Shown in pieces: positions 1 to 64,000 of a stretch of DNA of 64,000 bases. Position 1 is the first letter of the stretch; each line of letters starts with the position of its first letter. The translations under genes and the position numbers were made by a program. The notes under the pieces were generated by a model. That model worked only from the letters and a program-made list of their open reading frames with translations, searched no databases and was not told where the DNA came from. The stretch is from Ferrimonas lipolytica (GTDB lineage Bacteria > Pseudomonadota > Gammaproteobacteria > Enterobacterales > Shewanellaceae): contig NZ_CP051180.1 of the NCBI RefSeq assembly GCF_012295575.1, forward strand, positions 62,001-126,000. The letters run 5' to 3'.

Positions 1-72
1 ATGAACGAAGCGTGGATCTTTGTACAAGATGCTCAGCAGACCATGGACAACGCTGGTTACGACAAGTCGTAA
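1..72 (+). CDS. sirA: Octaheme sulfite reductase SirA, C-terminal fragment cut by the window edge
   Basis: The first 24 codons are in frame and identical in sequence to codons 663-685 plus stop of the complete sirA at 4223-6280, ending in TAA at 70-72. It is therefore the 3' end of a further sirA copy whose body lies left of the window. Nothing can be said about whether that upstream copy is intact. The same hairpin and accessory genes follow it as follow the complete sirA. Confidence 0.85.
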   Translation: MNEAWIFVQDAQQTMDNAGYDKS

Positions 73-89
73 TTAGTTAATCCAGATAA

Positions 90-118
90 CCCCGGCGCTT
101 CGGCGCTGGGGCTTTTCG
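90..118 (+). terminator. GC-rich UUCG hairpin after sirA (copy 1), attenuator or mRNA-stabilising
   Basis: CCCCGGCGC (90-98), loop TTCG, then GCGCTGGGG (103-111), with one G-U pair, followed by CTTTTC. It sits between sirA and the first accessory gene, which lacks another obvious promoter, so partial termination or 3'-end protection of the sirA message is likely. The identical hairpin recurs at 6298-6326. Confidence 0.8.
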
Positions 119-128
119 AGAAGATACC

Positions 129-551
129 ATGCGTACATTGATTGCAATTTTATTCACCTGTTTAAGCATTTTGCCTGTTTCGGCCTTGGCCGGCAGTGGT
201 GATGATATGGCGCCAGCGCAAGCGTACCGCTTAACCCTCGATTTCATCACCATGCAGGAAGCGGAAAGCTTGGTGGGTCAAGAAGGCGTTTACTTCTATG
301 ACGTCAACACACTGGAGTTATGGGCCGAAGGCTTTATCCCTGGTGCGGTGCACTTTTTTGTAGAGGATTGGAAGTCTCTATTACCCGAAGACAAGGATGC
401 TCACCTTATTTTTTACTGCGCAAACCGTCTGTGTAACGCCAGTGAAATCGCAGCGTATTCTGTGATGAAACTTGGTTACACCCACGTTCGTCAAATGCCG
501 GACGGTATATTTGGTTGGCGCATGTCTGGTCGTCCGACCGAACAACCTTAA
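129..551 (+). CDS. Secreted rhodanese-like protein of the sir cluster (copy 1)
   Basis: This 140-residue protein has an N-terminal signal peptide (residues 1-21, cleavage after ALA) and a single rhodanese-like domain. The active-site loop position holds Cys97 in the string YCANRLCNAS, with a second Cys at 102, so a cysteine that could carry persulfide or bind metal is present. It lies 57 bp after sirA, and a FKBP gene follows 41 bp later. A periplasmic role in handling sulfur species or assisting SirA maturation is inferred; no substrate can be read from sequence. Copy 1 has Gly53 where copy 2 has Asp53. It could equally be a non-catalytic rhodanese fold acting as a chaperone. Confidence 0.85.
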   Translation: MRTLIAILFTCLSILPVSALAGSGDDMAPAQAYRLTLDFITMQEAESLVGQEGVYFYDVNTLELWAEGFIPGAVHFFVEDWKSLLPEDKDAHLIFYCANRLCNASEIAAYSVMKLGYTHVRQMPDGIFGWRMSGRPTEQP

Positions 552-592
552 CAGTCGTATTGACCACAAATTGAATTAAGCGAGAGAGCACA

Positions 593-1387
593 ATGAAAAC
601 TTTGATTAAACCAACTTTAGCTGCCCTATCTGTTGTGGTAGCGATGGCTAGCCCTCTAGCACTGGCAAAAGCTGACTTAAACAGCGATGCCGACAAAGAA
701 TCTTATGCCATCGGTGCTTCTCTTGCGAAGTACACCGCTGGCCAATTAGCTACTCAAGAAGAGATGGGCCTAAACGCCAACATCGATCTGATTATCGAAG
801 GTTTCGCCGAAGCGTTACGCCAGCAGCCCCAGCTGGACACCGATACCATGTTAGACATGTTGAACGCTCGCGCCATCCGCTTGAATGAAGCCCAGCAACT
901 GCAAAAAGCCGCGTTCATTAAAGAAAATGAAAAAGCCGGTAAAGAATACTTGGCCAACAACAAGAAGTTGGATGGCGTAATTGAGACTGAATCCGGTCTG
1001 CAATACCAGGTACTGCGCAAGGGCACGGGTCCGAAGCCTGCGCCAGAAGACGTGGTAACCGTAAACTTCGTTGGTAAGACCATCGAAGGTTTTGAATTTG
1101 AAAACACCTTCGCCAAGGGTGCCCCAGCTCAAGTGGCGTTGATCAACGTAATTGATGGTTGGAACGAAGGTCTACAGCTGATGAAAGAGGGCGGTAAATA
1201 CCGCTTCGTAGTGCCAGCGGAACTGGCTTACGGCAACCAAGGTATGGGTGACATCAACCCGCAATCCACGCTGATTTTCGATATTGAGTTGGTGACGGTG
1301 GATGAACCTGGGGTGAACAACCCAATCAAGCAGATGATGCATGGCATGAGCATGGATCAGGCGTTGGGTCACAACGCGGCCGAGTAA
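593..1387 (+). CDS. Periplasmic FKBP-type peptidyl-prolyl isomerase with Met/His-rich tail (copy 1)
   Basis: This 264-residue protein has a signal peptide (residues 1-25), an FKBP N-terminal dimerisation region (about 28-130) and an FKBP catalytic domain (about 140-238) with typical strings such as VNFVGKTIEG and AELAYGNQG. A peptidyl-prolyl isomerase also accompanies the sulfite reductase in Wolinella (mccB), so folding of the large heme protein is its likely job. The last 20 residues are unusual: Met248, Met249, His250, Met252, Met254 and His260 form a cluster resembling periplasmic Cu(I)-binding segments. This end is also where the two copies diverge. The TPR gene starts 10 bp downstream, suggesting coupled translation. 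Confidence 0.92.
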   Translation: MKTLIKPTLAALSVVVAMASPLALAKADLNSDADKESYAIGASLAKYTAGQLATQEEMGLNANIDLIIEGFAEALRQQPQLDTDTMLDMLNARAIRLNEAQQLQKAAFIKENEKAGKEYLANNKKLDGVIETESGLQYQVLRKGTGPKPAPEDVVTVNFVGKTIEGFEFENTFAKGAPAQVALINVIDGWNEGLQLMKEGGKYRFVVPAELAYGNQGMGDINPQSTLIFDIELVTVDEPGVNNPIKQMMHGMSMDQALGHNAAE

Positions 1388-1397
1388 GGCAATCACC

Positions 1398-2090
1398 ATG
1401 TTAATGACGATCCTAGTAAGTATTTTGGTTGCGACCGCTGCTGTTCTTGGCTGGCAACACCGACGCATTGTGGCTGCTGATGACAGTGCGTTAGCCATCC
1501 TGCCAGAAACGGCTGTGACTGCGGTACCTGCTATACCGCGTTCCGCTCTTGCTGTGTCGGCATTGGCCATTGTGGTGGTTGGACTCAGTAGTGCGTTGTA
1601 TCTGCAAATGGGTCGCTACCACGACCACTTTACGCAGACCCCGGATCGTCAGTTGGATTACGTCTTGCGTGCGGAGCTACAGCAACTCGCGCAAGACGCT
1701 AATACCAGCGTTGAGCTGCAACAGTTGGCGCAAGGGTATGCCAAGGTTGGCCAATACGACCAAGCCGTTGCGACCATGTCGCGGTTGCTGGAGTACTTCG
1801 AACCGACAAGCCTCTACTTGGGGCTGCAAGCGAAGTTCAGCTACTACCGCGATGGCCGCGTTATCAGCGTCGAAACTCAACAATTAATCGACCAAAGTTT
1901 AGCGCTCAACCCTGCTGAGCCTGAAACTCTGTTGCTGTTAGCGAACCACGCTTACCTGCAACAGGATTACGCCCTCGCTATTTCTCACTGGCAAGCGTTG
2001 CTGACCGCTGCGCCAGTAGGACTAGACCAAACGCCGATACGACGCGCGGTGGCAAACGCCCAAGCCAAGCTTGCGGCGGCAAATTTATAA
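1398..2090 (+). CDS. CcmI-like TPR protein, apocytochrome c chaperone candidate (copy 1)
   Basis: This 230-residue membrane protein has two N-terminal hydrophobic segments (about residues 2-19 and 50-70) followed by TPR-type helical repeats to the end, including LALNPAEPETLLLLANHAY and YALAISHWQALL. The layout matches the CcmI/CycH/NrfG group, which holds apocytochromes for heme ligation. In a cluster whose main enzyme has an atypical heme motif, a dedicated apocytochrome handling role is the best guess. The first 15 residues differ strongly between the copies while the TPR part is nearly identical. Start chosen at the ATG 10 bp after the FKBP stop. Confidence 0.8.
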   Translation: MLMTILVSILVATAAVLGWQHRRIVAADDSALAILPETAVTAVPAIPRSALAVSALAIVVVGLSSALYLQMGRYHDHFTQTPDRQLDYVLRAELQQLAQDANTSVELQQLAQGYAKVGQYDQAVATMSRLLEYFEPTSLYLGLQAKFSYYRDGRVISVETQQLIDQSLALNPAEPETLLLLANHAYLQQDYALAISHWQALLTAAPVGLDQTPIRRAVANAQAKLAAANL

Positions 2091-2145
2091 CGATGATGAT
2101 GGACAGCTGCTTTCCGCTTTTTGTGGTGCAGCATTGGAGGATAAC

Positions 2146-2853
2146 GTGAATAACTCAACGCTTAATCGCCGCGGCTTTATTAAAAGCGTGGGCGTTGGTG
2201 GCGCTGCACTGACCGTGGTTGGTTGCAGCTCTAACAACGACACCGCTGATACAGATAAGCCCCACTACGTAATGGTGTTCGACCAAACCAAGTGTGTTGG
2301 TTGTGGCCGCTGTAAGGACGCTTGTAACAAGGTTAACTTCCTACCAGAAGGCATGGCTCGCTTAGACTTAGAGCGCCAAACTGACCGAGTTGAAGGTGAG
2401 GTTTGTCCTAAATGTGGCAAGACCGAATGTAACTGTGAACGCAAATACGTGCGCGTATCGTGTCAGCAGTGTCAGAACGCCCCTTGTGTGATGGTGTGTC
2501 CTACCGGTGCTGCTCATCGTGATGAAGAGACTGGCATTGTTACCATGAACCCAGACACCTGTGCTGGCTGTAAGTACTGCATCACAGCGTGCCCTTACAA
2601 CGTTCGTCAGATCAACCCAGACACCAAGGTCGCCGACAACTGCGATTTCTGTTTACACACCAACCTTGCCAAAGGTGAACTGCCGGGCTGTGTGCAAGAG
2701 TGTAAGTTTGGTGCGCTGAAGTTTGGCAACGCCAACGACAAGTCCTCTTACGTCTCTAAGCTGCTGGCAGCGAAGAACACTGAGCGTGTGAAAGAGCACT
2801 TTGGTACTGATCCAAGCCTGTACTACATCGCCATCACTAAAGAGGAGATTTGA
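2146..2853 (+). CDS. sirC: SirC, Tat-exported iron-sulfur lipoprotein, electron carrier (copy 1)
   Basis: GTG start at 2146, chosen because GGAGG lies at 2136-2140 and translation then begins directly at a Tat signal (Arg8-Arg9, RRGFIK); the frame is open further upstream without support. A lipobox-like VVGC puts the lipid-carrying Cys at 27. The 235-residue protein has Cys quartets at 50/53/56/60, 106/109/114/118, 139/142/145/149 and 166/169/182/186, as in NrfC/PsrB-type four-cluster ferredoxins. An extra CPKC-x4-CNC group at 87-97 is also present. Its role is to pass electrons from SirD to SirA in the periplasm (family knowledge). Stop and next start are two bases apart. Confidence 0.93.
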   Translation: MNNSTLNRRGFIKSVGVGGAALTVVGCSSNNDTADTDKPHYVMVFDQTKCVGCGRCKDACNKVNFLPEGMARLDLERQTDRVEGEVCPKCGKTECNCERKYVRVSCQQCQNAPCVMVCPTGAAHRDEETGIVTMNPDTCAGCKYCITACPYNVRQINPDTKVADNCDFCLHTNLAKGELPGCVQECKFGALKFGNANDKSSYVSKLLAAKNTERVKEHFGTDPSLYYIAITKEEI

Positions 2854-2855
2854 TC

Positions 2856-3803
2856 ATGACTGGCATCGATTTCTCTACCGGTTTAGGCGGCACCGTTGCG
2901 TGGCCTTGGCCGATTGCCGTTTACCTGTTTTTCGCTGGGATCTCCGGTGGTGCGTTAACCATCGCCTTGATGATGCGTTTTTACAAGAACCAAACTGACA
3001 ACACGCCACTGCTGAAAGGCGCCACCGTTGCTGGTTTCGTTGGTATTGCTCTGGGTATGTTGTGTCTGGTTCTCGACTTAACCAACCCGCTGTTCTTCTG
3101 GAAGATCTTGGTTTTCTATAACTTCCAGTCAGTAATGAGCTTGGGTGTGGTTGTATTAATGGCGTTCATTCCGCTGAGCGCACTGTTGGCCGCTTACGCT
3201 TTACGCGAAGAGCTGAATCAACTGCCTAAATCACTGCACTTCATATTGCCAGTGGTCGATGCATTAGTACGCTTCCGCCGCCCATTGGAGATGTTGACTC
3301 TGGTACTGGCTATCGCCGTCTGTGCTTACACCGGTTTCCTTATCTCAGCGTTGATCCGCTTCCCGTTGATCAATACTTCAGTGTTGCCAGCGTTGTTTGT
3401 TGCCTCTGGCTTGTCTGCTGGTGCAGCGGTAGCCAAGGTATTGGCAGTGAAGTTCTTCAAAGAAGATCTGCACAGTGCTGAAATGAATGTATTGCACAAG
3501 GTTGAGTGGCCAGTAATGGCGGTTGAAGCTCTGTTCATCTTTATGCTGTTTAGCAGCTTGATCTTTGGTGGCAGCGCCGGCAGTAACGCTTTGATGGCAT
3601 TCTCAGGTGGCGTTTGGACCAATCTATTTTGGTTTGGTGTAGTTGGCTTAGGTTTTGCGTTACCACTGTTGTTTAGCTTTGGCTTAGGCAAGAAATTTGC
3701 CCACTCTAGCCAAGCGTTCTATATGACCAGCGCCAGTGTGGTTTGCGGCATGATGTGTTTGCGGATGTTCCTACTGTACGCAGGTCAGATCTACTCAATC
3801 TAA
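2856..3803 (+). CDS. sirD: SirD, NrfD/PsrC-type membrane quinol dehydrogenase subunit (copy 1)
   Basis: This protein of about 315 residues has eight or so transmembrane helices and the NrfD/PsrC family pattern (WPWPIAVYLFFAGISGG near the N-terminus). It should oxidise menaquinol in the membrane and hand electrons to SirC. ATG at 2856 was chosen because AGAGGAG (2841-2847) is 8 bases upstream; a TTG at 2850 would overlap the sirC stop. The product is nearly identical to copy 2, with only silent changes seen near the end. A strong terminator at 3834 closes this operon before the next sirA. Confidence 0.93.
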   Translation: MTGIDFSTGLGGTVAWPWPIAVYLFFAGISGGALTIALMMRFYKNQTDNTPLLKGATVAGFVGIALGMLCLVLDLTNPLFFWKILVFYNFQSVMSLGVVVLMAFIPLSALLAAYALREELNQLPKSLHFILPVVDALVRFRRPLEMLTLVLAIAVCAYTGFLISALIRFPLINTSVLPALFVASGLSAGAAVAKVLAVKFFKEDLHSAEMNVLHKVEWPVMAVEALFIFMLFSSLIFGGSAGSNALMAFSGGVWTNLFWFGVVGLGFALPLLFSFGLGKKFAHSSQAFYMTSASVVCGMMCLRMFLLYAGQIYSI

Positions 3804-3833
3804 TTGACAGCCCGATAACTAGATCGAAATCCC

Positions 3834-3858
3834 AAAGCCTGCTTATGCAGGCTTTTTT
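3834..3858 (+). terminator. Rho-independent terminator after sirD copy 1
   Basis: AAAGCCTGC, loop TTAT, GCAGGC, then six T. It separates the first operon from the full-length sirA transcript. The counterpart after copy 2 has the same stem but a broken T-tract. Confidence 0.88.
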
Positions 3859-4222
3859 AATGCGCTAGGTTAATTGCGCCGTAGCTCGCCCCATTGAAGC
3901 TCATTGCCTCCTGAGAATATGGTCTGCGTGATTAGCGTAGGTTGTTACTGTATTTTTGTGATCTTAGTGTGAATCTCGATTCGCTAAAAGATCTAAAAAA
4001 ACCTAAAAAAGAATGAAAAAGTTTCAATTAATTTGAAATAAATTACTGTTTTTAAAGTGAATTAATTTTCCCTTAAGTTTGATTAGTGAACGCTAAATGA
4101 ATTGTGTTCCCAGCTCACTTTTTCTTGGTTGTTATTCGGCAAAATGCGTTTCGGTTACTTGCGGTGGCCAGAGAAAAACTGACTTCTGCTGGCCATTTAG
4201 CGATAACGATAACTAGGAGAGA
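3859..4222 (+). promoter_or_regulatory. Upstream region of the complete sirA: AT-rich, with inverted repeats
   Basis: This 364-bp gene-free region is AT-rich from about 3990 to 4100. A short inverted repeat TTTCAA-5-TTGAAA lies at 4022-4038. A CRP-like left half TGTGATC lies near 3958, without a matching right half. A second hairpin in the leader is listed separately. AGGAGA at 4215-4220 is the ribosome binding site. No convincing sigma-70 promoter was identified by eye. The region left of copy 1's sirA is outside the window, so it is unknown whether it is repeated. Confidence 0.55.
4165..4195 (+). promoter_or_regulatory. Leader hairpin 27 bp before the sirA start
   Basis: TGGCCAG (4165-4171) pairs with CTGGCCA (4189-4195) around a 17-base loop. 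It would form in the 5' untranslated region of the sirA message and could serve stability or act as an operator. The function is not known. Confidence 0.45.
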
Positions 4223-6280
4223 ATGATGAAAACCTGGAAAACCAAAGCAAGCCTTGTTGCTGTTCTGTGCGCTGCTGCACTGGGCGCTCAAGCAAGCGGT
4301 CACAGCGATGCGCCAGATATCGGCCCTCGCAGTGCTGACGGCCATCAAATGTCCCCGCAATCTCGCGGTGTATTTGCTAACCCTAAACCAACGTTAGAAA
4401 CTCGCGGTGTACGAACACTGCACGACTACATCATCACTGAAAAAGAGATGTGGGATTTCTTGTTTGAAAATCACCCGATTTTCAAAACCTACATCCCAGA
4501 AGGTCGTATCGTCGGTAAGCCACACATCTCTGACCGTGGTGAAGAGTACCTGCACACTGGTAACTCCGAGCAATACACTGCAGATTCTGATGATGGTTCT
4601 CACCGCACCAAAGCGGTTCAGTACCGTTTGGGCGCTAAGTCTATCTTGGACTTCCCTAACAAGTTCATCGGTCCTGAAGCTTGTGGCGAGTGTCACGCGG
4701 TTCAGTACGAAAAATGGTCTCGCTCCCGTCACGCTAAAGTGGTTCGTTTCCCAGATGAAATGGAAGAAGTTGGCGGCGATCTGAAGAAGCCTGCTCACGG
4801 TGGCAAAAACGGCCTGCTGCCAGAAGGTATCACTGCTGATGCCATCTACGCGGTTATTGGTACTCCACGTACCAAATACGGTTTCTTGGATTCTTACCTA
4901 GTACGTGGTTCTTACACCGTACGTGGCGGCTTGCTGAAAGACGGTACTGGTACTGTTCACGCGGGTTCTAACCAGTTCTCCATGAACTGGACCACCTTCC
5001 TGACTCCTGAGAAGGCGCGTGAGATTGCTGAAGTGATCCCAACCTTCCCAACCAAGATGGAAGAGTTTGGTAACTCTGGCTCCAACACCTGGGGTGTTAA
5101 CTCCTACGGTGCTAAGCAAGACAAAGAGTTCTTGTTCCAGCCAGCTTCTTCTTACTGTGAAGTGTGTCACACCTTCAAGTTCGATTACCAAACCAAAGAA
5201 GACTTCTTCGCTGATCTGGGTAACCCAGAAGCGTTGCGCGAGCACACCATCTCTAAAGGTATCTCTTGTGAAGAGTGTCACGGCGCTGGCGCTCACTTGG
5301 ATGGCGGTGTAGGCGGCGGTATGCCTTCTAACTGTGAACGTTGTCACCAGCGTTTCAACTACGTGTCTGATATGGCTGAAGGCCCTAACGCCAAGCCTGA
5401 AGATGGCTTTAACGTGAAGATGAAGGGTTCTTGCCCATCTTGTGGTACCGAAGGTTCCCAGATGTTCAACTCCGCTCACTACGAAAAAGGCATGCGCTGT
5501 ACTACTTGTCACGATCCACACGAAGTGACTGAAGGCAGCTACCTGACCAGCGTTACCAAGACCAACCTGAAGAAAGAGTGTGAAGACTGTCACGCTACTC
5601 AGCTTGAGTTCTTTAAGACCAACGCACCTCACGGCGAAAACAGCTGTTCTTCTTGTCACATGCCGAACATGGGCTCTTGTGAGAAGTTCACTGCGATCCA
5701 GTTCCCAGACCAAGCAGGCTTCGACAACGTTCGTGCTTCGCACATCTGGAACATCAAAGTGGATCCAATCGCGAAGACTCTGAACCCGCCAGAAGGCAAG
5801 CCACGTACTTCTGACGTGAAGGGTTGGACTGTAGCGAAAGACGAAGACAACCACGCTTACCTTGATTTGATGTGGACCTGTGCTCGTACTTCTTCACAGG
5901 ACATCACGGTTCTGAACGGTAAAGGCTGTCACTCTCAGTTCCAGTCTGAGTTGGATGAAGGCTTGCACTTCGAAGACCAGAAAGAGATCTACGGTGAAGT
6001 AATGGAATGGCAGGGTCCGGTACAGGAGCTGCACGCCAAAGTTATTAACCAGATCGCTCGCATTGACGAACTGATGAACATCACTCGCCTGTCTATCTCT
6101 GAGAAAGCCAGCGTAATGATGATGGTAGACAAAGCTCGCCAGAACGTTGCTCTGATTGAGAAAGACGGTTCTTGGGGTGTTCACGGTCCTGCCATGGCGA
6201 AACGCCTGATGAACGAAGCGTGGATCTTTGTACAAGATGCTCAGCAGACCATGGACAACGCTGGTTACGACAAGTCGTAA
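4223..6280 (+). CDS. sirA: Dissimilatory sulfite reductase, octaheme cytochrome c (SirA/MccA family)
   Basis: This is a periplasmic terminal reductase of 685 residues with a signal peptide (cleavage near AQA-SG, about 25), reducing sulfite to sulfide by six electrons. Seven standard heme motifs CxxCH occur at 154, 312, 349, 371, 426, 453 and 475. The eighth is the family hallmark, C553-x15-C569-H570. Three cysteines lie outside heme motifs, Cys404, Cys407 and Cys486, and are candidates for the Cu(I) ligands known at the MccA active site. A C-terminal helical bundle follows. The start could be ATG 4223 or the adjacent ATG 4226; AGGAGA at 4215 fits either. It heads the second sir unit and is followed by a UUCG hairpin that should raise its level over downstream genes. 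Confidence 0.95.
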
Positions 6281-6297
6281 TTAGTTAATCCAGATAA

Positions 6298-6326
6298 CCC
6301 CGGCGCTTCGGCGCTGGGGCTTTTCG
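6298..6326 (+). terminator. GC-rich UUCG hairpin after sirA (copy 2)
   Basis: Identical to the hairpin at 90-118: CCCCGGCGC, loop TTCG, GCGCTGGGG, then CTTTTC. It lies between the sirA stop (6280) and the rhodanese-like gene (6337), so it probably sets the ratio of sirA to accessory transcripts. Confidence 0.8.
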
Positions 6327-6336
6327 AGAAGATACC

Positions 6337-6759
6337 ATGCGTACATTGATTGCAATTTTATTCACCTGTTTAAGCATTTTGCCTGTTTCGGCCTTGGCCG
6401 GCAGTGGTGATGATATGGCGCCAGCGCAAGCGTACCGCTTAACCCTCGATTTCATCACCATGCAGGAAGCGGAAAGCTTGGTGGGTCAAGAGGACGTTTA
6501 CTTCTATGACGTCAACACACTGGAGTTATGGGCCGAAGGCTTTATCCCTGGTGCGGTGCACTTTTTTGTAGAGGATTGGAAGTCTCTATTACCCGAAGAC
6601 AAGGATGCTCACCTTATTTTTTACTGCGCAAACCGTCTGTGTAACGCCAGTGAAATCGCAGCGTATTCTGTGATGAAACTTGGTTACACCCACGTTCGTC
6701 AAATGCCGGACGGTATATTTGGTTGGCGCATGTCTGGTCGTCCGACCGAACAACCTTAA
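6337..6759 (+). CDS. Secreted rhodanese-like protein of the sir cluster (copy 2)
   Basis: Same 140-residue protein as at 129-551: signal peptide, one rhodanese-like domain, candidate active-site Cys97 and neighbouring Cys102. The only amino-acid difference seen is Asp53 in place of Gly53, in the stretch before the central strand of the domain, so one of the two is a recent change. Probable periplasmic partner in SirA function or maturation (inferred from position). Confidence 0.85.
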   Translation: MRTLIAILFTCLSILPVSALAGSGDDMAPAQAYRLTLDFITMQEAESLVGQEDVYFYDVNTLELWAEGFIPGAVHFFVEDWKSLLPEDKDAHLIFYCANRLCNASEIAAYSVMKLGYTHVRQMPDGIFGWRMSGRPTEQP

Positions 6760-6800
6760 CAGTCGTATTGACCACAAATTGAATTAAGCGAGAGAGCACA

Positions 6801-7595
6801 ATGAAAACTTTGATTAAACCAACTTTAGCTGCCCTATCTGTTGTGGTAGCGATGGCTAGCCCTCTAGCACTGGCAAAAGCTGACTTAAACAGCGATGCCG
6901 ACAAAGAATCTTATGCCATCGGTGCTTCTCTTGCGAAGTACACCGCTGGCCAATTAGCTACTCAAGAAGAGATGGGCCTAAACGCCAACATCGATCTGAT
7001 TATCGAAGGTTTCGCCGAAGCGTTACGCCAGCAGCCCCAGCTGGACACCGATACCATGTTAGACATGTTGAACGCTCGCGCCATCCGCTTGAATGAAGCC
7101 CAGCAACTGCAAAAAGCCGCGTTCATTAAAGAAAATGAAAAAGCCGGTAAAGAATACTTGGCCAACAACAAGAAGTTGGATGGCGTAATTGAGACTGAAT
7201 CCGGTCTGCAATACCAGGTACTGCGCAAGGGCACGGGTCCGAAGCCTGCGCCAGAAGACGTGGTAACCGTAAACTTCGTTGGTAAGACCATCGAAGGTTT
7301 TGAATTTGAAAACACCTTCGCCAAGGGTGCCCCAGCTCAAGTGGCGTTGATCAACGTAATTGATGGTTGGAACGAAGGTCTACAGCTGATGAAAGAGGGC
7401 GGTAAATACCGCTTCGTAGTGCCAGCGGAACTGGCTTACGGCAACCAAGGTATGGGTGACATCAACCCGCAATCCACGCTGATTTTCGATATTGAGTTGG
7501 TGACGGTGGATGAACCTGGGGTGAACAACCCAATCAAACAGATGATGCATGGCATGAGCATGGATCAGGCTCTAGGCCACCAAGCAGCCGAGTAA
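6801..7595 (+). CDS. Periplasmic FKBP-type peptidyl-prolyl isomerase with Met/His-rich tail (copy 2)
   Basis: Same 264-residue product as copy 1 (593-1387), with signal peptide, N-terminal dimerisation region and FKBP catalytic domain. The Met/His cluster at 248-260 is kept although the DNA beneath its last codons is rewritten: only Asn261 changes to Gln. Silent change at nearly every variable position over the last eight codons suggests the tail is under protein-level constraint. It is followed after 10 bp by the TPR gene. Confidence 0.92.
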   Translation: MKTLIKPTLAALSVVVAMASPLALAKADLNSDADKESYAIGASLAKYTAGQLATQEEMGLNANIDLIIEGFAEALRQQPQLDTDTMLDMLNARAIRLNEAQQLQKAAFIKENEKAGKEYLANNKKLDGVIETESGLQYQVLRKGTGPKPAPEDVVTVNFVGKTIEGFEFENTFAKGAPAQVALINVIDGWNEGLQLMKEGGKYRFVVPAELAYGNQGMGDINPQSTLIFDIELVTVDEPGVNNPIKQMMHGMSMDQALGHQAAE

Positions 7596-7605
7596 GACCA
7601 ACATC

Positions 7606-8298
7606 ATGCTACTGATTATTTTAACCGCCATTCTATTTGTTGCCGCTGCTGTTCTTGGCTGGCAACACCGACGCATTGTGGCTGCTGATGACAGTGCGTT
7701 AGCCATCCTGCCAGAAACGGCTGTGACTGTGGTACCGGCTATACCGCGTTCCGCTCTTGCTGTGTCGGCATTGGCCATTGTGGTGGTTGGACTCAGTAGT
7801 ACGTTGTATCTGCAAATGGGTCGCTACCACGACCACTTTACGCAGAGCCCGGATCGTCAGTTGGATTACGTCTTGCGTGCGGAGCTACAGCAACTCGCGC
7901 AAGACGCTAATACCAGCGTTGAGCTGCAACAGTTGGCGCAAGGGTATGCCAAGGTTGGCCAATACGACCAAGCCGTTGCGACCATGTCGCGGTTGTTGGA
8001 GTACTTCGAACCGACAAGCCTCTACTTGGGGCTGCAAGCGAAGTTCAGCTACTACCGCGATGGCCGCGTTATCAGTGTCGAAACTCAACAACTGATCGAC
8101 CAAAGTTTAGCGCTCAACCCTGTTGAGCCTGAAACTCTGTTGCTGTTAGCGAACCACGCTTACCTGCAACAGGATTACGCCCTCGCTATTTCTCACTGGC
8201 AAGCGTTGCTGACCGCTGCGCCAGTAGGACTAGACCAAACGCCGATACGACGCGCGGTGGCAAACGCCCAAGCCAAGCTTGCGGCGGCCAATTTATAA
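7606..8298 (+). CDS. CcmI-like TPR protein, apocytochrome c chaperone candidate (copy 2)
   Basis: Homologue of 1398-2090, also 230 residues. The first membrane segment is encoded by clearly different DNA and reads LLIILTAILFVAAAVLG against LMTILVSILVATAAVLG in copy 1, so hydrophobicity is kept while sequence is not. Further changes include Ala to Val and Ala to Thr substitutions before and within the second membrane segment, and Ala to Val in the TPR part. This is the most divergent gene of the duplicated set. The two membrane helices plus TPR layout suggests the CcmI/NrfG group. Confidence 0.8.
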   Translation: MLLIILTAILFVAAAVLGWQHRRIVAADDSALAILPETAVTVVPAIPRSALAVSALAIVVVGLSSTLYLQMGRYHDHFTQSPDRQLDYVLRAELQQLAQDANTSVELQQLAQGYAKVGQYDQAVATMSRLLEYFEPTSLYLGLQAKFSYYRDGRVISVETQQLIDQSLALNPVEPETLLLLANHAYLQQDYALAISHWQALLTAAPVGLDQTPIRRAVANAQAKLAAANL

Positions 8299-8353
8299 CG
8301 ATGATGATGGACTGCTGCTTTCCGCTTTTTGTGGTGCAGCATTGGAGGATAAC

Positions 8354-9061
8354 GTGAATAACTCAACGCTTAATCGCCGTAGCTTTATTAAAAGCGTAGG
8401 CGTTGGTGGCGCTGCACTGACCGTGGTTGGTTGCAGCTCTAACAACGACACCGCTGATACAGATAAGCCCCACTACGTAATGGTGTTCGACCAAACCAAG
8501 TGTGTTGGTTGTGGCCGCTGTAAGGACGCTTGTAACAAGGTTAACTTCCTACCAGAAGGCATGGCTCGCTTAGACTTAGAGCGCCAAACTGACCGAGTTG
8601 AAGGTGAGGTTTGTCCTAAATGTGGCAAGACCGAATGTAACTGTGAACGCAAATACGTGCGCGTATCGTGTCAGCAGTGTCAGAACGCCCCTTGTGTGAT
8701 GGTGTGTCCTACCGGTGCTGCTCATCGTGATGAAGAGACTGGCATTGTTACCATGAACCCAGACACCTGTGCTGGCTGTAAGTACTGCATCACAGCGTGC
8801 CCTTACAACGTTCGTCAGATCAACCCAGACACCAAGGTCGCCGACAACTGCGATTTCTGTTTACACACCAACCTTGCCAAAGGTGAACTGCCGGGCTGTG
8901 TGCAAGAGTGTAAGTTTGGTGCGCTGAAGTTTGGCAACGCCAACGACAAGTCCTCTTACGTCTCTAAGCTGCTGGCAGCGAAGAACACTGAGCGTGTGAA
9001 AGAGCACTTTGGTACTGATCCAAGCCTGTACTACATCGCCATCACTAAAGAGGAGATTTGA
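8354..9061 (+). CDS. sirC: SirC, Tat-exported iron-sulfur lipoprotein (copy 2)
   Basis: GTG start at 8354 behind GGAGG, as in copy 1. The Tat motif here is RRSFIK (copy 1 has RRGFIK), slightly closer to the S-R-R-x-F-L-K consensus. The remaining product appears identical: lipobox Cys27, four ferredoxin-like Cys quartets and the additional CPKC-x4-CNC group at 87-97. It should link SirD to SirA electronically. Confidence 0.93.
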   Translation: MNNSTLNRRSFIKSVGVGGAALTVVGCSSNNDTADTDKPHYVMVFDQTKCVGCGRCKDACNKVNFLPEGMARLDLERQTDRVEGEVCPKCGKTECNCERKYVRVSCQQCQNAPCVMVCPTGAAHRDEETGIVTMNPDTCAGCKYCITACPYNVRQINPDTKVADNCDFCLHTNLAKGELPGCVQECKFGALKFGNANDKSSYVSKLLAAKNTERVKEHFGTDPSLYYIAITKEEI

Positions 9062-9063
9062 TC

Positions 9064-10011
9064 ATGACTGGCATCGATTTCTCTACCGGTTTAGGCGGCA
9101 CCGTTGCGTGGCCTTGGCCGATTGCCGTTTACCTGTTTTTCGCTGGGATCTCCGGTGGTGCGTTAACCATCGCCTTGATGATGCGTTTTTACAAGAACCA
9201 AACTGACAACACGCCACTGCTGAAAGGCGCCACCGTTGCTGGTTTCGTTGGTATTGCTCTGGGTATGTTGTGTCTGGTTCTCGACTTAACCAACCCGCTG
9301 TTCTTCTGGAAGATCTTGGTTTTCTATAACTTCCAGTCAGTAATGAGCTTGGGTGTGGTTGTATTAATGGCGTTCATTCCGCTGAGCGCACTGTTGGCCG
9401 CTTACGCTTTACGCGAAGAGCTGAATCAACTGCCTAAATCACTGCACTTCATATTGCCAGTGGTCGATGCATTAGTACGCTTCCGCCGCCCATTGGAGAT
9501 GTTGACTCTGGTACTGGCTATCGCCGTCTGTGCTTACACCGGTTTCCTTATCTCAGCGTTGATCCGCTTCCCGTTGATCAATACTTCAGTGTTGCCAGCG
9601 TTGTTTGTTGCCTCTGGCTTGTCTGCCGGTGCAGCGGTAGCCAAGGTATTGGCAGTGAAGTTCTTCAAAGAAGATCTGCACAGTGCTGAAATGAATGTAT
9701 TGCACAAGGTTGAGTGGCCAGTAATGGCGGTTGAAGCTCTGTTCATCTTTATGCTGTTTAGCAGCTTGATCTTTGGTGGCAGCGCCGGCAGTAACGCTTT
9801 GATGGCATTCTCAGGTGGCGTTTGGACCAATCTATTTTGGTTTGGTGTAGTTGGCTTAGGTTTTGCGTTACCACTGTTGTTTAGCTTTGGCTTAGGCAAG
9901 AAATTTGCCCACTCTAGCCAAGCGTTCTACATGACCAGCGCCAGTGTGGTTTGCGGCATGATGTGTTTGCGGATGTTCCTACTGTACGCAGGTCAAATTT
10001 ACTCAATTTGA
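9064..10011 (+). CDS. sirD: SirD, NrfD/PsrC-type membrane quinol dehydrogenase subunit (copy 2)
   Basis: Same protein as 2856-3803 with about eight transmembrane helices; the differences seen are silent and cluster in the last 100 bp. The stop is TGA here and TAA in copy 1, marking the right end of the duplicated block. ATG 9064 was chosen for the AGAGGAG ribosome binding site 8 bases upstream. nosL follows after 94 bp with a leaky hairpin in between. Confidence 0.93.
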   Translation: MTGIDFSTGLGGTVAWPWPIAVYLFFAGISGGALTIALMMRFYKNQTDNTPLLKGATVAGFVGIALGMLCLVLDLTNPLFFWKILVFYNFQSVMSLGVVVLMAFIPLSALLAAYALREELNQLPKSLHFILPVVDALVRFRRPLEMLTLVLAIAVCAYTGFLISALIRFPLINTSVLPALFVASGLSAGAAVAKVLAVKFFKEDLHSAEMNVLHKVEWPVMAVEALFIFMLFSSLIFGGSAGSNALMAFSGGVWTNLFWFGVVGLGFALPLLFSFGLGKKFAHSSQAFYMTSASVVCGMMCLRMFLLYAGQIYSI

Positions 10012-10048
10012 TATACGCTAAAACCGTAAAGTGTGATTGATTTAAATT

Positions 10049-10074
10049 AAAGCCTGCTCTGCAGGCTTTATTGT
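10049..10074 (+). terminator. Hairpin after sirD copy 2, probably leaky
   Basis: AAAGCCTGC, loop TCT, GCAGGCTTT, then ATTGTT. The stem matches the terminator after copy 1 but the T-tract is interrupted, so read-through into nosLDFY is plausible. Confidence 0.6.
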
Positions 10075-10105
10075 TATACAACGATTAAGAAAAGAGCCGC
10101 TCCCT

Positions 10106-10642
10106 ATGATTAAAAAGATTTTTCTGCCGATTTTGACGGTTATTGCGCTGTTTGGTTTAAGCGCGTGTAACTCAGCTGAATCGTCTGATAAACCAGTAAA
10201 AACTGTTGACCTTAGCATCGACGATTCGCGCCGTTGCCACCAGTGCGGCATGATGATTACTAAGTACCCTGGACCGAAGGGCGTGATCACCATTAATGGC
10301 CAAGATGAAACCTTAGCGTTCTGCTCTAGCCGCGACATGTTCCAGTTCGCGCTGCAGCCACAGAACCAACGCCAAATCGAAACCATGCATGTTCACGATA
10401 TGGGTAAGACCGAGTGGAGCAAGCCGGATGATAAGGCGTTTATTGATGCCTCCAGTGCAGTGTATGTATACGGCACTACCGCCAAAGCGGTAATGGGTCC
10501 TGCTGTTGTACCTTTCTCATCCAAAGAAGCGGCTGAAGAACATATTGCTATGTTTGGTGGCAAGCTTTACAGCTTTAAAGAAATCACCTTAGACCTGCTG
10601 GAAAAGGGCGCTATGGGTGGTGGTCATCATCATAAACACTAA
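10106..10642 (+). CDS. nosL: NosL-type copper-binding lipoprotein
   Basis: This 178-residue protein has a lipoprotein signal ending in LSAC with Cys21 as the lipid anchor. The NosL motif CHQCGMM (44-50) follows, then the NosL fold with FCSSRDMF further on, and a His-rich tail (MGGGHHHKH) at the C-terminus. NosL delivers Cu(I) to nitrous oxide reductase in denitrifiers; no nosZ is present here, and the sirA neighbour belongs to a family with a Cu(I)-heme site, so copper supply to SirA is the natural inference. nosD starts inside its last codons, so translation is coupled. Confidence 0.93.
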   Translation: MIKKIFLPILTVIALFGLSACNSAESSDKPVKTVDLSIDDSRRCHQCGMMITKYPGPKGVITINGQDETLAFCSSRDMFQFALQPQNQRQIETMHVHDMGKTEWSKPDDKAFIDASSAVYVYGTTAKAVMGPAVVPFSSKEAAEEHIAMFGGKLYSFKEITLDLLEKGAMGGGHHHKH

Positions 10643-11960
10643 GGTGTATCGGCTGGCGTTGTTACTGGCGTTATTGCTGGGCAGCAATGGCGTGATCGCC
10701 GCGACCTGGCTGGTTAACGATGACGCTAGCCTTGCAGCGGCGTTAGCTAAAGCAAAAGCCAAAGATGTACTGACGTTGGCGCCTGGGCTGTATCAAGGTG
10801 GAGTGGAGATAGCTACTGCGGTTCGCCTAGTTGGTACTGGTGATGCGGTTTTTGATGCTCAAGGGATAGGTTCTGGGCTCATTATTAATGCCAGTGACGT
10901 TGCAGTGAGTGGGATATCTGTACGCAATTACGGCGGCGATCTCTATAACAAAGACGCTGGCATTTTAATCGAGGCAGGGCAGAGCAATATTACTCTGCGC
11001 AACAATCTACTCAGCGGTCCCGGTTTTGGTATTCGTGTCGACGATAGCAACGGCATCAATATCAGTGGCAATACTATCCACGGCGATGTGGCCGTGCCGG
11101 TCATCATGCGTGGCGATGGCATTCATCTTAAGCAAGTGAATGATATCGTGGTTGAGGCTAATCAAATCGATTCGGTGCGAGACGCAATCTACCTCGAAAC
11201 AGGCAAAGGTGCCCGCATTGATGACAATGTGGTGCGTTTTAGTCAGTACCCAGTCCATTTTATGTACTTTGACAACGCCACGCTTAATGGTAATCGCTCC
11301 GATGACAGTGATGGTGGCTACGCCTTAATGAGCTCGGAAAACATTGAGCTTGATGACAATCAAGTCAGTGGCGCCCGCGAGTTTGGCATATTGTTGAACA
11401 TGTCGACCGCCTGTGAGGTACTAAATAATACCGTAGAAGCGGTGATTAACCCCCGCGCAAAAGAGATGTTTGATGGCGAAGGCAAAGGGGTGTTTATCTA
11501 CGGAGCTCGTGATAATTCGGTGCACCACAATCGTTTTATCGGCTCTGAGATCGGTATTTCGATGGCACTGGGCGGTGAAGGTAACCTGATCTACGGTAAT
11601 CAGTTTTTGGGTAACCAACAACAGGTGAAATACGTAGGCAGCGGTGCAGTGAACTGGAGTTACCAAGGCGAAGGCAACTATTGGGATAATCACCAAGGTT
11701 GGGATCTAAACCGCGATGGCATCAGCGATCAGGCCTTTGTTCCTAATGACGCACTCGATCGTCTCTTTTGGATCTATCCAGAAGCACGCTTCTTAATGGA
11801 CAGCCCGGTAGTAGCGCTGCTGCGTTGGCTTGATAGTCAATTAAGCAAGCCCGCGCCGACAGGGGTTTACGATCCATTTCCGTTGATGGTGCAGCGCGAT
11901 AGCAACCCCATCAACCCATTACTTACATCTGCTGGGAGAACCGGCGGTAACGACATCTAA
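10617..11960 (+). CDS. nosD: NosD-like periplasmic beta-helix copper-maturation protein
   Basis: Up to 447 residues: signal peptide (hydrophobic run LALLLALLLG, cleavage near VIAA), then a right-handed parallel beta-helix of CASH-type repeats with many short N-x-I and G-x-x-I turns (about 60-330), as in NosD. The start is ambiguous: GTG 10617 lies inside nosL, GTG 10644 just after it; both keep the signal peptide. NosD works with the NosFY ABC transporter in copper-centre assembly of nitrous oxide reductase. Here it should serve the copper-heme site of SirA (inference from context). Confidence 0.88.
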   Translation: MVVIIINTKVYRLALLLALLLGSNGVIAATWLVNDDASLAAALAKAKAKDVLTLAPGLYQGGVEIATAVRLVGTGDAVFDAQGIGSGLIINASDVAVSGISVRNYGGDLYNKDAGILIEAGQSNITLRNNLLSGPGFGIRVDDSNGINISGNTIHGDVAVPVIMRGDGIHLKQVNDIVVEANQIDSVRDAIYLETGKGARIDDNVVRFSQYPVHFMYFDNATLNGNRSDDSDGGYALMSSENIELDDNQVSGAREFGILLNMSTACEVLNNTVEAVINPRAKEMFDGEGKGVFIYGARDNSVHHNRFIGSEIGISMALGGEGNLIYGNQFLGNQQQVKYVGSGAVNWSYQGEGNYWDNHQGWDLNRDGISDQAFVPNDALDRLFWIYPEARFLMDSPVVALLRWLDSQLSKPAPTGVYDPFPLMVQRDSNPINPLLTSAGRTGGNDI

Positions 11961-12024
11961 TGCCTAACTTGGGGCAGAGTCTCCAGCGCTGTGATAATGC
12001 GCTGACTTATTGGAACGGGTATAG

Positions 12025-12921
12025 ATGACAAACGTAGTTGAAGTGACCCAACTGGGGAAACACTTCAGTGAACAGTGGGCGCTACGAGGGCTTAGCTTTT
12101 CCCTAGCGGAAGGCGAGTTGTTGGCGTTGCTGGGCCACAACGGTGCGGGTAAAACCACACTGATAAAACAGATTTTAGGGTTGGTTGTTCCAGATGAGGG
12201 ACAAGTACGGGTGTTGGGCAAGGATCCCGCCGATAAGGCTCATCGTGGAGAGTTGTCGATGGGCTATCTGCCCGAACAGGTCAATTTGTACGATAACCTC
12301 AGTGGGTTCGAAGTACTGCAGTACTTTGCCAAACTACGTGGTTGCAATGATGAACGAGTTGACGCGCTTCTACAGCAACAGGGTTTAGCGGCGGCGGCTC
12401 ATCAACGTGTCGCGACCTATTCCAAGGGGATGAAACAACGGTTAGGGTTAGCCCAAGCGTTGCTAACTAAACCGAAGCTGCTGCTGTTGGATGAACCAAC
12501 GGTAGGGCTTGATCCCAGTGCTTCGATGGCCTTCTATCAGCAGATCGCAGATCTGCGGCAGCAGGGCACGGCGGTGATCATCTGTACCCACGAATTAACG
12601 CTGATTGAGCCACACCTAGATCGAGCATTGATCTTAGCCAAAGGCCAAAACCGAGGCTTAGGTACTCTAGTTGAACTGCAACAACGCAGCGGGTTGCGGA
12701 GCAAACTACAGTTGCCTGACAGCTTGCCGCCGTTGCTGGGTAGTGATCCGTACATCAGGCAGTACGATCGGAACGAACATGCGATTCATTTCGCCCCAAG
12801 CGAACAGGCTGAACTGGTACAGCACCTCTGTAATCATTGTGGTTGCAGTGACTTTTCTATTGCTACCGTTGGCCTTGGTGAGATTTATCACCACTGCCAA
12901 CAACAGGAGCTGAGCCAATGA
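12025..12921 (+). CDS. nosF: NosF-like ABC transporter ATPase
   Basis: This is a 298-residue cytoplasmic ATP-binding subunit. Walker A GHNGAGKTT lies near residue 38, the signature YSKGMKQRLGL near 132, Walker B LLLLDEPTVGLDP near 155 and the switch His in ICTHE. It pairs with the membrane protein encoded next, whose ATG overlaps its stop by 4 bases. It lies 64 bp after nosD, with a small CAGCGC/GCGCTG hairpin in the gap. It energises the NosD-NosY complex in metal-centre maturation. Confidence 0.92.
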   Translation: MTNVVEVTQLGKHFSEQWALRGLSFSLAEGELLALLGHNGAGKTTLIKQILGLVVPDEGQVRVLGKDPADKAHRGELSMGYLPEQVNLYDNLSGFEVLQYFAKLRGCNDERVDALLQQQGLAAAAHQRVATYSKGMKQRLGLAQALLTKPKLLLLDEPTVGLDPSASMAFYQQIADLRQQGTAVIICTHELTLIEPHLDRALILAKGQNRGLGTLVELQQRSGLRSKLQLPDSLPPLLGSDPYIRQYDRNEHAIHFAPSEQAELVQHLCNHCGCSDFSIATVGLGEIYHHCQQQELSQ

Positions 12922-13727
12922 GTATGACTACAACTGTTGCTGGGAAAGAGTTCCGCGATGGGGTGCGTAGCCGCTGGCTGCTGTTGTTAACCATACTGCT
13001 GACGGCACTATCGTTGTTGATCTGCCATTTTGGCGGAGCTGGGCAGGGCAGCAGCGAATTGGTGCCACTGGAGCAGATGCTGCTGTCGTTGAGTACTTTG
13101 ATGGCGGTAATGGTGCCGCTGATCGCTATTTTGATCAGTTACGACGCCATTGTTGGTGAGCAGGAACAAGGCACGCTACTGTTGTTGTTAAGCTACCCGT
13201 TATCGCGAAACCAACTGCTGTTGGGAAAGTTCGTCGGCCATGGGGCGATTTTAGGATTAACGTTGTCCCTGACGTTTTGCATTAGTGCGCTGTCGCTACT
13301 GCCCTATAACGTTGATGTCGAAGCCGTTGCGCTAGGTTTTGTCCAACTCGGTTTTAACAGCTTGTTACTCGGTTTGGTATTTATGGCATTAGCGCTGTGG
13401 TTGAGCTGCCGTGCGATAAGCAAAGGGCGGGCACTGGCTCAGTTATTTGGAATTTGGGTGACCTTAGTTTTGCTGTGGGATCTGGCTCTGTTAGCTCTGT
13501 TAGTTGCGGATGCGGGCTTCGCTGGCGTCGTCGGTTATATGGTATGGTTTAATCCCGTTGACCTGTTCCGATTAACAACCCTACTCGCCCAGCAGTCGGA
13601 GTCGGTAACAGGGGCATTGTCGTTGTTTGCTGATGTGGACCTTCATTGGGGAATCGCCACTACCGCGTTGTTCTCATGGCTGTTTTTATTGGGCTTTGCG
13701 GCTGCTAAGCAATTGGCAACTAAGTAA
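12918..13727 (+). CDS. nosY: NosY-like ABC transporter permease
   Basis: This 269-residue integral membrane protein of the ABC-2 type has about six helices and a large hydrophilic loop near the N-terminus. Order and overlap with nosF identify it as NosY, the membrane part of the maturation ABC complex. What it moves, possibly a sulfur species, is not settled for the family. It is the last gene of the sir-nos cluster, with a weak terminator after it. Confidence 0.9.
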   Translation: MSMTTTVAGKEFRDGVRSRWLLLLTILLTALSLLICHFGGAGQGSSELVPLEQMLLSLSTLMAVMVPLIAILISYDAIVGEQEQGTLLLLLSYPLSRNQLLLGKFVGHGAILGLTLSLTFCISALSLLPYNVDVEAVALGFVQLGFNSLLLGLVFMALALWLSCRAISKGRALAQLFGIWVTLVLLWDLALLALLVADAGFAGVVGYMVWFNPVDLFRLTTLLAQQSESVTGALSLFADVDLHWGIATTALFSWLFLLGFAAAKQLATK

Positions 13728-13745
13728 CAATGGAAAAAACAACAG

Positions 13746-13780
13746 AATGATCGATGATAATGGGATCTTTGATCATTTTT
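13746..13780 (+). terminator. Weak terminator after nosY
   Basis: AATGATC pairs with GATCATT around an 18-base loop, followed by TTTG. The position fits the end of the sir-nos transcript; the stem is only 7 bp. Confidence 0.45.
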
Positions 13781-13913
13781 GCTTACTCGGCGGTATAGCT
13801 CGGTAGTTAAGTGCGCCGATGATCACGGAAAGATCTGGCCCAATTAGGGATAATTTTTGGATACATACTGCTTTAAAACGTGTTTTGTGCACGTGAGTTT
13901 TGGGAGAACTTAG

Positions 13914-15185
13914 GTGAAGCTGACCCCTGATGCTGTGTTAGATCAACAAGCTAAATTGCTGCGCGACAGCAACAGTGGTGAAGAGATCAGCTTAACATTT
14001 GCCGAAACTAAGGTATTAGCATGCCTTGCCGAATCGGAAGGAGAGATCATCTCGAAAGAGGATCTGCTTCAGGTTGGCTGGCCAGAACGAGTGGTTGCAG
14101 CTACTTCGTTGACGCAATGCATTAGTACCCTGCGAAAGAAGCTTGAGCCTTATCCCCAATTGCAATTAAAAACTCTGCCTCGTCGCGGCTATCAATTACA
14201 TATTGAGCGTCCCGTGGTTGCACCAGTAGAGCCAGAGAAAGCGCCGGAGGAGGCCAAATCTCCACGCACCAATACTATGTTGGGCTCCTTTATGGTGGTG
14301 TTGCTGTCGGTGATCATTTTTGTCTGGTACATGAGTGATTATCACCACATGCTACAGGAGCGTTTGCAGTGGCAAAGTGACAGCAAAGTTACCCTAAATG
14401 TCGGTGGCATTCGGGGTGATGCCAAGCTGTTTTATCGTGGCGATAATATCAATGTTGAAGCCAACATGTGGCAGAAGCATTTGGCCCCAGAGCACAATCA
14501 TGCGGATCTATTCCGACGTTTTGGTGCTTTCGCTAGTTCCGATGGCAACAACTACTCGATTGGGATCTGTCCCGATTACGTTGAGGGTTATTGCTCAGGC
14601 AAGAAATTGTTGAACATTGCCGCCACTGAACATAAGCCAGCAGGGCTTAACTTTGATAAGTTTTTGACCACTCGAAAGGTTATGGAAGACCGGATTAAGT
14701 ACAACCGGATGCCGATGTTGCCGAACGACGGTTATCACGGTGAGGTGTTGGAGCATTACTACCACACTAATATTTACTTCCCGGTTGCCGACCAACTGTT
14801 GGTTCGGGCTGATTTTAGTATGTCGTTCGTCTATGAGGCGGAGAACCGAGGGGTATTCTTCTCATCTACCTGTTTGACTGACGAAACCTGTGAAACCACT
14901 CCGGTTAAGTACAAGATGACTGGGCGCTTCGAACAATATGAGCAACATATTGGTGATGAGGTCGTTGAGGTATTTCATGTAACGCTTACCTCCAAAGAGC
15001 TAACTGAACCAGAAACAGTGAGCCCTGCGGCACTAAACTTCTATCGCAAGCTGCGCAAACAAAGCATCTTTGATGAGGAGTTGTATTTCTACCGAGTCTA
15101 TCAGGATGACGATACCGCGGTATGGTTGGTGCCACTGATGGGGGATCTGTCGGTATGGATGACTCGCTCCAAGCTAGCGATGTGA
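13914..15185 (+). CDS. ToxR-like transmembrane transcriptional regulator
   Basis: This 423-residue protein has an N-terminal winged-helix DNA-binding domain of the OmpR/ToxR type (about 5-97, ending in LPRRGYQL), a linker, one membrane helix (about 122-140) and a periplasmic domain of some 280 residues. The periplasmic part has Cys in CPDYVEGYC and in STCLTDETCE, which could form disulfides. GTG start at 13914 behind GGGAGA. It directly follows the sir-nos cluster on the same strand, but a 186-bp gap with a hairpin separates them. Control of sulfite respiration is possible yet unproven. The signal sensed is unknown. Confidence 0.85.
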   Translation: MKLTPDAVLDQQAKLLRDSNSGEEISLTFAETKVLACLAESEGEIISKEDLLQVGWPERVVAATSLTQCISTLRKKLEPYPQLQLKTLPRRGYQLHIERPVVAPVEPEKAPEEAKSPRTNTMLGSFMVVLLSVIIFVWYMSDYHHMLQERLQWQSDSKVTLNVGGIRGDAKLFYRGDNINVEANMWQKHLAPEHNHADLFRRFGAFASSDGNNYSIGICPDYVEGYCSGKKLLNIAATEHKPAGLNFDKFLTTRKVMEDRIKYNRMPMLPNDGYHGEVLEHYYHTNIYFPVADQLLVRADFSMSFVYEAENRGVFFSSTCLTDETCETTPVKYKMTGRFEQYEQHIGDEVVEVFHVTLTSKELTEPETVSPAALNFYRKLRKQSIFDEELYFYRVYQDDDTAVWLVPLMGDLSVWMTRSKLAM

Positions 15186-15209
15186 ATTAGCACTAATACT
15201 GCGCCAAAT

Positions 15210-15240
15210 AAAAACGTCAGCCCTAGGGCTGACGTTTTTT
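15210..15240 (+). terminator. Bidirectional terminator between the ToxR-like gene and menB
   Basis: AAAACGTCAGCCC TA GGGCTGACGTTTTTT is a near-perfect palindrome with A and T tracts on both sides. It ends the plus-strand regulator and the minus-strand menB transcripts. Confidence 0.92.
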
Positions 15241-15261
15241 GTTGTTACTAAAGCCGGAGGC

Positions 15262-16161
15262 CTAGTAGTGCCATGGGAACTTAGAGAAGTCCTTAGCGCG
15301 TTTTTCTAGGAAGGCATCGCGACCCTCTTGAGCTTCGTCGGTACCATAGGCTAGACGAGTTGCTTCACCGGCAAATAACTGCTGCCCAACCAAACCATCG
15401 TCCGGCAGGTTGAAACCGTACTTGAGCATACGCATGGCGGTTGGTGACTTTGAGTTGATCTCTTTAGCCCAATGCAATGCTTCGTTCTCTAGCTCGGCGT
15501 GCTCAACTACCTTATTCACCATACCCATTTCAAACGCTTCTTGTGCGGAGTAATTAAAGCCGCAGAAGAAGATCTCGCGAGCACGTTTCTGGCCAATCAT
15601 CTTGGCGAGGTAAGCGCTGCCGTAGCCAGAATCAAATGAAGCGACGTCAGGATCTGTCTGCTTGAATACCGCGTGCTCTTTAGAGGCGAGGGTAAGATCG
15701 CAGACTACGTGAAGGCTGTGGCCGCCACCAACGGACCAACCGGGCACTACGGCAATAACCACCTTAGGCATAAAGCGAATGAGGCGCTGTACCTCTAGGA
15801 TGTGCAGGCGACCCATACGAGCAATGTCGGCAGTGCCTTCTTCTCCTTCGTACTTGTAGCCATCTTTACCACGGATGCGTTGATCGCCGCCGGAGGAGAA
15901 TGACCACTGGCCTTTGTGGGACGGGCCATTACCGGTGATAAGTACACAGCCTACGTCAGACCACTGGCGAGCGTGATCCAAAGCAGTATACAGCTCATCC
16001 ACGGTTTTAGGACGAAAGGCGTTAAGGCAGTCCGCACGGTCAAAGGCGATACGCACGGTGCCTTGATCTTTAGCACGGTGGTAGGTGATGTCTTCAAAGT
16101 CAAACCCTGGGACTTTATCCCATAGGGTTGGGTCAAAAATGTCAGATACTGGTTTAGTCAT
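15262..16161 (-). CDS. menB: 1,4-dihydroxy-2-naphthoyl-CoA synthase (menaquinone biosynthesis)
   Basis: This 299-residue crotonase-fold enzyme closes the second ring of menaquinone from succinylbenzoyl-CoA. Family strings are visible: SGGDQRIRGKDGY, the oxyanion-hole region VVPGWSVGGGHSLH, and the conserved DVASFDSGYGSAYLA. Menaquinone is the expected electron donor for the SirD type of quinol dehydrogenase upstream. No other men gene is in the window. It is followed by a bidirectional terminator. Confidence 0.95.
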   Translation of the reverse strand: MTKPVSDIFDPTLWDKVPGFDFEDITYHRAKDQGTVRIAFDRADCLNAFRPKTVDELYTALDHARQWSDVGCVLITGNGPSHKGQWSFSSGGDQRIRGKDGYKYEGEEGTADIARMGRLHILEVQRLIRFMPKVVIAVVPGWSVGGGHSLHVVCDLTLASKEHAVFKQTDPDVASFDSGYGSAYLAKMIGQKRAREIFFCGFNYSAQEAFEMGMVNKVVEHAELENEALHWAKEINSKSPTAMRMLKYGFNLPDDGLVGQQLFAGEATRLAYGTDEAQEGRDAFLEKRAKDFSKFPWHY

Positions 16162-16249
16162 AATCTTATTCGTTTCACTAAGGGATGAAGTAAAGGCTAG
16201 GGAGAGTTTGCGCTAGGGTCAAATCATCAACTAACTTTCGCGGTTTAGA

Positions 16250-16645
16250 TCAGCTATTTAGCATGTTGATTAAGGCATCAAGTAGTGGCAGATCCGCTGG
16301 TGCCAAGGTAGTTCTATCGACCTGCTGCGGTGCTAACCAACGGTATTGTTCATGGCTGCCGGTTAACTCAATTTGATCACCGTGCCACTGGCATAGGTAT
16401 CCGTGTAGCTTAACGGTTTTATCGGGGTATTGATGCACTGAGGTCGCAAGATACTCAGTCACGGTGACGTTGATGCTTAACTCCTCCTGTAACTCACGTT
16501 CCAAAGCGATTTCTGCCGTTTCACCAGGCTCAACTTTGCCTCCGGGAAATTCCCATAAACCTCCTTGACTGTGTGAACGATGGCGTTGGGCTACAAAAAT
16601 TTTACCATCGGCGATCATAACCGCCGCAACCACATTGAGAATCAT
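16250..16645 (-). CDS. mutT: MutT-type Nudix hydrolase
   Basis: This 131-residue protein consists of one Nudix domain. The Nudix box is clear: GGKVEPGET then REL-x-EEL, matching Gx5Ex7REUxEExGU. The length and the N-terminal VAAVMIADGKIFVAQR agree with MutT, which removes 8-oxo-dGTP from the nucleotide pool. A paralogous Nudix function cannot be excluded. It lies 88 bp upstream of menB on the same strand. Confidence 0.85.
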   Translation of the reverse strand: MILNVVAAVMIADGKIFVAQRHRSHSQGGLWEFPGGKVEPGETAEIALERELQEELSINVTVTEYLATSVHQYPDKTVKLHGYLCQWHGDQIELTGSHEQYRWLAPQQVDRTTLAPADLPLLDALINMLNS

Positions 16646-16798
16646 TAGTTATATTTTCTGAATATTGATGCCATACAAAGTGTTTCTCTTATAAAGCTCG
16701 GCCTATCGAGATTATCTTCTTAAAAAGTGTTTGGTATCACCTCTAGAGAATGACAATGATCGTTTTGTCGGTGAAATACACCAGTTTAGAGTAATTAC

Positions 16799-16938
16799 TT
16801 AATTTGCGAGAGCTAAACTCTCGTGCGAAGGTGAATTTAGCACCGGAGAGATACGCGGCTCGGACATGCCGCACACCAGTCATCTCGCTGGCTTTTAACC
16901 CAGTTAGCTAATTCTATTATGCTGCTGGGTCTTTTTTT
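16799..16938 (+). ncRNA. Putative small RNA ending in a Rho-independent terminator
   Basis: No plus-strand gene lies nearby, yet a plus-strand terminator is present: ACCCAG (16898-16903) pairs with CTGGGT (16925-16930), followed by CTTTTTTT. Upstream are three local hairpins: CGAGAG-CTAAA-CTCTCG, GGTG-AATTTAG-CACC and GCGGC-TCGGACAT-GCCGC. A weak promoter fits at TTGTCG (16765), 16 bp, TAGAGT (16787). It matches no RNA family I recognise. The 5' end is estimated. Confidence 0.5.
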
Positions 16939-16960
16939 GATTTTTATTTTTGCATAAAAA

Positions 16961-16983
16961 AACACCTCGGCGAGCGAGGTGTT
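16961..16983 (-). terminator. Terminator after the DUF3545 gene
   Basis: AACACCTCG and CGAGGTGTT form a 9-bp stem with a 5-base loop. A-run on the plus strand to its left gives the U-tract for the minus-strand transcript. Confidence 0.88.
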
Positions 16984-17000
16984 TTTATGTTTGGGGGGAT

Positions 17001-17183
17001 TTACTCCTCCAGTAGCTCTGCTTCTAGATCGAAGCAAAAATCGATATCTTCCAACTCTTTGCGAAGACGAGCACGTTCCTTAATTGCTTCAATCTCGCGC
17101 CATTTACGCTTTTTTCCACCGCGTGAACGGGTTGGTTTTTCTACCACACTGCCTACCGGCGATCCGTAATCCAGTCGTTCCAT
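17001..17183 (-). CDS. Small DUF3545 family protein
   Basis: This is a 60-residue, highly charged protein. The core KKRKWREIEAIKERARL followed by an acidic KELEDID segment is the DUF3545 signature common in Shewanella and Vibrio relatives. A basic helix followed by an acidic helix suggests a nucleic-acid or protein-binding role, but function is unknown. It has its own terminator 18 bp downstream and stands alone between the putative small RNA and pgi. Confidence 0.8.
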   Translation of the reverse strand: MERLDYGSPVGSVVEKPTRSRGGKKRKWREIEAIKERARLRKELEDIDFCFDLEAELLEE

Positions 17184-17286
17184 AACTTCCCCTTACATAC
17201 TATGCCCTGTAGTCGTATATGGATATATCATGGACTGGAAACCAGTTGCAACATATTCGCTACAAAAGGCAGTGTTTTCACTTGTT

Positions 17287-18933
17287 TTAAATATGGCCTT
17301 GACGTAGGGCTGCAACCAGCAAATTAGTAGACTCATCCAGTTGATTTGGCTGTGTTTTAGCTTCTATCTCAGCCAAAACGCCGTTGCCTAACGCCTTTCC
17401 TAGCTCAACGCCCCACTGATCGAACGAGTTGATGCCCCAAAGCGCCCCTTGAACGAAGGTGCGGTGCTCATAAAGTGCAATCAACGAGCCCAAGGTGAAC
17501 GGCGTGAGTTTATCCATCAATAGGGTGTTGCTGGGGCGATTACCCGGCATGACTTTATGGCGTGCTAACCGTTCTAGCTCTTCCTCAGCCAAGCCTTGGC
17601 CCGCCAACTCTGCTCTAGCCTCAGCTAAGGTTTTGCCCTGCATCAACGCTTGGGTTTGACCAAAGCAATTAGCCGCAAGCATATTATGGTGACCAGCAAT
17701 CGGGTTGTGACTTTGCAGCGGCAAAATGAAGTCAGCTGGGATAATTCCAGTGCCTTGGTGCAACAACTGGTGGTACGCATGCTGACCATTGGTGCCTTCA
17801 CCACCCCAGATCACGGGGCCGGTGTGATACTCGATCGGGTTACCTTCTTTGTCGACGCTCTTGCCGTTACTTTCCATATCCAACTGTTGTACGTAAGCGG
17901 GGAGGCCACGCAAATAGTGGTCGTAGCTCAAAAGCACTTGGCTTTGGGTACCAAAGAAGTTGCTGTACCACAGCGATAATAAGCCCATAATTGCAGGCAT
18001 ATTTTGCTCTAGTGGTGCTTCACAAAAGTGTTTATCCATCGCTTCGGCGCCACGCAGTAGCTGTTCGAAGTGGTCAAAGCCAACCGCTAAGGCGATTGGT
18101 AGGCCAATGGCAGACCATAGCGAGTAGCGTCCGCCTACCCAGTCCCACATTGGGAAGACATTTTCGGCCTTCATACCAAACTCAACAGCAGCAGCAACGT
18201 TGGAGCTGATCGCCACGAAATGATCGCCGATAGCCTCTATCGGAACACCGTTAGCAATGAAGTGATCGCGGGCACTTTGGGTATTGGTGATGGTCTCTTG
18301 GGTTGAGAACGATTTAGATGACATCACCACTAAAGTCGTCTCGGGATCAATGCGTTTGAGCTTCTCTGCCAATGAGGTGCCATCAACGTTAGCGACAAAG
18401 TGCAGTTTAATCCCAGCTTGAGCATATGGGCGCAACGCTTCAGTGGCGACTTTAGGGCCAAGGAAGGAGCCGCCGATGCCGATGGCGATAATATCGGTGA
18501 AGGCTTTGTTGCTGTAGCCCGTGAGCACACCTTGGTGAACGTCAGCAACGAACTGTTTCATCTTCGCTAATGTTGCGCTGATTTCTGGAACCACGTTGCT
18601 GCCAGTTTCGGTTTCGATGTGGCTGCGTTGACTGTTACGAAGGGCAGTATGGAGCACTGCACGGCCTTCAGTATTGTTGATCGCTTCACCATTAAACATC
18701 GCATCACGCAACGGTTCTAAACCCGCTTCACGAGCGAGCTGACACAAGGTGGTGAGCGTGTCATCGGTTAATAGGTTCTTTGAAAAATCGAGCTTAAGCT
18801 GGGCAGCTTTGATGGACATTCGCGCAGCACGGCCGGGATCGGCGGTAAAGCTAGCACGAAGTGAGAATTTATCGTAGCTGGTGCGCTGCTGCTGCAGCTG
18901 TTGCCACGTGGAAAGTTGAGTCAGTGTAGTCAT
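17287..18933 (-). CDS. pgi: Glucose-6-phosphate isomerase
   Basis: This 548-residue cytoplasmic enzyme interconverts glucose-6-phosphate and fructose-6-phosphate. Full length for the family (E. coli 549). Signature stretches are present: [16 protein letters not shown] for sugar-phosphate binding, the catalytic region [18 protein letters not shown], and the C-terminal [10 protein letters not shown]. It follows tal on the same strand, separated by 63 bp containing a hairpin, so the two sugar-phosphate enzymes are probably co-transcribed. Confidence 0.97.
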
Positions 18934-18956
18934 TATTCCCTTCCCCAGACAATTAA

Positions 18957-18974
18957 CCCGAGCAAAGGCTCGGG
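18957..18974 (-). terminator. Hairpin between tal and pgi, no U-tract
   Basis: CCCGAGC and GCTCGGG form a 7-bp stem with a 4-base loop. No T-run follows on the minus strand, so it is more likely an attenuating or mRNA-processing structure than a full terminator. Confidence 0.45.
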
Positions 18975-18996
18975 CTAAATAATAGTTATTTCAGTT

Positions 18997-19953
18997 TTAT
19001 AAACCTAAACGGTTAATAAGCATAGTTTCTAGCTTATTTTGATCGATGGCAAAGTTACGGATCCCCTCGGCCAATTTTTCGGTTGCCATAGGGTCTTGGT
19101 TCATCTCCCAGCGGAACTGATTTTCAGACATTGCTGCCGGGCGAGCACTGATCTCACCGGTGTATTCTAGTACGCGGGTAACGGCAACGTCGCTGGCTTC
19201 AAGATCAGCTAATAGATTTGGACCAATAGTAAGGCGGTCACAACCAGCTAGGGCTAAGATCTCACCGGTATTACGGAAAGAGGCGCCCATTACTACGGTG
19301 TTGTAACCGTGTTGCTTGTAGTACTGGTAGATGCTGGCTACTGATACCACGCCAGGATCGGTTTCAGCGCTGTACTCTTTACCAGTGCTCTTTTTGTACC
19401 AATCAAGGATACGGCCAACGAATGGCGAGATCAGGTAAACGTCCGCTTCCGCACAGGCACGAGCTTGGGCGAAGCTAAATAGCAGAGTCAGGTTACAGTT
19501 GATTCCTTCCTGCTCCAGCTGCTCAGCGGCACGGATACCTTCCCAGGTTGACGCCAATTTGATCAAGATGCGCTCTGGACCGATACCAGCTTCGTTGTAC
19601 ATCGCCATCAGCTTACGCGCTTTAGCAACGGAGGCTTCAGTATCGAACGATAGGCGTGCGTCTACTTCAGTAGAGATGCGCCCCGGAACCAGTTTCAAGA
19701 TCTCTAGGCCAATGTTTACTGCAAGTTTGTCAGCAGCGTCTTCCAGTTGGGTTTCGGCATCGCTGCTTTGAGACTTGGCGTAGCTAACGGCATCTTCAAT
19801 CAGGGCATCGTATTCAGGGATCTGTGATGCCTTAAGGATAAGCGATGGGTTGGTCGTCGCGTCCTCTGGCATGTAGCGACGGATCGCTTCAATGTCGCCG
19901 GTATCAGCAACAATGGTAGTGAATGCTTTTAACTGCTCTAGTGCGTTTGCCAT
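18997..19953 (-). CDS. tal: Transaldolase
   Basis: This 318-residue enzyme of the non-oxidative pentose phosphate pathway has VVADTGD-type N-terminal sequence, [12 protein letters not shown], and the Schiff-base Lys in [12 protein letters not shown]. The start is set at the ATG at 19953, which gives [11 protein letters not shown] and the usual family length; the frame is open for 20 more codons upstream without family support. pgi follows downstream. Transketolase (tkt) is elsewhere in the window at 60348. Confidence 0.95.
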
Positions 19954-20001
19954 TGGCTTTATTTCCATACTGCAATAAGGGGGCATGCGCCCACATCGGG
20001 T

Positions 20002-20017
20002 TTTAATGATCATTAAA
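20002..20017. promoter_or_regulatory. 16-bp perfect palindrome upstream of tal
   Basis: TTTAATGATCATTAAA lies 49 bp upstream of the tal start. A perfect AT-rich palindrome in a promoter region is a typical operator shape; the binding protein is unknown. Confidence 0.45.
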
Positions 20018-20549
20018 GGTGATTTACACTACTTTGCCAACCACTTGCGTAAACTAATTACCAATGGTCTTAAATTTGTCGACCTAAGCGCCATTCACGG
20101 GACCATATCGATTATTTTTTGTGAAATTAAACCACAAAGATTAGCTCACTCTATTCATAGTTAAGTTGTTCTGATCGCTTGTCGCAAGCTAGTATCACTT
20201 ACGGATGTAAAGGTAACTCTCAATTTGCTAGCTGATGATACCAAAGGGTTATCCGTGCAAGCTAAAGGTGAGGCTCTTGTGTGTTTTTTGTTTTCGTGCT
20301 GTAGCGAAGATGGTTCGCTGTGACTCGCGTCACCTGCGAATCGGAAGTGGCTGTGTTAATGTGCCGCTCGTTATTAGCGCAGGGGCGTACGATAAGCGCC
20401 TTAAACCATAATAAATTAGCGATAAAAAAGCTGATAACTAGCTTGAACCGTTTGCGTTCAAGATGGGAAGTTTACTGTTAGTCACCATATATCACGTCAA
20501 CTATTATTGTTGGTCGTGGATCTATTGGTGCCCTTAAGAAGAACTAAAT
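20018..20549 (+). promoter_or_regulatory. Intergenic region between tal and the symporter gene, with CRP-like site
   Basis: This 532-bp gene-free divergent region has a CRP-like site, TGTGA-CTCGCG-TCACC, at 20321-20336 (9 of 10 core bases). A hairpin CTTGAAC-7-GTTCAAG is at 20442-20462 in the likely leader of the symporter gene. No glycine riboswitch, which sometimes precedes this transporter family, was recognised. No small ORF with a good ribosome binding site stood out. Confidence 0.55.
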
Positions 20550-21983
20550 ATGATTGAATCTATCTCTGCTGCTCTGAACGCAGCCATCGGTTTTGCCAAT
20601 GGGCTGCTCTGGGGCTCGCTGCTGATCTACGTACTGGTTGCGGCAGGTCTACTATTTACTATTCGTCTCGGTTTTATTCAGTTTCGACTGTTTGGTCACG
20701 GTGTCCGCTTGGTCCGTCAAGGTCGCACCAAGACTGATGGCATCTCATCATTCCAAGTATTCTGTACCTCAATGGCGGCACGGGTAGGTACTGGCAACAT
20801 GGCTGGTGTTGCTGTAGCTATCACCGCCGGTGGCCCTGGCGCAATCTTCTGGATGTGGTTGATTGCTATGCTTGGTATGGCAACTGCATTTGTCGAGTCC
20901 ACTTTGGCGCAGGTATACAAGGTCCGCGGTGAAGATGGCCAATACCGTGGTGGTCCGGCTTACTACATGGAGCAAGGCTTAGGTAAACGTTGGATGGGCG
21001 TACTGTTCTCCGTGCTGCTTATCATCGCCTTTGGTTTTGCTTTTAACTCAGTACAAGCAAACACCATTACTGATGCACTGCATAACGCTTTTGACATCGA
21101 TAAAGCCATCATTGGTGTGGTAATTACTCTGGTTACGGCTTATGTAATCATGGGTGGCCTGAAGAAGGTAGCTAAGGTATCTGAGCTGATCGTTCCAGTA
21201 ATGGCAGTCGCTTACTTAGCGCTAGCGGTAATTGTACTGGTGATGAACATTACCGAAGTTCCTGCTGCCTTGACCCTGATTGTCAAAAGTGCCTTTGGTT
21301 TTGAACAAGCCGCTGGTGGCGCATTAGGCGCAATCATGGCTGGTGTTGCTCGTGGTCTGTTCTCTAACGAGGCGGGCATGGGTTCTGCAGCAAACATTGC
21401 TGCTTCTGCAACGCCAAACCCAAATCACCCTGCTTCTCAGGGTTTTGTCCAGATGATCGGTGTCTTTGTTGATACCATCGTTATCTGTACCGCTTCTGCT
21501 GCCATTATCCTACTTTCCGGTGTACTTGATGCATCTGAAGGTCAAAAGGGCATCGGTTTGTTGCAGTTGGCTCTGACCAACGAGCTGGGCGATTGGGCTA
21601 AGTACTTCCTGTCGTTTGCTATTGTTCTGTTTTGCTTTAGCTCCATTATTGCTAACTACAGCTACGCTGAAAGCAACATCATGTTCTTGACTAAGAGCAA
21701 GCCAATGCTGTTGATCTTCCGTTTGTTGGTGCTGGCCATTGTAATGGTTGGCTCCATGGCTTCGCTAAGCATGGTGTGGAACTTCGCAGATGTATCCATG
21801 GGCTTGATGGCTCTGGTTAACATTGCTGCTATCGTGTTGCTGTCTAAAGTCGCTTATGCGGTAATCAAAGATTACGAAGATCAATTGAAGGCGGATAAGA
21901 CCCCTGAGTTTGATCCTAACCGTATCGCTCGATTGAAAGAGCAGCTGGTATGTAATACTTGGTTTGACGACGAGAAGCACTAA
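20550..21983 (+). CDS. Sodium:alanine/glycine symporter (AGCS family)
   Basis: This 477-residue inner-membrane protein has about eleven helices. AGCS hallmarks include GTGNMAGVAVAI near the first third, GGPAYYMEQGLG, and RGLFSNEAGMGSAANIAA in the middle. It imports alanine or glycine with Na+. A CRP-like site 214 bp upstream would fit catabolite control of amino-acid uptake. It is a single-gene unit with a strong terminator. Confidence 0.93.
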   Translation: MIESISAALNAAIGFANGLLWGSLLIYVLVAAGLLFTIRLGFIQFRLFGHGVRLVRQGRTKTDGISSFQVFCTSMAARVGTGNMAGVAVAITAGGPGAIFWMWLIAMLGMATAFVESTLAQVYKVRGEDGQYRGGPAYYMEQGLGKRWMGVLFSVLLIIAFGFAFNSVQANTITDALHNAFDIDKAIIGVVITLVTAYVIMGGLKKVAKVSELIVPVMAVAYLALAVIVLVMNITEVPAALTLIVKSAFGFEQAAGGALGAIMAGVARGLFSNEAGMGSAANIAASATPNPNHPASQGFVQMIGVFVDTIVICTASAAIILLSGVLDASEGQKGIGLLQLALTNELGDWAKYFLSFAIVLFCFSSIIANYSYAESNIMFLTKSKPMLLIFRLLVLAIVMVGSMASLSMVWNFADVSMGLMALVNIAAIVLLSKVAYAVIKDYEDQLKADKTPEFDPNRIARLKEQLVCNTWFDDEKH

Positions 21984-22005
21984 GCCTCGCCGATAATACC
22001 AATCG

Positions 22006-22034
22006 AAAAACCACGTCACTTGACGTGGTTTTTT
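22006..22034 (+). terminator. Terminator after the AGCS symporter gene
   Basis: ACCACGTCA-CT-TGACGTGGT stem flanked by A-run and seven T. Confidence 0.92.
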
Positions 22035-22092
22035 TCGTTTCGGCCAATGTTATATTGGCCACCATAATAAAGCATGGATAGGAAATCAGATT

Positions 22093-22869
22093 ATGTTGGC
22101 AGTTATCTCCCCAGCGAAGAACTTGGATTTTGATACACCGGCTCATGTCGCCAGCTTTTCGCAACCACAGTTGTTGGCTGATGCTGAGGAGTTAATGACA
22201 ACCTGCAAGCAGTTAACCCCAACTGATCTGGCCTCGTTGATGAAGCTCTCTGACAAGTTAGCTGGGTTAAACGCCGCTCGCTTTGCTGATTGGCACACTC
22301 CGTTTACTCCAACGAACGCCAAACCGGCGGTATTGGCCTTTAATGGTGATGTTTATACCGGCTTGGATGCCGCTTCATTAACTGAAGAGCAACTGCAATA
22401 TGGCCAACAGCACCTACGGATCCTATCGGGCTTATATGGGCTATTGAGGCCTTTGGATCTAATACAGGCCTATCGACTCGAGATGGGCAAGAAGGTCGCG
22501 AACACTCGTGGCAAGGATCTTTATCAGTTCTGGGGTAACCAGATCACTGAAGCGCTGTCTGAGGCGATACTAGAGCAGGGCGATGCAGTGCTGATTAACT
22601 TGGCTTCGAATGAATACTTCAAATCGGTTAAACCGAAGCTACTTGAAGCCAAAGTGATAACCCCAGTATTTAAGGATTGTAAGAACGGCCAGTACAAGAT
22701 CATTAGTTTTTATGCCAAGAAGGCTCGTGGCCTGATGACCCGCTTTATGATTGAGAAACAGCCGCAAACACCAAAGGAATTAGAGGCGTTCGATTACGCT
22801 GGCTACTATTTCAGTGCCGAGCAATCAACCGCTGAGAGCATGGTGTTTCTGCGCGAAGAGCAGAACTAG
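22093..22869 (+). CDS. yaaA: Peroxide stress protein YaaA (UPF0246/DUF328)
   Basis: This 258-residue cytoplasmic protein has the family N-terminus [13 protein letters not shown], the [14 protein letters not shown] core and [11 protein letters not shown]. coli YaaA lowers free iron during hydrogen peroxide stress and binds DNA. The length equals that of the E. coli protein. It is monocistronic, between two terminators. No OxyR site was identified by eye. Confidence 0.95.
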
Positions 22870-22891
22870 TATCCTCTATTTAACGAACACT

Positions 22892-22920
22892 AAACGCCAC
22901 AGCATTTGCTGTGGCGTTTT
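22892..22920 (+). terminator. Bidirectional terminator between yaaA and the M28 peptidase gene
   Basis: AACGCCACAGCA-TT-TGCTGTGGCGTTTT; it serves the two convergent genes. Confidence 0.9.
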
Positions 22921-22941
22921 GGTTTATTGGTTAGTTAGTGG

Positions 22942-24333
22942 TTACTTTGTCGGTATTGGAATTGGACGGAAGTTACTTTCGGAGTTAGCCATCAACCAGG
23001 TGAATACGGTGTATACGGCCGACGATTGTTGAATCGCCGCCGGTGGCACCTTATCGAGGGTATCGTCAGGGGTATGGTGATAATCAAAATAATCGGTTCC
23101 GTCTAGCGCGAGCCCAGCAACAGGTACCCCAAGTGGAGGCAGTACTGACATATCTGGCCCCCCCCAGCTGTTGTTATTACCGCGCTTTACCCCTAGGGAT
23201 TCTAGCTGCTTAGCCATGGCATCAAAGTCAGCCAAGGCGTGCTCTCCCACGCGGCTGTGAATCTTATAGATTGGACCCGCGCCAAAGTCGGCCTCTGCGG
23301 CGATGTAGTGGTTACTCAGTTCCGCTTGGTGGGCATCTCGATAGGCTTTGGCGCCCACTAAACCGATCTCTTCAGCGGCAAATAGCACCACCCGGATGGT
23401 TCGTTCAGGCGTGAGATTGGCATCAATGATCTGTTTAGCTGCAGCAACAACGATCCCCACACCTGCGCCATCATCGAGTGCTCCGGTACCTTCATCCCAT
23501 GAATCAAGGTGGGCGCCAATCAATACAATCTCATCGGCCTTGCTGCTGCCGCTAATCTCACCGATGACGTTGTATGAGGTTTTAGGGGGAAACGCTTGGT
23601 TTTTTACGTTAAGGGTTACTTCCACGTGCGGATCCCGTTGTAGCATCCGCGTAAGTTGGTCGGCATCTGGCGCCGATAGCGTTACCGCCGGAACTTGGGC
23701 AATACCAGCGGCGTAACGCATTACCCCGGTGTGGGCAAAGCGGTGACTGTCGGTGCCTACCGAGCGCAGCATCAGTCCAACCGCCCCTTTGCTGGCTGCG
23801 ATAGAGGCACCTTTACTGCGGGCTGTGACGACGGGGCCATAACCGCGCCCATCGCGGGAGCGTTCCATTTTATGGTCGATAAACGCTAATTTACCATCGA
23901 GGCTTTTAGCTGCCGCCGCTTCCAGCTCCGCCAAATTAGCAAACCGGACGATTTCAGCGGTAATACCATCTGGTGGGGTACTAACCGAATTACCTAACGC
24001 GGTAATCAGCAACGGCTGCGGGAAGGGGCTAGTTACCTTAGCGGCAATGCCACCACGTTCCCAATGAGGGACTTCAACCGGCTCGAGGTACACCTTATCG
24101 AACCCCATTTGTTCGAATCGGGCCTTTGCCCAGGCGACGGCCCGAGCGTCGTTAACGGTACCTGGTAAGCGCGGACCGATCTCGGTAGTGAGATCCGCAA
24201 CGATTTGATAAGCCGCATCAGAGGCCATGGCTTGTAGTTGTAGTTGTTCTGCTATTTCTATGGTTTGTGGCGAAAATGGGCTAGCCAAAGCACTGGCGCT
24301 GAAAAGCGAAAAAGCGAGGATGGCGCGTTGCAT
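22942..24333 (-). CDS. Secreted M28-family zinc aminopeptidase/carboxypeptidase-like protein
   Basis: This 463-residue protein has a signal peptide (residues 1-17, cleavage near ALA-SP). A protease-associated insert spans about 110-245 and the M28 catalytic domain about 265-450. Zinc-ligand motifs are visible: AHLDSWDEGTGALDDGAG (His, Asp), FAAEEIGLVG (Glu-Glu), EADFG, and the final His in DYHHTPDD. It would release amino acids from peptides in the periplasm or medium. Substrate preference cannot be read from sequence. The C-terminus ends in a Pro-rich tail. Confidence 0.92.
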   Translation of the reverse strand: MQRAILAFSLFSASALASPFSPQTIEIAEQLQLQAMASDAAYQIVADLTTEIGPRLPGTVNDARAVAWAKARFEQMGFDKVYLEPVEVPHWERGGIAAKVTSPFPQPLLITALGNSVSTPPDGITAEIVRFANLAELEAAAAKSLDGKLAFIDHKMERSRDGRGYGPVVTARSKGASIAASKGAVGLMLRSVGTDSHRFAHTGVMRYAAGIAQVPAVTLSAPDADQLTRMLQRDPHVEVTLNVKNQAFPPKTSYNVIGEISGSSKADEIVLIGAHLDSWDEGTGALDDGAGVGIVVAAAKQIIDANLTPERTIRVVLFAAEEIGLVGAKAYRDAHQAELSNHYIAAEADFGAGPIYKIHSRVGEHALADFDAMAKQLESLGVKRGNNNSWGGPDMSVLPPLGVPVAGLALDGTDYFDYHHTPDDTLDKVPPAAIQQSSAVYTVFTWLMANSESNFRPIPIPTK

Positions 24334-24444
24334 AATGTCCCTGCAATGATGTTAATTCCTTTAGAGGGACACCATAGCAAATGCAAGCTGTTGCAGCTCA
24401 AGGCTTTATGTAACGGAGAATGACATAGTGGAAATCAGGCATAA

Positions 24445-24470
24445 AAAAACCGACCCAAGGGTCGGTTTTT
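24445..24470 (-). terminator. Terminator after rpsT
   Basis: AAAAACCGACCC-AA-GGGTCGGTTTTT; symmetric, 24 bp downstream of the rpsT stop. Confidence 0.93.
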
Positions 24471-24493
24471 AATTCTGTGCAATCGAAACTCTA

Positions 24494-24754
24494 TTACAGA
24501 GCTTTGATCTTAGCAGCCAAGCGGCTCTTAGCACGAGCAGCTTTGTTTTTGTGGATCAGGCCTTTAGTGGCCATGCGGTCCAGGATAGGCTGGGCAGCAG
24601 TAAAAGCTTCAGTAGCAGCAGCTTTATCGCCAGAAGCGATAGCAGCAATTACTTTTTTGGTCAGGGTGCGCATCATGGAGCGACGAGAAGCGTTGTGTTG
24701 ACGACGCTTCTCTGCTTGGATGGCACGCTTCTTAGCAGACTTGATGTTAGCCAA
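24494..24754 (-). CDS. rpsT: 30S ribosomal protein S20
   Basis: This 86-residue basic protein has the family N-terminus [17 protein letters not shown]. It begins with TTG, as does E. coli rpsT, where the poor start codon is part of translational autoregulation. GGAG lies upstream of the TTG. A consensus promoter is placed about 50 bp upstream and a strong terminator follows. Confidence 0.97.
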
Positions 24755-24802
24755 GTGCGAACTCCTAAAAACGGTGCGGTCTGGATTCTTACAAGGGTCG
24801 CG

Positions 24803-24831
24803 AATTTACGCATTTCATTCGCCAATGTCAA
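24803..24831 (-). promoter_or_regulatory. Sigma-70 promoter of rpsT
   Basis: On the minus strand: TTGACA, 17-bp spacer, TAAATT. Perfect -35 and near-consensus -10 about 50 bp upstream of the TTG start of rpsT. Confidence 0.85.
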
Positions 24832-25024
24832 TGACGACGAGCAAAATGACACCAATATATTGGCCCAGAAACCAATTTTGGCCTTCTACAACCCTACGGT
24901 TTAAGATGGTGCGAAATTCTAGCAGCATTCCTGCCACGGTGACAGTAGTCGTACACTTTTTTTGCAGACTATTACGTCATTGAAGATAAATTCAGCACTT
25001 TTTCGGTTCAAATGGGTACTTTCG

Positions 25025-26578
25025 TTGAGTAAAAAATTAATGCGGTCAGGATTGATCGTCAGCAGCATGACGCTGGTATCCCGAGTGTTGGGGTTGGTGC
25101 GCGATGTCGTGGTAGCTAACCTTATGGGCGCTGGGGCTGCCGCCGACGTGTTTTTCCTCGCCAATAAAATCCCTAACTTTCTGCGCCGGTTGTTTGCTGA
25201 AGGCGCATTTGCGCAGGCATTTGTGCCGGTATTAGCCGATTATTACCATAATCGTCCTGATGAAGTGAAGCAGTTGTTGGCTCGGGTTAGTGGCACCTTA
25301 GGTACCATTATTACGGTGGTCACGCTGTTGGGGGTGATTGGCTCACCGGTGTTAGCAGCACTGTTTGGTACAGGTTGGTTTATCGATTGGCTTAATGATG
25401 CCCCAGGCGGTGAAAAATTTGAGCTAGCGTCGCTGATGCTCAAAATTACTTTTCCCTATTTATGGTTTATCACCTTAACGGCACTCTCTGGCGCCATTCT
25501 TAATACCTTAGGCCGGTTTGCCGTTGCAGCCTTTACGCCGGTGTTTCTCAATGTCGCCATTATCGGTTGTGCGCTGCTATTAGCTCCGCAATTGGCGCGA
25601 CCTGAACTGGCCTTAGCGTGGGGGGTGTTTCTCGGTGGCTTAATCCAATTCCTGTTTCAAATTCCATTTCTTTACCGTAGCAATATGTTGGTGCGCCCGC
25701 GTTGGGGTTGGAACGATCCTGGGGTAGTTAAGATCCGCACCTTGATGATCCCAGCGATGTTTGGGGTTTCAGTAAGTCAGATCAACCTGCTGTTCGATAC
25801 CATTATTGCTAGCTTCTTGATGACCGGCTCCATCAGTTGGCTCTACTATTCTGATCGTTTGCTGGAGTTCCCGCTGGGTCTGTTTGGCATTGCTATCGCG
25901 ACGGTTATCTTGCCGGCACTCTCGCAAAATAAAGCTGAAGGTGATCCGAGTCAGTTCGCCAGCACGATGGACTGGGGTGTGCGTTCGGTTTTACTGGTCG
26001 GCATTCCGGCGATGCTGGGCTTGATGGTGTTGGCTCAACCGATGTTAATGGTGTTGTTTATGCGTGGTGAGTTTACCGTTGAGCACAGCCAAATGGCGTC
26101 GATGAGTTTGCTTGCCTATGCCTCCGGCTTGCTCAGCTTTATGTTAGTTAAGGTGTTAGCGCCGGGCTACTACGCTCGGCAAGATACGAAAACTCCGGTG
26201 CGCTACGGTATTATCGCCATGGTCGCCAATATGGGCTTTAACATCATTCTGGCTATCCCATTTGGGTATGTTGGCTTAGCGTTAGCTACGGCGGCATCCG
26301 CTACTTTAAATGCCGGTTTACTCTATCGTGGTTTGGTTAAGCAACAGGTGTATCAAGTTAGTCACCATAGCCTTAGCTTGATAGCCAAAATGATGGTTGC
26401 TGGGGTCATTATGGCGGCGACGGTAGCCTATGCGTCACCAGCAGAAGCGCAATGGCTGGCTTGGGACTTTGCCGAGCGTGCTATGTGGCTGTTTACCTAC
26501 ATCGCCTTGGGTGGGGCAACCTACGTTTTATCGTTACTGGTTATGGGGATCCGCCCGCGCCACCTGCGTACGGCGTAA
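25025..26578 (+). CDS. murJ: Lipid II flippase MurJ
   Basis: This inner-membrane protein of about 517 residues has some fourteen helices and flips lipid II for peptidoglycan synthesis. The N-terminus (SKKLMRSGLIVSSMTLVSRV) matches MurJ proteins of the Shewanella group, which supports the TTG start at 25025; ATG 25040 is the alternative. FFLANKIPNFLRRLFAEGAF is the family signature. It sits upstream of ribF, as in many gammaproteobacteria where rpsT-murJ-ribF-ileS-lspA is conserved. Confidence 0.93.
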   Translation: MSKKLMRSGLIVSSMTLVSRVLGLVRDVVVANLMGAGAAADVFFLANKIPNFLRRLFAEGAFAQAFVPVLADYYHNRPDEVKQLLARVSGTLGTIITVVTLLGVIGSPVLAALFGTGWFIDWLNDAPGGEKFELASLMLKITFPYLWFITLTALSGAILNTLGRFAVAAFTPVFLNVAIIGCALLLAPQLARPELALAWGVFLGGLIQFLFQIPFLYRSNMLVRPRWGWNDPGVVKIRTLMIPAMFGVSVSQINLLFDTIIASFLMTGSISWLYYSDRLLEFPLGLFGIAIATVILPALSQNKAEGDPSQFASTMDWGVRSVLLVGIPAMLGLMVLAQPMLMVLFMRGEFTVEHSQMASMSLLAYASGLLSFMLVKVLAPGYYARQDTKTPVRYGIIAMVANMGFNIILAIPFGYVGLALATAASATLNAGLLYRGLVKQQVYQVSHHSLSLIAKMMVAGVIMAATVAYASPAEAQWLAWDFAERAMWLFTYIALGGATYVLSLLVMGIRPRHLRTA

Positions 26579-26610
26579 CGGTTTTACCTGTGCAGTTAAA
26601 GGAATGACGT

Positions 26611-26636
26611 GACAGTGGCGAAACTTCGCCACTGTC
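26611..26636 (+). other. 12-bp-stem palindrome between murJ and ribF
   Basis: GACAGTGGCGAA, AC, TTCGCCACTGTC: perfect 12-bp arms around two bases. No T-run follows, so it is not a standard terminator. It lies just upstream of the ribF promoter. Confidence 0.6.
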
Positions 26637-26650
26637 CGCTGTGCACTCCA

Positions 26651-26679
26651 TTGGTATTACCCCTAAGCTGGGGTATAAT
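26651..26679 (+). promoter_or_regulatory. Sigma-70 promoter of ribF operon
   Basis: TTGGTA, 17-bp spacer, perfect TATAAT, ending 36 bp upstream of the ribF start. Confidence 0.8.
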
Positions 26680-26715
26680 CCGGCGATTTTCATAGCAAAA
26701 GATAAACTATCCCCT

Positions 26716-27657
26716 ATGGAGTTAGTGCGCGGGATTTATAATCTCACCCCAAAACATCATGGTTGTGTGTTAACCATTGGCAATTTCGATGGTGTCCACC
26801 AAGGCCATGCTGCGGTTATTGCTCGCTTAGTCGAAGTAGCCAAATTGCACCAAGTGCCGGCAACGGTGATGTTATTCGATCCTCAGCCGCAAGAGTTTTT
26901 CGCGGGCGACAATGCACCTGCTCGGTTGAGTTTGCTTCGAGACAAGCTAACCCGATTGAGTCAGCTGGGTGTCGAGCGAGTGTTGTGTGTTCGTTTTAAT
27001 CAGAAGTTTGCTGATTATCACCCCCAACAGTTTGTCGAGCAGTTGTTGGTTAATCAGCTTGGGGTTCGCCACTTAGTAGTGGGAGATGATTTTTGCTTTG
27101 GTAAAGCGCGCCAAGGCAACTATGCCATGCTGCAGCAAGCCGGCGAGCAACATGGCTTTACCGTGCAAGACACGGCCAGCTGTTTGTTAGCTAAGGCGCG
27201 GATTTCCAGCACCTTAATTCGACAGGCACTGGCGCAAGGCGATCTAGCCGCAGCACAACAGATGTTGGGTTACCCTTATCGGATCAGCGGGCGAGTAGCT
27301 CATGGTGACAAGTTGGGTCGCACCTTAAACTTCCCAACGGCAAACATTCCGCTGAAACGCAAGGTGGTACCGGTTCGTGGCGTATACGCGGTAACGGTTC
27401 AATTAGCCAGCGGCGAGCGAAAACTCGGTGTAGCCAATGTTGGTTCGCGACCAACGGTGCGCGGCAATATTTGTCGATTAGAAGTACATATATTCGATTT
27501 TGCTGGCGATATTTATGGTCAGCAACTGCAGGTTCAGCTGGTTAGCTGGCTGCGGGATGAACAACGCTTTGAGTCACTTGATGCACTTAAAGCTCAAATT
27601 AGCGCAGACGTAGCCAAGGCCAAAGCCTGCTTGTCTGCACCTGAATACTTAGTTTGA
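26716..27657 (+). CDS. ribF: Bifunctional riboflavin kinase/FAD synthetase
   Basis: This 313-residue enzyme makes FMN and then FAD. The N-terminal nucleotidyltransferase domain shows TIGNFDGVHQGH; the C-terminal flavokinase domain shows the GRTLNFPTANI stretch and GVYAV. ATG 26716 (MELVRGI) was chosen from family alignment; the reading frame is open 25 codons further up but would cover the promoter. It is first gene of ribF-ileS-lspA-fkpB-ispH. Confidence 0.95.
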   Translation: MELVRGIYNLTPKHHGCVLTIGNFDGVHQGHAAVIARLVEVAKLHQVPATVMLFDPQPQEFFAGDNAPARLSLLRDKLTRLSQLGVERVLCVRFNQKFADYHPQQFVEQLLVNQLGVRHLVVGDDFCFGKARQGNYAMLQQAGEQHGFTVQDTASCLLAKARISSTLIRQALAQGDLAAAQQMLGYPYRISGRVAHGDKLGRTLNFPTANIPLKRKVVPVRGVYAVTVQLASGERKLGVANVGSRPTVRGNICRLEVHIFDFAGDIYGQQLQVQLVSWLRDEQRFESLDALKAQISADVAKAKACLSAPEYLV

Positions 27658-27680
27658 ACTCCTTGATGGTGAAGCCCTAA

Positions 27681-30485
27681 ATGGTTGATTACAAAACGAC
27701 TCTGAACCTACCGGAAACTGAATTCCCAATGCGTGGCAACCTTGCCAATCGGGAACCGGAAATGTTGAAAAACTGGGACGAAAAGGCGCTGTACAAAGCG
27801 ATTCGTGCCAGTCGTCAGGGCGCCAAGCCATTTATTTTGCATGATGGTCCTCCGTACGCGAACGGCGATATTCATATCGGCCATTCAGTCAACAAGATCC
27901 TCAAAGACATCATTATTAAGTCTAAGACCTTAGCTGGTTTCGACGCCCCATACGTTCCGGGTTGGGATTGTCACGGCTTGCCGATTGAGCTGAAGGTTGA
28001 AGGTAAAGTAGGTAAGCCTGGCCATAAGGTTACTGCGGCAGAGTTCCGTGAGAAGTGCCGTGAATACGCAGCTAAACAGGTTGATGGCCAGAAGGCTGAT
28101 TTTATCCGTTTGGGCGTATTGGGTGAGTGGGATAAGCCATACCTGACCATGGACTTCGGTACCGAAGCCAACATCATCCGCTCTTTGTCGAAAATCATCG
28201 ATAATGGCCACTTGCATAAAGGCGCTAAGCCTGTGCACTGGTGTACGGACTGTGGCTCTGCTTTGGCTGAAGCTGAAGTAGAGTATGAAGACAAGACCTC
28301 TCCGGCCATCGATGTGAAATTCGTTGCTGCCGACGAAGCGGCTGTTGCGGCTAAATTTGACGGCGCAGCGGGCACTGGCCCAATCAGCGCTGTTATCTGG
28401 ACTACCACTCCGTGGACCTTGCCAGCCAACCGTGCGATTTCACTGCACGCTGAAGTTCAGTATGCCTTGGTGCAGCTGGATGGCGAACGGTTGATCCTCG
28501 CCGCTGATCTGGTTAAGTCCGTGATGGAACGTGCCGGTATCGACAGCTTCAAAGAGTTGGGTTACTGCCAAGGTGCTGCATTGGAGCTGATGCTGTTCCA
28601 ACACCCATTCTACGATTTCACCGTGCCTGCAATCCTGGGCGATCACGTAACCACCGAATCCGGTACCGGATGTGTACACACCGCACCAGGCCATGGTCAA
28701 GACGATTTCATCGTTGGTAACAAGTACGGCTTGGAAGTTGCTAACCCCGTTGGCAACAATGGCGTTTACCTGCCAGACACCGAGTTGTTTGCTGGTCAGC
28801 ATGTATTCAAAGCCAATGATTCAGTGATCGAAGTGTTGAAACAAAACGACGCATTGCTTCACATTGAAGCATTCCGTCACAGTTACCCACATTGCTGGCG
28901 CCACAAGACGCCAATCATCTTCCGTGCTACGCCGCAGTGGTTCATATCTATGGATCAAGCGGGCCTGCGTCAGCGTTCCCGTGAAGAGATCGAGAAGGTG
29001 CAATGGTTACCAGATTGGGGCCAAGCCCGTATCGATACCATGGTTGCCAACCGTCCAGACTGGTGTATCTCCCGTCAACGTACTTGGGGGGTGCCAATCG
29101 CACTGTTTACTCATAAAGAGACCCAAGAACTTCACCCGAATACCATCGAATTGATGGAGCAGGTAGCGAAGCTGGTGGAAGAGAAAGGCATTCAAGCTTG
29201 GTGGGATCTTGATTCTGCTGAGCTACTGGGTGACGACGCGGCTAACTACGACAAAGTGCAAGACACCTTAGACGTATGGTTCGACTCTGGCGTGTCGCAT
29301 CACAGTGTGGTTGATGCTCGTGAAGAGTTTAAAGGTCAGCCAGCCGATTTGTACCTTGAAGGTTCTGATCAGCACCGTGGCTGGTTTATGTCGTCACTGA
29401 TTTCATCCACTGCGATGAAGAACAAAGCCCCTTACCGCCAAGTGCTAACTCACGGTTTCACCGTAGATGGCAAGGGTCGTAAGATGTCTAAGTCTATCGG
29501 TAACGTAATGAGCCCACAGCATGTAGTTAACAAGCTGGGTGCCGATATCCTGCGTCTATGGGTTGCTTCAACCGACTACGCCGGTGAGATGACCGTTTCT
29601 GATGAGATCCTAAAACGTTCTGCTGATGCATACCGTCGAATCCGTAATACTTCGCGCTTCCTGCTGGCCAACATGAATGGCTTTAATCCAGCCACAGATA
29701 TGGTTGCTCTGGAAGATATGGTGGCCTTGGATCGCTGGGTTGTGGGTCGCGCTCATAGCCTGCAGCAAGAGATTATCACTGCTTACGATCAGTACAACTT
29801 CCATCAGGTTACACAAAAACTGATGCACTTCTGTTCAGTAGAGTTAGGCAGCTTCTACTTAGACATCATTAAAGATCGTCAGTACACCACCAAAGGTGAC
29901 AGTGTTGCTCGTCGCTCTTGTCAGAGTGCCTTGTTCCTTATTTCAGAAGCGATGGTGCGCTGGATGGCACCTATTTTAAGCTTTACCGCTGACGAGATCT
30001 GGGCGCAGCTGCCTGGTGAGCGTGACCAGTTTGTGTTTACCCAAGACTGGTTCGATGGCTTAGCGCCAATGGATGATAACGCGGCGCTAGACGACAGCCA
30101 GTGGCAGCAGTTGGTTGACGTGTTAGCTGCACTAAACAAATCGTTGGAAGCGGCTAAGAAAGATGGCATTAAAAACCGTCTGGGCGCAGACGTCACCCTG
30201 TACGCCGATGGCGAACTGAAAGCGTTGCTGGAGAAGCTGGGTGACGAACTGCGCTTTGCGTTGATCACCTCCAATGTCACTATCGCTGATTTGACTGATG
30301 CTACCGATGCAGTAGCAACCGAGCTAGAAGGCTTTAAGGTGAAACTGACCAAGAGCGAAGCTCAGAAGTGTGAGCGTTGCTGGCACCATCGTGAAGACGT
30401 AGGCAGCATTGAAGCACACCCAACCCTATGTGGTCGCTGTGTAACTAACGTTGATGGCGAAGGGGAAGCACGCACTTATGCTTAA
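27681..30485 (+). CDS. ileS: Isoleucyl-tRNA synthetase
   Basis: This 934-residue class I synthetase has the HIGH motif in [19 protein letters not shown] in [11 protein letters not shown], an editing domain in between ([14 protein letters not shown]), and a C-terminal zinc finger CERC...CGRC. The N-terminus agrees closely with the E. coli enzyme. It is 23 bp after ribF, and lspA starts inside its last codons, the usual arrangement. Confidence 0.98.
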
Positions 30486-31002
30486 GGAAGCTTGGGCTAA
30501 CCGCCCAGCGCAATGGACGCGCAGTGGTTGCGCTTGGCTGTGGCTGGCAGTGATTTCACTGCTGGCTGACCAAGCCACCAAGTTATGGGTAGCAGCTAAT
30601 TTCGATTACGGCGTGCGCTTGGAATTTATTCCATACGTAAACCTTACCTATGTTCATAACCCAGGTGCCGCCTTTAGTTTCCTAGCGGATGCTGGTGGCT
30701 GGCAGCGTTGGGGCTTTGCTATCTTTGCCACCATTGTCAGTGTGGCGCTTATCGCCATGCTGCGCGCCGAGCGCAAAGAGAACAAGATGATCAACATCAG
30801 CTATGCACTGATCATCAGTGGTGCCATCGGTAACCTGATTGACCGGGTCGCCTACGGTTATGTGATCGACTTTATCGATTTTTTCGTCGGTAACTGGCAC
30901 TGGCCAGCGTTTAACATTGCCGACAGCGCCATCTGTATTGGTGCGGTACTTATGATTTTGGATTCGTTGCTGCAACCTAAGCAGCCGAAGGAGGCTCAAT
31001 GA
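30478..31002 (+). CDS. lspA: Lipoprotein signal peptidase (signal peptidase II)
   Basis: This 174-residue, four-helix membrane aspartyl protease cleaves lipoprotein signal peptides, such as those of the NosL and SirC found here. The catalytic Asp residues lie in [10 protein letters not shown] and [18 protein letters not shown] is also typical. ATG 30478 overlaps the ileS stop by 8 bases, as in E. coli; an upstream ATG in frame lacks support. The fkpB start overlaps its own stop. Confidence 0.96.
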
Positions 31003-31448
31003 GCAACTTAGTAGTAGGGCCTGGTTCCCATGTATTTATGCACTTCAATGTTGGCCTAACCGATGGCAGCGTTGCTGACAGCACCCGTGCTCACGGTCAA
31101 CCTGCTCGGCTAACCTTAGGTGACGGCAGTTTGAGCCCAGGTATGGAAAAAGAGTTACTGGGGTTAGCTAAAGGGGACACTAAGAAGTTTACCCTTGAAG
31201 CGGATCAGGCCTTTGGCCAATCCAACCCAGACAACCTACAACATATGACTCGCACTCAGTTTGCCGCAGACGCCGATATGACCGTTGGCACCATTATGGC
31301 GTTTGATGCGCCGGACGGTAACCAATACCCAGGTGTTATCCGTGAGGTTGCTGGTGACTCAGTGACCGTAGATTTCAACCACCCACTGGCGGGCCAAACG
31401 GTTGTATTTGATGTAGAGATTCTGGACGTCGTTGCCAAGGAGGCGTAA
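30999..31448 (+). CDS. fkpB: FKBP-type peptidyl-prolyl isomerase SlpA/FkpB
   Basis: This 149-residue cytoplasmic isomerase of the SlyD/SlpA type lacks a signal peptide and has an insert-in-flap domain ([13 protein letters not shown]). It overlaps lspA by 4 bases and ispH by 1, the conserved operon order lspA-fkpB-ispH. It is distinct from the two secreted FKBPs of the sir units. Confidence 0.94.
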
Positions 31449-32377
31449 TGAAGGTCGTAATGGCTAATCCACGTGGGTTCTGCGCTGGGGTTGATCGTGC
31501 GATCACCATTGTAGAGCGTGCGTTAGAGTTGTTTGAAAAGCCGATCTATGTTCGTCACGAAGTGGTGCATAACCGCTATGTGGTGGAAGGACTGCGCAAT
31601 CGCGGTGCGGTATTTATCGATCACTTGGTGGATGTGCCAGACAACAGCATCGTTATCTTTTCTGCCCATGGTGTTTCACAGGCGGTTCGTGATGAAGCGA
31701 AGCAACGTGGCCTCAAGGTGTTTGATGCCACTTGCCCGTTGGTAACCAAGGTTCATATGCAGGTTACCCGTGCCAGCCGTAAAGGGATTGAGTGTGTGCT
31801 CATCGGCCATGCTGGTCACCCTGAAGTCGAAGGCACTATGGGTCAGTATGATAACGCGGATGGTGGCATCTACCTGATTGAGTCGCCAGAAGACGTGGCG
31901 GCCATGCAGGTAAAAGATGAAACCAACCTTACCTTCGTTACTCAGACTACGCTCTCAATGGACGATACCGCGGCGGTGATTGATGCGTTACGACAACGCT
32001 TCCCCGTGATTGAGGGACCCCGTAAAGATGATATCTGCTACGCCACTCAAAACCGCCAAGATGCGGTACGTGAGCTGGCATTGAAAAGCCAGTTGGTTTT
32101 GGTTGTGGGCTCTAAGAACTCCTCCAACTCGAACCGTTTGCGCGAGCTGGCAGAGAAATCTGGTAGCCGTGCACACCTAGTTGATGGCGCCGAAGATCTT
32201 CAGCCAGAATGGTTCGATGGTATTGATACCATCGGCGTTACTGCAGGTGCCTCCGCCCCAGAGGTATTGGTTCAAGGGGTTGTGGCGGCCTTGAAACAGT
32301 TAGGGGCCGCTACAGTCGAGGAAGCCAGTGGCGCCGAAGAGAACGTGGTATTCCATGTTCCTGCTGAACTGCGCTAA
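31448..32377 (+). CDS. ispH: 4-hydroxy-3-methylbut-2-enyl diphosphate reductase
   Basis: This 309-residue Fe-S enzyme performs the last step of the MEP isoprenoid pathway, giving IPP and DMAPP. The three cluster cysteines are in [21 protein letters not shown] and ICYATQNRQ, and KNSSNSNRL binds substrate. It is last gene of the ribF operon and followed by a terminator. Its isoprenoid product also feeds menaquinone synthesis. Confidence 0.97.
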
Positions 32378-32402
32378 CTTATCGCTGCCGACATAACGAA
32401 CA

Positions 32403-32426
32403 AGCCAGTCATATGACTGGCTTTTT
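32403..32426 (+). terminator. Terminator after ispH
   Basis: AGCCAGTCAT-ATGACTGGCT followed by TTTTTGCTTTT. Confidence 0.9.
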
Positions 32427-32439
32427 GCTTTTCTAATGG

Positions 32440-32943
32440 CTAACAGTTGCCGGGTTTGTTGTTATAGCGAATGCCACCAGTAGCGCTAATGGTGATCTGA
32501 CGGCGAAGCGGATGGTCGGCACTGAGTGGACAGTAACGAATTGAGCCAGTATTGCCGGTAAATCCGTCAGGAGTGAAACGAACCTGATTACGGCTTGAGC
32601 GGATCAGATCTTTAGAGTCAATGGGCCCGCGTTCAAGCAGTAACTGGTCATCATCATCGAACTGTCCCTTGGTTGCCCCATCAATGAAGACGGCGTAGCC
32701 TTGCGTCCAATCGTTATGACATTGGTTGGCTTGATCCAATGGGCAGGTGGTTACCGTATTGTGATTGTTAACTGCTAAATGACGCCCGAACTTAAGATCT
32801 TGATAGATAGTACTTATTTCTGCTGAGGCGCGAGAATACGCCATTGAGTAAACCCACGAAGGCCTCATCACCAGCAGTAAAATAGTGACTACCGCCATAG
32901 TTATAACAACTTCAATTAGGTTGAATCCTTTGCTTACATACAT
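32440..32943 (-). CDS. Type IV pilus minor pilin, FimT/GspH-like
   Basis: A short leader MYVSKG precedes the prepilin cleavage site and FNLIEVVITMAVV with Glu at +5, the hallmark for PilD processing. The start was set at 32943 for that reason; the frame extends 19 codons further with another hydrophobic stretch that does not suit a prepilin. A GspH-type domain follows with CPLDQANQCHNDW, which recurs as CPLDNNNNCHNDW in the next gene, so the two are paralogues. It probably primes or caps the pilus. Confidence 0.82.
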   Translation of the reverse strand: MYVSKGFNLIEVVITMAVVTILLLVMRPSWVYSMAYSRASAEISTIYQDLKFGRHLAVNNHNTVTTCPLDQANQCHNDWTQGYAVFIDGATKGQFDDDDQLLLERGPIDSKDLIRSSRNQVRFTPDGFTGNTGSIRYCPLSADHPLRRQITISATGGIRYNNKPGNC

Positions 32944-33066
32944 TGGTGAGATCATCAGTGTTGTCAGCAATAATGCTTGGATGAGTTTGATTCGATCCAT
33001 TTGCTGTCGTTAAGTTAGTGGTGTACTCCTGTGTTGTTGGTAAACGTTGTTATGACCTTTATTGGC

Positions 33067-33573
33067 TCAGGTACAGTCACTAGTTGCGGTCGCTTTGGCT
33101 ATGACGCCAGTAACAGAGATGGTCAGCTCTTTTTTATGATTGCCGTCTTTAGCGGTGGCGCAATAACGAATGGTGGTGTTATTACTAACAAAACCGTCGG
33201 AACTAAATCGATACTGTGTGGCAGCATCAAGGTAATCGTCCTCATTAAATTCCGCTCGTGTTTGTAGTAGCTCGTCACTGGCAGAATTAAACTGATTTGC
33301 TGTACCAGCATCAACAAATATAGTGTAACCGTTGCTCCAGTCATTATGGCAGTTATTGTTGTTATCAAGAGGGCAGACGGTTACCGAGTTTTGGTATGCA
33401 GCGGCAAGCTGACGAGCGTAGGTTAAGTCTTTATATAAACTATCGATACTGGTTTCTACTCGATGGTATTGAAGCAATTGCGTAAACGATGGCACTCCAA
33501 CACTAAGCATAATCCCAGCTATTGTTAGTGTAATCAGTAGCTCTAATAAGGTTAAGCCATCTTGGTGTTTCAT
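33067..33573 (-). CDS. fimT: Type IV pilus minor pilin, FimT-like
   Basis: This 168-residue prepilin has leader MKHQDG, cleavage before LTLLELLITL with Glu +5, one membrane helix, then the GspH domain. Ends in a Cys pair (CATAKDG...SDCT) matching its neighbour. AGGA lies just before the ATG. A GAAATTG-A-CAATTTC inverted repeat sits immediately upstream. It is divergent from the pilVWXY1E operon; in Pseudomonas fimT/fimU accompany the same genes. Confidence 0.85.
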   Translation of the reverse strand: MKHQDGLTLLELLITLTIAGIMLSVGVPSFTQLLQYHRVETSIDSLYKDLTYARQLAAAYQNSVTVCPLDNNNNCHNDWSNGYTIFVDAGTANQFNSASDELLQTRAEFNEDDYLDAATQYRFSSDGFVSNNTTIRYCATAKDGNHKKELTISVTGVIAKATATSDCT

Positions 33574-33922
33574 TGGTACTTCCTGAAATTGACAATTTCG
33601 ACCATATAGAAATCTATTTGTTGAACTAGTATCGATTCGGTTTACGTTTCACCTTGAGTGATTATAAGCTGACATTTTTAGTCTCTGCCAATCTTATTAT
33701 TACCGAGCGATTGAATTATCATTAACTTAACATTGTGGCAACCAAATTTACCCATTGTGTTGTTAATGAATTCTACTGTCGCTAGTGCTATTTTTATATT
33801 TGCTAATTAACACATTGAATTAAATTGGGAAAAGCTATCTTCTTACATTTTTAATCTAACTTGTTTAGGATGTACAAAGTAATATTGGGTTTTTTATTTC
33901 TATTTTAAATAGGGATTCTGAC
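33574..33922. promoter_or_regulatory. Divergent AT-rich promoter region between fimT and pilV
   Basis: This 349-bp gene-free region is markedly AT-rich from 33640 to 33910. It must hold promoters for both pilin operons. An inverted repeat GAAATTG-A-CAATTTC is at 33585-33599 near the fimT start. No clear sigma-54 or sigma-70 box could be assigned by eye. Confidence 0.6.
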
Positions 33923-34537
33923 ATGGATGTTAGACATAGTAATATTCATCAGCGAGGCTTTACGCTGATCGAAGTAATGGTGGCAGGTGTCGTACTGAGT
34001 ATTGGTTTGCTCGGCGTATTCCAACTGCATTTGTATACTAAACGCAGTAGCCATGCCTCTATCAACTATGCAGAAGCCGCCTATATGGCAGCCGACATGC
34101 TCGACCGCATCCGCTTAAACCCTAATCAGCGCGACAACTATGTATTGTCTAATTACGACAATGGCAGCGGCTACGGCAGTATCTTTGTTGCTCAACCTGA
34201 CAGCAGTCAGCACTGCACTAAAAATCCGCTCGACAGTAGTATCAACGAATGCACCCCAGAACAGCTGCGTGCTTGGGATCAATATCAATGGAATGAAACC
34301 CTTAAAGGCACGAACGCCACGATTGCAGGGGTCAATATTGGTGCGGTGCCAGGGTTAGTCGGCTGTATTTTCGTATCCGGAAACGACGTTGAGGTTGTTA
34401 TCTCATGGCAGGGGTTGGTAGACAGCAGCGATGCCGCAGATCGGGTTGGTAACTCGAGTAATGCCAAAAGCTGCGGTGCCAGCGGTACTAAGCGGCGGCA
34501 GGTTGTCTTAAACAGCGTAATAATGGATACCGTATGA
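33923..34537 (+). CDS. pilV: Type IV pilus minor pilin PilV
   Basis: This 204-residue prepilin has the cleavage motif QRG-FTLIEVMVA with Glu +5 and one N-terminal helix. The segment AAYMAADMLDRIRLNP is typical of PilV. It forms the pilus-tip initiation complex with PilW, PilX and PilE, and helps load PilY1. GGGA 7 bases before the ATG. Its stop overlaps the pilW start by 4 bases. Confidence 0.9.
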   Translation: MDVRHSNIHQRGFTLIEVMVAGVVLSIGLLGVFQLHLYTKRSSHASINYAEAAYMAADMLDRIRLNPNQRDNYVLSNYDNGSGYGSIFVAQPDSSQHCTKNPLDSSINECTPEQLRAWDQYQWNETLKGTNATIAGVNIGAVPGLVGCIFVSGNDVEVVISWQGLVDSSDAADRVGNSSNAKSCGASGTKRRQVVLNSVIMDTV

Positions 34538-35541
34538 TTAAGCAAAGAGGCTTAACCTTACCTGAGCTAATGGTTTCTATGGTTGTGGGGTTGTTCATCT
34601 TAGGTGCGACCTACGTTGTATTTAGCATGTCTTCAAGCAGCGTGCACTCGACCGGACAGCATAGCCAGTTACAAGAGAGCGCCCGCATGGGACTGCGTAT
34701 GTTGCAAAACGATATCGCCCAAGTGGGTTTTTTCGGCGACTTAACCGGCACCGATTTGATGCCTGGGGTGACTGTCTCGACCACATCAGCGTCGTTAAAT
34801 AGCGCACTTGATTGCGTTGGTGACGGCCTCAACAATGCTAGCTTCCCCTCAACCCATTCGACCAATCAGCATTTTCATTTCCGCACTATTTGGGCATCCC
34901 ATAAAACATCCGCACAAAAAGCGATCAGCTGTGAGAGCGCAACCAACGGTGTTTTAGTTGGTACCGACGTTTTACAGCTAAAGCGACTCGATGGCACAGC
35001 ACTGGCGGATCCTGCGGTTAGGGATATGGATGAAGCCTATTTTGTAATGAATACGAATGAAGGAGCATTTCATATTGGCAGTGGCACCATGCCGACCTTT
35101 AGTGCCAGCAAAGCCTATCGCTATATTCATCGGGTCTATTACGTTAAGAACAATACCGCTGGGATCCCGTCGCTCTACATGCATGACTTGAGCTCAGCCG
35201 GAATGGCATCGGCAACGGCGCTGGTTGAGGGGGTTGAAGATATTGAATATGAGTTTGGTGTCGATCAAGACGGCGATAGCGTGGCTGATACCTTTTTGGC
35301 AACTGTTGATGTTAGCGACGAGATCTGGGATGAAGCGGGCATAGCTAGAATTGTAGCGGTCCGTATTCACATGATTGTGATGAGCGTGTCAGAGGACAGT
35401 AATTACCTAACGGACACCGTTACCTATTCGATGCCAAGTGGGCCGGACAATATAAGCAACGACGGCCACCGCAGGAAAAAGGTAGCAATCACCGTGATGA
35501 TGCGTAATCCGATTTTTGTTAACCAAAGGAACGGTATATGA
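34534..35541 (+). CDS. pilW: Type IV pilus assembly protein PilW
   Basis: This 335-residue prepilin-like protein has the motif KQRG-LTLPELMVSM with Glu +5, then QESARMGLRMLQNDIAQVGFFG, typical of PilW. The large C-terminal pilin domain is expected periplasmic until assembly. It overlaps both neighbours by 4 bases, giving tight translational coupling in pilVWX. Confidence 0.9.
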   Translation: MIKQRGLTLPELMVSMVVGLFILGATYVVFSMSSSSVHSTGQHSQLQESARMGLRMLQNDIAQVGFFGDLTGTDLMPGVTVSTTSASLNSALDCVGDGLNNASFPSTHSTNQHFHFRTIWASHKTSAQKAISCESATNGVLVGTDVLQLKRLDGTALADPAVRDMDEAYFVMNTNEGAFHIGSGTMPTFSASKAYRYIHRVYYVKNNTAGIPSLYMHDLSSAGMASATALVEGVEDIEYEFGVDQDGDSVADTFLATVDVSDEIWDEAGIARIVAVRIHMIVMSVSEDSNYLTDTVTYSMPSGPDNISNDGHRRKKVAITVMMRNPIFVNQRNGI

Positions 35542-35960
35542 GCAAGCAAACGGGCATCGCCTTAGTTTCAAGTATCTTGCTTCTTTTGACGTTAACTCTA
35601 GTTGCCGTTTCATTGGCTGACCGTAGTCGCTTAACGGTTCAGATGGCGGCTGCTGGGGTGGCCAGAGAGGAGGCCAATCAGCAGGTTAATGGTATCCAAG
35701 AGGAGTTTATTGACCAGCAACGGCAGCTCAGTGGCAGTAGCGCCTTTGTGGTAACGCCGAGCACTAACACTGGGCCGAATCAGGTCAACTTTTTGGCCGA
35801 GACGGGATGCAGAAGGAGCCGCAATGCCACTTCCAGTGGGGTGATTGTCTGTCGGCAAAGCGAGTTAATCAGCACAGCAGTGTTTGGTCGAAATGACCGA
35901 GGTAGCCTGTCTGTCATCTCTGGGATTGAACAGCCAGTTTTGCAATCGTTAGGGAACTAG
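35538..35960 (+). CDS. pilX: Type IV pilus assembly protein PilX
   Basis: This 140-residue protein has the motif KQTG-IALVSSILLLL: prepilin-like but without the +5 Glu, as is usual for PilX-type (GspK-like) tip pilins. A short helical stalk precedes a small C-terminal domain with a Cys pair. Position between pilW and pilY1 supports the call; sequence similarity alone is weak. Confidence 0.8.
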   Translation: MSKQTGIALVSSILLLLTLTLVAVSLADRSRLTVQMAAAGVAREEANQQVNGIQEEFIDQQRQLSGSSAFVVTPSTNTGPNQVNFLAETGCRRSRNATSSGVIVCRQSELISTAVFGRNDRGSLSVISGIEQPVLQSLGN

Positions 35961-35961
35961 G

Positions 35962-38900
35962 ATGAAAAGATTAAGCATAGGGAGCGGTGTTGCTCTGTAC
36001 CTGTTTTGTGGTTTGCAAGCCAGTAGTGCTGATGACACTGAACTGTATGTCTCTAACGGTTCCTTGGTAGCGAATTCTCGGCCGAAAGTGCTCTTGGTGA
36101 TGGATACCTCTGGATCAATGGCGTGGAAGCTAGAAAATACCTCGCTCCCTTTCGACCCCAGCAAGACCTACTCAACGGGCAAACGAATTTTCTACGTTAT
36201 TGGCAATGATGGTGACGACTTGCCAGACCCCTCTTCCAGTACCGAAAAGCGGGTGTTAGCGGCGAGCACTAACGGGTGTAACTATGCTCAGCAGCAACAT
36301 GGACTAAGTTGGAGATATTCGCGGCTTGAATACACCGGTTACATCACCGACCAATTCCAATACTTTGATTACGCAGATAACAACAATCAGTGGAAAGATT
36401 TTCCCGAACAATTTAGCGCCGATAATAAAGACACCGTTATTGAGTGTTATCAGGACTTGAGTGATGCCGATGCCGTGAATGCCTCGTCATCCAATTTTAC
36501 TAACACCGGCTTTCCGTTAAACACCGCACAGGCGTATGACAATATCGCAGTGACGGCCAGTGCCAGTGAGCGACAAGAAGCGGCAGCCAATTCGATAGCA
36601 GCAACCGGAATCGATGAGGCTCCAATTGTTACTATCTACTCCGAGAACTACCTAGCGTGGTACCACAGTCGCAATGAGAGCCAAAATCTAGGCAACCCAA
36701 CGCGCATCGAGGTAGCTAAAGACGTACTTATCCGCCTCATTGACTCTACCCCAGGGGTAGATTTTGGCTTAGCCATTTATAACCGCAGCCATAACGGTGG
36801 GCGCGTCATTCATGGCATTGAACCAACCGATTCAGACCGACGTTTAGTGCTGCAACAAACCATTGATGATTTGGTTGCTAATGGGGGCACGCCGTATGCT
36901 GAAACGGGTTTTGAGATGTATCGTTACTTTCGCGGCGGAAAGCCTTTATTAACTAATAGAGTCAAAGATTTAACGCCGAAATATGATAGTAGCGTTATCA
37001 ACTCGTCAGGTGACTACATTAGCCCCTTCGACACCTGTCAAAGTGAAGCCTACATGGTATTTATGTCTGATGGCGCCCCAGAATCAGATAATGACTTCGA
37101 TTATAAGATTCTCGGAGAAGACTACGATACTGAAGATGGCGAACCGTTTTCCATCACCACTGCGTCCAAATACGTCCATTCAGGAAAACGTACTAAATAT
37201 TCTAATGGGAATTGGTACGAGCAAAATTTTACCATTAATAGTTATTTTCCGGCGTTAGCTGAAGGAATGTCGAAGAAGGTCGATATGGCGCCACTGATTC
37301 AAGGGCGGCAAGCGGTTAAGGTTTATCCGGTTGGCTTTGGTTTTTCAAGTGACTCGGTGGAGTCCAGCTTCGGTGAGGAGATCGCTGAAAGGGCTGACAC
37401 TGAAGCCTACGAAGCGAATGACGCCACCTCGTTGCAGAGTTCCTTCAAGGAGATTATCGGTACCATTTTGGCTAAAAATGCCGCATTTACCTCTCCTTCG
37501 GTTGCTGCCAGTAACTTTGACCGAACCCAGACGCTGGATTCTGTCTACTACTCCATGTTCCTGCCCAGTGATCGTCCCCGTTGGTCCGGTAACTTAAAAA
37601 AGCTCAAACTCGATAGCGACGGTAACATTGTCGGTACCGGAACTACTGGCGGTGATTTAGCCGGGGTTGACGCTGATGGTGAGATTGCTGATGACACCTG
37701 TACCTACTGGACCAGTAAAGCAACCTGTGCGGCAGCCGGCGGTGGTGGCGATGGCAATGATGTCTTGGTTGGTGGCGCGGTGGAGTCGATAACGCCAAGC
37801 AGTCGTAAGATTTTAACCATCCCAGCAACAGGCACTGGTGTGCTGGTTAATCTTACCCTTGCCAGTCTTCAAGCCAGCGTCGGTAGTGACGAGAATCTGC
37901 GCTCGGCTCTCCAAGTAGATAGTGCGGCCGATCTGAGTAAATATGTCGCTTGGCTTGAAGGTTTTGATGTTGATGATGAAGATGAGGACGGCAGTAGCAG
38001 CGATGCTCGCAGTGCCCTGATTGGTGACCCGTTACACTCCAAGCCGTTAGCTATTGATTACGGCAGCGGCTATGGTACTCGCGTTATCATGGGCTCCAAT
38101 CATGGCTATCTACACATGTTTAAAGATAAGGGCACCTCAGTTGAAGAGAGCTGGGCTTTTTATCTCCCAGATATGTTGCCAACCCTAGATGAACTGCGAC
38201 AAAACGAGCAAACCGGTGGGCATACGGTCTACGGCATCGATGGTTCGCCGACCGCTTACGTGCTGCAAAGTGATAACAATGCCACCATTGGCAGCGGCGA
38301 TAAGGTCTGGTTGTACTTCGGTCTTCGACGCGGCGGGCGTGGTTATTACGCCATGGACATCACCAATCCTGATGCACCTAAGATGATGTGGCGTCTGGAT
38401 CATACCGATAATGACTTTACTGAACTCGGTCAGTCTTGGTCAGAACCGGTAATAACTACCATTCCACGGGCTGGGGATGATGCCGGTAAGCCGGTATTGA
38501 TCTTCGGTGCTGGCTACGATGAGCGTAAAGACGCCATCAGTGTTGGCAGTACCGATACCATGGGCCGTGGGATCTTTATTGTCGACGCGGAAACCGGAGC
38601 ACTGGTGCATCGATTCATTGCCGACGGTACCGGTGACGATACCACCAATGTGGCAATAACCGATTCAATCCCGGCTACCGTGACCGTAATGGACAGCGAT
38701 GCCGATGGTGTTACCGATCGGCTTTATGCTACCGATACTGGCGGTAATATCTGGCGTATCGATTTGGTCGGTACTGACAGCAGCCAATGGAGTGCTTATA
38801 AGTTTGCTGAACTTGGGGGCGATACAGTGGTTAGCGACCGACGCTTTTTTGCTGGGGTAAGCGTGGCCCAAACCTCAGCGGAGATGCGCGAAACCGTATC

Positions 38901-39546
38901 AATCTCTGGGAGTGGTAGTGGATCAACTTCGGTGACGGTATCCAAAGAGATCCCCTATGACGCGGTATTGGCTGGCTCCGGCAATCGTGCTCATCCCAAT
39001 GCAACGGGTACCGATAACTACCTATTCGCGTTAAAAGATCTCAATATTGTCAGCCAAAATTGGCCATCTGATGGTTTGCCTGAGCCCATTAAGGTTGCCA
39101 ACCTATACAGCGTAGCCGGCGATCCCTTTACTACCGATGGAGCCAGTGAGCAGGAGTATTTGGATTTGAGCGAAGCTAAAGGTTGGTATCTGCCGCTGGT
39201 TGAACGAGAGAAGGCGCTGGCACAACCGGTTGCCATCGCTGGGATAGCCTATTTCACTACCTTTACCCCCGGAGAAGTGGACAGCGCTACCTGTTTATCC
39301 AGTGGCGGTGGGCAGTTGTATGGATTGGGCTTGCAGCAAGGGCTGCATGTTGTCACCACCTCATTAGGAGACAGCTTGCCCGACTCGCCGCAATTAGTTG
39401 TGGCGCCAGCTCCTGAAAGTGTTGGTTCCGACTGGAGCCCTGAATTAAGACTTATCGCGCCTGATCTGGTCAACGATACCGACACTACGCAAACAGGGCT
39501 GATGCTCACGCCGAGTCGTGTTTACTATCAATATGGGGCGCAATAA
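35962..39546 (+). CDS. pilY1: Type IV pilus tip adhesin/assembly protein PilY1
   Basis: This 1194-residue secreted protein has a signal peptide (cleavage near SSA). The N-terminal von Willebrand A domain starts around residue 44 with a MIDAS string DTSGS. The C-terminal PilY1 beta-propeller runs from about 690 onward. A calcium-loop motif DSDADGVTD is at about 911-919, matching the site that controls retraction in Pseudomonas PilY1. An acidic run DVDDEDEDG is near 670. It is expected at the pilus tip for adhesion and surface sensing, in contact with the minor pilins encoded around it. Confidence 0.93.
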   Translation: MKRLSIGSGVALYLFCGLQASSADDTELYVSNGSLVANSRPKVLLVMDTSGSMAWKLENTSLPFDPSKTYSTGKRIFYVIGNDGDDLPDPSSSTEKRVLAASTNGCNYAQQQHGLSWRYSRLEYTGYITDQFQYFDYADNNNQWKDFPEQFSADNKDTVIECYQDLSDADAVNASSSNFTNTGFPLNTAQAYDNIAVTASASERQEAAANSIAATGIDEAPIVTIYSENYLAWYHSRNESQNLGNPTRIEVAKDVLIRLIDSTPGVDFGLAIYNRSHNGGRVIHGIEPTDSDRRLVLQQTIDDLVANGGTPYAETGFEMYRYFRGGKPLLTNRVKDLTPKYDSSVINSSGDYISPFDTCQSEAYMVFMSDGAPESDNDFDYKILGEDYDTEDGEPFSITTASKYVHSGKRTKYSNGNWYEQNFTINSYFPALAEGMSKKVDMAPLIQGRQAVKVYPVGFGFSSDSVESSFGEEIAERADTEAYEANDATSLQSSFKEIIGTILAKNAAFTSPSVAASNFDRTQTLDSVYYSMFLPSDRPRWSGNLKKLKLDSDGNIVGTGTTGGDLAGVDADGEIADDTCTYWTSKATCAAAGGGGDGNDVLVGGAVESITPSSRKILTIPATGTGVLVNLTLASLQASVGSDENLRSALQVDSAADLSKYVAWLEGFDVDDEDEDGSSSDARSALIGDPLHSKPLAIDYGSGYGTRVIMGSNHGYLHMFKDKGTSVEESWAFYLPDMLPTLDELRQNEQTGGHTVYGIDGSPTAYVLQSDNNATIGSGDKVWLYFGLRRGGRGYYAMDITNPDAPKMMWRLDHTDNDFTELGQSWSEPVITTIPRAGDDAGKPVLIFGAGYDERKDAISVGSTDTMGRGIFIVDAETGALVHRFIADGTGDDTTNVAITDSIPATVTVMDSDADGVTDRLYATDTGGNIWRIDLVGTDSSQWSAYKFAELGGDTVVSDRRFFAGVSVAQTSAEMRETVSISGSGSGSTSVTVSKEIPYDAVLAGSGNRAHPNATGTDNYLFALKDLNIVSQNWPSDGLPEPIKVANLYSVAGDPFTTDGASEQEYLDLSEAKGWYLPLVEREKALAQPVAIAGIAYFTTFTPGEVDSATCLSSGGGQLYGLGLQQGLHVVTTSLGDSLPDSPQLVVAPAPESVGSDWSPELRLIAPDLVNDTDTTQTGLMLTPSRVYYQYGAQ

Positions 39547-39548
39547 CG

Positions 39549-39950
39549 ATGCATAAGCAGCTCGGAATTACCTTAATTGAGATGATGATTGTCGTGGTGA
39601 TCTTGGGGATCCTCTCCAGCATCGCTTACCCGTCATATCAGTCCTATGTTGGGCGGAGTTATCGAGCCGAGGCACATAGCCAGTTGCAGCAGATTGCCAA
39701 TCTACAGGAGCAGTATTACCTCGACCAACGCCGATTTAGCATGAATTTGGAGAATTTAGGTCTAGTCACCAGCTCCGCTAACGGGGACGCCATCGAAACC
39801 GACAGTGGCCGTTACACCATAGCGGTAACCTCAGCAGCGGGGTATACCCTTACCGCGACGGCACAAGGAGCGCAATCTACCCTTGATTCAGATTGTCCGA
39901 CGTTAGTGCTTACTATGACCGGTTCTAAAACGCCGCCGGCCTGTTGGTAA
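39549..39950 (+). CDS. pilE: Type IV pilus minor pilin PilE
   Basis: This 133-residue prepilin starts 3 bp after pilY1. Cleavage motif KQLG-ITLIEMMIVV with Glu +5, then ILSSIAYPSYQSYV, a typical PilE N-terminus. The C-terminal Cys pair (DCP...PPACW) closes a D-region disulfide. It is last gene of pilVWXY1E. It adapts the tip complex to the major pilin, whose gene is not in this window. Confidence 0.9.
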   Translation: MHKQLGITLIEMMIVVVILGILSSIAYPSYQSYVGRSYRAEAHSQLQQIANLQEQYYLDQRRFSMNLENLGLVTSSANGDAIETDSGRYTIAVTSAAGYTLTATAQGAQSTLDSDCPTLVLTMTGSKTPPACW

Positions 39951-40057
39951 TGGTTCGAATGTCGAGCCAATACCCGCGGCAAAAAGCTTCGCCTCTATAT
40001 TCCCCAGACACTTTGCCTTACACTTGCCGAGCTGATTAATGGATAGCTTGGTAGGGT

Positions 40058-41677
40058 ATGAGTAAGTCGTTGAATATCGCCTTAGCGCAAAGAAATTATA
40101 TAGTCGGAGACATCGAAGGTAACGCCAGTGCCATCTGTCTAGACATTGATGCTGCTGCACAACGTGGAGCAGATCTGATCCTGTTTCCTGAGTTGGCATT
40201 AACCGGCTATCCGCCGGAAGACCTATTACTGCGTCCAGATCTGATGGATCGCTGTCGGGTTCAGCTTGAGGTGATACAGCAGCACAACCCTAACATCGGT
40301 GTAGTGGTTGGTCATCCGCATATGGAAGAGGGCGAGTTGTTTAACAGCGCCAGCCTGTTTCATAACAACCAATGCCTTGCGCTTACTCACAAGCAAAAGC
40401 TGCCTAACTACCGCGTTTTTGATGAACAGCGATACTTTGCCAGTGGCGATAGTAGCTGTGTGGTCGAATTTGCGGGCCATCGGTTAGGGTTGTTGATCTG
40501 TGAAGATATTTGGCATCCAGAGCCGGTGGCGCAACTACGTGAGCAAGGCGCCGAGATCCTGCTAACCATCAACGCGTCGCCGTTTGACATGACCAAGCTG
40601 AATGAGCGACTCAACGTACTCGAAGCCTGCAGTGCCGAAGCAGAGTTGCCGGTGGTCTATCTTAATTTACTCGGTGGCCAAGATGAGTTGATTTTTGATG
40701 GTCACTCAATGGTGGTTGATAGCCATGGCCGGATCACCCAAGAGTTGGCTCAATTTGAGTCCACTTTGGCGCTGGTGCAGTTTGTTGATGGTGAGCCACA
40801 GCCGGGCGAGCGAGTAACACCACCGGCAGCGGCCGCGCAGATCTATAATGCGTTAGTGCTGGCGGTTCGTGATTACATCAATAAAAACCGTTTTAACGGC
40901 GCGGTACTTGGACTGTCTGGCGGTATTGATTCCGCTTTAACCTTGGCTATTGCGGCAGATGCCATTGGTGCTGATAAGGTTCAAGCGGTAATGATGCCGT
41001 TTAAATACACCTCAGACATCAGCCAAACCGATGCCGCGGCGCAGGCTGAAGCGATGGGAGTGGCTTACGACAGCGTTTCCATCGAACCAATGTTTGATGC
41101 CTTTATGGGTCAGCTTAAGCCGCTGTTTGCTGGTGCTGAGCGTGATACCACCGAAGAAAATCTCCAAGCACGCACCCGTGGGGTTTTGCTAATGGCGCTA
41201 TCGAATAAGACTGGGAAAATCCTGCTAACTACCGGTAACAAAAGTGAGTTGGCGGTGGGCTACTGTACCCTCTATGGCGATATGTGTGGCGGCTTTGCGG
41301 TGATTAAGGATCTGCCTAAACAGTTGGTTTATAGCCTGTCTCGTTACCGTAACAGCCTGTCTCCAGTGATCCCAGAGCGAGTAATTACTAGACCGCCATC
41401 GGCGGAATTAGCACCAGATCAGGTGGATCAAGACAGCTTGCCTCCTTATGATGTACTGGACGATATGTTAGAACGTTATGTTGAACAAGATCAGAGTGTT
41501 GCCGATATTGTTTCTGCAGGGCATAACGAAGCGGATGTGCGCCGGGTGATCCGCTTGGTCGATCTGAATGAATACAAACGGCGTCAGGCCGCGGTAGGAC
41601 CGCGGGTGACCCCTAGAGCCTTTGGTAAAGATCGTCGCTATCCGATCACCTCAGGCTTTGGCAAAGCAAACTGGTAA
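40058..41677 (+). CDS. nadE: Glutamine-dependent NAD+ synthetase
   Basis: This 539-residue two-domain enzyme has an N-terminal nitrilase-type glutaminase with triad candidates Glu45, Lys114 and Cys148 (LLICEDIW). The C-terminal synthetase has the PP-loop SGGIDSALT near 287. It converts deamido-NAD to NAD using glutamine nitrogen. The PII gene glnB begins 9 bp downstream; PII control of glutamine-dependent NadE has been reported in other proteobacteria, so the pair is probably functionally linked. Confidence 0.95.
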   Translation: MSKSLNIALAQRNYIVGDIEGNASAICLDIDAAAQRGADLILFPELALTGYPPEDLLLRPDLMDRCRVQLEVIQQHNPNIGVVVGHPHMEEGELFNSASLFHNNQCLALTHKQKLPNYRVFDEQRYFASGDSSCVVEFAGHRLGLLICEDIWHPEPVAQLREQGAEILLTINASPFDMTKLNERLNVLEACSAEAELPVVYLNLLGGQDELIFDGHSMVVDSHGRITQELAQFESTLALVQFVDGEPQPGERVTPPAAAAQIYNALVLAVRDYINKNRFNGAVLGLSGGIDSALTLAIAADAIGADKVQAVMMPFKYTSDISQTDAAAQAEAMGVAYDSVSIEPMFDAFMGQLKPLFAGAERDTTEENLQARTRGVLLMALSNKTGKILLTTGNKSELAVGYCTLYGDMCGGFAVIKDLPKQLVYSLSRYRNSLSPVIPERVITRPPSAELAPDQVDQDSLPPYDVLDDMLERYVEQDQSVADIVSAGHNEADVRRVIRLVDLNEYKRRQAAVGPRVTPRAFGKDRRYPITSGFGKANW

Positions 41678-42025
<348 letters not shown>

Positions 42026-42044
42026 TCCAGATCGGCTGCATATA

Positions 42045-42070
42045 CAAAGGCGCCGATTGGCGCCTTTGTT
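42045..42070 (+). terminator. Terminator after glnB
   Basis: CAAAGGCGCC-GATT-GGCGCCTTTG followed by TTGTTTG; ten-bp stem with a mixed T-tract. Confidence 0.85.
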
Positions 42071-42139
42071 GTTTGTCCAGCCACTCATTTTTATGGTCTT
42101 GGCTAGTGTTAGTCGCGCTAAGACGAAAGAGGAAACACC

Positions 42140-43075
42140 ATGAGTAACTCCCCAAGTGCATTGGCGTTGTCTGCTGTGCGCAAAACCTACGACGGTGGTG
42201 TTGAAGCCCTCCGCGGTATCGATTTAACCGTTGAGCAGGGAGATTTCTTTGCATTACTTGGCCCTAACGGCGCCGGTAAGTCGACCACCATTGGGGTGAT
42301 CAGTGCGTTGGTCAACAAAAGCAGTGGCAGCGTGCAGGTTTTTGGCCATGATATCGACCGGCAACTTAATGACGCTAAGCGCTGTATTGGCCTCGTTCCG
42401 CAAGAGTTCAACTTTAACCAGTTTGAAACCGTGTTACAGATTGTGGTTAACCAAGCCGGTTACTACGGTGTGCCACGAGCTGAAGCGGCGGTTCGCGCTA
42501 AGACCTATCTAACTCAACTGGATTTGTGGCAAAAGCGCGATGCGCGCGCGCGCGAATTGTCCGGTGGCATGAAACGTCGCCTGATGATTGCTCGTGCGCT
42601 AATGCACCGTCCTAAACTGCTGATTTTAGATGAGCCTACCGCAGGAGTGGATATTGAGATCCGTCGCTCCATGTGGGAGTTTCTTAAACAAATAAATGAA
42701 GATGGCGTCACCATTATTCTAACCACCCATTACCTTGAAGAAGCTGAGATGCTGTGCCGTAACATTGGCATTATCGACAAAGGTCTATTGGTGGAATGCA
42801 CCAGCATGAAATCGTTGCTGGCCAAACTGGATGTCGAAACCTTTGTTTTAGACACCCCTGTTGATGCCCCTAAAGCGCAGCTACAAGGGTTTGATAGTCG
42901 TCAACTGGATGATCATACCTTAGAGGTTGATGTCCCTAAAACCGCTAGCCTTAACGCCGTGTTTGCTCAGTTAAGTGAGCAGGGGATTGAAGTGTTGTCG
43001 ATGAGAAATAAAGCTAATCGCTTGGAAGAGTTGTTTGTTAACTTGGTTGAGAACGGTCGCGAGGATAAAGCATGA
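42140..43075 (+). CDS. yadG: ABC-2 exporter ATPase YadG
   Basis: This 311-residue ATP-binding subunit shows Walker A GPNGAGKST, signature LSGGMKRRLMIARAL, Walker B LLILDEPTAGVD and the switch His in TTHYLEEAE. The stretch FNFNQFETVLQIVVNQAGYY is close to E. coli YadG. A C-terminal domain follows. A (CG) run at 42542-42555 encodes RDARARE and is just codon use. The permease gene overlaps by 4 bases. Substrate unknown for the family. Confidence 0.92.
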   Translation: MSNSPSALALSAVRKTYDGGVEALRGIDLTVEQGDFFALLGPNGAGKSTTIGVISALVNKSSGSVQVFGHDIDRQLNDAKRCIGLVPQEFNFNQFETVLQIVVNQAGYYGVPRAEAAVRAKTYLTQLDLWQKRDARARELSGGMKRRLMIARALMHRPKLLILDEPTAGVDIEIRRSMWEFLKQINEDGVTIILTTHYLEEAEMLCRNIGIIDKGLLVECTSMKSLLAKLDVETFVLDTPVDAPKAQLQGFDSRQLDDHTLEVDVPKTASLNAVFAQLSEQGIEVLSMRNKANRLEELFVNLVENGREDKA

Positions 43076-43842
43076 GCCACCCTTATTGGATCGCCCTAAC
43101 CAGCTTAGTACGTAAAGAGATCAATCGCTTTACTCGGATTTGGGTGCAAACCTTGGTGCCACCAGCGATCACCATGACCCTGTATTTTTTGATCTTCGGT
43201 AACCTGATCGGTTCTCGAATCGGCCAGATGGGCGGCTTCAGCTACATGGAATTTATTATGCCAGGCCTAATCATGATGGCGGTGATAACTAACTCTTACG
43301 CTAACGTTGCTAGCTCCTTCTACAGCGCCAAATTCCAACGCAATATTGAAGAGCTGATGGTGGCGCCGGTACCTAATATATTGATCATCCTAGGCTATGT
43401 TGCTGGTGGCGTGACTCGAGGTTTGTGCGTCGGTGTTATCGTTACCTGCGTCGCGATGATGTTTGTTGATATTCAGGTGCACAGCTTTGCCATGTTGCTG
43501 ATAACGGTACTGATGACTTCAACCATGTTCGCTCTCGGCGGCCTGATCAATGCGATCTTTGCTCGAAGCTTTGACGACATTAGCATTATCCCAACGTTCG
43601 TATTAACGCCGTTGACTTACCTTGGTGGTGTGTTCTATTCAATCTCGCTGCTACCAGACTTTTGGCAGGGGGTATCGCAACTGAATCCAGTGGTATACAC
43701 CATCAACGCCTTCCGCTATGGCTTTTTAGGTGTCAGCGATGTCAGCGTTGCCATGTCATTGGGTCTAATGGCGACATTTATTGTGGTGTTAACTGCGGTT
43801 GCTTACCGCTTGATCGACAAAGGCATAGGGCTACGTAGCTAA
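43072..43842 (+). CDS. yadH: ABC-2 exporter permease YadH
   Basis: This 256-residue inner-membrane protein with six helices is the partner of YadG. The ABC-2 motif region LTPLTYLGGVFYSISLLP is present near 185. Its TAA stop shares one base with the ATG of the methyltransferase gene that follows, so the three genes form an operon. Confidence 0.92.
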   Translation: MSHPYWIALTSLVRKEINRFTRIWVQTLVPPAITMTLYFLIFGNLIGSRIGQMGGFSYMEFIMPGLIMMAVITNSYANVASSFYSAKFQRNIEELMVAPVPNILIILGYVAGGVTRGLCVGVIVTCVAMMFVDIQVHSFAMLLITVLMTSTMFALGGLINAIFARSFDDISIIPTFVLTPLTYLGGVFYSISLLPDFWQGVSQLNPVVYTINAFRYGFLGVSDVSVAMSLGLMATFIVVLTAVAYRLIDKGIGLRS

Positions 43843-44513
43843 TGAATAACGGCAATTCTCGGGCGATTGAGTCTAATCAACAAGGGCTACATGAAAACCT
43901 CGATGCAACGGTACAGCGGCACCTACAGCATCAATTTCGCGCCCCGTATGCTGCTCACAGCATCGAGCTGTTTGAGCAACTAAAGCAGTGGAAAGAACAA
44001 GATGGACGCCCTTTGGTGTTGGACTCTTGTTGTGGGGTCGGTGAATCCACCGCTAACTTGGCGAAGCGTCACCCTGACGCGATTGTGTTAGGAATGGACA
44101 AGTCTGCTGCGCGGGTGGATAAACATGAGCATTACCATAGTGGTGTAGATAACTATCGGGTAGTCCGTGCCAATCTCAATGATCTATGGCGCATGATGGC
44201 CGAGGACAACTGGCAGCCAAGTCATCATTACCTGTTGTACCCTAACCCATGGCCAAAGTCGTCCCATCTGCAGCGACGCTGGCACGGCGGACCGCTGTTT
44301 CCGTCATTATTGGCATTGGGCGGGCAACTGGAGCTACGCTCGAATTGGCAAATCTACTTGAGTGAATTTCAGCGGGCGCTACAACTGGCCGGGCATGATG
44401 GTGAATTTACCCCAATGCCGAACGATCAGCCATTGACGCCATTTGAGCGTAAGTATGGGCAATCTGGACAACCGTTGTATCGACTTGTGGCGGATTTAAC
44501 CATAAAGCAGTAG
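43842..44513 (+). CDS. TrmB-like SAM-dependent methyltransferase
   Basis: This 223-residue cytoplasmic protein has the SAM-binding motif LVLDSCCGVGEST near 58 and YPNPWPKSSHLQRRWHG near 130, closely resembling the F-P-D-P-W-P-K-x-R-H segment of tRNA (guanine-46-N7) methyltransferase TrmB. It differs from canonical TrmB by SCCG in the SAM motif and Asn for the usual Asp in PNPWPK. It may be a second TrmB-type enzyme acting on another position or substrate. It is the third gene of the yadGH operon. Confidence 0.82.
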   Translation: MNNGNSRAIESNQQGLHENLDATVQRHLQHQFRAPYAAHSIELFEQLKQWKEQDGRPLVLDSCCGVGESTANLAKRHPDAIVLGMDKSAARVDKHEHYHSGVDNYRVVRANLNDLWRMMAEDNWQPSHHYLLYPNPWPKSSHLQRRWHGGPLFPSLLALGGQLELRSNWQIYLSEFQRALQLAGHDGEFTPMPNDQPLTPFERKYGQSGQPLYRLVADLTIKQ

Positions 44514-44626
44514 CTTTGGCCGTTCAATATATCCAATTTAACAAAAAGTTCTTATATATCAATAGCTTTGTTGTTGGCATGATATTGGCTTGTATCTCGC
44601 TATTAAGATCATCAGAGATTGCGATT

Positions 44627-44719
44627 ATGTCGAGAAGTCAGCTGAAATGGTTAATGGTTTGCGCGGGGGCAACCATAGTATTGTCGAGCCAAGCGTTGTT
44701 GGTCTGGGCCATCCGTTAA
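44627..44719 (+). CDS. Possible 30-residue single-helix membrane peptide
   Basis: ATG at 44627 gives MSRSQLKWLMVCAGATIVLS and a further ten residues ending VWAIR: a basic start, one hydrophobic helix and a basic end, the usual shape of small membrane proteins. No strong ribosome binding site is visible. It lies 114 bp after the methyltransferase gene. Low confidence. Confidence 0.25.
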   Translation: MSRSQLKWLMVCAGATIVLSSQALLVWAIR

Positions 44720-44740
44720 GCCACAACCAGTTTGAAAACC

Positions 44741-44764
44741 AGCCCAGAACTGCAATTCTGGGCT
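44741..44764 (-). terminator. Terminator after the 45-residue minus-strand gene
   Basis: AGCCCAGAA pairs with TTCTGGGCT around a 6-base loop. On the minus strand it is followed by GGTTTTC, and lies 12 bp after the small gene's stop. Confidence 0.6.
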
Positions 44765-44775
44765 CTGTGTGCTTG

Positions 44776-44913
44776 TTACTCTTGTTCAGGCAGTTCGCGG
44801 CTTTGCTCGAGTAGATCAACCAATTGGTGACCCACTGCGCCGTCGCGCCATGAATTGTTGCTTTCCTGTACCGACTCCGTCGATTGTTCTTGCTGATTGT
44901 TCTGTTCCATCAT
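44776..44913 (-). CDS. Small acidic Gln/Glu-rich protein (45 residues), unknown function
   Basis: The reading frame starts at 44913 (ATG ATG) with AGG a few bases upstream and ends in TAA at 44776. The product is soluble, acidic and rich in Gln, Glu, Ser and Asn at its N-terminus, with a helical C-terminal half (GHQLVDLLEQSREL). A stem-loop terminator follows immediately. Ribosome site, compact ORF and terminator together argue for a real gene. I do not recognise the family. It may not be the first annotation choice because of its length. Confidence 0.5.
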   Translation of the reverse strand: MMEQNNQQEQSTESVQESNNSWRDGAVGHQLVDLLEQSRELPEQE

Positions 44914-45387
44914 CTTGCCTGTCTAACAGCTAAACCTTTTCTTTAAATAGCATTGAATTGAGTGAATATCGACCAATTTGAGTATTTATAGCTTAAAGTT
45001 GCGACTGTGGCGTCACAGCAGAGAACTCGGCGCATTATTAAATTTGTTGTTAATCAAATTGTTAATCAGGAAGTGCAGTGCAAGGTGCGGTGCAAAATCC
45101 CAACTTCCTTGTTGAATGCGCGGTTTGGATACGGTGTTTCTGGTTGGTCACATTGTCTCACTTTTGCTCTTTAGGTATATAATGTGACATTACGTTATCA
45201 TTATAGGTTTGAATTGGCGTCTTTGTTCTCTAAAGAACATGTTTGGGGCGATTTTTGGATGAAGTTAGGGCACTTTATATGACATTTTGTCCCTTTCGTT
45301 TTAAAAGTTAGGCATAAAGCACAGTTGTTACCCAGAATGCTGACTACAGTGTGCGCTAATCAAGAAGTAACGTTCTAGGAGTTTAAA
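44914..45387. promoter_or_regulatory. Regulatory region upstream of the TetR gene with direct and inverted repeats
   Basis: This 474-bp gene-free region has a direct repeat TTGTTAATCA at 45047 and 45059, 12 bp apart. Two adjacent 12-bp units follow, GTGCAGTGCAAG and GTGCGGTGCAAA (45073-45096). A promoter-like TATAAT at 45178-45183 lies between GTCACATT (45148-45155) and AATGTGAC (45181-45188), an inverted pair. GACATTTTGTC is at 45281-45291. The TetR ribosome site AGGAG is just before 45388. Confidence 0.6.
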
Positions 45388-46146
45388 ATGACAACCATGG
45401 AAACCAACTCTTCAATGAGCTGGGGCTCGCCTAATCAAGCGCGGTTTCGTCAACGAGATCAGGTACTAGTTCGTTTGGCTGAAAAACTGTTGAAAGAGCA
45501 GGGGTTGGTGTCATTTCGCTTCTCAGAATTGGCCCCATTAGCAGGGTGTAGTGCCGGTACCTTGTATAAACACTTCTCTAGTAAAGAAGACCTTTTGATC
45601 GCTATTTTTGCGCATCATATTGAGCATCTTGTTGAACGTCAGCCACATTTGATGAGCTGCGATCTCAGCTTCGCTGAGCGCTGGGTAGCGATGCATCTTC
45701 TGTCGGTGCTCGCTAGCCAACGTAGCAGCTGGACTATCGGTATTAATGGTTTAGGTGGTGCTCCCAAAGTACTTGACCGAGCTACTGAATACCGAGTTCA
45801 GGAACTGAAAATGTACTTAGATCAGTTCTATCACGCGATTCTTCGTGTGGTTGAGGGCGCTCGTATTCAAGGTGAACTTTCTGCTACGGATGAACAGGTT
45901 TCTTTGGTGCACAGCATGTTGACCTATGTTGAGCGCGGAGCTTGTGGGATCCTCGGTAACGAGTTAATGAGTAATGCGGTTAAGCCGCTTGATAGCCGTC
46001 AGATTTTTGATGCGTGCGCTATCTACATCAACTCACTGAATTGGAATGCGCCATTACGAGCAGACTCTTATGAGAGAGTAATGGCTGAAGTTGAACACCA
46101 ATTGGCGGAGTGCGAGCGGGAACGTGAGCTAGTAAACGCACTGTAA
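45388..46146 (+). CDS. TetR-family transcriptional regulator
   Basis: This 252-residue protein has an N-terminal helix-turn-helix typical of TetR (about 22-70), with FRFSELAPLAGCSAGTLYKHFSSKEDLL. The ligand/dimer domain has no specific signature I recognise. The C-terminus ends in a charged coiled stretch. AGGAG is 8 bases before the ATG. The repeat-rich upstream region suggests autoregulation or complex control. The target genes are unknown. Confidence 0.88.
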   Translation: MTTMETNSSMSWGSPNQARFRQRDQVLVRLAEKLLKEQGLVSFRFSELAPLAGCSAGTLYKHFSSKEDLLIAIFAHHIEHLVERQPHLMSCDLSFAERWVAMHLLSVLASQRSSWTIGINGLGGAPKVLDRATEYRVQELKMYLDQFYHAILRVVEGARIQGELSATDEQVSLVHSMLTYVERGACGILGNELMSNAVKPLDSRQIFDACAIYINSLNWNAPLRADSYERVMAEVEHQLAECERERELVNAL

Positions 46147-46162
46147 TTGATTGGATGATATG

Positions 46163-46189
46163 AAAAAGGCTGCGATTGCAGCCTTTTTT
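46163..46189 (+). terminator. Terminator after the TetR gene
   Basis: AAAAAGGCTGC-GATT-GCAGCCTTTTTT, 16 bp after the stop codon. Confidence 0.92.
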
Positions 46190-46207
46190 GATTCTAGCCT
46201 CTGGGGC

Positions 46208-46480
46208 TAATCATTGGCTGTGTACCAATTAAGCGTTGTTGTTTCTAATACAGTTAAAGCACCAGCTAGGCGAGCGCCGATACAAGGGGTTAAGCACTAC
46301 CGCCGTTGACCTTCTGCCGTAAGGCAAGGGGGATTCCAAAGGGGGCGAAGCTTCCCCCCCTAATGCATACAAGAATGTGCCGTCGCCACCGCAACATCCT
46401 CCCCGCAAAAGCACCGAAATCGGTGAAGCCGAAGGCTTAAGATAAACTTCAACAGCTAACTACGACACAGCCTAATCATT
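46208..46480. mobile_element. MITE-like non-autonomous element, 257 bp, with 8-bp target duplication
   Basis: The direct repeat TAATCATT occurs at 46208-46215 and 46473-46480. Immediately inside are inverted repeats GGCTGTGT (46216-46223) and ACACAGCC (46465-46472). The similarity extends over 29 bp of each end, with about 20 matching positions and no gaps. The interior has no convincing gene; it includes G/C-runs forming a GGGGG...CCCCC hairpin near 46340. Terminal repeats starting GGCTGTGT with 8-bp duplications suggest mobilisation by an IS1595- or ISL3-type transposase, none of which is in the window. Confidence 0.75.
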
Positions 46481-46529
46481 TGCGATGACAGTAGTGTCGG
46501 TGCAACGCTGAGCCGTTGCCCAGTTTGAG

Positions 46530-47141
46530 TTAAGCTGCGTGACGACGGTTGCTGTTATTAAGTGTGCTGATAAATTCTGGTCTGGCCGCCTGCAACTGTT
46601 TACGTTGTTCGTCGCTCATATTGGCTTCCGGAAGGCGCAAGGCTTGGCGGTTTAAGCGCTTTTTCGCATCGGGGTTTAACCGCAGTAATCCAACCGGACC
46701 TTCGATTGCATAGTGCTGAATATCTTCAGCTTGCTCTAGGATCCCCACTCTGAGTAGTTCACTTACCGCAGGATGTTTGCATGGCATCTTAATTACACTG
46801 GTCCCTTGCAAGAAAAATTCCCGCAGAATCGCCCGCTCCTGTCCATCAAGCAGTGAGATTTTTTGTTCCATCAACTGAGTTTGTTCTAGCTGACGACGCT
46901 TATAGGTTGCTTTATATAGTACCCACTGCAACCACTGGGCTCCGAGAAAGCAAGCAGACAGCACCACGGTTAGACCAATGCCGAAACCGTGCTGTTGTAC
47001 CCACTGTTGGAGGTAGAGCGATTGCAGTGTTGGAATTGGCAAGGTCAGTAACGCCAAACTAGCGGTGAGCAACCACATCGCCAACCGACTACTTATGCTG
47101 CCCCAATCAATACGGCTGAGGTATTCCCAAAAGTTATTCAT
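46530..47141 (-). CDS. SieB-like (superinfection exclusion B family) membrane protein
   Basis: This protein of about 203 residues has two N-terminal membrane helices (about 20-42 and 50-76 of the product), then a basic linker and a cytoplasmic domain with FFLQGTSVIKMPCKHPAVSELLRVGIL. The layout resembles SieB-family proteins, named for a phage superinfection-exclusion protein but mostly of unknown function in chromosomes. ATG 47141 (MNNFWEYL) was chosen; a GTG four codons upstream is possible. It stands alone between the MITE-like element and the fapA-like gene. Confidence 0.65.
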   Translation of the reverse strand: MNNFWEYLSRIDWGSISSRLAMWLLTASLALLTLPIPTLQSLYLQQWVQQHGFGIGLTVVLSACFLGAQWLQWVLYKATYKRRQLEQTQLMEQKISLLDGQERAILREFFLQGTSVIKMPCKHPAVSELLRVGILEQAEDIQHYAIEGPVGLLRLNPDAKKRLNRQALRLPEANMSDEQRKQLQAARPEFISTLNNSNRRHAA

Positions 47142-47254
47142 TTTATTCGTCACAATATTGGCACTGTCAAAAAATAAGCAATCTCAATGCCAATATTTGG
47201 AGTTTATGGGGGCAGGCAATGAGAGCAACAGTTTTGCCAGCTTGGTACAATAGG

Positions 47255-48904
47255 TTAGCGCCATTTCGGTACTGCGAATGATTCAATGATCAAGGTACCT
47301 TGGTCAACAGCCACCTTGCTTGGCCCAGCTTCTTCGATTGAGGTAAAGCGCTCTTTGCCTATCTCAAAGGCAACCCGTGGGTGCAGTTTTTTCAGTACCT
47401 GTACATTTACGTGCTGGTAGAAATCCGCCAACGTGGTTTCCAGCTGTTCCAGTTGTTGTTGGTTTTCGTTGAGTTGAGATTGGTGATCGGCGACCAGCGA
47501 ATCGATGGCAGTAATTTCCGCTTGCCCAGTACCCTCGGTGAGTAGCTTTTTCTTGTGCAGCTGCAGGGTAATGATCTCTTTGGATATCTCTGAAGGGACG
47601 TGGTGTAGTTGTTCTATCTGGCGTTTAAGATCGTGGTAGTCACGACCAATGGTCACCCGAGTTTCGGCGCCAGCTTTGGCACCAAGTTCAACGCAGTAGA
47701 GTTGTCGTCTTGCGGTGGCTTTGCCGCCAATCAAACCGCCTTGACCTCGCTGTGGGTCGCCGATAAAGATATTCTGCTCCGACTGCAATAGGCAATGCTG
47801 ACAGTGAAGTTCAACACTTATGTCACCAATTGCATTGATGTCGGTGTATTGAGCGTACTGTGCCTGAATATTACCGCCGGCCTGTAGCTGCGCTGCTAGC
47901 GTACCGTCCTCGCGTTGACGACCAATGACACCTTGATTTACTAAGATGTCACCACCAGCTTTAATGATGGCTCCCTCTACCGAGCCGCCAATGTGTATGC
48001 TACCAGTGGCTTCGACCAGCATGCCTTCCTCGACATTACCTTTGATTTCTATCGCACCGATGAAATTAAGGTTGCCGGTGCGTACGGTTACTTCGTTGAC
48101 GGAAAGCAGCTCTTCTACTGCGATACCGTTATTAATTTCCATCGGTAGGCCAGTGCGAGCGGCAATAATCAGGTGCGGGTCATTAGGGCTGATTTCGGCG
48201 CCGTCACCGGCGATAAAGGCCGCGACTTGACCACGTTCGGCCGGTAACACGGTACCGTAAAGATCGTAACCATTCTTGCCTGGTTGCGGCGGGTGACGAC
48301 GCATCAGTAAGTCACCACGACCAACCATCTTCGGGCTGCCTAGATTACGCATATCAACCCGTTGCTCATCCTTTTTTTGTGGCGTGAGCTTGCGCTCACT
48401 AGGAAGTGCAACCAAACGTTCTAGGTAACCATCTTTGCCTTTTGAAGGTGGCTTGCCTTGGGCAATGGTTGCTTGATGTTTGCTACCTGGTTGGGCGCTG
48501 CTATTACACTCTAACAAGCCTTTGATGGCTCTGCGGCTGAGGCCGTGTTGTACCTTTTGCGCCTTAATTAACGGAAGCAATTGCTCCAATGTGGCGGGCT
48601 TGCCACCGCGGGGGAGGGTGATAGTGGCGACGAGGGCCATCAGATCTGGTTCAACTTGAAGCTGCCAGCTGCCATCGACTTGGGTTGCTACCCGCAGAGG
48701 GATCGGTGCATCGCAGTTTTCAAGCTTGAGTTCAGTTAAGGTTTTTTCCCATAGGTCATGGTGTGGTTCGAACTCTCGGAAGCGACTTTTTTTGAGTAGC
48801 TTTTCAATATCATCGACGTTGAGTTGTTGGTGCAATTGGGGATCGAGACTGATGCTGACCTGACGGGATGCCGGTTCCCATAGTAACGCTTGTGTATTCA
48901 ACAT
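47255..48904 (-). CDS. FapA/DUF342 family protein
   Basis: This 549-residue cytoplasmic protein has an N-terminal region rich in short charged motifs and a central stack of repeats. These beta-helix-like repeats (GNVEEGMLVEATGSIHIGG, then AGGDILVNQG and AGGNIQAQ) make up the DUF342/FapA core. A coiled-coil follows near 420-480. Related proteins affect flagellar assembly or cell-surface functions in Vibrio and Bacillus relatives, but the molecular role is not settled. It is not near any flagellar gene here. Confidence 0.85.
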   Translation of the reverse strand: MLNTQALLWEPASRQVSISLDPQLHQQLNVDDIEKLLKKSRFREFEPHHDLWEKTLTELKLENCDAPIPLRVATQVDGSWQLQVEPDLMALVATITLPRGGKPATLEQLLPLIKAQKVQHGLSRRAIKGLLECNSSAQPGSKHQATIAQGKPPSKGKDGYLERLVALPSERKLTPQKKDEQRVDMRNLGSPKMVGRGDLLMRRHPPQPGKNGYDLYGTVLPAERGQVAAFIAGDGAEISPNDPHLIIAARTGLPMEINNGIAVEELLSVNEVTVRTGNLNFIGAIEIKGNVEEGMLVEATGSIHIGGSVEGAIIKAGGDILVNQGVIGRQREDGTLAAQLQAGGNIQAQYAQYTDINAIGDISVELHCQHCLLQSEQNIFIGDPQRGQGGLIGGKATARRQLYCVELGAKAGAETRVTIGRDYHDLKRQIEQLHHVPSEISKEIITLQLHKKKLLTEGTGQAEITAIDSLVADHQSQLNENQQQLEQLETTLADFYQHVNVQVLKKLHPRVAFEIGKERFTSIEEAGPSKVAVDQGTLIIESFAVPKWR

Positions 48905-48987
48905 CCGGTTAGAACTTCCATTACCACTTTGAGTAATGATGTTTCATTCTAGTAGGGAAGTTCAAGCGAATTAATCACAGAAACAGA

Positions 48988-49019
48988 AAACCCCTTGGCT
49001 CATAAGAACCAAGGGGTTT
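48988..49019 (-). terminator. Terminator of the tRNA-Leu array
   Basis: AAACCCCTTGG and CCAAGGGGTTT form an 11-bp stem with a 10-base loop; on the minus strand TTTTCTGTTT follows, just past the last tRNA. Confidence 0.88.
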
Positions 49020-49024
49020 AAATC

Positions 49025-49111
49025 TGGTGCAGATGGGGAGACTTGAACTCCCACGTCCTTTCGAACACTAGCACCTGAAGCTAGCGCGTCTACCAATTCC
49101 GCCACATCTGC
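49025..49111 (-). tRNA. tRNA-Leu(CAG)
   Basis: 87 nt including encoded CCA. Anticodon loop TT-CAG-GT on a GCTAGC stem, long variable arm, T-arm GTTCAAGT. Identical to the copies at 49227 and 49346. Last gene of the array. Confidence 0.96.
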
Positions 49112-49116
49112 AAATG

Positions 49117-49203
49117 TGGTGCTCAGAGAGAGACTTGAACTCTCACGTCCTAACGGACACTAGCACCTGAAGCTAGCGCGTCTACCAATTCCGCCACCTG
49201 AGC
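49117..49203 (-). tRNA. tRNA-Leu(CAG), variant body
   Basis: Same anticodon and D-arm as its neighbours, but the acceptor stem (GCTCAGG with CTGAGC), variable arm (GTCCGTTAGGAC) and T-stem differ with compensating bases, so pairing is kept. Confidence 0.96.
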
Positions 49204-49226
49204 ATATTGACCTGATTGAGTGTTGT

Positions 49227-49313
49227 TGGTGCAGATGGGGAGACTTGAACTCCCACGTCCTTTCGAACACTAGCACCTGAAGCTAGCGCGTCTACCAATT
49301 CCGCCACATCTGC
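49227..49313 (-). tRNA. tRNA-Leu(CAG)
   Basis: 87 nt with encoded CCA, identical to the genes at 49025 and 49346. Confidence 0.96.
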
Positions 49314-49345
49314 GGCACTAACAACAATACAACCTTACGATGATT

Positions 49346-49432
49346 TGGTGCAGATGGGGAGACTTGAACTCCCACGTCCTTTCGAACACTAGCACCTGAA
49401 GCTAGCGCGTCTACCAATTCCGCCACATCTGC
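49346..49432 (-). tRNA. tRNA-Leu(CAG), first gene of the array
   Basis: 87 nt with encoded CCA, 24 bp downstream of the shared promoter. Confidence 0.96.
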
Positions 49433-49456
49433 GAATCATCGTTGGTACGGGGGCGC

Positions 49457-49484
49457 ATTATAGAGAGATTGCCGATTCGGTCAA
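49457..49484 (-). promoter_or_regulatory. Strong stringent-type promoter of the tRNA-Leu array
   Basis: On the minus strand: TTGACC, 16-bp spacer, perfect TATAAT, followed at once by GCGCCCCC. Such a GC-rich discriminator is typical of rRNA/tRNA promoters repressed by ppGpp. The array is transcribed from here through four tRNAs to the terminator at 48988. Confidence 0.88.
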
Positions 49485-49498
49485 CCACGAAAGCTGTT

Positions 49499-50530
49499 TT
49501 ATCTCGCATCTGCATAGATTTTGAACTTGCTGTCCTGATCTACGATATTTACGCGACCAAAAACGTGATTTAGATCGTCCCCATAGGGCAAGTGGTGGTT
49601 GGCGACGATGATCAACTGGCCACCGGGATTCAACATCGCTGCCGCATCGCGGATAAACTTCTTAGCCACATTGAACGATTGATCCAGACCACTGTGAAAT
49701 GGTGGGTTAGAGACGATAAGGTCAAACTTGCCTTCCACTTGGTCCAAGCCGTTTGATGGGTATACGTCACCCATAAGCTGATGATCTTGCAATGACACTT
49801 TAGCTGCTTCAATTGCCATAGCATTGATGTCGACCATATGTAGATCGATCTTTGGATTACGTTTGGCCAAAAAGGTACCGATGATGCCGTCCCCACAACC
49901 AAAATCGAGTACTCGACCCTGCGGTAACAGTGGTAAATTCTTTAACAGTAAGGCGGTGCCTTGGTCCAAACTACCGTGACCAAACACCCCTGGTAGTGAG
50001 GCCAGTGACAGGTCACCATCAGGAGTTGCGACATTATGGTGCCGCCACCAGCGCTCTGGTTGCCACGGTTGCTGTTCAAAGTTAACCCCACGCAGTAATT
50101 GGCAGTGGGCACCGGAAGCCAGCTTCAGTGCAAATTGGCTCCAAGGTTTGACTACCTTAGCGGCGGTACGGATCCCACCTTTATTCTCTCCAACCCAAAA
50201 CAGATTCTCACCGGCGCTGACGACACTGCTGGCCAATGCGGTTAGTAAGGCGAGTTGCTCCTTGGCTTTTGGCAAGCGGATCAGAGCGGCATCGAAGTTG
50301 TTACGAGGTAACTGATTGGGATGACAGCCAAAAAGCACGGTGGCGCCAACGTTGTTGTTTAGCAGCAGTTGGTAGTGGGTGAGATCTTGAGCCAAAACCG
50401 TCACTGAGGCACAGCGTTCGACCAGCAGGGGCAACAAGTTGTCGCCATCTGCATTGAGTATTAGCAGGTGCTTGCCGTCAAATTCTTCAAGGTTCTTTTC
50501 AACTAAACGGCTGGGATTGGAGAGCTTCAT
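49499..50530 (-). CDS. rsmC: 16S rRNA (guanine-1207-N2) methyltransferase
   Basis: This 343-residue protein consists of two Rossmann-like methyltransferase domains. The C-terminal catalytic one has the SAM motif VLDFGCGDGIIG near 205 and the NPPFH catalytic motif near 270. The N-terminal domain is degenerate, as usual in RsmC. It methylates 16S rRNA in the assembled 30S subunit. The stop lies only 14 bp upstream of the tRNA promoter -35 box, so read-through into the tRNAs is possible. Confidence 0.94.
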   Translation of the reverse strand: MKLSNPSRLVEKNLEEFDGKHLLILNADGDNLLPLLVERCASVTVLAQDLTHYQLLLNNNVGATVLFGCHPNQLPRNNFDAALIRLPKAKEQLALLTALASSVVSAGENLFWVGENKGGIRTAAKVVKPWSQFALKLASGAHCQLLRGVNFEQQPWQPERWWRHHNVATPDGDLSLASLPGVFGHGSLDQGTALLLKNLPLLPQGRVLDFGCGDGIIGTFLAKRNPKIDLHMVDINAMAIEAAKVSLQDHQLMGDVYPSNGLDQVEGKFDLIVSNPPFHSGLDQSFNVAKKFIRDAAAMLNPGGQLIIVANHHLPYGDDLNHVFGRVNIVDQDSKFKIYADAR

Positions 50531-50786
50531 AATATCGTTGTAACGGCTGGTTTGGTGGCAATTATACGCTCAATTAGGGTTCCTAGCCTACACTCTGTTT
50601 TTACGAATATTTATCACTGGGATATGACGCAATAATGGGATGGACAAGGATGGTGTGCGTTGGGAGCAATTCCTTGTACAGCAATATGTTAATCGACGTA
50701 ATGGCATTGCCCAATAGGCAGCCGCAGCAATATCTATTTAAGCGTTGCGGTTGTAGCTGCTGGTACGTTGTTGTGAGTCACTCGCA

Positions 50787-53255
50787 ATGACGAACGCCCC
50801 TAAGCAATTCATAATTAGCCTGCGCTGGAAGTTCATTCTGTCGTTTGTCGCGATGTTGATGCTAATAGGCGTAGTAATAGGCGTAATGGCGATGAACCGC
50901 TTTAACCAACAGCTTGAAGAGGTGATTAGCCAAAAACACGATAGCCTCTACCGCGATTATCAGCACCGACTTCGAGCGGAGCACAACCGTCTGATCGAGC
51001 TGAATCGAGAGATCCTTTTCCGTCTGAGTGACAAAAAGGGCCTATTGCAGCTGCAACATTTGCGCTCCGAGCTCGATGAAAACTGGAGCGATTTTGAGTT
51101 ATTTGGCGGCTTATATGGATTACAGCTGCTCGACGCTGAGTTACAACCGCTGTTAATCGCAGGCATTAATCTGAACTTCCAACCGGTTTGGACCAGCGCT
51201 CAGCGAGCTATCGGCACCCCAAGCAGTTATATCCATTGTGAACAGGCTTGTTACGTCGGTTTATTGGTGCCGATTGTGATTGACGGCAAACCCAGTTTCA
51301 TTTTGTACACCACTAGTTTTGAAGCCGTGATAGCCCCCTTGGTGGAGTTTCATCAGGTCCAGTTGGCTGTGCTTGGTGGTGCTAGTGAGCCAAGGAAAGG
51401 GGCGTGGGGCCGTAATGTGCTTAGCTTGTCAAATCGCTCAAGTAATATTCATGTGTTAGCAGAAGTGAGCCAACGTTTGCCGTTGCAAAAAATTCTGTTA
51501 GAACCGCAGCGATTGCGCTTTCACAACAAAAGTTGGTCTTTTACTGGCTGGGAATTAACGAATGAGGGTGAACAACTACTGTTGTTTAAAGATATCGGCA
51601 GCTTGGCCGAGGGCGAACGCTCATTTATTCGCGATCTAGTCTCTATTCTGCTGATAGCTGGGGTTCTGGCGAGTGTGCTGGGATTGGCGTTGTTTTGGTT
51701 GCCTTTGGCTCGTATTCGTCGCTTAAGCAAGGTATTACCGCTGTTGGGGCAGAGTCGCTTTGATGATCTTCGCCGTCGCTTAGGTCGCTCTGATCAGCGT
51801 TGGGGCGATGAGCTGATTTCTTTGGAGAATGCGACGCTTGACGTGGCTGGGCAATTGGAGCGTTTAGAGGGCGATTTAGAGCGCTATACCGAAGAGTTGC
51901 AACGAATGGCGATGATCGACTCGTTAACCGGGTTGCCCAATCGGGCCATGTTTCAGCACGAACTCTCTAAGGCGCTCAGTAGTATTGGTCGAACCGACGA
52001 TCAGATCTCACTGCTGTTTTTGGATCTGGACGACTTTAAGCGAGTAAACGATACCCTCGGTCACGATATTGGCGATGAACTACTTAAGGCGGTAGCCAAT
52101 CGTCTACAAAAGAGCGTTCGCTCTATGGATACTGTTTGTCGCCTAGGAGGCGATGAGTTTACCGTTATTGTTCGTGGTTTGGAGTCTGAGCCCGACATCC
52201 ACCGTATTATTCATCAAATATTTGCCAGCTTGCAGCAGCCGCTGCAACTGGGCAATCAAACCCTGCTCATTAGCACCAGTATCGGTGTGGCTTTCTGTGA
52301 TAACCCGATGATGCACTCAGATGAGTTGATCAAACGGGCCGATCTGGCCATGTATCAAGCCAAGCAGGCCGGACGCAGTAACTACCGAGTGTTTAATGAA
52401 CAGATGCAACAAAGCGCTTCTCGACGGCTGCAGCTCACTAAAGATGTTGAGTTAGCGATAGATCAGCAGCAATTGAGTTTGGCGCTGCAGCCGATAATCT
52501 CGTTACAGCAAGACCGTGTGGTTGGGTTTGAGGGCTTGTGCCGCTGGCACCACCCAGTGCGAGGGTTGATCATGCCAGGCACCTTTATGAAGGAGATTGA
52601 TGACTCCGTCTCTGGTCGCAAGGTTGGTTTTTATGTAATTGAACAAGCTTGTGAATTGCTGGCTCGATTGTCGACTAAGTTAGCCAACGATGAGTTTTAC
52701 TTATCGCTTAATCTGTCGCCGTGTCAGTACCTTCAGTCTGGGTTAGTGGAACACATTAGAGCGCAGTTACAACGGCATCAACTGCGACCTAACCGGTTAG
52801 TGCTCGAGTTGACAGAGGAGGTATTGATTAAAAGTTTGGATGTGGCGATGCAAGTGATGCATCAACTTAAAGATATGGGGATCCAGATCGCCATTGACGA
52901 TTTTGGGACCGGCTATTCCAGCTTGACCTACCTGAAACAATTGCCCTTTGATCTGCTTAAGGTCGACCAAGGCTTTGTCTCCGATTTAGACAACTCCGAT
53001 GTTGACCGCAATATTGTTACCAATGTTATCGATCTCGCTCATACCCTTAATCGCTCGGTAGTGGCGGAAGGAGTCGAGAACCATGATCAACGTCAGTTTT
53101 TAAAGCGAATAAATTGTGACTATGCCCAAGGCTATCTGTTTGCAGCGCCGATGGATGAACATCAATTAGTAAGCTCAATGGTTAAGCTTGGCCCAGAGCT
53201 TAATTGGAGCGATTCAGAGAGTTTATCGGGAAGACGTTCACCTAGTGAGAAATAG
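50787..53255 (+). CDS. Membrane GGDEF-EAL protein (c-di-GMP synthesis/hydrolysis)
   Basis: This 822-residue protein has two membrane helices (about 16-35 and 282-305) flanking a 245-residue periplasmic sensor, a linker with coiled-coil, then GGDEF and EAL domains. The GGDEF motif is intact at 454-458 with an RSMD inhibitory site five residues before it. The EAL signature reads EGL at 582-584; the catalytic Glu and later DDFGTGYSS and VAEGVEN are kept, so hydrolysis is plausible. It may do both reactions. The periplasmic sensor has a Cys pair (CEQAC) and no family I recognise. Its 3' end overlaps the convergent small gene by 14 bp. Confidence 0.92.
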   Translation: MTNAPKQFIISLRWKFILSFVAMLMLIGVVIGVMAMNRFNQQLEEVISQKHDSLYRDYQHRLRAEHNRLIELNREILFRLSDKKGLLQLQHLRSELDENWSDFELFGGLYGLQLLDAELQPLLIAGINLNFQPVWTSAQRAIGTPSSYIHCEQACYVGLLVPIVIDGKPSFILYTTSFEAVIAPLVEFHQVQLAVLGGASEPRKGAWGRNVLSLSNRSSNIHVLAEVSQRLPLQKILLEPQRLRFHNKSWSFTGWELTNEGEQLLLFKDIGSLAEGERSFIRDLVSILLIAGVLASVLGLALFWLPLARIRRLSKVLPLLGQSRFDDLRRRLGRSDQRWGDELISLENATLDVAGQLERLEGDLERYTEELQRMAMIDSLTGLPNRAMFQHELSKALSSIGRTDDQISLLFLDLDDFKRVNDTLGHDIGDELLKAVANRLQKSVRSMDTVCRLGGDEFTVIVRGLESEPDIHRIIHQIFASLQQPLQLGNQTLLISTSIGVAFCDNPMMHSDELIKRADLAMYQAKQAGRSNYRVFNEQMQQSASRRLQLTKDVELAIDQQQLSLALQPIISLQQDRVVGFEGLCRWHHPVRGLIMPGTFMKEIDDSVSGRKVGFYVIEQACELLARLSTKLANDEFYLSLNLSPCQYLQSGLVEHIRAQLQRHQLRPNRLVLELTEEVLIKSLDVAMQVMHQLKDMGIQIAIDDFGTGYSSLTYLKQLPFDLLKVDQGFVSDLDNSDVDRNIVTNVIDLAHTLNRSVVAEGVENHDQRQFLKRINCDYAQGYLFAAPMDEHQLVSSMVKLGPELNWSDSESLSGRRSPSEK

Positions 53256-53550
53256 GCAAGCCAAGCAATTTTCGCAGCGTTGTTGGCTCAAGCTGGTGGA
53301 TAGAGCCAAGTCGTTGCAGCTCTTTGCTCAATAGGTTTTGTGCAGCGAAGCTATTAACATTGCGATAGTTGTTGAGATAGTCGAAATCTGAGGTGCAGAT
53401 ACACACCATCTTCTTGAGCGGTTCTTGCGGTGTCGCGCGGTAAACCAGATTTGGGCAAGCCTCTTTACGCCAAGAGGCTTCAACACAATCTTGGGCCGCT
53501 GCAAGCGGCCCAATCAGGAGTAATCCCAATGTGATGATTGGCTTAATCAC
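53242..53550 (-). CDS. Small secreted four-cysteine protein, unknown function
   Basis: This 102-residue protein has a signal peptide (1-19, AAA-QD). The mature part has four Cys (DCVEASWRKEACPN and KMVCICTSD), enough for two disulfides or a metal site. Its ATG overlaps the gshB stop by 4 bases, so it is made with glutathione synthetase. I do not recognise the family. Confidence 0.75.
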   Translation of the reverse strand: MIKPIITLGLLLIGPLAAAQDCVEASWRKEACPNLVYRATPQEPLKKMVCICTSDFDYLNNYRNVNSFAAQNLLSKELQRLGSIHQLEPTTLRKLLGLPISH

Positions 53551-54491
53551 TTTAACCGACGCTCGATCGAATCCATCAGCATCGCACTGACATTGGTACC
53601 AAAGGCGTTATCGATCTCCTGTACACAAGTTGGGCTAGTGACGTTGATTTCGGTAAGGCGGTCGCCAATCACATCCAAGCCAACAAAGATCAGCCCACGT
53701 TTTTTAAGCTCTGGAGCCACAGCGCGAGCGATGGCCCAGTCGCTGTCAGACAGCGGACGAGCTTCGCCACGGCCACCGGCAGCTAGGTTGCCGCGAGTCT
53801 CTTTCCCTTGTGGGATACGAGCCAGACAGTATGGAACCGGCTCACCATCCACCACTAAGATGCGCTTGTCACCCTGTTTAATCTCAGGAATAAACTTCTG
53901 CACCATGGTGTAAGTACTACCTAGTGCCGTTAAGGTTTCGATGATAACGCCGAGGTTATCGCCCTCAGGCCCGACCTTGAATATGGATGCCCCGCCCATG
54001 CCATCAAGTGGTTTGATAATGATATTGCCATGCTCGGCATGAAACTCGCGGATCTTATCTGCGCGACGAGTCACCAAGGTGGTGGGGGTATGTTCGGCAA
54101 ACCAGGCAGTGAATAGCTTCTCGTTACAGTCACGTAGGCTCTGCGGCTTGTTGACGATCAGGGTGCCTTGCTCTTCAGCACGTTCTAGCATGTAGGTGGC
54201 GTAGATAAACTCGGTATCAAATGGTGGATCCTTGCGCATCAGGATCACATCGAGCTCGGCCAGTTTCGCTTCACGGGCCTCCCCAAGCTGATAGAAGTCA
54301 TCGGCATTGCGCTGTACCGAGAGTGAACGCATGCGCGCAAGCGGTTCTCCCTGCTCTAGGTAGAGATCAGCCATCTCCATATAATACAGCTCGTAGCCAC
54401 GGGCTTGTGCTTCAAGCAGAAACGCAAAGCTAGTGTCTTTGTTAATGTTAATGGACGAAATTGGGTCCATTACTATGCCGAGTTTGATCAT
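53547..54491 (-). CDS. gshB: Glutathione synthetase
   Basis: This 314-residue ATP-grasp enzyme joins gamma-glutamylcysteine and glycine. Family strings are IVMDPISSININKDTSFA at the start, RKDPPFDTEFIYATY and IIKPLDGMGGASIF for nucleotide binding. It lies between rsmE (9 bp upstream) and the secreted Cys protein. The order sprT-endA-rsmE-gshB is the same as in E. coli. Confidence 0.97.
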   Translation of the reverse strand: MIKLGIVMDPISSININKDTSFAFLLEAQARGYELYYMEMADLYLEQGEPLARMRSLSVQRNADDFYQLGEAREAKLAELDVILMRKDPPFDTEFIYATYMLERAEEQGTLIVNKPQSLRDCNEKLFTAWFAEHTPTTLVTRRADKIREFHAEHGNIIIKPLDGMGGASIFKVGPEGDNLGVIIETLTALGSTYTMVQKFIPEIKQGDKRILVVDGEPVPYCLARIPQGKETRGNLAAGGRGEARPLSDSDWAIARAVAPELKKRGLIFVGLDVIGDRLTEINVTSPTCVQEIDNAFGTNVSAMLMDSIERRLK

Positions 54492-54499
54492 GGGTTCTC

Positions 54500-55231
54500 C
54501 TAACCTAAGTCGCCGAAGCGAACCTGTAACGCGGTAATGGCGGTTAAGGCTGCAGTTTCAGTACGCAACACTCGCGGGCCTAATAATATATCGGTAAAAC
54601 GCTGCTCACTGGCGGTGGCAATCTCTGTGGCAGATAAGCCACCTTCAGGACCAATCAGTAATCGCACCTGCTCAACCGGAGTTGGTAGCGTATTGATGCT
54701 GTATTGTGCCCGTGGATGCAAGTTCAACTTTAACCCATCGTAAGGCTCTTGTAGCCACTCTTCTAACTTCATTACTGGGCGAACTCGCGGCACTACATTG
54801 CGACCGCTTTGTTCACAAGCTGCAATGGCAATCTTTTGCCACTGTTGCAGTTTTTTCTCGAGGCGATCGCCGCTTAGCTTGACACCACAGCGTTCAGACC
54901 ACAGCGGGGTGATGGTGTTCACGCCGAGTTCAACTGATTTTTGGATAGTGAACTCCATTTTGTCGCCACGGGAGATCACTTGGCCCAATTCGAGATCCAG
55001 TGGTGACTCGCTGTGTTGCTGCTGCAGTTCGTCGATCATTACCTCGACTGACTTTTTGCCGCTGGCGGTGATGGTTGCAAGGTATTGATCACCGTTGCCA
55101 TTAAACAGCATCAACTGCTGCTCCGGTTGCATCCGCAGCACTCGACCAACGTGGTTGGCGCCATCTTCATCCAGTGATAACGCTTGCCCTACTTGAATAG
55201 AGCCAGTTTGATAAATTCTTGGGATCCGCAT
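54500..55231 (-). CDS. rsmE: 16S rRNA (uracil-1498-N3) methyltransferase
   Basis: This 243-residue SPOUT-class enzyme has an N-terminal PUA-like domain (HVGRVLRM) and the trefoil knot with [14 protein letters not shown] and [13 protein letters not shown], typical for RsmE. It acts on the 30S subunit. It is 25 bp downstream of endA and 9 bp upstream of gshB. Confidence 0.96.
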
Positions 55232-55256
55232 GCTGATTACCTAAATAAACGCCAAA

Positions 55257-55943
55257 TCATGTGCATTGTTGAGCAATGTAAGGGTTTGACCAACCCTGCT
55301 TTGAGCTAACCAATCGGTGTCGCTTACATTCACTTTCAGTTGCTGGATACATAGTATGCCAGCTTGAATAGAGCCTTTGCTGCGATTTTGACAGGTTGAT
55401 ACGGTAGTGTTCGGCCATGTATAGGTAGCTTCGGGCTATCTGGCCGCGCGCACGCTGTGGCGGCTGTACTTTTCTGGCTTTAAAGTCGACTACCATTTCG
55501 CATCGACCGTACTGGGTTGGTCGACCATTCCAGTCGCTGAAAGCGTAGTTAGAGCGGTCACCATTAACCTCGCCAATGGCAGGGTAAAGGTTATGCATAT
55601 CCGCCTCCATCGCTTTGAAGCGTTTGTCTTTACGACAGTTCTTACGGCCACCCTGCTGCCAGCATTGAAGCTGATGGCCGAATTGCCATGCCGGCATTAC
55701 GTGCTCCCACTCGATCCGAGTCGCACGGGTTTGTTGCTTACGAATTTGATAACCACAGTCAGCTAACTGCGGTACCAATTTCTTGCCTTGAGCTTCGAAA
55801 TCGCAACCGCAGTAGACCGATTTTAACGGCAATTCTGCTTGGTACATCGTGGAAAGGGTTTTCTTCGCGGAGCGAAATGAGCTTGGTGCTGCCACAGCGG
55901 AAACGCTGAGCAAGCTTGCCAACAAAACAACGACAACAGGCAT
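55257..55943 (-). CDS. endA: Endonuclease I (periplasmic/secreted DNase)
   Basis: This 228-residue protein has a signal peptide (AVA-AP). The beta-beta-alpha-metal nuclease motif is IEWEHVMPAW with the catalytic His, followed by EADMHNLYPAIGEVNGDRSN that binds Mg2+. Eight Cys are expected to form disulfides. It degrades extracellular or incoming double-stranded DNA. It lies downstream of sprT, as in E. coli. Confidence 0.95.
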   Translation of the reverse strand: MPVVVVLLASLLSVSAVAAPSSFRSAKKTLSTMYQAELPLKSVYCGCDFEAQGKKLVPQLADCGYQIRKQQTRATRIEWEHVMPAWQFGHQLQCWQQGGRKNCRKDKRFKAMEADMHNLYPAIGEVNGDRSNYAFSDWNGRPTQYGRCEMVVDFKARKVQPPQRARGQIARSYLYMAEHYRINLSKSQQRLYSSWHTMYPATESECKRHRLVSSKQGWSNPYIAQQCT

Positions 55944-55967
55944 ATAGGGAACAACTTACTGAATAAA

Positions 55968-56450
55968 TTAAGACAATTGCAAAGGGCTGCGACATAAACG
56001 GCACTGATATTGTGCCTGACCACGCACCACTTTGTTGTGGCGGCGAATAGTAAGTTGATGCTCTTGGCAATTGCAACGGTAACGAAAGGTTTGCGGCTTA
56101 ACTGCTGATACATCAAACTGATGACGTACCGCTGGTTCGAGTCCAAATACCCCAAGCATTACTCGCTGCCATTCGCGGCCGTGGGGTTTAACTTTACCGT
56201 GTAGTTGCCACACCAACAGGTGTGCCACTTCGTGGGCAACCACCTGATTAATAAACTCAGTTGGATTCTGCTTGGCCAGAACCAGATTGAATCGTAACTT
56301 GTTTATCTGCAGGTAAGCTGCCCCAGCGGCTTGGCCGCGCATGGCAAAGCTAATCTCAGGACGGGGAAATTGTTGTTTGAGCTGGGCTTCCGCTTGTTGA
56401 TAGCAGTGTTCTACTTGAGCGCAAAGTCGTTGTTGGATAGAGGCAGTCAT
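55968..56450 (-). CDS. sprT: SprT family zinc metalloprotease-like protein
   Basis: This 160-residue cytoplasmic protein has the zinc motif HEVAHLLVWQLHG (HExxH) and a C-terminal zinc ribbon with CNCQEH and CRLCRSP. Family is related to eukaryotic Spartan; the bacterial protein's function is unclear. First gene of the sprT-endA-rsmE-gshB block. Confidence 0.93.
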   Translation of the reverse strand: MTASIQQRLCAQVEHCYQQAEAQLKQQFPRPEISFAMRGQAAGAAYLQINKLRFNLVLAKQNPTEFINQVVAHEVAHLLVWQLHGKVKPHGREWQRVMLGVFGLEPAVRHQFDVSAVKPQTFRYRCNCQEHQLTIRRHNKVVRGQAQYQCRLCRSPLQLS

Positions 56451-56529
56451 TGACGCGAATTATACCGCGCTTAATGAAGTGCGACTACGCTGTTTACCTT
56501 GAGGTCTTGAGTTGAACGCTTAAGAAGCA

Positions 56530-56557
56530 CTAGGTCGACCGCAGAAGGTCGACCTAG
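56530..56557. terminator. Hairpin between sprT and the C15-like gene
   Basis: CTAGGTCGACC-GCAGAA-GGTCGACCTAG, an 11-bp stem. T-rich sequence follows on the plus strand only, so its value as terminator for the minus-strand gene is doubtful. Confidence 0.5.
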
Positions 56558-56575
56558 TTTATTGATTTTATTTGG

Positions 56576-57718
56576 CTATAGCGTTGCTGCCCCTGCGGCG
56601 ATCATCCCTTCAAGTTGACTGACGATGGCCTTGATTGCGGCTTCATCATAGCCGGCAATACGTGGTGTATGGATATGACCGACTGGAATGTTGCTTCCCA
56701 TCAGTTGCCCCAAAAGTACTGCGCGGTAGCTGATCTCATTGGAGAGATAGCCACCACCGGAGCCTTGTACCGACACACTGTCGTCGAGTCGTGATAGCGA
56801 GGTGGCATTGACCTTACCGTTGGTGGTAACGACGTTGCGATTATCGTTAATGACGTACGGTCCTGGGGCTTGTTGCATCACCTGGTATGGCAAGCTGAAC
56901 TCAACAAATTCGGGGCCATGCAATACCTTGCCGTTAAGGTGTGGTGGTAACGGCTGTGTTTGGCTGGCTCCGGTTAAGATCTGCAGGTTATCGGTCGCGG
57001 CGGCCGAACGGTTACGACCTGGGAAGTGCTCGAGATCGAAATTATCACGACCCATCGATACGGTTAGGATCATGTCGACGCTACTATCGCGGTAATAGGG
57101 GGTAAGCAGCGACTCAATCAGGCCATCATCGAAATCCTGAAAGCGCACTGGGATCATCACCGTTTCAATCTGTACCTGCTTTGAGCCGAGCTGGAAGGTC
57201 ATGCCATCGAGCGCCAGTGCCGCGACACCTGAAGGGTTCGACTGGCCGATATTTTTATCCAGTTGGAACGGGTCAAAGCCAGTCAATAGGATGCGAACGT
57301 GGCTGTTGGGATCAAACTTTACATCACTGAAACCACGGGAAGCTTTTTCAAAACTGGTTAGCAGAATATCTCGCTGCCATTGCACCATATTGAAACTCGG
57401 CTGTTGTTGTTTCAAAGCAATACGTGCGGCTAAACGATCCCAGTAGAGCGAGCGATCATCAAAATGGCCACTACGGACGTCGTTAACCGCACGTTGCCAT
57501 AGGTTCTTACCATCTTCAGCCACTTTATGAGTGACGGTCAATTCGTTGCTGTCGGCGCGATAACGGCCGAGCAACTGCTCGATCTGTGGTTGATAACGGC
57601 CGGTAACATCGGCTAGTTCGGTGACGGCGTTGGTGTATCGTTGCTCTTCGATATTCATCGGTGCAGCGAATGCGGTACTGGTTAACAGTGATAAGGCAAA
57701 TAAGGCTTTAGCTGTCAT
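56576..57718 (-). CDS. Secreted pyroglutamyl-peptidase I-like (C15) protein with Ser at the catalytic Cys position
   Basis: This 380-residue protein has a signal peptide (1-19), an N-terminal helical region (about 22-138) and a C15-like domain (about 140-378). The domain start ILLTGFDPF resembles the TGFEPF of Pcp, the Glu motif is GRDNFDLE (Glu230) and His is in GHIHTPRI (His350). Where Pcp has YVCN, this protein has YLSN, so the nucleophile is Ser326 (codon TCC). It is either an inactive binding protein or a serine variant. Secretion and the long N-terminal extension are also unlike classical cytoplasmic Pcp. Confidence 0.8.
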   Translation of the reverse strand: MTAKALFALSLLTSTAFAAPMNIEEQRYTNAVTELADVTGRYQPQIEQLLGRYRADSNELTVTHKVAEDGKNLWQRAVNDVRSGHFDDRSLYWDRLAARIALKQQQPSFNMVQWQRDILLTSFEKASRGFSDVKFDPNSHVRILLTGFDPFQLDKNIGQSNPSGVAALALDGMTFQLGSKQVQIETVMIPVRFQDFDDGLIESLLTPYYRDSSVDMILTVSMGRDNFDLEHFPGRNRSAAATDNLQILTGASQTQPLPPHLNGKVLHGPEFVEFSLPYQVMQQAPGPYVINDNRNVVTTNGKVNATSLSRLDDSVSVQGSGGGYLSNEISYRAVLLGQLMGSNIPVGHIHTPRIAGYDEAAIKAIVSQLEGMIAAGAATL

Positions 57719-57816
57719 GAAACGCTACTCCTTTAGCGAAATATTGCAGTTAACTTACCTTGTTAAGTGTTAATGGGCAAAGCCAAGTAGTTGTTGAATA
57801 AATAAAAATTATAAAA

Positions 57817-57837
57817 AAACCCGCACAAGGCGGGTTT
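57817..57837 (-). terminator. Terminator after metK
   Basis: AAACCCGC-ACAAG-GCGGGTTT; an A-run on the plus strand supplies the U-tract for metK. Confidence 0.9.
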
Positions 57838-57853
57838 ATTTTGCAAAGCGGTC

Positions 57854-59008
57854 TTACAGACCAGCTTCTTCGCGCAGCACCTCTGCTTTGTCGGTTTGCT
57901 CCCAAGGGAACTCAACGCGACCAAAGTGACCGTAAGATGCGGTCGGCTGGTAGATAGGACGCTCTAGGTGCAGCATCTGGATCAGGCCGTATGGGCGCAG
58001 ATCGAAGTGCTTACGTACTAAGGCGATTAGTTTATCTTCAGGCAATTTACCGGTGCCGAAGGTTTCAATGCTGATGGAGGTCGGTTCAGCCACACCAATG
58101 GCGTAGGAAACCTGGATTTCACAACGATCAGCCAGCCCAGCTGCAACGATGTTTTTCGCTACGTAACGGGTTGCGTATGCCGCAGAACGGTCAACCTTCG
58201 ATGGATCTTTACCTGAGAATGCACCACCACCGTGACGAGCCATGCCGCCGTAGGTATCAACGATGATCTTACGACCAGTTAGACCACAGTCACCCATTGG
58301 GCCGCCGATAACGAAACGGCCGGTAGGGTTAATGTGGAACTTAGTGTCCTTGGTGATCCACTCTTGTGGCAGTACCGGCTTGATGATCTCTTCCATCACG
58401 CCTTCACGCAAATCGTCTAGGGATACAGACTCAGCGTGCTGAGTAGACAGTACTACCGCGTCAATACCAGCAACGCTGCCATCGCTGTTGTAAGCGAAAG
58501 TAACCTGAGACTTAGCGTCTGGGCGTAACCAGTTCAGGGTGCCGTTTTTACGTACTTCAGCTTGGCGCTTAACCAAACGGTGAGAGTAAGTAATAGGTGC
58601 TGGCATCAGGACGTCGGTTTCGTTAGAGGCGTAACCGAACATCAAACCTTGGTCACCAGCGCCTTGCTCGCGAGGATCGGTCTTATCAACACCCTGGTTG
58701 ATGTCTGGAGACTGTTTACCAATGGCAGACAGCACTGCACAAGAGTTAGCGTCAAAGCCCATGTCAGAGTGGGTGTAACCAATATCACGTACGGTTTGAC
58801 GAGTGATCTCTTCGATATCTACCCAAGCGGAAGTGGTGATCTCACCACCTACCATCACCATGCCGGTTTTTACGTAAGTTTCGCAGGCAACGCGTGCCTT
58901 AGGATCTTGCGCCAAAATGGCGTCCAGTACTGCATCAGAGATCTGATCAGCAATTTTATCCGGATGGCCTTCGGATACGGATTCGGATGTGAATAGATGA
59001 CGTGCCAT
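57854..59008 (-). CDS. metK: S-adenosylmethionine synthase
   Basis: This 384-residue enzyme makes SAM from methionine and ATP. Signatures are [18 protein letters not shown] near the start, [12 protein letters not shown] in the middle and [16 protein letters not shown]. It supplies the methyltransferases encoded here (RsmC, RsmE, TrmB-like). Likely repressed by MetJ through the operator upstream at 59047. Confidence 0.98.
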
Positions 59009-59046
59009 ATAAGGAACTCTCTCGTCGGGGAAACAAATTAGGGTGT

Positions 59047-59070
59047 AGAAGCATCTACGTCTGGACGGCT
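59047..59070 (-). promoter_or_regulatory. MetJ operator (three tandem met boxes) upstream of metK
   Basis: Three contiguous 8-mers on the plus strand, AGAAGCAT, CTACGTCT and GGACGGCT, match AGACGTCT at 5, 6 and 6 positions. They lie 38-62 bp upstream of the metK start, the expected place for MetJ repression. The rest of the 59009-59318 gap shows no other clear feature. Confidence 0.72.
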
Positions 59071-59318
59071 ATTCTATGGACTTTAATTAGGAAAGTCAGC
59101 GTTGAAGATCAAATTGTGACGATTAATTAGCACAATCGAGGCAAGTTTAGTTGCTGTTTCGCTGCTTTGGTGGGGCAGAGCGTGGTCATGTTGCTAGAGG
59201 CTGAGGGCCGGATTCGGTCATTTGGCTTGATTTGTTCTATAACTAGCTGATAATTGACCATGTTATAGCCTGCACATGGTGTTGGCATTCATTGAGGCAT
59301 ACGGGCAAGGAGGCTCCG

Positions 59319-60161
59319 ATGGCATCAATCTACTCCGGATTACTGTTGAGCGGTGTGGCCGCTCTACTTCCGTGCGCGGTATACGCCAAAGGGCCGGATC
59401 TCATGCTGGCCAAAAGCTACTTTCAAGGCATCGACGTCAGTAACTTTCTGATTAGTGAAAAATTTGACGGTATGCGCGCCTATTGGACCGGCAGTAAACT
59501 GGTGAGCCGTGGCGGCAACGATATTAAGACTCCTGCGTGGTTTATCGCTAAGTTGCCTTCATACCCGCTGGACGGTGAACTGTGGTTGGGGCGAGGTAAG
59601 TTTCAGGAACTGATGAGTCTGGTCCGTACTAGTGATAGCAGTGATGACCAATGGCGCCAAGTGAGCTTTATGGTATTTGACAAACCAATGAGCCTTAATC
59701 CGTTTTTTGTCCGCCAGCGCGAGATTGAAACCCTAGTGGCCACCATGCATCAACCCCAGATCCGTTCAATCAAACAGTATCGTGTTGATAGCCATATCGA
59801 GCTGGAACAGTTGCTGCTGGAGTATCAGCACCAAGGCGCGGAAGGGTTGATCCTGAAACGTTACGATTCGCCCTATTTGGTGGGACGCTCACACCTAATG
59901 TTGAAGATGAAAGCCTACCAAGATGCCGAAGCCGTAGTTGTTGAGCATATTCCCGGTAAAGGCCAATTTGAGGGAATGATGGGCTCGTTGTTGGTTGAGC
60001 GCAGTGATGGCACTCGCTTTAAATTAGGTAGTGGCTTTAGCAAGGCCCAGCGTCTCAATCCGCCTGAAATTGGCCAGGTGGTGACATATCGTTACAACGG
60101 TTTGACCGATAACGGCCTGCCTCGTTTCGCTCGCTTTGACAGAACTTTCGTTGGTTTGTAG
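59319..60161 (+). CDS. ligE: Periplasmic ATP-dependent DNA ligase (LigE type)
   Basis: This protein of about 280 residues has a signal peptide (cleavage near VYA-KG). The nucleotidyltransferase motif I is EKFDGMRAYW, with Lys as the AMP acceptor; LDGELWLG, GAEGLILK and MLKMK are the later motifs. An OB-fold ends the protein. Minimal length without extra domains is typical of LigE, a periplasmic ligase thought to act on extracellular or incoming DNA. ATG 59319 was chosen because AAGGAGG is 5 bases upstream. Confidence 0.92.
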   Translation: MASIYSGLLLSGVAALLPCAVYAKGPDLMLAKSYFQGIDVSNFLISEKFDGMRAYWTGSKLVSRGGNDIKTPAWFIAKLPSYPLDGELWLGRGKFQELMSLVRTSDSSDDQWRQVSFMVFDKPMSLNPFFVRQREIETLVATMHQPQIRSIKQYRVDSHIELEQLLLEYQHQGAEGLILKRYDSPYLVGRSHLMLKMKAYQDAEAVVVEHIPGKGQFEGMMGSLLVERSDGTRFKLGSGFSKAQRLNPPEIGQVVTYRYNGLTDNGLPRFARFDRTFVGL

Positions 60162-60196
60162 CCCATTCCATTGCAACCGCGCCTAAAATTCCTCCA

Positions 60197-60223
60197 TAAG
60201 AGTGACATTGTTTGCCACTCTTA
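60197..60223 (+). terminator. Hairpin after ligE
   Basis: TAAGAGTG and CACTCTTA with an 11-base loop, 36 bp after the stop; no good T-run, so a weak terminator at best. Confidence 0.35.
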
Positions 60224-60347
60224 GCTTCGGCTATTCACTGTTTTTGCCAGCGATTTGCACGAAATAACACGTTGCAATTGCGTCTTAGTAGCCAAAATTA
60301 GAGAATACCGCCGCCTACAAATTTATTCTCTGTTTTCAGGAGCAACA

Positions 60348-62345
60348 ATGTCGTCCCGTAAAGAGCTAGCAAACGCGATTCGCGCGTTGTCCATGGATGC
60401 TGTGCAAAAAGCCAAATCCGGTCACCCAGGTGCCCCAATGGGTATGGCAGATATTGCTGAAGTGCTGTGGCGCGATTTCCTCAAGCATAACCCGGCTAAC
60501 CCAGAATGGGCGGATCGTGACCGCTTCATCCTATCCAATGGCCACGGCTCGATGCTGATCTACTCGCTGTTACACCTCAGCGGTTACGATCTGTCTATCG
60601 AAGATCTGAAACAGTTCCGCCAACTGCACTCCAAGACCCCAGGTCACCCAGAGTACGGCTATGCTCCTGGTATCGAGACCACCACCGGTCCTTTAGGTCA
60701 GGGCATCACCAACGGCGTTGGTATGGCATTGGCTGAGAAAGTGTTGGGCGCGCAGTTCAACAAGCCGGGTCATGACGTTGTTGATCACCACACCTACGTA
60801 TTTATGGGTGATGGCTGTCTGATGGAAGGGATCTCTCACGAAGCCTGTTCTTTGGCTGGTACCCTTGGTCTAGGAAAACTGGTGGCGTTCTGGGATGACA
60901 ATGGCATCTCCATCGATGGCGAAGTTGATGGTTGGTTCTCCGACGATACCCCTAAGCGTTTTGAATCTTACGGCTGGCACGTTATCCCTGCGGTAGATGG
61001 CCACGACTCTGCGGCGATTAAAGCTGCTATCGAAGCTGCGAAAGCCGAAACCGGCAAACCAACACTTATCTGTACCAAGACCATTATCGGTTTCGGTTCA
61101 CCGAACAAGTCTGGTTCTCACGATTGTCACGGCGCTCCTCTGGGCGACGAAGAGATCGCAGCAACTCGCGAATTCTTGGGTTGGCCACATGCGCCGTTTG
61201 AGATCCCAGCTAACGTTTACGAAGCATGGGGTGGCAAAGCTCAAGGTGCCGCTGTCGAAAGTGCTTGGGACCAGAAGTTTGCTGCTTACGCTGCTGAATT
61301 CCCTGAATTAGCCGCTGAACTGAAGCGTCGTTTGGCCGGTGAAATGCCAGCGGATTGGGATGCTCACGTTCAAGCTTATATCGCAGATCTGCAAGAAAAT
61401 GCTAATAAGGTTGCAACCCGTAAAGCATCGCAAGATTGCTTGAACGCCTTCGGTCCAGTATTGCCTGAACTGTTAGGTGGCTCTGCGGATTTGACTCCTT
61501 CGAACCTGACCAACTGGTCTGGCTCTAAGTCAGTAACGGCTGAAGACGCTTCCGGTAACTACATGCATTACGGTGTACGTGAGTTCGGTATGAGCGCCAT
61601 CATGAACGGCGTCACCTTGCACGGTGGCTTTAAGCCATACGGCGCGACTTTCCTGATGTTTATGGAATACGCCCGTAACGCTGTGCGTATGGCCGCACTG
61701 ATGAAACAGCCAACCATCTTTGTTTACACTCACGACTCTATCGGTTTGGGTGAAGATGGCCCTACTCACCAACCAGTAGAGCAGGTCGCTTCACTACGTA
61801 TGACGCCTAACTCAACCACATGGCGTCCGTGTGACGCGGTGGAATCTGCAGTAGCGTGGCGCCATGCAGTAGAAAGCACTGATAGCCCAACCTCGCTGAT
61901 CTTCTCGCGTCAAGGCCTAGCGCCAATGGCACGTAACGAGCAAGCGTTAGCCGATGTAGCTAAAGGCGGTTACGTCCTTAAAGATAGCGCAGGTAAGCCA
62001 GAGCTAATCCTGATTGCTACCGGCTCTGAAGTCGAACTGGTTATGGCTGCTGCTGAAAAGCTAGAAGCTCAAGGCAAAGCGGTCCGCGTTGTATCTATGC
62101 CTGCAACCGAAGTGTTTGATGCGCAAGACGCCGCTTACCGTGAGTCGGTACTGCCGTCAGATGTGACGTCCCGTGTAGCGGTAGAAGCACTGATTGCTGA
62201 CTTCTGGTACAAGTATGTTGGTCTTGATGGCCGCGTTATCGGCATGACCACCTTCGGTGAGTCAGCCCCTGCCGGTGAGTTGTTCAAGCTGTTCGGCTTT
62301 ACCGTTGATAACGTAGTAGAGACCGCACTAGAACTGGTTGACTAA
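60348..62345 (+). CDS. tkt: Transketolase
   Basis: This 665-residue thiamine-diphosphate enzyme links glycolysis and the pentose phosphate pathway. Motifs are [20 protein letters not shown] at the start (without the first residues), the TPP motif [12 protein letters not shown], and [10 protein letters not shown] with [15 protein letters not shown] in the second domain. ATG 60348 was chosen for AGGAG at 60338 and family alignment. It follows metK and ligE but in opposite orientation to metK. A strong terminator follows. Confidence 0.97.
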
Positions 62346-62362
62346 GATAGTCCGGTTTTAGT

Positions 62363-62399
62363 AAACGCCTTAAGCCTCTGGCTTAAGGCGTTTTTTTTT
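62363..62399 (+). terminator. Terminator after tkt
   Basis: AAACGCCTTAAGCC-TCT-GGCTTAAGGCG followed by nine T; 14-bp stem. Confidence 0.95.
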
Positions 62400-62445
62400 G
62401 CATTAAATTTCAGAATGCACGGTATATTGGGAGGAGGTGTTACTG

Positions 62446-62469
62446 ATGTATGGTTGTGATTCTTGTTAG
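62446..62469 (+). CDS. Seven-codon leader ORF overlapping the GGDEF gene start
   Basis: ATG at 62446 follows a very strong ribosome site (GGGAGGAGG, 62429-62437, 8 bases before) and encodes MYGCDSC then TAG at 62467. The diguanylate cyclase frame opens at the TTG at 62463, inside this ORF. This arrangement suggests translation of the cyclase by re-initiation. It could instead be that the true start is elsewhere. Confidence 0.45.
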   Translation: MYGCDSC

Positions 62470-63692
62470 CTCTAGATCGTTTTTTGCTGCTGTTGCTTGG
62501 GCTGTTAGCCTGTGCCGTTGTGGTGCCAATGTATGTGGCGCTACCTCCAGCCATGCTGGCTCTGTTACCGTGGCTACCGCTGGGAACCATGGCCGTTGCG
62601 CTGTTGCTCAGCCAGATCTACCAGCAGGGGCGGATGGGCTTTGTTATCTTACTGTCACTGCTTAACTACGGTATTGCGATACAGCTACAGCAGCACTTGG
62701 TAACCGAGCCACCAACGCAATCGCTCTATTGGCTGTGGGCCTTGAGTGCGCCGGTGTTGCTGCAATTAATTACCGCACTGGCGGTGCCTCTGGTTTTTCA
62801 TCGTCGGGCCATTGGTCATTGGTTGCTGATTGTTATCGCCATGACTGTTGCATTGTGGTTATGGCATCAACCTGAGCAGCTCGGTGTTATTAACCCATGG
62901 ATGCAGCATCGCAGCTTAGCGTTGGTTGATTGGTCGCCAGCGCCGCTGATTATCTTGGCCATCCAATTGATAATCGTGATGTTGAGTTGGGTGAATTATC
63001 TGCTTAATAAAAGTCATGATTTGATTGCCATTGTATTGGCGCAGGCGGTTCTGTTGCTGTCGACGGTGTGGATTGAACAGGCAGCGATTGTGGCGCTGTT
63101 AGCGACGACGCTCGCGGTCGCGCACTTTATTCTGGTGTTGGGGCTAGGGCACCAATTGGCGTTTATTGATGAGTTAACCAATATCCCCGGACGCCGCGCA
63201 TTGAACATGGCGTTAGCGCGATTGGGCAAGCGTTACACCATCGCTATGGTTGATATCGATCATTTTAAAAAATTTAATGATACCCATGGCCATGATGTCG
63301 GTGATGAAGTGCTGCAGATGGTGGCACAACAGATCAATAACGTCGGCGCCGGTGGGAAGGCTTATCGTTATGGTGGTGAAGAGTTCAGCGTGGTTTTTGC
63401 CGGCAAGGATCCTAAACAGTGCCAAGCCGCACTGGAGCAGATTCGCACCGATATTGCCGATTATCGGTTTGTTGTGCGCAGCGCTAAACAACGCCCAAAT
63501 GATGGTAAGCAGGGGAAAACACAACGGGGAGCCGGCGGCGGTAAAACGGTGCAGGTAACCATTAGTTTGGGCGTGGCCAATCGCACCGCTAAGCGCAATG
63601 ACAGCGACTCGGTGTTCAAAGCCGCTGACAATGCGTTATATCGTGCCAAAAAGGCAGGGCGCAACTGCCTGAAGTTGGCGAGTAGCAGTTAG
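62463..63692 (+). CDS. Membrane diguanylate cyclase (GGDEF)
   Basis: This 409-residue protein has seven or so N-terminal membrane helices (about 5-225) and a C-terminal GGDEF domain with GGEEF at 304-308 and DIDHFKKFNDTHGHDVGDE before it. No RxxD inhibitory site precedes GGEEF, so product inhibition is not expected at that site. A basic insertion (KQRPNDGKQGK and onward, about 342-362) interrupts the domain before VTISLGVA. The start is TTG 62463, the first possible codon after an in-frame stop. It likely makes c-di-GMP in response to a membrane signal. Confidence 0.9.
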   Translation: MLALDRFLLLLLGLLACAVVVPMYVALPPAMLALLPWLPLGTMAVALLLSQIYQQGRMGFVILLSLLNYGIAIQLQQHLVTEPPTQSLYWLWALSAPVLLQLITALAVPLVFHRRAIGHWLLIVIAMTVALWLWHQPEQLGVINPWMQHRSLALVDWSPAPLIILAIQLIIVMLSWVNYLLNKSHDLIAIVLAQAVLLLSTVWIEQAAIVALLATTLAVAHFILVLGLGHQLAFIDELTNIPGRRALNMALARLGKRYTIAMVDIDHFKKFNDTHGHDVGDEVLQMVAQQINNVGAGGKAYRYGGEEFSVVFAGKDPKQCQAALEQIRTDIADYRFVVRSAKQRPNDGKQGKTQRGAGGGKTVQVTISLGVANRTAKRNDSDSVFKAADNALYRAKKAGRNCLKLASSS

Positions 63693-63698
63693 TATTGG

Positions 63699-64000
63699 CT
63701 AGTCACGTTGGCCGAGTTTGACCTTGCTCTCGTCAATAAACCACAGTGCTTCTTTGCGACGACGACCCAGAACTAACGCTTGCTCTGCAGCAAACAAAAA
63801 TGCCTTCCAGTTACGTTGCAGTGTGCCGTAGCGGGTTTCAATAATATGTTCGGCGTCGTAACAAACAAAGACCACAGTCTGCGGGTCCCAATTGAGGTGG
63901 CCAGCCAGTGTTTCAGGTAACGCTTGCTCTTCGCTATCAAACGCCCGTTCCCAGTTTTCGGTTTTTGGCCAGTGGCTGTTGTCGCTGAGCCAGTCACTGT
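63699..64000 (-). CDS. DUF2947 family protein, 5' end outside window
   Basis: The last 100 codons are visible, ending at TAG 63699-63701. The product contains WERAFDSEEQALPETLAGHL, then a VVFVCYDAEHIIETRYG stretch, a WKAFLF segment and a LGRRRK end region, matching the DUF2947 pattern as I recall it from Shewanella and Vibrio relatives. Function unknown. A second, longer-looking frame in the same region is not supported by codon pattern. It is convergent with the diguanylate cyclase gene, 6 bp apart. Confidence 0.75.
   Translation of the reverse strand, partial: SDWLSDNSHWPKTENWERAFDSEEQALPETLAGHLNWDPQTVVFVCYDAEHIIETRYGTLQRNWKAFLFAAEQALVLGRRRKEALWFIDESKVKLGQRD

Follow-up and report, generated by a model that had tools for sequence, protein, structure and literature searches.

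When two respiratory operons stand head-to-tail and are nearly identical over kilobases, the pair may be a recent duplication or an old one whose copies have been made alike again. We addressed this question for the sir locus of Ferrimonas lipolytica, in a window of 64,000 nucleotides that lies inside a genome of one contig (4,133,133 bp). Our comparison strongly favours an old tandem duplication of a known SirA/MccA locus that was later re-homogenised by gene conversion.

Anatomy of the sir repeat

A sequence-only reading of the window described six genes duplicated in tandem with a 6208-bp period, and this description is confirmed. The head-to-tail repeat has a period of 6,208 bp, each unit has the order sirA–rhodanese–FKBP–sirG–sirC–sirD, and copy 2 closes with sirD at window position 10011. 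Read past the left window edge, the repeat covers genome positions 59891–65799 and 66099–72007. The copies show 98.92% identity over 5,912 aligned columns, with 58 mismatches and 2 gap openings, and 66 mismatches when compared ungapped at the fixed offset. The same reading expected that more units might lie to the left. A search of the whole genome finds two complete sirA genes and no third (60015–62069 for copy 1 and 66223–68277 for copy 2, an offset of 6,208 bp), and the sequence beyond the left window edge consists of the heme-lyase genes ccmF, ccmH and dsbE on the opposite strand, so that extra units left of copy 1 are rejected. Profile matches assign these neighbours to the CcmF/NrfE and CcmH types. 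On the 3′ side of copy 2, nosLDFY is followed by a ToxR-type regulator. The components of the repeat, in window coordinates, are as follows.

1–3799, + strand: repeat copy 1, window part (the copy begins 2,110 bp before window position 1)
1–72, +: 3′ end of sirA copy 1 (full gene at genome 60015–62072)
129–551, +: rhodanese-like protein, copy 1 (PF00581, E 1.7e-10)
593–1387, +: FKBP-type peptidyl-prolyl isomerase, copy 1 (PF00254 and PF01346)
1398–2090, +: sirG-like TPR apocytochrome chaperone of the CcmI/NrfG type, copy 1 (NrfG model E 6.9e-12, below its cut-off)
2140–2853, +: sirC-like Fe-S protein of the NrfC type, copy 1 (profile match; start codon uncertain)
2850–3803, +: sirD-like membrane subunit of the NrfD type, copy 1 (PF03916, E 1.2e-64)
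3800–4098, no strand: spacer between the copies (promoter part related to the left flank of copy 1, strongly diverged)
4099–10007, +: repeat copy 2 (from the alignment of both copies)
4223–6280, +: sirA copy 2, octaheme sulfite reductase (MccA 4rkm, E 1.4e-201; seven CXXCH and one CX15CH)
6337–6759, +: rhodanese-like protein, copy 2 (open reading frame and locus comparison)
6801–7595, +: FKBP-type isomerase, copy 2
7606–8298, +: sirG-like, copy 2
8348–9061, +: sirC-like, copy 2 (start codon uncertain)
9058–10011, +: sirD-like, copy 2

F. lipolytica SirA matches MccA of Wolinella succinogenes (PDB entries 4rkm and 4rkn) in sequence, across residues 8–678 for 4rkm (E 1.4e-201), and in its heme motifs: both copies carry seven CXXCH motifs (positions 154–475) and one CX15CH motif (position 553). 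Cys407 and Cys486 of SirA also align with MccA cysteines, which we take to be the Cu(I) ligands near the active heme. Both copies are, by sequence, members of the SirA/MccA octaheme heme–copper sulfite reductases, with a predicted activity from sulfite to sulfide. A SirC/SirD pair, a SirG chaperone and a CcmF/CcmH-type lyase accompany them at one locus. The enzyme system is already known; the new information is the conversion mosaic.

An error that falsely doubled one unit was also considered, on the basis of the assembly. The locus lies on a single contig, its copies differ by the 58 mismatches and the gaps, their flanks are different and the spacer is unique. Four other Ferrimonas assemblies, including the single-contig G002, also contain two units in tandem, and these differ too much to have arisen by false doubling. 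Misassembly is therefore extremely improbable.

Mosaic divergence between the copies

The sirA copies show no synonymous differences and 99.9% DNA identity, and the longest identical run in the repeat reaches 2,078 bp, against a maximum of 962 bp in 5,000 randomisations. At the junction of the FKBP gene and sirG, 105 bp are about 29% mismatched (28.6%).

1330–1434, + strand: diverged island of copy 1, around the FKBP stop and the start of sirG (ungapped, 30 of 105 positions mismatched)
7538–7642, +: diverged island of copy 2 (same ungapped comparison)

The mismatches are strongly clustered, with 34 in one 400-bp stretch against a maximum of 16 in 2,000 random placements. Their density by segment is 0.12%, 28.6%, 1.85%, 0.07% and 6.1%, where the segment borders were set after the mismatches were seen and 12 mismatches at positions 3900–3942 of L009 fall outside the segments. 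The sir promoters lie outside the homogenised part and are about 67% alike (113 identities, 55 mismatches and 36 gap positions), with an alignment score reached by none of 1,000 shuffles. On its promoter side, the 299-bp spacer aligns with the left flank over about 246 bp (157 identities, 71 mismatches), whereas at the opposite end similarity to the right flank is confined to the surroundings of a hairpin. For the post-operon sequences, the global alignment is matched by 228 of 1,000 shuffles and the local one by none of 1,000.

A recent tandem duplication by unequal crossing-over, in which near-identity reflects a lack of time, would account for the tandem arrangement, the 98.9% identity, the sirA genes free of synonymous differences and the grouping of both F. 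lipolytica copies in the sirA tree. However, a fresh event copies the spacer too, yet the 299-bp spacer matches either flank poorly; moreover, 29% of the island positions differ, and mismatches are spread very unevenly along the repeat. Such clustering is unlike a simple recent duplication and is what an old duplication with later conversion predicts, so we regard a recent origin as improbable. Of the two sources of near-identity named by the sequence-only reading, gene conversion is thus favoured, and recent amplification is not supported, because the promoters, the spacer and the island are far too diverged; selection by sulfite load, which that reading thought possible, is a conjecture. The promoters and the island also indicate a duplication older than the gene identity implies.

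Distances between species point in the same direction as concerted evolution. Over sirA, sirC and sirD, dS between the F. lipolytica copies is 0.009, and from copy 1 to each copy of the Ferrimonas genome G010 it is 1.05; the paralogues are more alike than the orthologues. A promoter tree, whose alignment includes homogenised bases, speaks against an old duplication: both F. lipolytica promoters group together (91% SH-aLRT), the copies are not separated by position, and nothing in the tree suggests that they arose before the species did.

Under an old duplication with later conversion, two or more rounds of gene conversion between the units, or double crossovers to the same effect, would have replaced most of one copy by the sequence of its neighbour, while the promoters, the post-operon sequence and the 105-bp island would have escaped. 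The copy number, the anatomy, the mosaic, the diverged promoters and the recurrence in relatives are direct observations; conversion as the mechanism, dosage as the benefit and copper supply by NosLDFY are inferred, with one strain of the species compared.

Recurrence in Ferrimonas and Shewanella

Tandem sir copies occur in four of 13 Ferrimonas congeners (G002, G003, G006 and G009), likewise ordered between ccm and nosLDFY, and a second sirA match is present in 24 of the 73 sirA-bearing Shewanella genomes. Among 28 aligned within-genome sirA pairs, only that of F. lipolytica is near-identical (99.9%); the other 27 (five from Ferrimonas and 22 from Shewanella) share 75.5–86.6% identity. Over sirA, sirC and sirD, dS is 0.49, 0.72, 0.97 and 0.97 for the four other tandem pairs and 0.76 for the dispersed G010 pair. 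A comparison of G006 and G009 in steps of 250-bp windows finds none where similarity between paralogues exceeds that between orthologues (one tie), and in the sirA tree the tested G003 and G006 pairs follow position, not genome. Homogenisation is therefore not general. The trees of fkbp, sirG and sirD do not resolve the G003 pair. All trees were built with G007 set aside, and the gene-tree topology tests also with Duodenibacillus and S. indica set aside.

The G010 copies bear on another origin, in which a related sir operon was transferred or moved beside the resident one and then homogenised. G010 has two diverged copies on separate large contigs, the sirG genes of F. lipolytica group with its ccm-adjacent copy (99/95), and forcing the G010 copies together on sirG is marginally rejected (p-AU 0.044). 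However, the G010 copies group together in sirA (100/100), sirD (100/99) and fkbp (100/99), the sirG arrangement is rejected on sirA (p-AU 3e-12), and the sirG result depends on long branches. The recurrence of the ccm-to-nosLDFY tandem order in four other Ferrimonas makes plain tandem duplication simpler, and we give long-separated or foreign copies little credence. A single genus-wide ancestral duplication behind all arrays is unsupported, as the sirA tree places the split between copies within the G002/G003 clade and, separately, within the G006/G009 clade; an ancient duplication that was homogenised early may still underlie them.

Shewanella offers examples of a second sir unit that is also head-to-tail, as in G314 (L072), where the units lie 9.3 kb apart with a ToxR-type gene between them. 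Unlike in the F. lipolytica pair, the SirA proteins there are 78% identical, and all 22 Shewanella pairs reach at most 83.8% in DNA.

Transcription, probable copper supply and significance

Each unit is followed by a hairpin, and copy 2 by nosLDFY and a regulator gene.

About 3834–3858, + strand: copy 1 hairpin resembling a terminator (stem of 9 bp, then T6; -14.8 kcal/mol, z -3.7)
10048–10070, +: related hairpin of copy 2, between sirD and nosL (no unbroken T-run; partial read-through expected)
10106–10642, +: nosL-like copper chaperone (PF05573, E 3.3e-45)
10617–11960, +: nosD-like (TIGR04247 above cut-off)
12025–12921, +: nosF-like ABC ATPase (PF00005; named from its position after nosD)
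12918–13727, +: nosY-like ABC-2 permease (PF12679; named from position)
13914–15185, +: ToxR-type regulator, candidate SirR (PF00486; a related gene lies beside Shewanella sir loci; named without direct comparison to SO_0490)

The hairpin table covers the genomes other than G007. A mechanical consensus scan lists the copy 2 hairpin as terminator-like (five T in eight bases) and misses that of copy 1. As a whole the scan does not outperform chance, with one promoter-like site against 12.8 in shuffles and 15 terminator-like sites against 15.1. A strong terminator had been claimed for copy 1; the hairpin with its T6 is present, and given the disagreement with the scan either hairpin may be the stronger stop. 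The further claim of separate operons, copy 2 running into nosLDFY, is retained as two probable transcription units, with read-through into nosLDFY weakened by the scan call on the copy 2 hairpin. By eye, a TGTG...TCAC element is seen upstream of both sirA copies, and its spacing exceeds that of the standard CRP site by one base.

No NosZ scores above the TIGR04244 or TIGR04246 cut-offs in any of 14 Ferrimonas genomes, nor in any control genome, so that the sensitivity of this search is undemonstrated; matches below cut-off occur in 1 and 11 of the 14, respectively, and span only the last ~60 model positions. In related loci nosLDFY comes after sirD. A nitrous-oxide operon is accordingly disfavoured, and nosLDFY probably belongs functionally to the sir operon, where it would provide SirA with copper. 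The arrays of G002 and G003 have nosL in each unit, and those of G000 (F. lipolytica), G006 and G009 differ.

Taken together, the upstream unit would have its own promoter and terminator-like hairpin, and transcription of the downstream unit would continue, at least partly, into nosLDFY. Two promoters would then drive practically the same enzyme, a periplasmic octaheme heme–copper SirA that would take quinol electrons via SirC/SirD, mature with the help of SirG and the adjacent heme lyase, and receive copper from the shared NosLDFY. Cells would probably make more SirACD in this way, and two regulatory inputs may govern it. A more far-reaching proposal is that conversion repeatedly homogenises the enzyme genes and spares the promoters, operon ends and sirG start, so that two differently regulated operons for an identical SirA, with copper genes on one of them only, would sustain themselves as a dosage pair; we advance it with considerable doubt.

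Sulfite respiration by SirA in Shewanella oneidensis MR-1 involves sirAIGCDJKLM, sirEFG and sirR, and MR-1 shares with F. lipolytica the octaheme SirA with a CX15CH-type site, the SirG-type chaperone, SirC and SirD, the CcmF/CcmH-type heme lyase and a ToxR-family regulator near the locus (PMC6976685). A probable difference in F. lipolytica is that sirA to sirD stand twice in tandem with near-identical coding sequences. The same paper gives CcsA1 as the Wolinella heme lyase (PMC6976685), in contrast to the CcmF/NrfE and CcmH types beside the Ferrimonas sir genes. For the multi-copy respiratory operons amoCAB, haoAB and cycAB of the Nitrosomonadales, PMC6053082 describes recurrent gene conversion as the main force. 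Respiratory paralogues are kept alike there and in F. lipolytica; however, of the six Ferrimonas pairs just this one has been homogenised, so that the genus does not share a lasting state of this kind.

Among the papers listed, judged by titles and abstract openings, none describes sir duplication in Ferrimonas. In a genus that yielded no NosZ, the locus connects nosLDFY with the respiration of sulfite. It is also a clear example from nature of how near-identity over kilobases would mislead: it suggests a recent amplification, but the flanking sequences preserve the trace of a duplication that is old and was followed by conversion. Given that sir units are often duplicated in both Ferrimonas and Shewanella but near-identical in only one of 28 pairs, the locus may be used to ask when respiratory duplicates homogenise or diverge.

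The repeated sir unit and the differences between its copies

The sequence-only reading described a head-to-tail repeat with an offset of 6,208 bp, and this is borne out by the match of window positions 1-3799 to 6209-10007. The window covers genome positions 62001-126000. When the repeat is read beyond its left edge, genome positions 59891-65799 align with 66099-72007 over 5,912 columns, with 58 mismatches and 2 gap openings, an identity of 98.92%. The further units thought possible to the left are not there: a search of the whole genome, a single contig of 4,133,133 bp, returned four sirA matches, of which two are full length and two partial (25-26% identity, E 4.3e-4), and copy 1 is adjoined on its left by ccmF, ccmH and dsbE-like genes on the opposite strand.

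In each unit, sirA is followed by genes for a rhodanese-like protein, an FKBP isomerase, an NrfG/CcmI-related TPR protein (sirG), an NrfC-type Fe-S protein (sirC) and an NrfD-type membrane protein (sirD). SirA matches MccA (PDB 4rkm) over MccA residues 8-678 with an E value of 1.4e-201, and each copy carries seven CXXCH heme motifs and one CX15CH. Cys407 and Cys486 align with MccA cysteines that we take to be copper ligands. The two SirA proteins differ at residues 32 and 64, and the differing codons comprise 0 synonymous and 2 nonsynonymous changes.

An ungapped comparison at the fixed offset gives 66 mismatches between positions 3891 and 9803 of L009, a fetched stretch in which the window position is the L009 position minus 6000.

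Mismatches between copy 1 and copy 2 along L009
3900-3942: 12 mismatches, outside the five segments
3943-7329: 4 in 3,387 bp
7330-7434: 30 in 105 bp, at the FKBP/sirG junction
7435-8190: 14 in 756 bp
8191-9721: 1 in 1,531 bp
9722-9803: 5 in 82 bp

Fisher values for these segments (6e-8 and 1.8e-6) are overstated, because the borders were set after the mismatches had been seen. Random-placement tests are independent of the borders: one 400-bp stretch holds 34 mismatches, compared with at most 16 in 2,000 placements, and identity is unbroken for up to 2,078 bp, compared with at most 962 in 5,000. The promoter parts upstream of each sirA, outside the near-identical stretch (L009 3700-3885 and its counterpart), are related at a score reached by none of 1,000 shuffles, with 113 identities, 55 mismatches and 36 gap positions. 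The post-operon sequences share a hairpin; their local score was reached by 0 of 1,000 shuffles and their global score by 228.

A fresh duplication predicts that the 299-bp spacer between the copies matches one flank and that differences are roughly even. The spacer does not match a flank as predicted, and the differences are uneven. Since both signs are missing, we favour an old sir duplication, which fits the data if at least two gene-conversion events between the copies followed it. Of the earlier proposal of recent amplification or gene conversion, the conversion part is supported, over what is probably an old duplication; the clustered mismatches and diverged promoters speak against the recent part.

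Operon ends and nosLDFY

Downstream of copy 2 lie nosL and nosD, then genes for an ABC ATPase, an ABC-2 permease and a ToxR-type regulator. Of 15 stretches, 13 have nosL and nosD after their last sirD (exceptions L034, L037), and a ToxR-type match lies within 13 (exceptions L031, L038; in the genome of L031 the gene is further upstream, in L062). The sirJ-M genes of S. oneidensis would correspond to nosLDFY. None of 14 Ferrimonas genomes has a NosZ over the cut-off of TIGR04244 or TIGR04246, and neither has any control genome (matches in 6 of 14), which leaves the models without a positive control. Matches below the cut-off (1 of 14 Ferrimonas for TIGR04244, 11 of 14 for TIGR04246) are confined to the final ~60 positions of the models, which would suit the CuA domain of oxidases. 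An excerpt of PMC7558416 lists MccA-type sulfite reductase among cuproenzymes and names NosL as the Cu(I) chaperone of NosZ. We therefore infer that, within the sir operon, nosLDFY serves to supply copper.

The hairpin 3' of copy 1 (9 bp, -14.8 kcal/mol) is followed by T6, and the related one 3' of copy 2 (-14.4 kcal/mol) by TTGTTATA and then nosL. A hairpin with T6 ends all four Ferrimonas units without nosL next (copy 1 of this genome, of G006 and of G009, the last two orthologous, and the dispersed G010 copy). By inspection, at least five T directly follow the hairpin in 3 of 15 units with nosL next: G004, G010 beside ccm, and G013, whose imperfect hairpin is missing from the script's list. 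In 12 of the 15 (for example L028, L029, L030 and L032), the hairpin between sirD and nosL has no directly adjoining run of five T; it is perhaps a transcript-stabilising or attenuating element. Two predicted transcription units, the second running at least partly into nosLDFY, are the likeliest arrangement from the sequence. The proposed separate operons keep the support of the hairpin/T6 pattern, but a consensus scan counts against the T-run picture, finding the copy 2 hairpin terminator-like and omitting that of copy 1.

Other arrangements occur. In Shewanella indica and S. carassii (L049, L054), a sirG-like gene directly adjoins nosL, and sirC and sirD have no match within the 22-kb stretches; therefore, another electron donor may serve SirA there. 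In Ferrimonas G007 (L034), a divergent SirA (52-56% identity) neighbours rhodanese, FKBP, TPR, ccmF and ToxR-type genes, with no match to sirC, sirD or nosLDFY within 20 kb.

Sir duplications in Ferrimonas and Shewanella

SirA is present in all 14 Ferrimonas genomes searched, with two copies in six; single-copy drafts may conceal collapsed repeats, although single-copy G012 is one contig. The array, looked for in relatives, recurs as tandem pairs in four of them (G002, G003, G006, G009), and nosL lies inside each unit in G002 and G003. The copies of G010 (F. senticii) are on separate large contigs: the dispersed one (L037 8305-15646) is followed by a ToxR-type regulator, and its partner lies with ccm and nosLDFY. 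Over the aligned unit, the two copies share 83.0% DNA identity in G002 and 86.4% in G003; in G006 and G009, where pieces were aligned, the figure is 79.3-79.9%. The dS over sirA, sirC and sirD is 0.72 in G002, 0.49 in G003, 0.97 in both G006 and G009, 0.76 in G010 and 0.009 in F. lipolytica. G011, labelled Marinobacter nauticus DP3N21-5 (L047/L039), is placed in the genus Ferrimonas, and its sirA groups with F. balearica-type copies.

In the sirA tree, the copies of G002/G003 and of G006/G009 sort by position; grouping by genome, tested with the G003 and G006 pairs, is rejected (p-AU 2e-63 and 6e-81, respectively). In none of 24 G006/G009 windows are the paralogues closer to each other than the orthologues are, although one window is a tie. 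In G003, paralogues are more alike than the G002 copy 1 orthologue in many windows from rhodanese to sirD; the pairing is not settled by the fkbp, sirG and sirD trees, and sirC rejects it (p-AU 0.0009). The two G010 copies group together in sirA, fkbp and sirD. In sirG, the G010 copy beside ccm groups with F. lipolytica (99/95; alternative p-AU 0.044, long branches), and weakly so in sirC (79/87); this would fit, marginally, a duplication predating the split of the two.

SirA was found at E 1e-80 in 13 of 394 genomes sampled from the order and in 73 of 129 Shewanella genomes, 24 of these 73 having two matches at E 1e-100. Twenty-two of the 24 pairs were aligned in DNA; G443, whose second match contains stops, lies outside this set, and G314 was compared separately (78% identical proteins). 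The sirA identity is 75.5-83.8% in the 22 Shewanella pairs, 99.9% in F. lipolytica and 83.4-86.6% in the other five Ferrimonas pairs, and one of these 28 pairs aligned alike exceeds 95%. Sir duplication is thus frequent, and the near-identity in F. lipolytica is the exception. Internal stops interrupt sirA-like frames in G446 (C1:2366892-2368919) and G443 (C29:8621-9889), so some Shewanella copies appear to be decaying. In most of the 22 pairs (L075-L118), the start is MMRRWK in one copy and either MMKSWK or MMKNWK in the other, a pattern suggesting that Shewanella species share two old classes of paralogue.

Among the papers listed in literature searches, no title or abstract start described sir duplication in Ferrimonas. 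The abstract of PMC6053082 describes concerted evolution that lasts for hundreds of millions of years as very rare; among the cases in that paper are the multi-copy operons for ammonia oxidation in Nitrosomonadales. The sir system is known and the finding is real; its informative part is the conversion mosaic over what would be an old duplication with diverged promoters.
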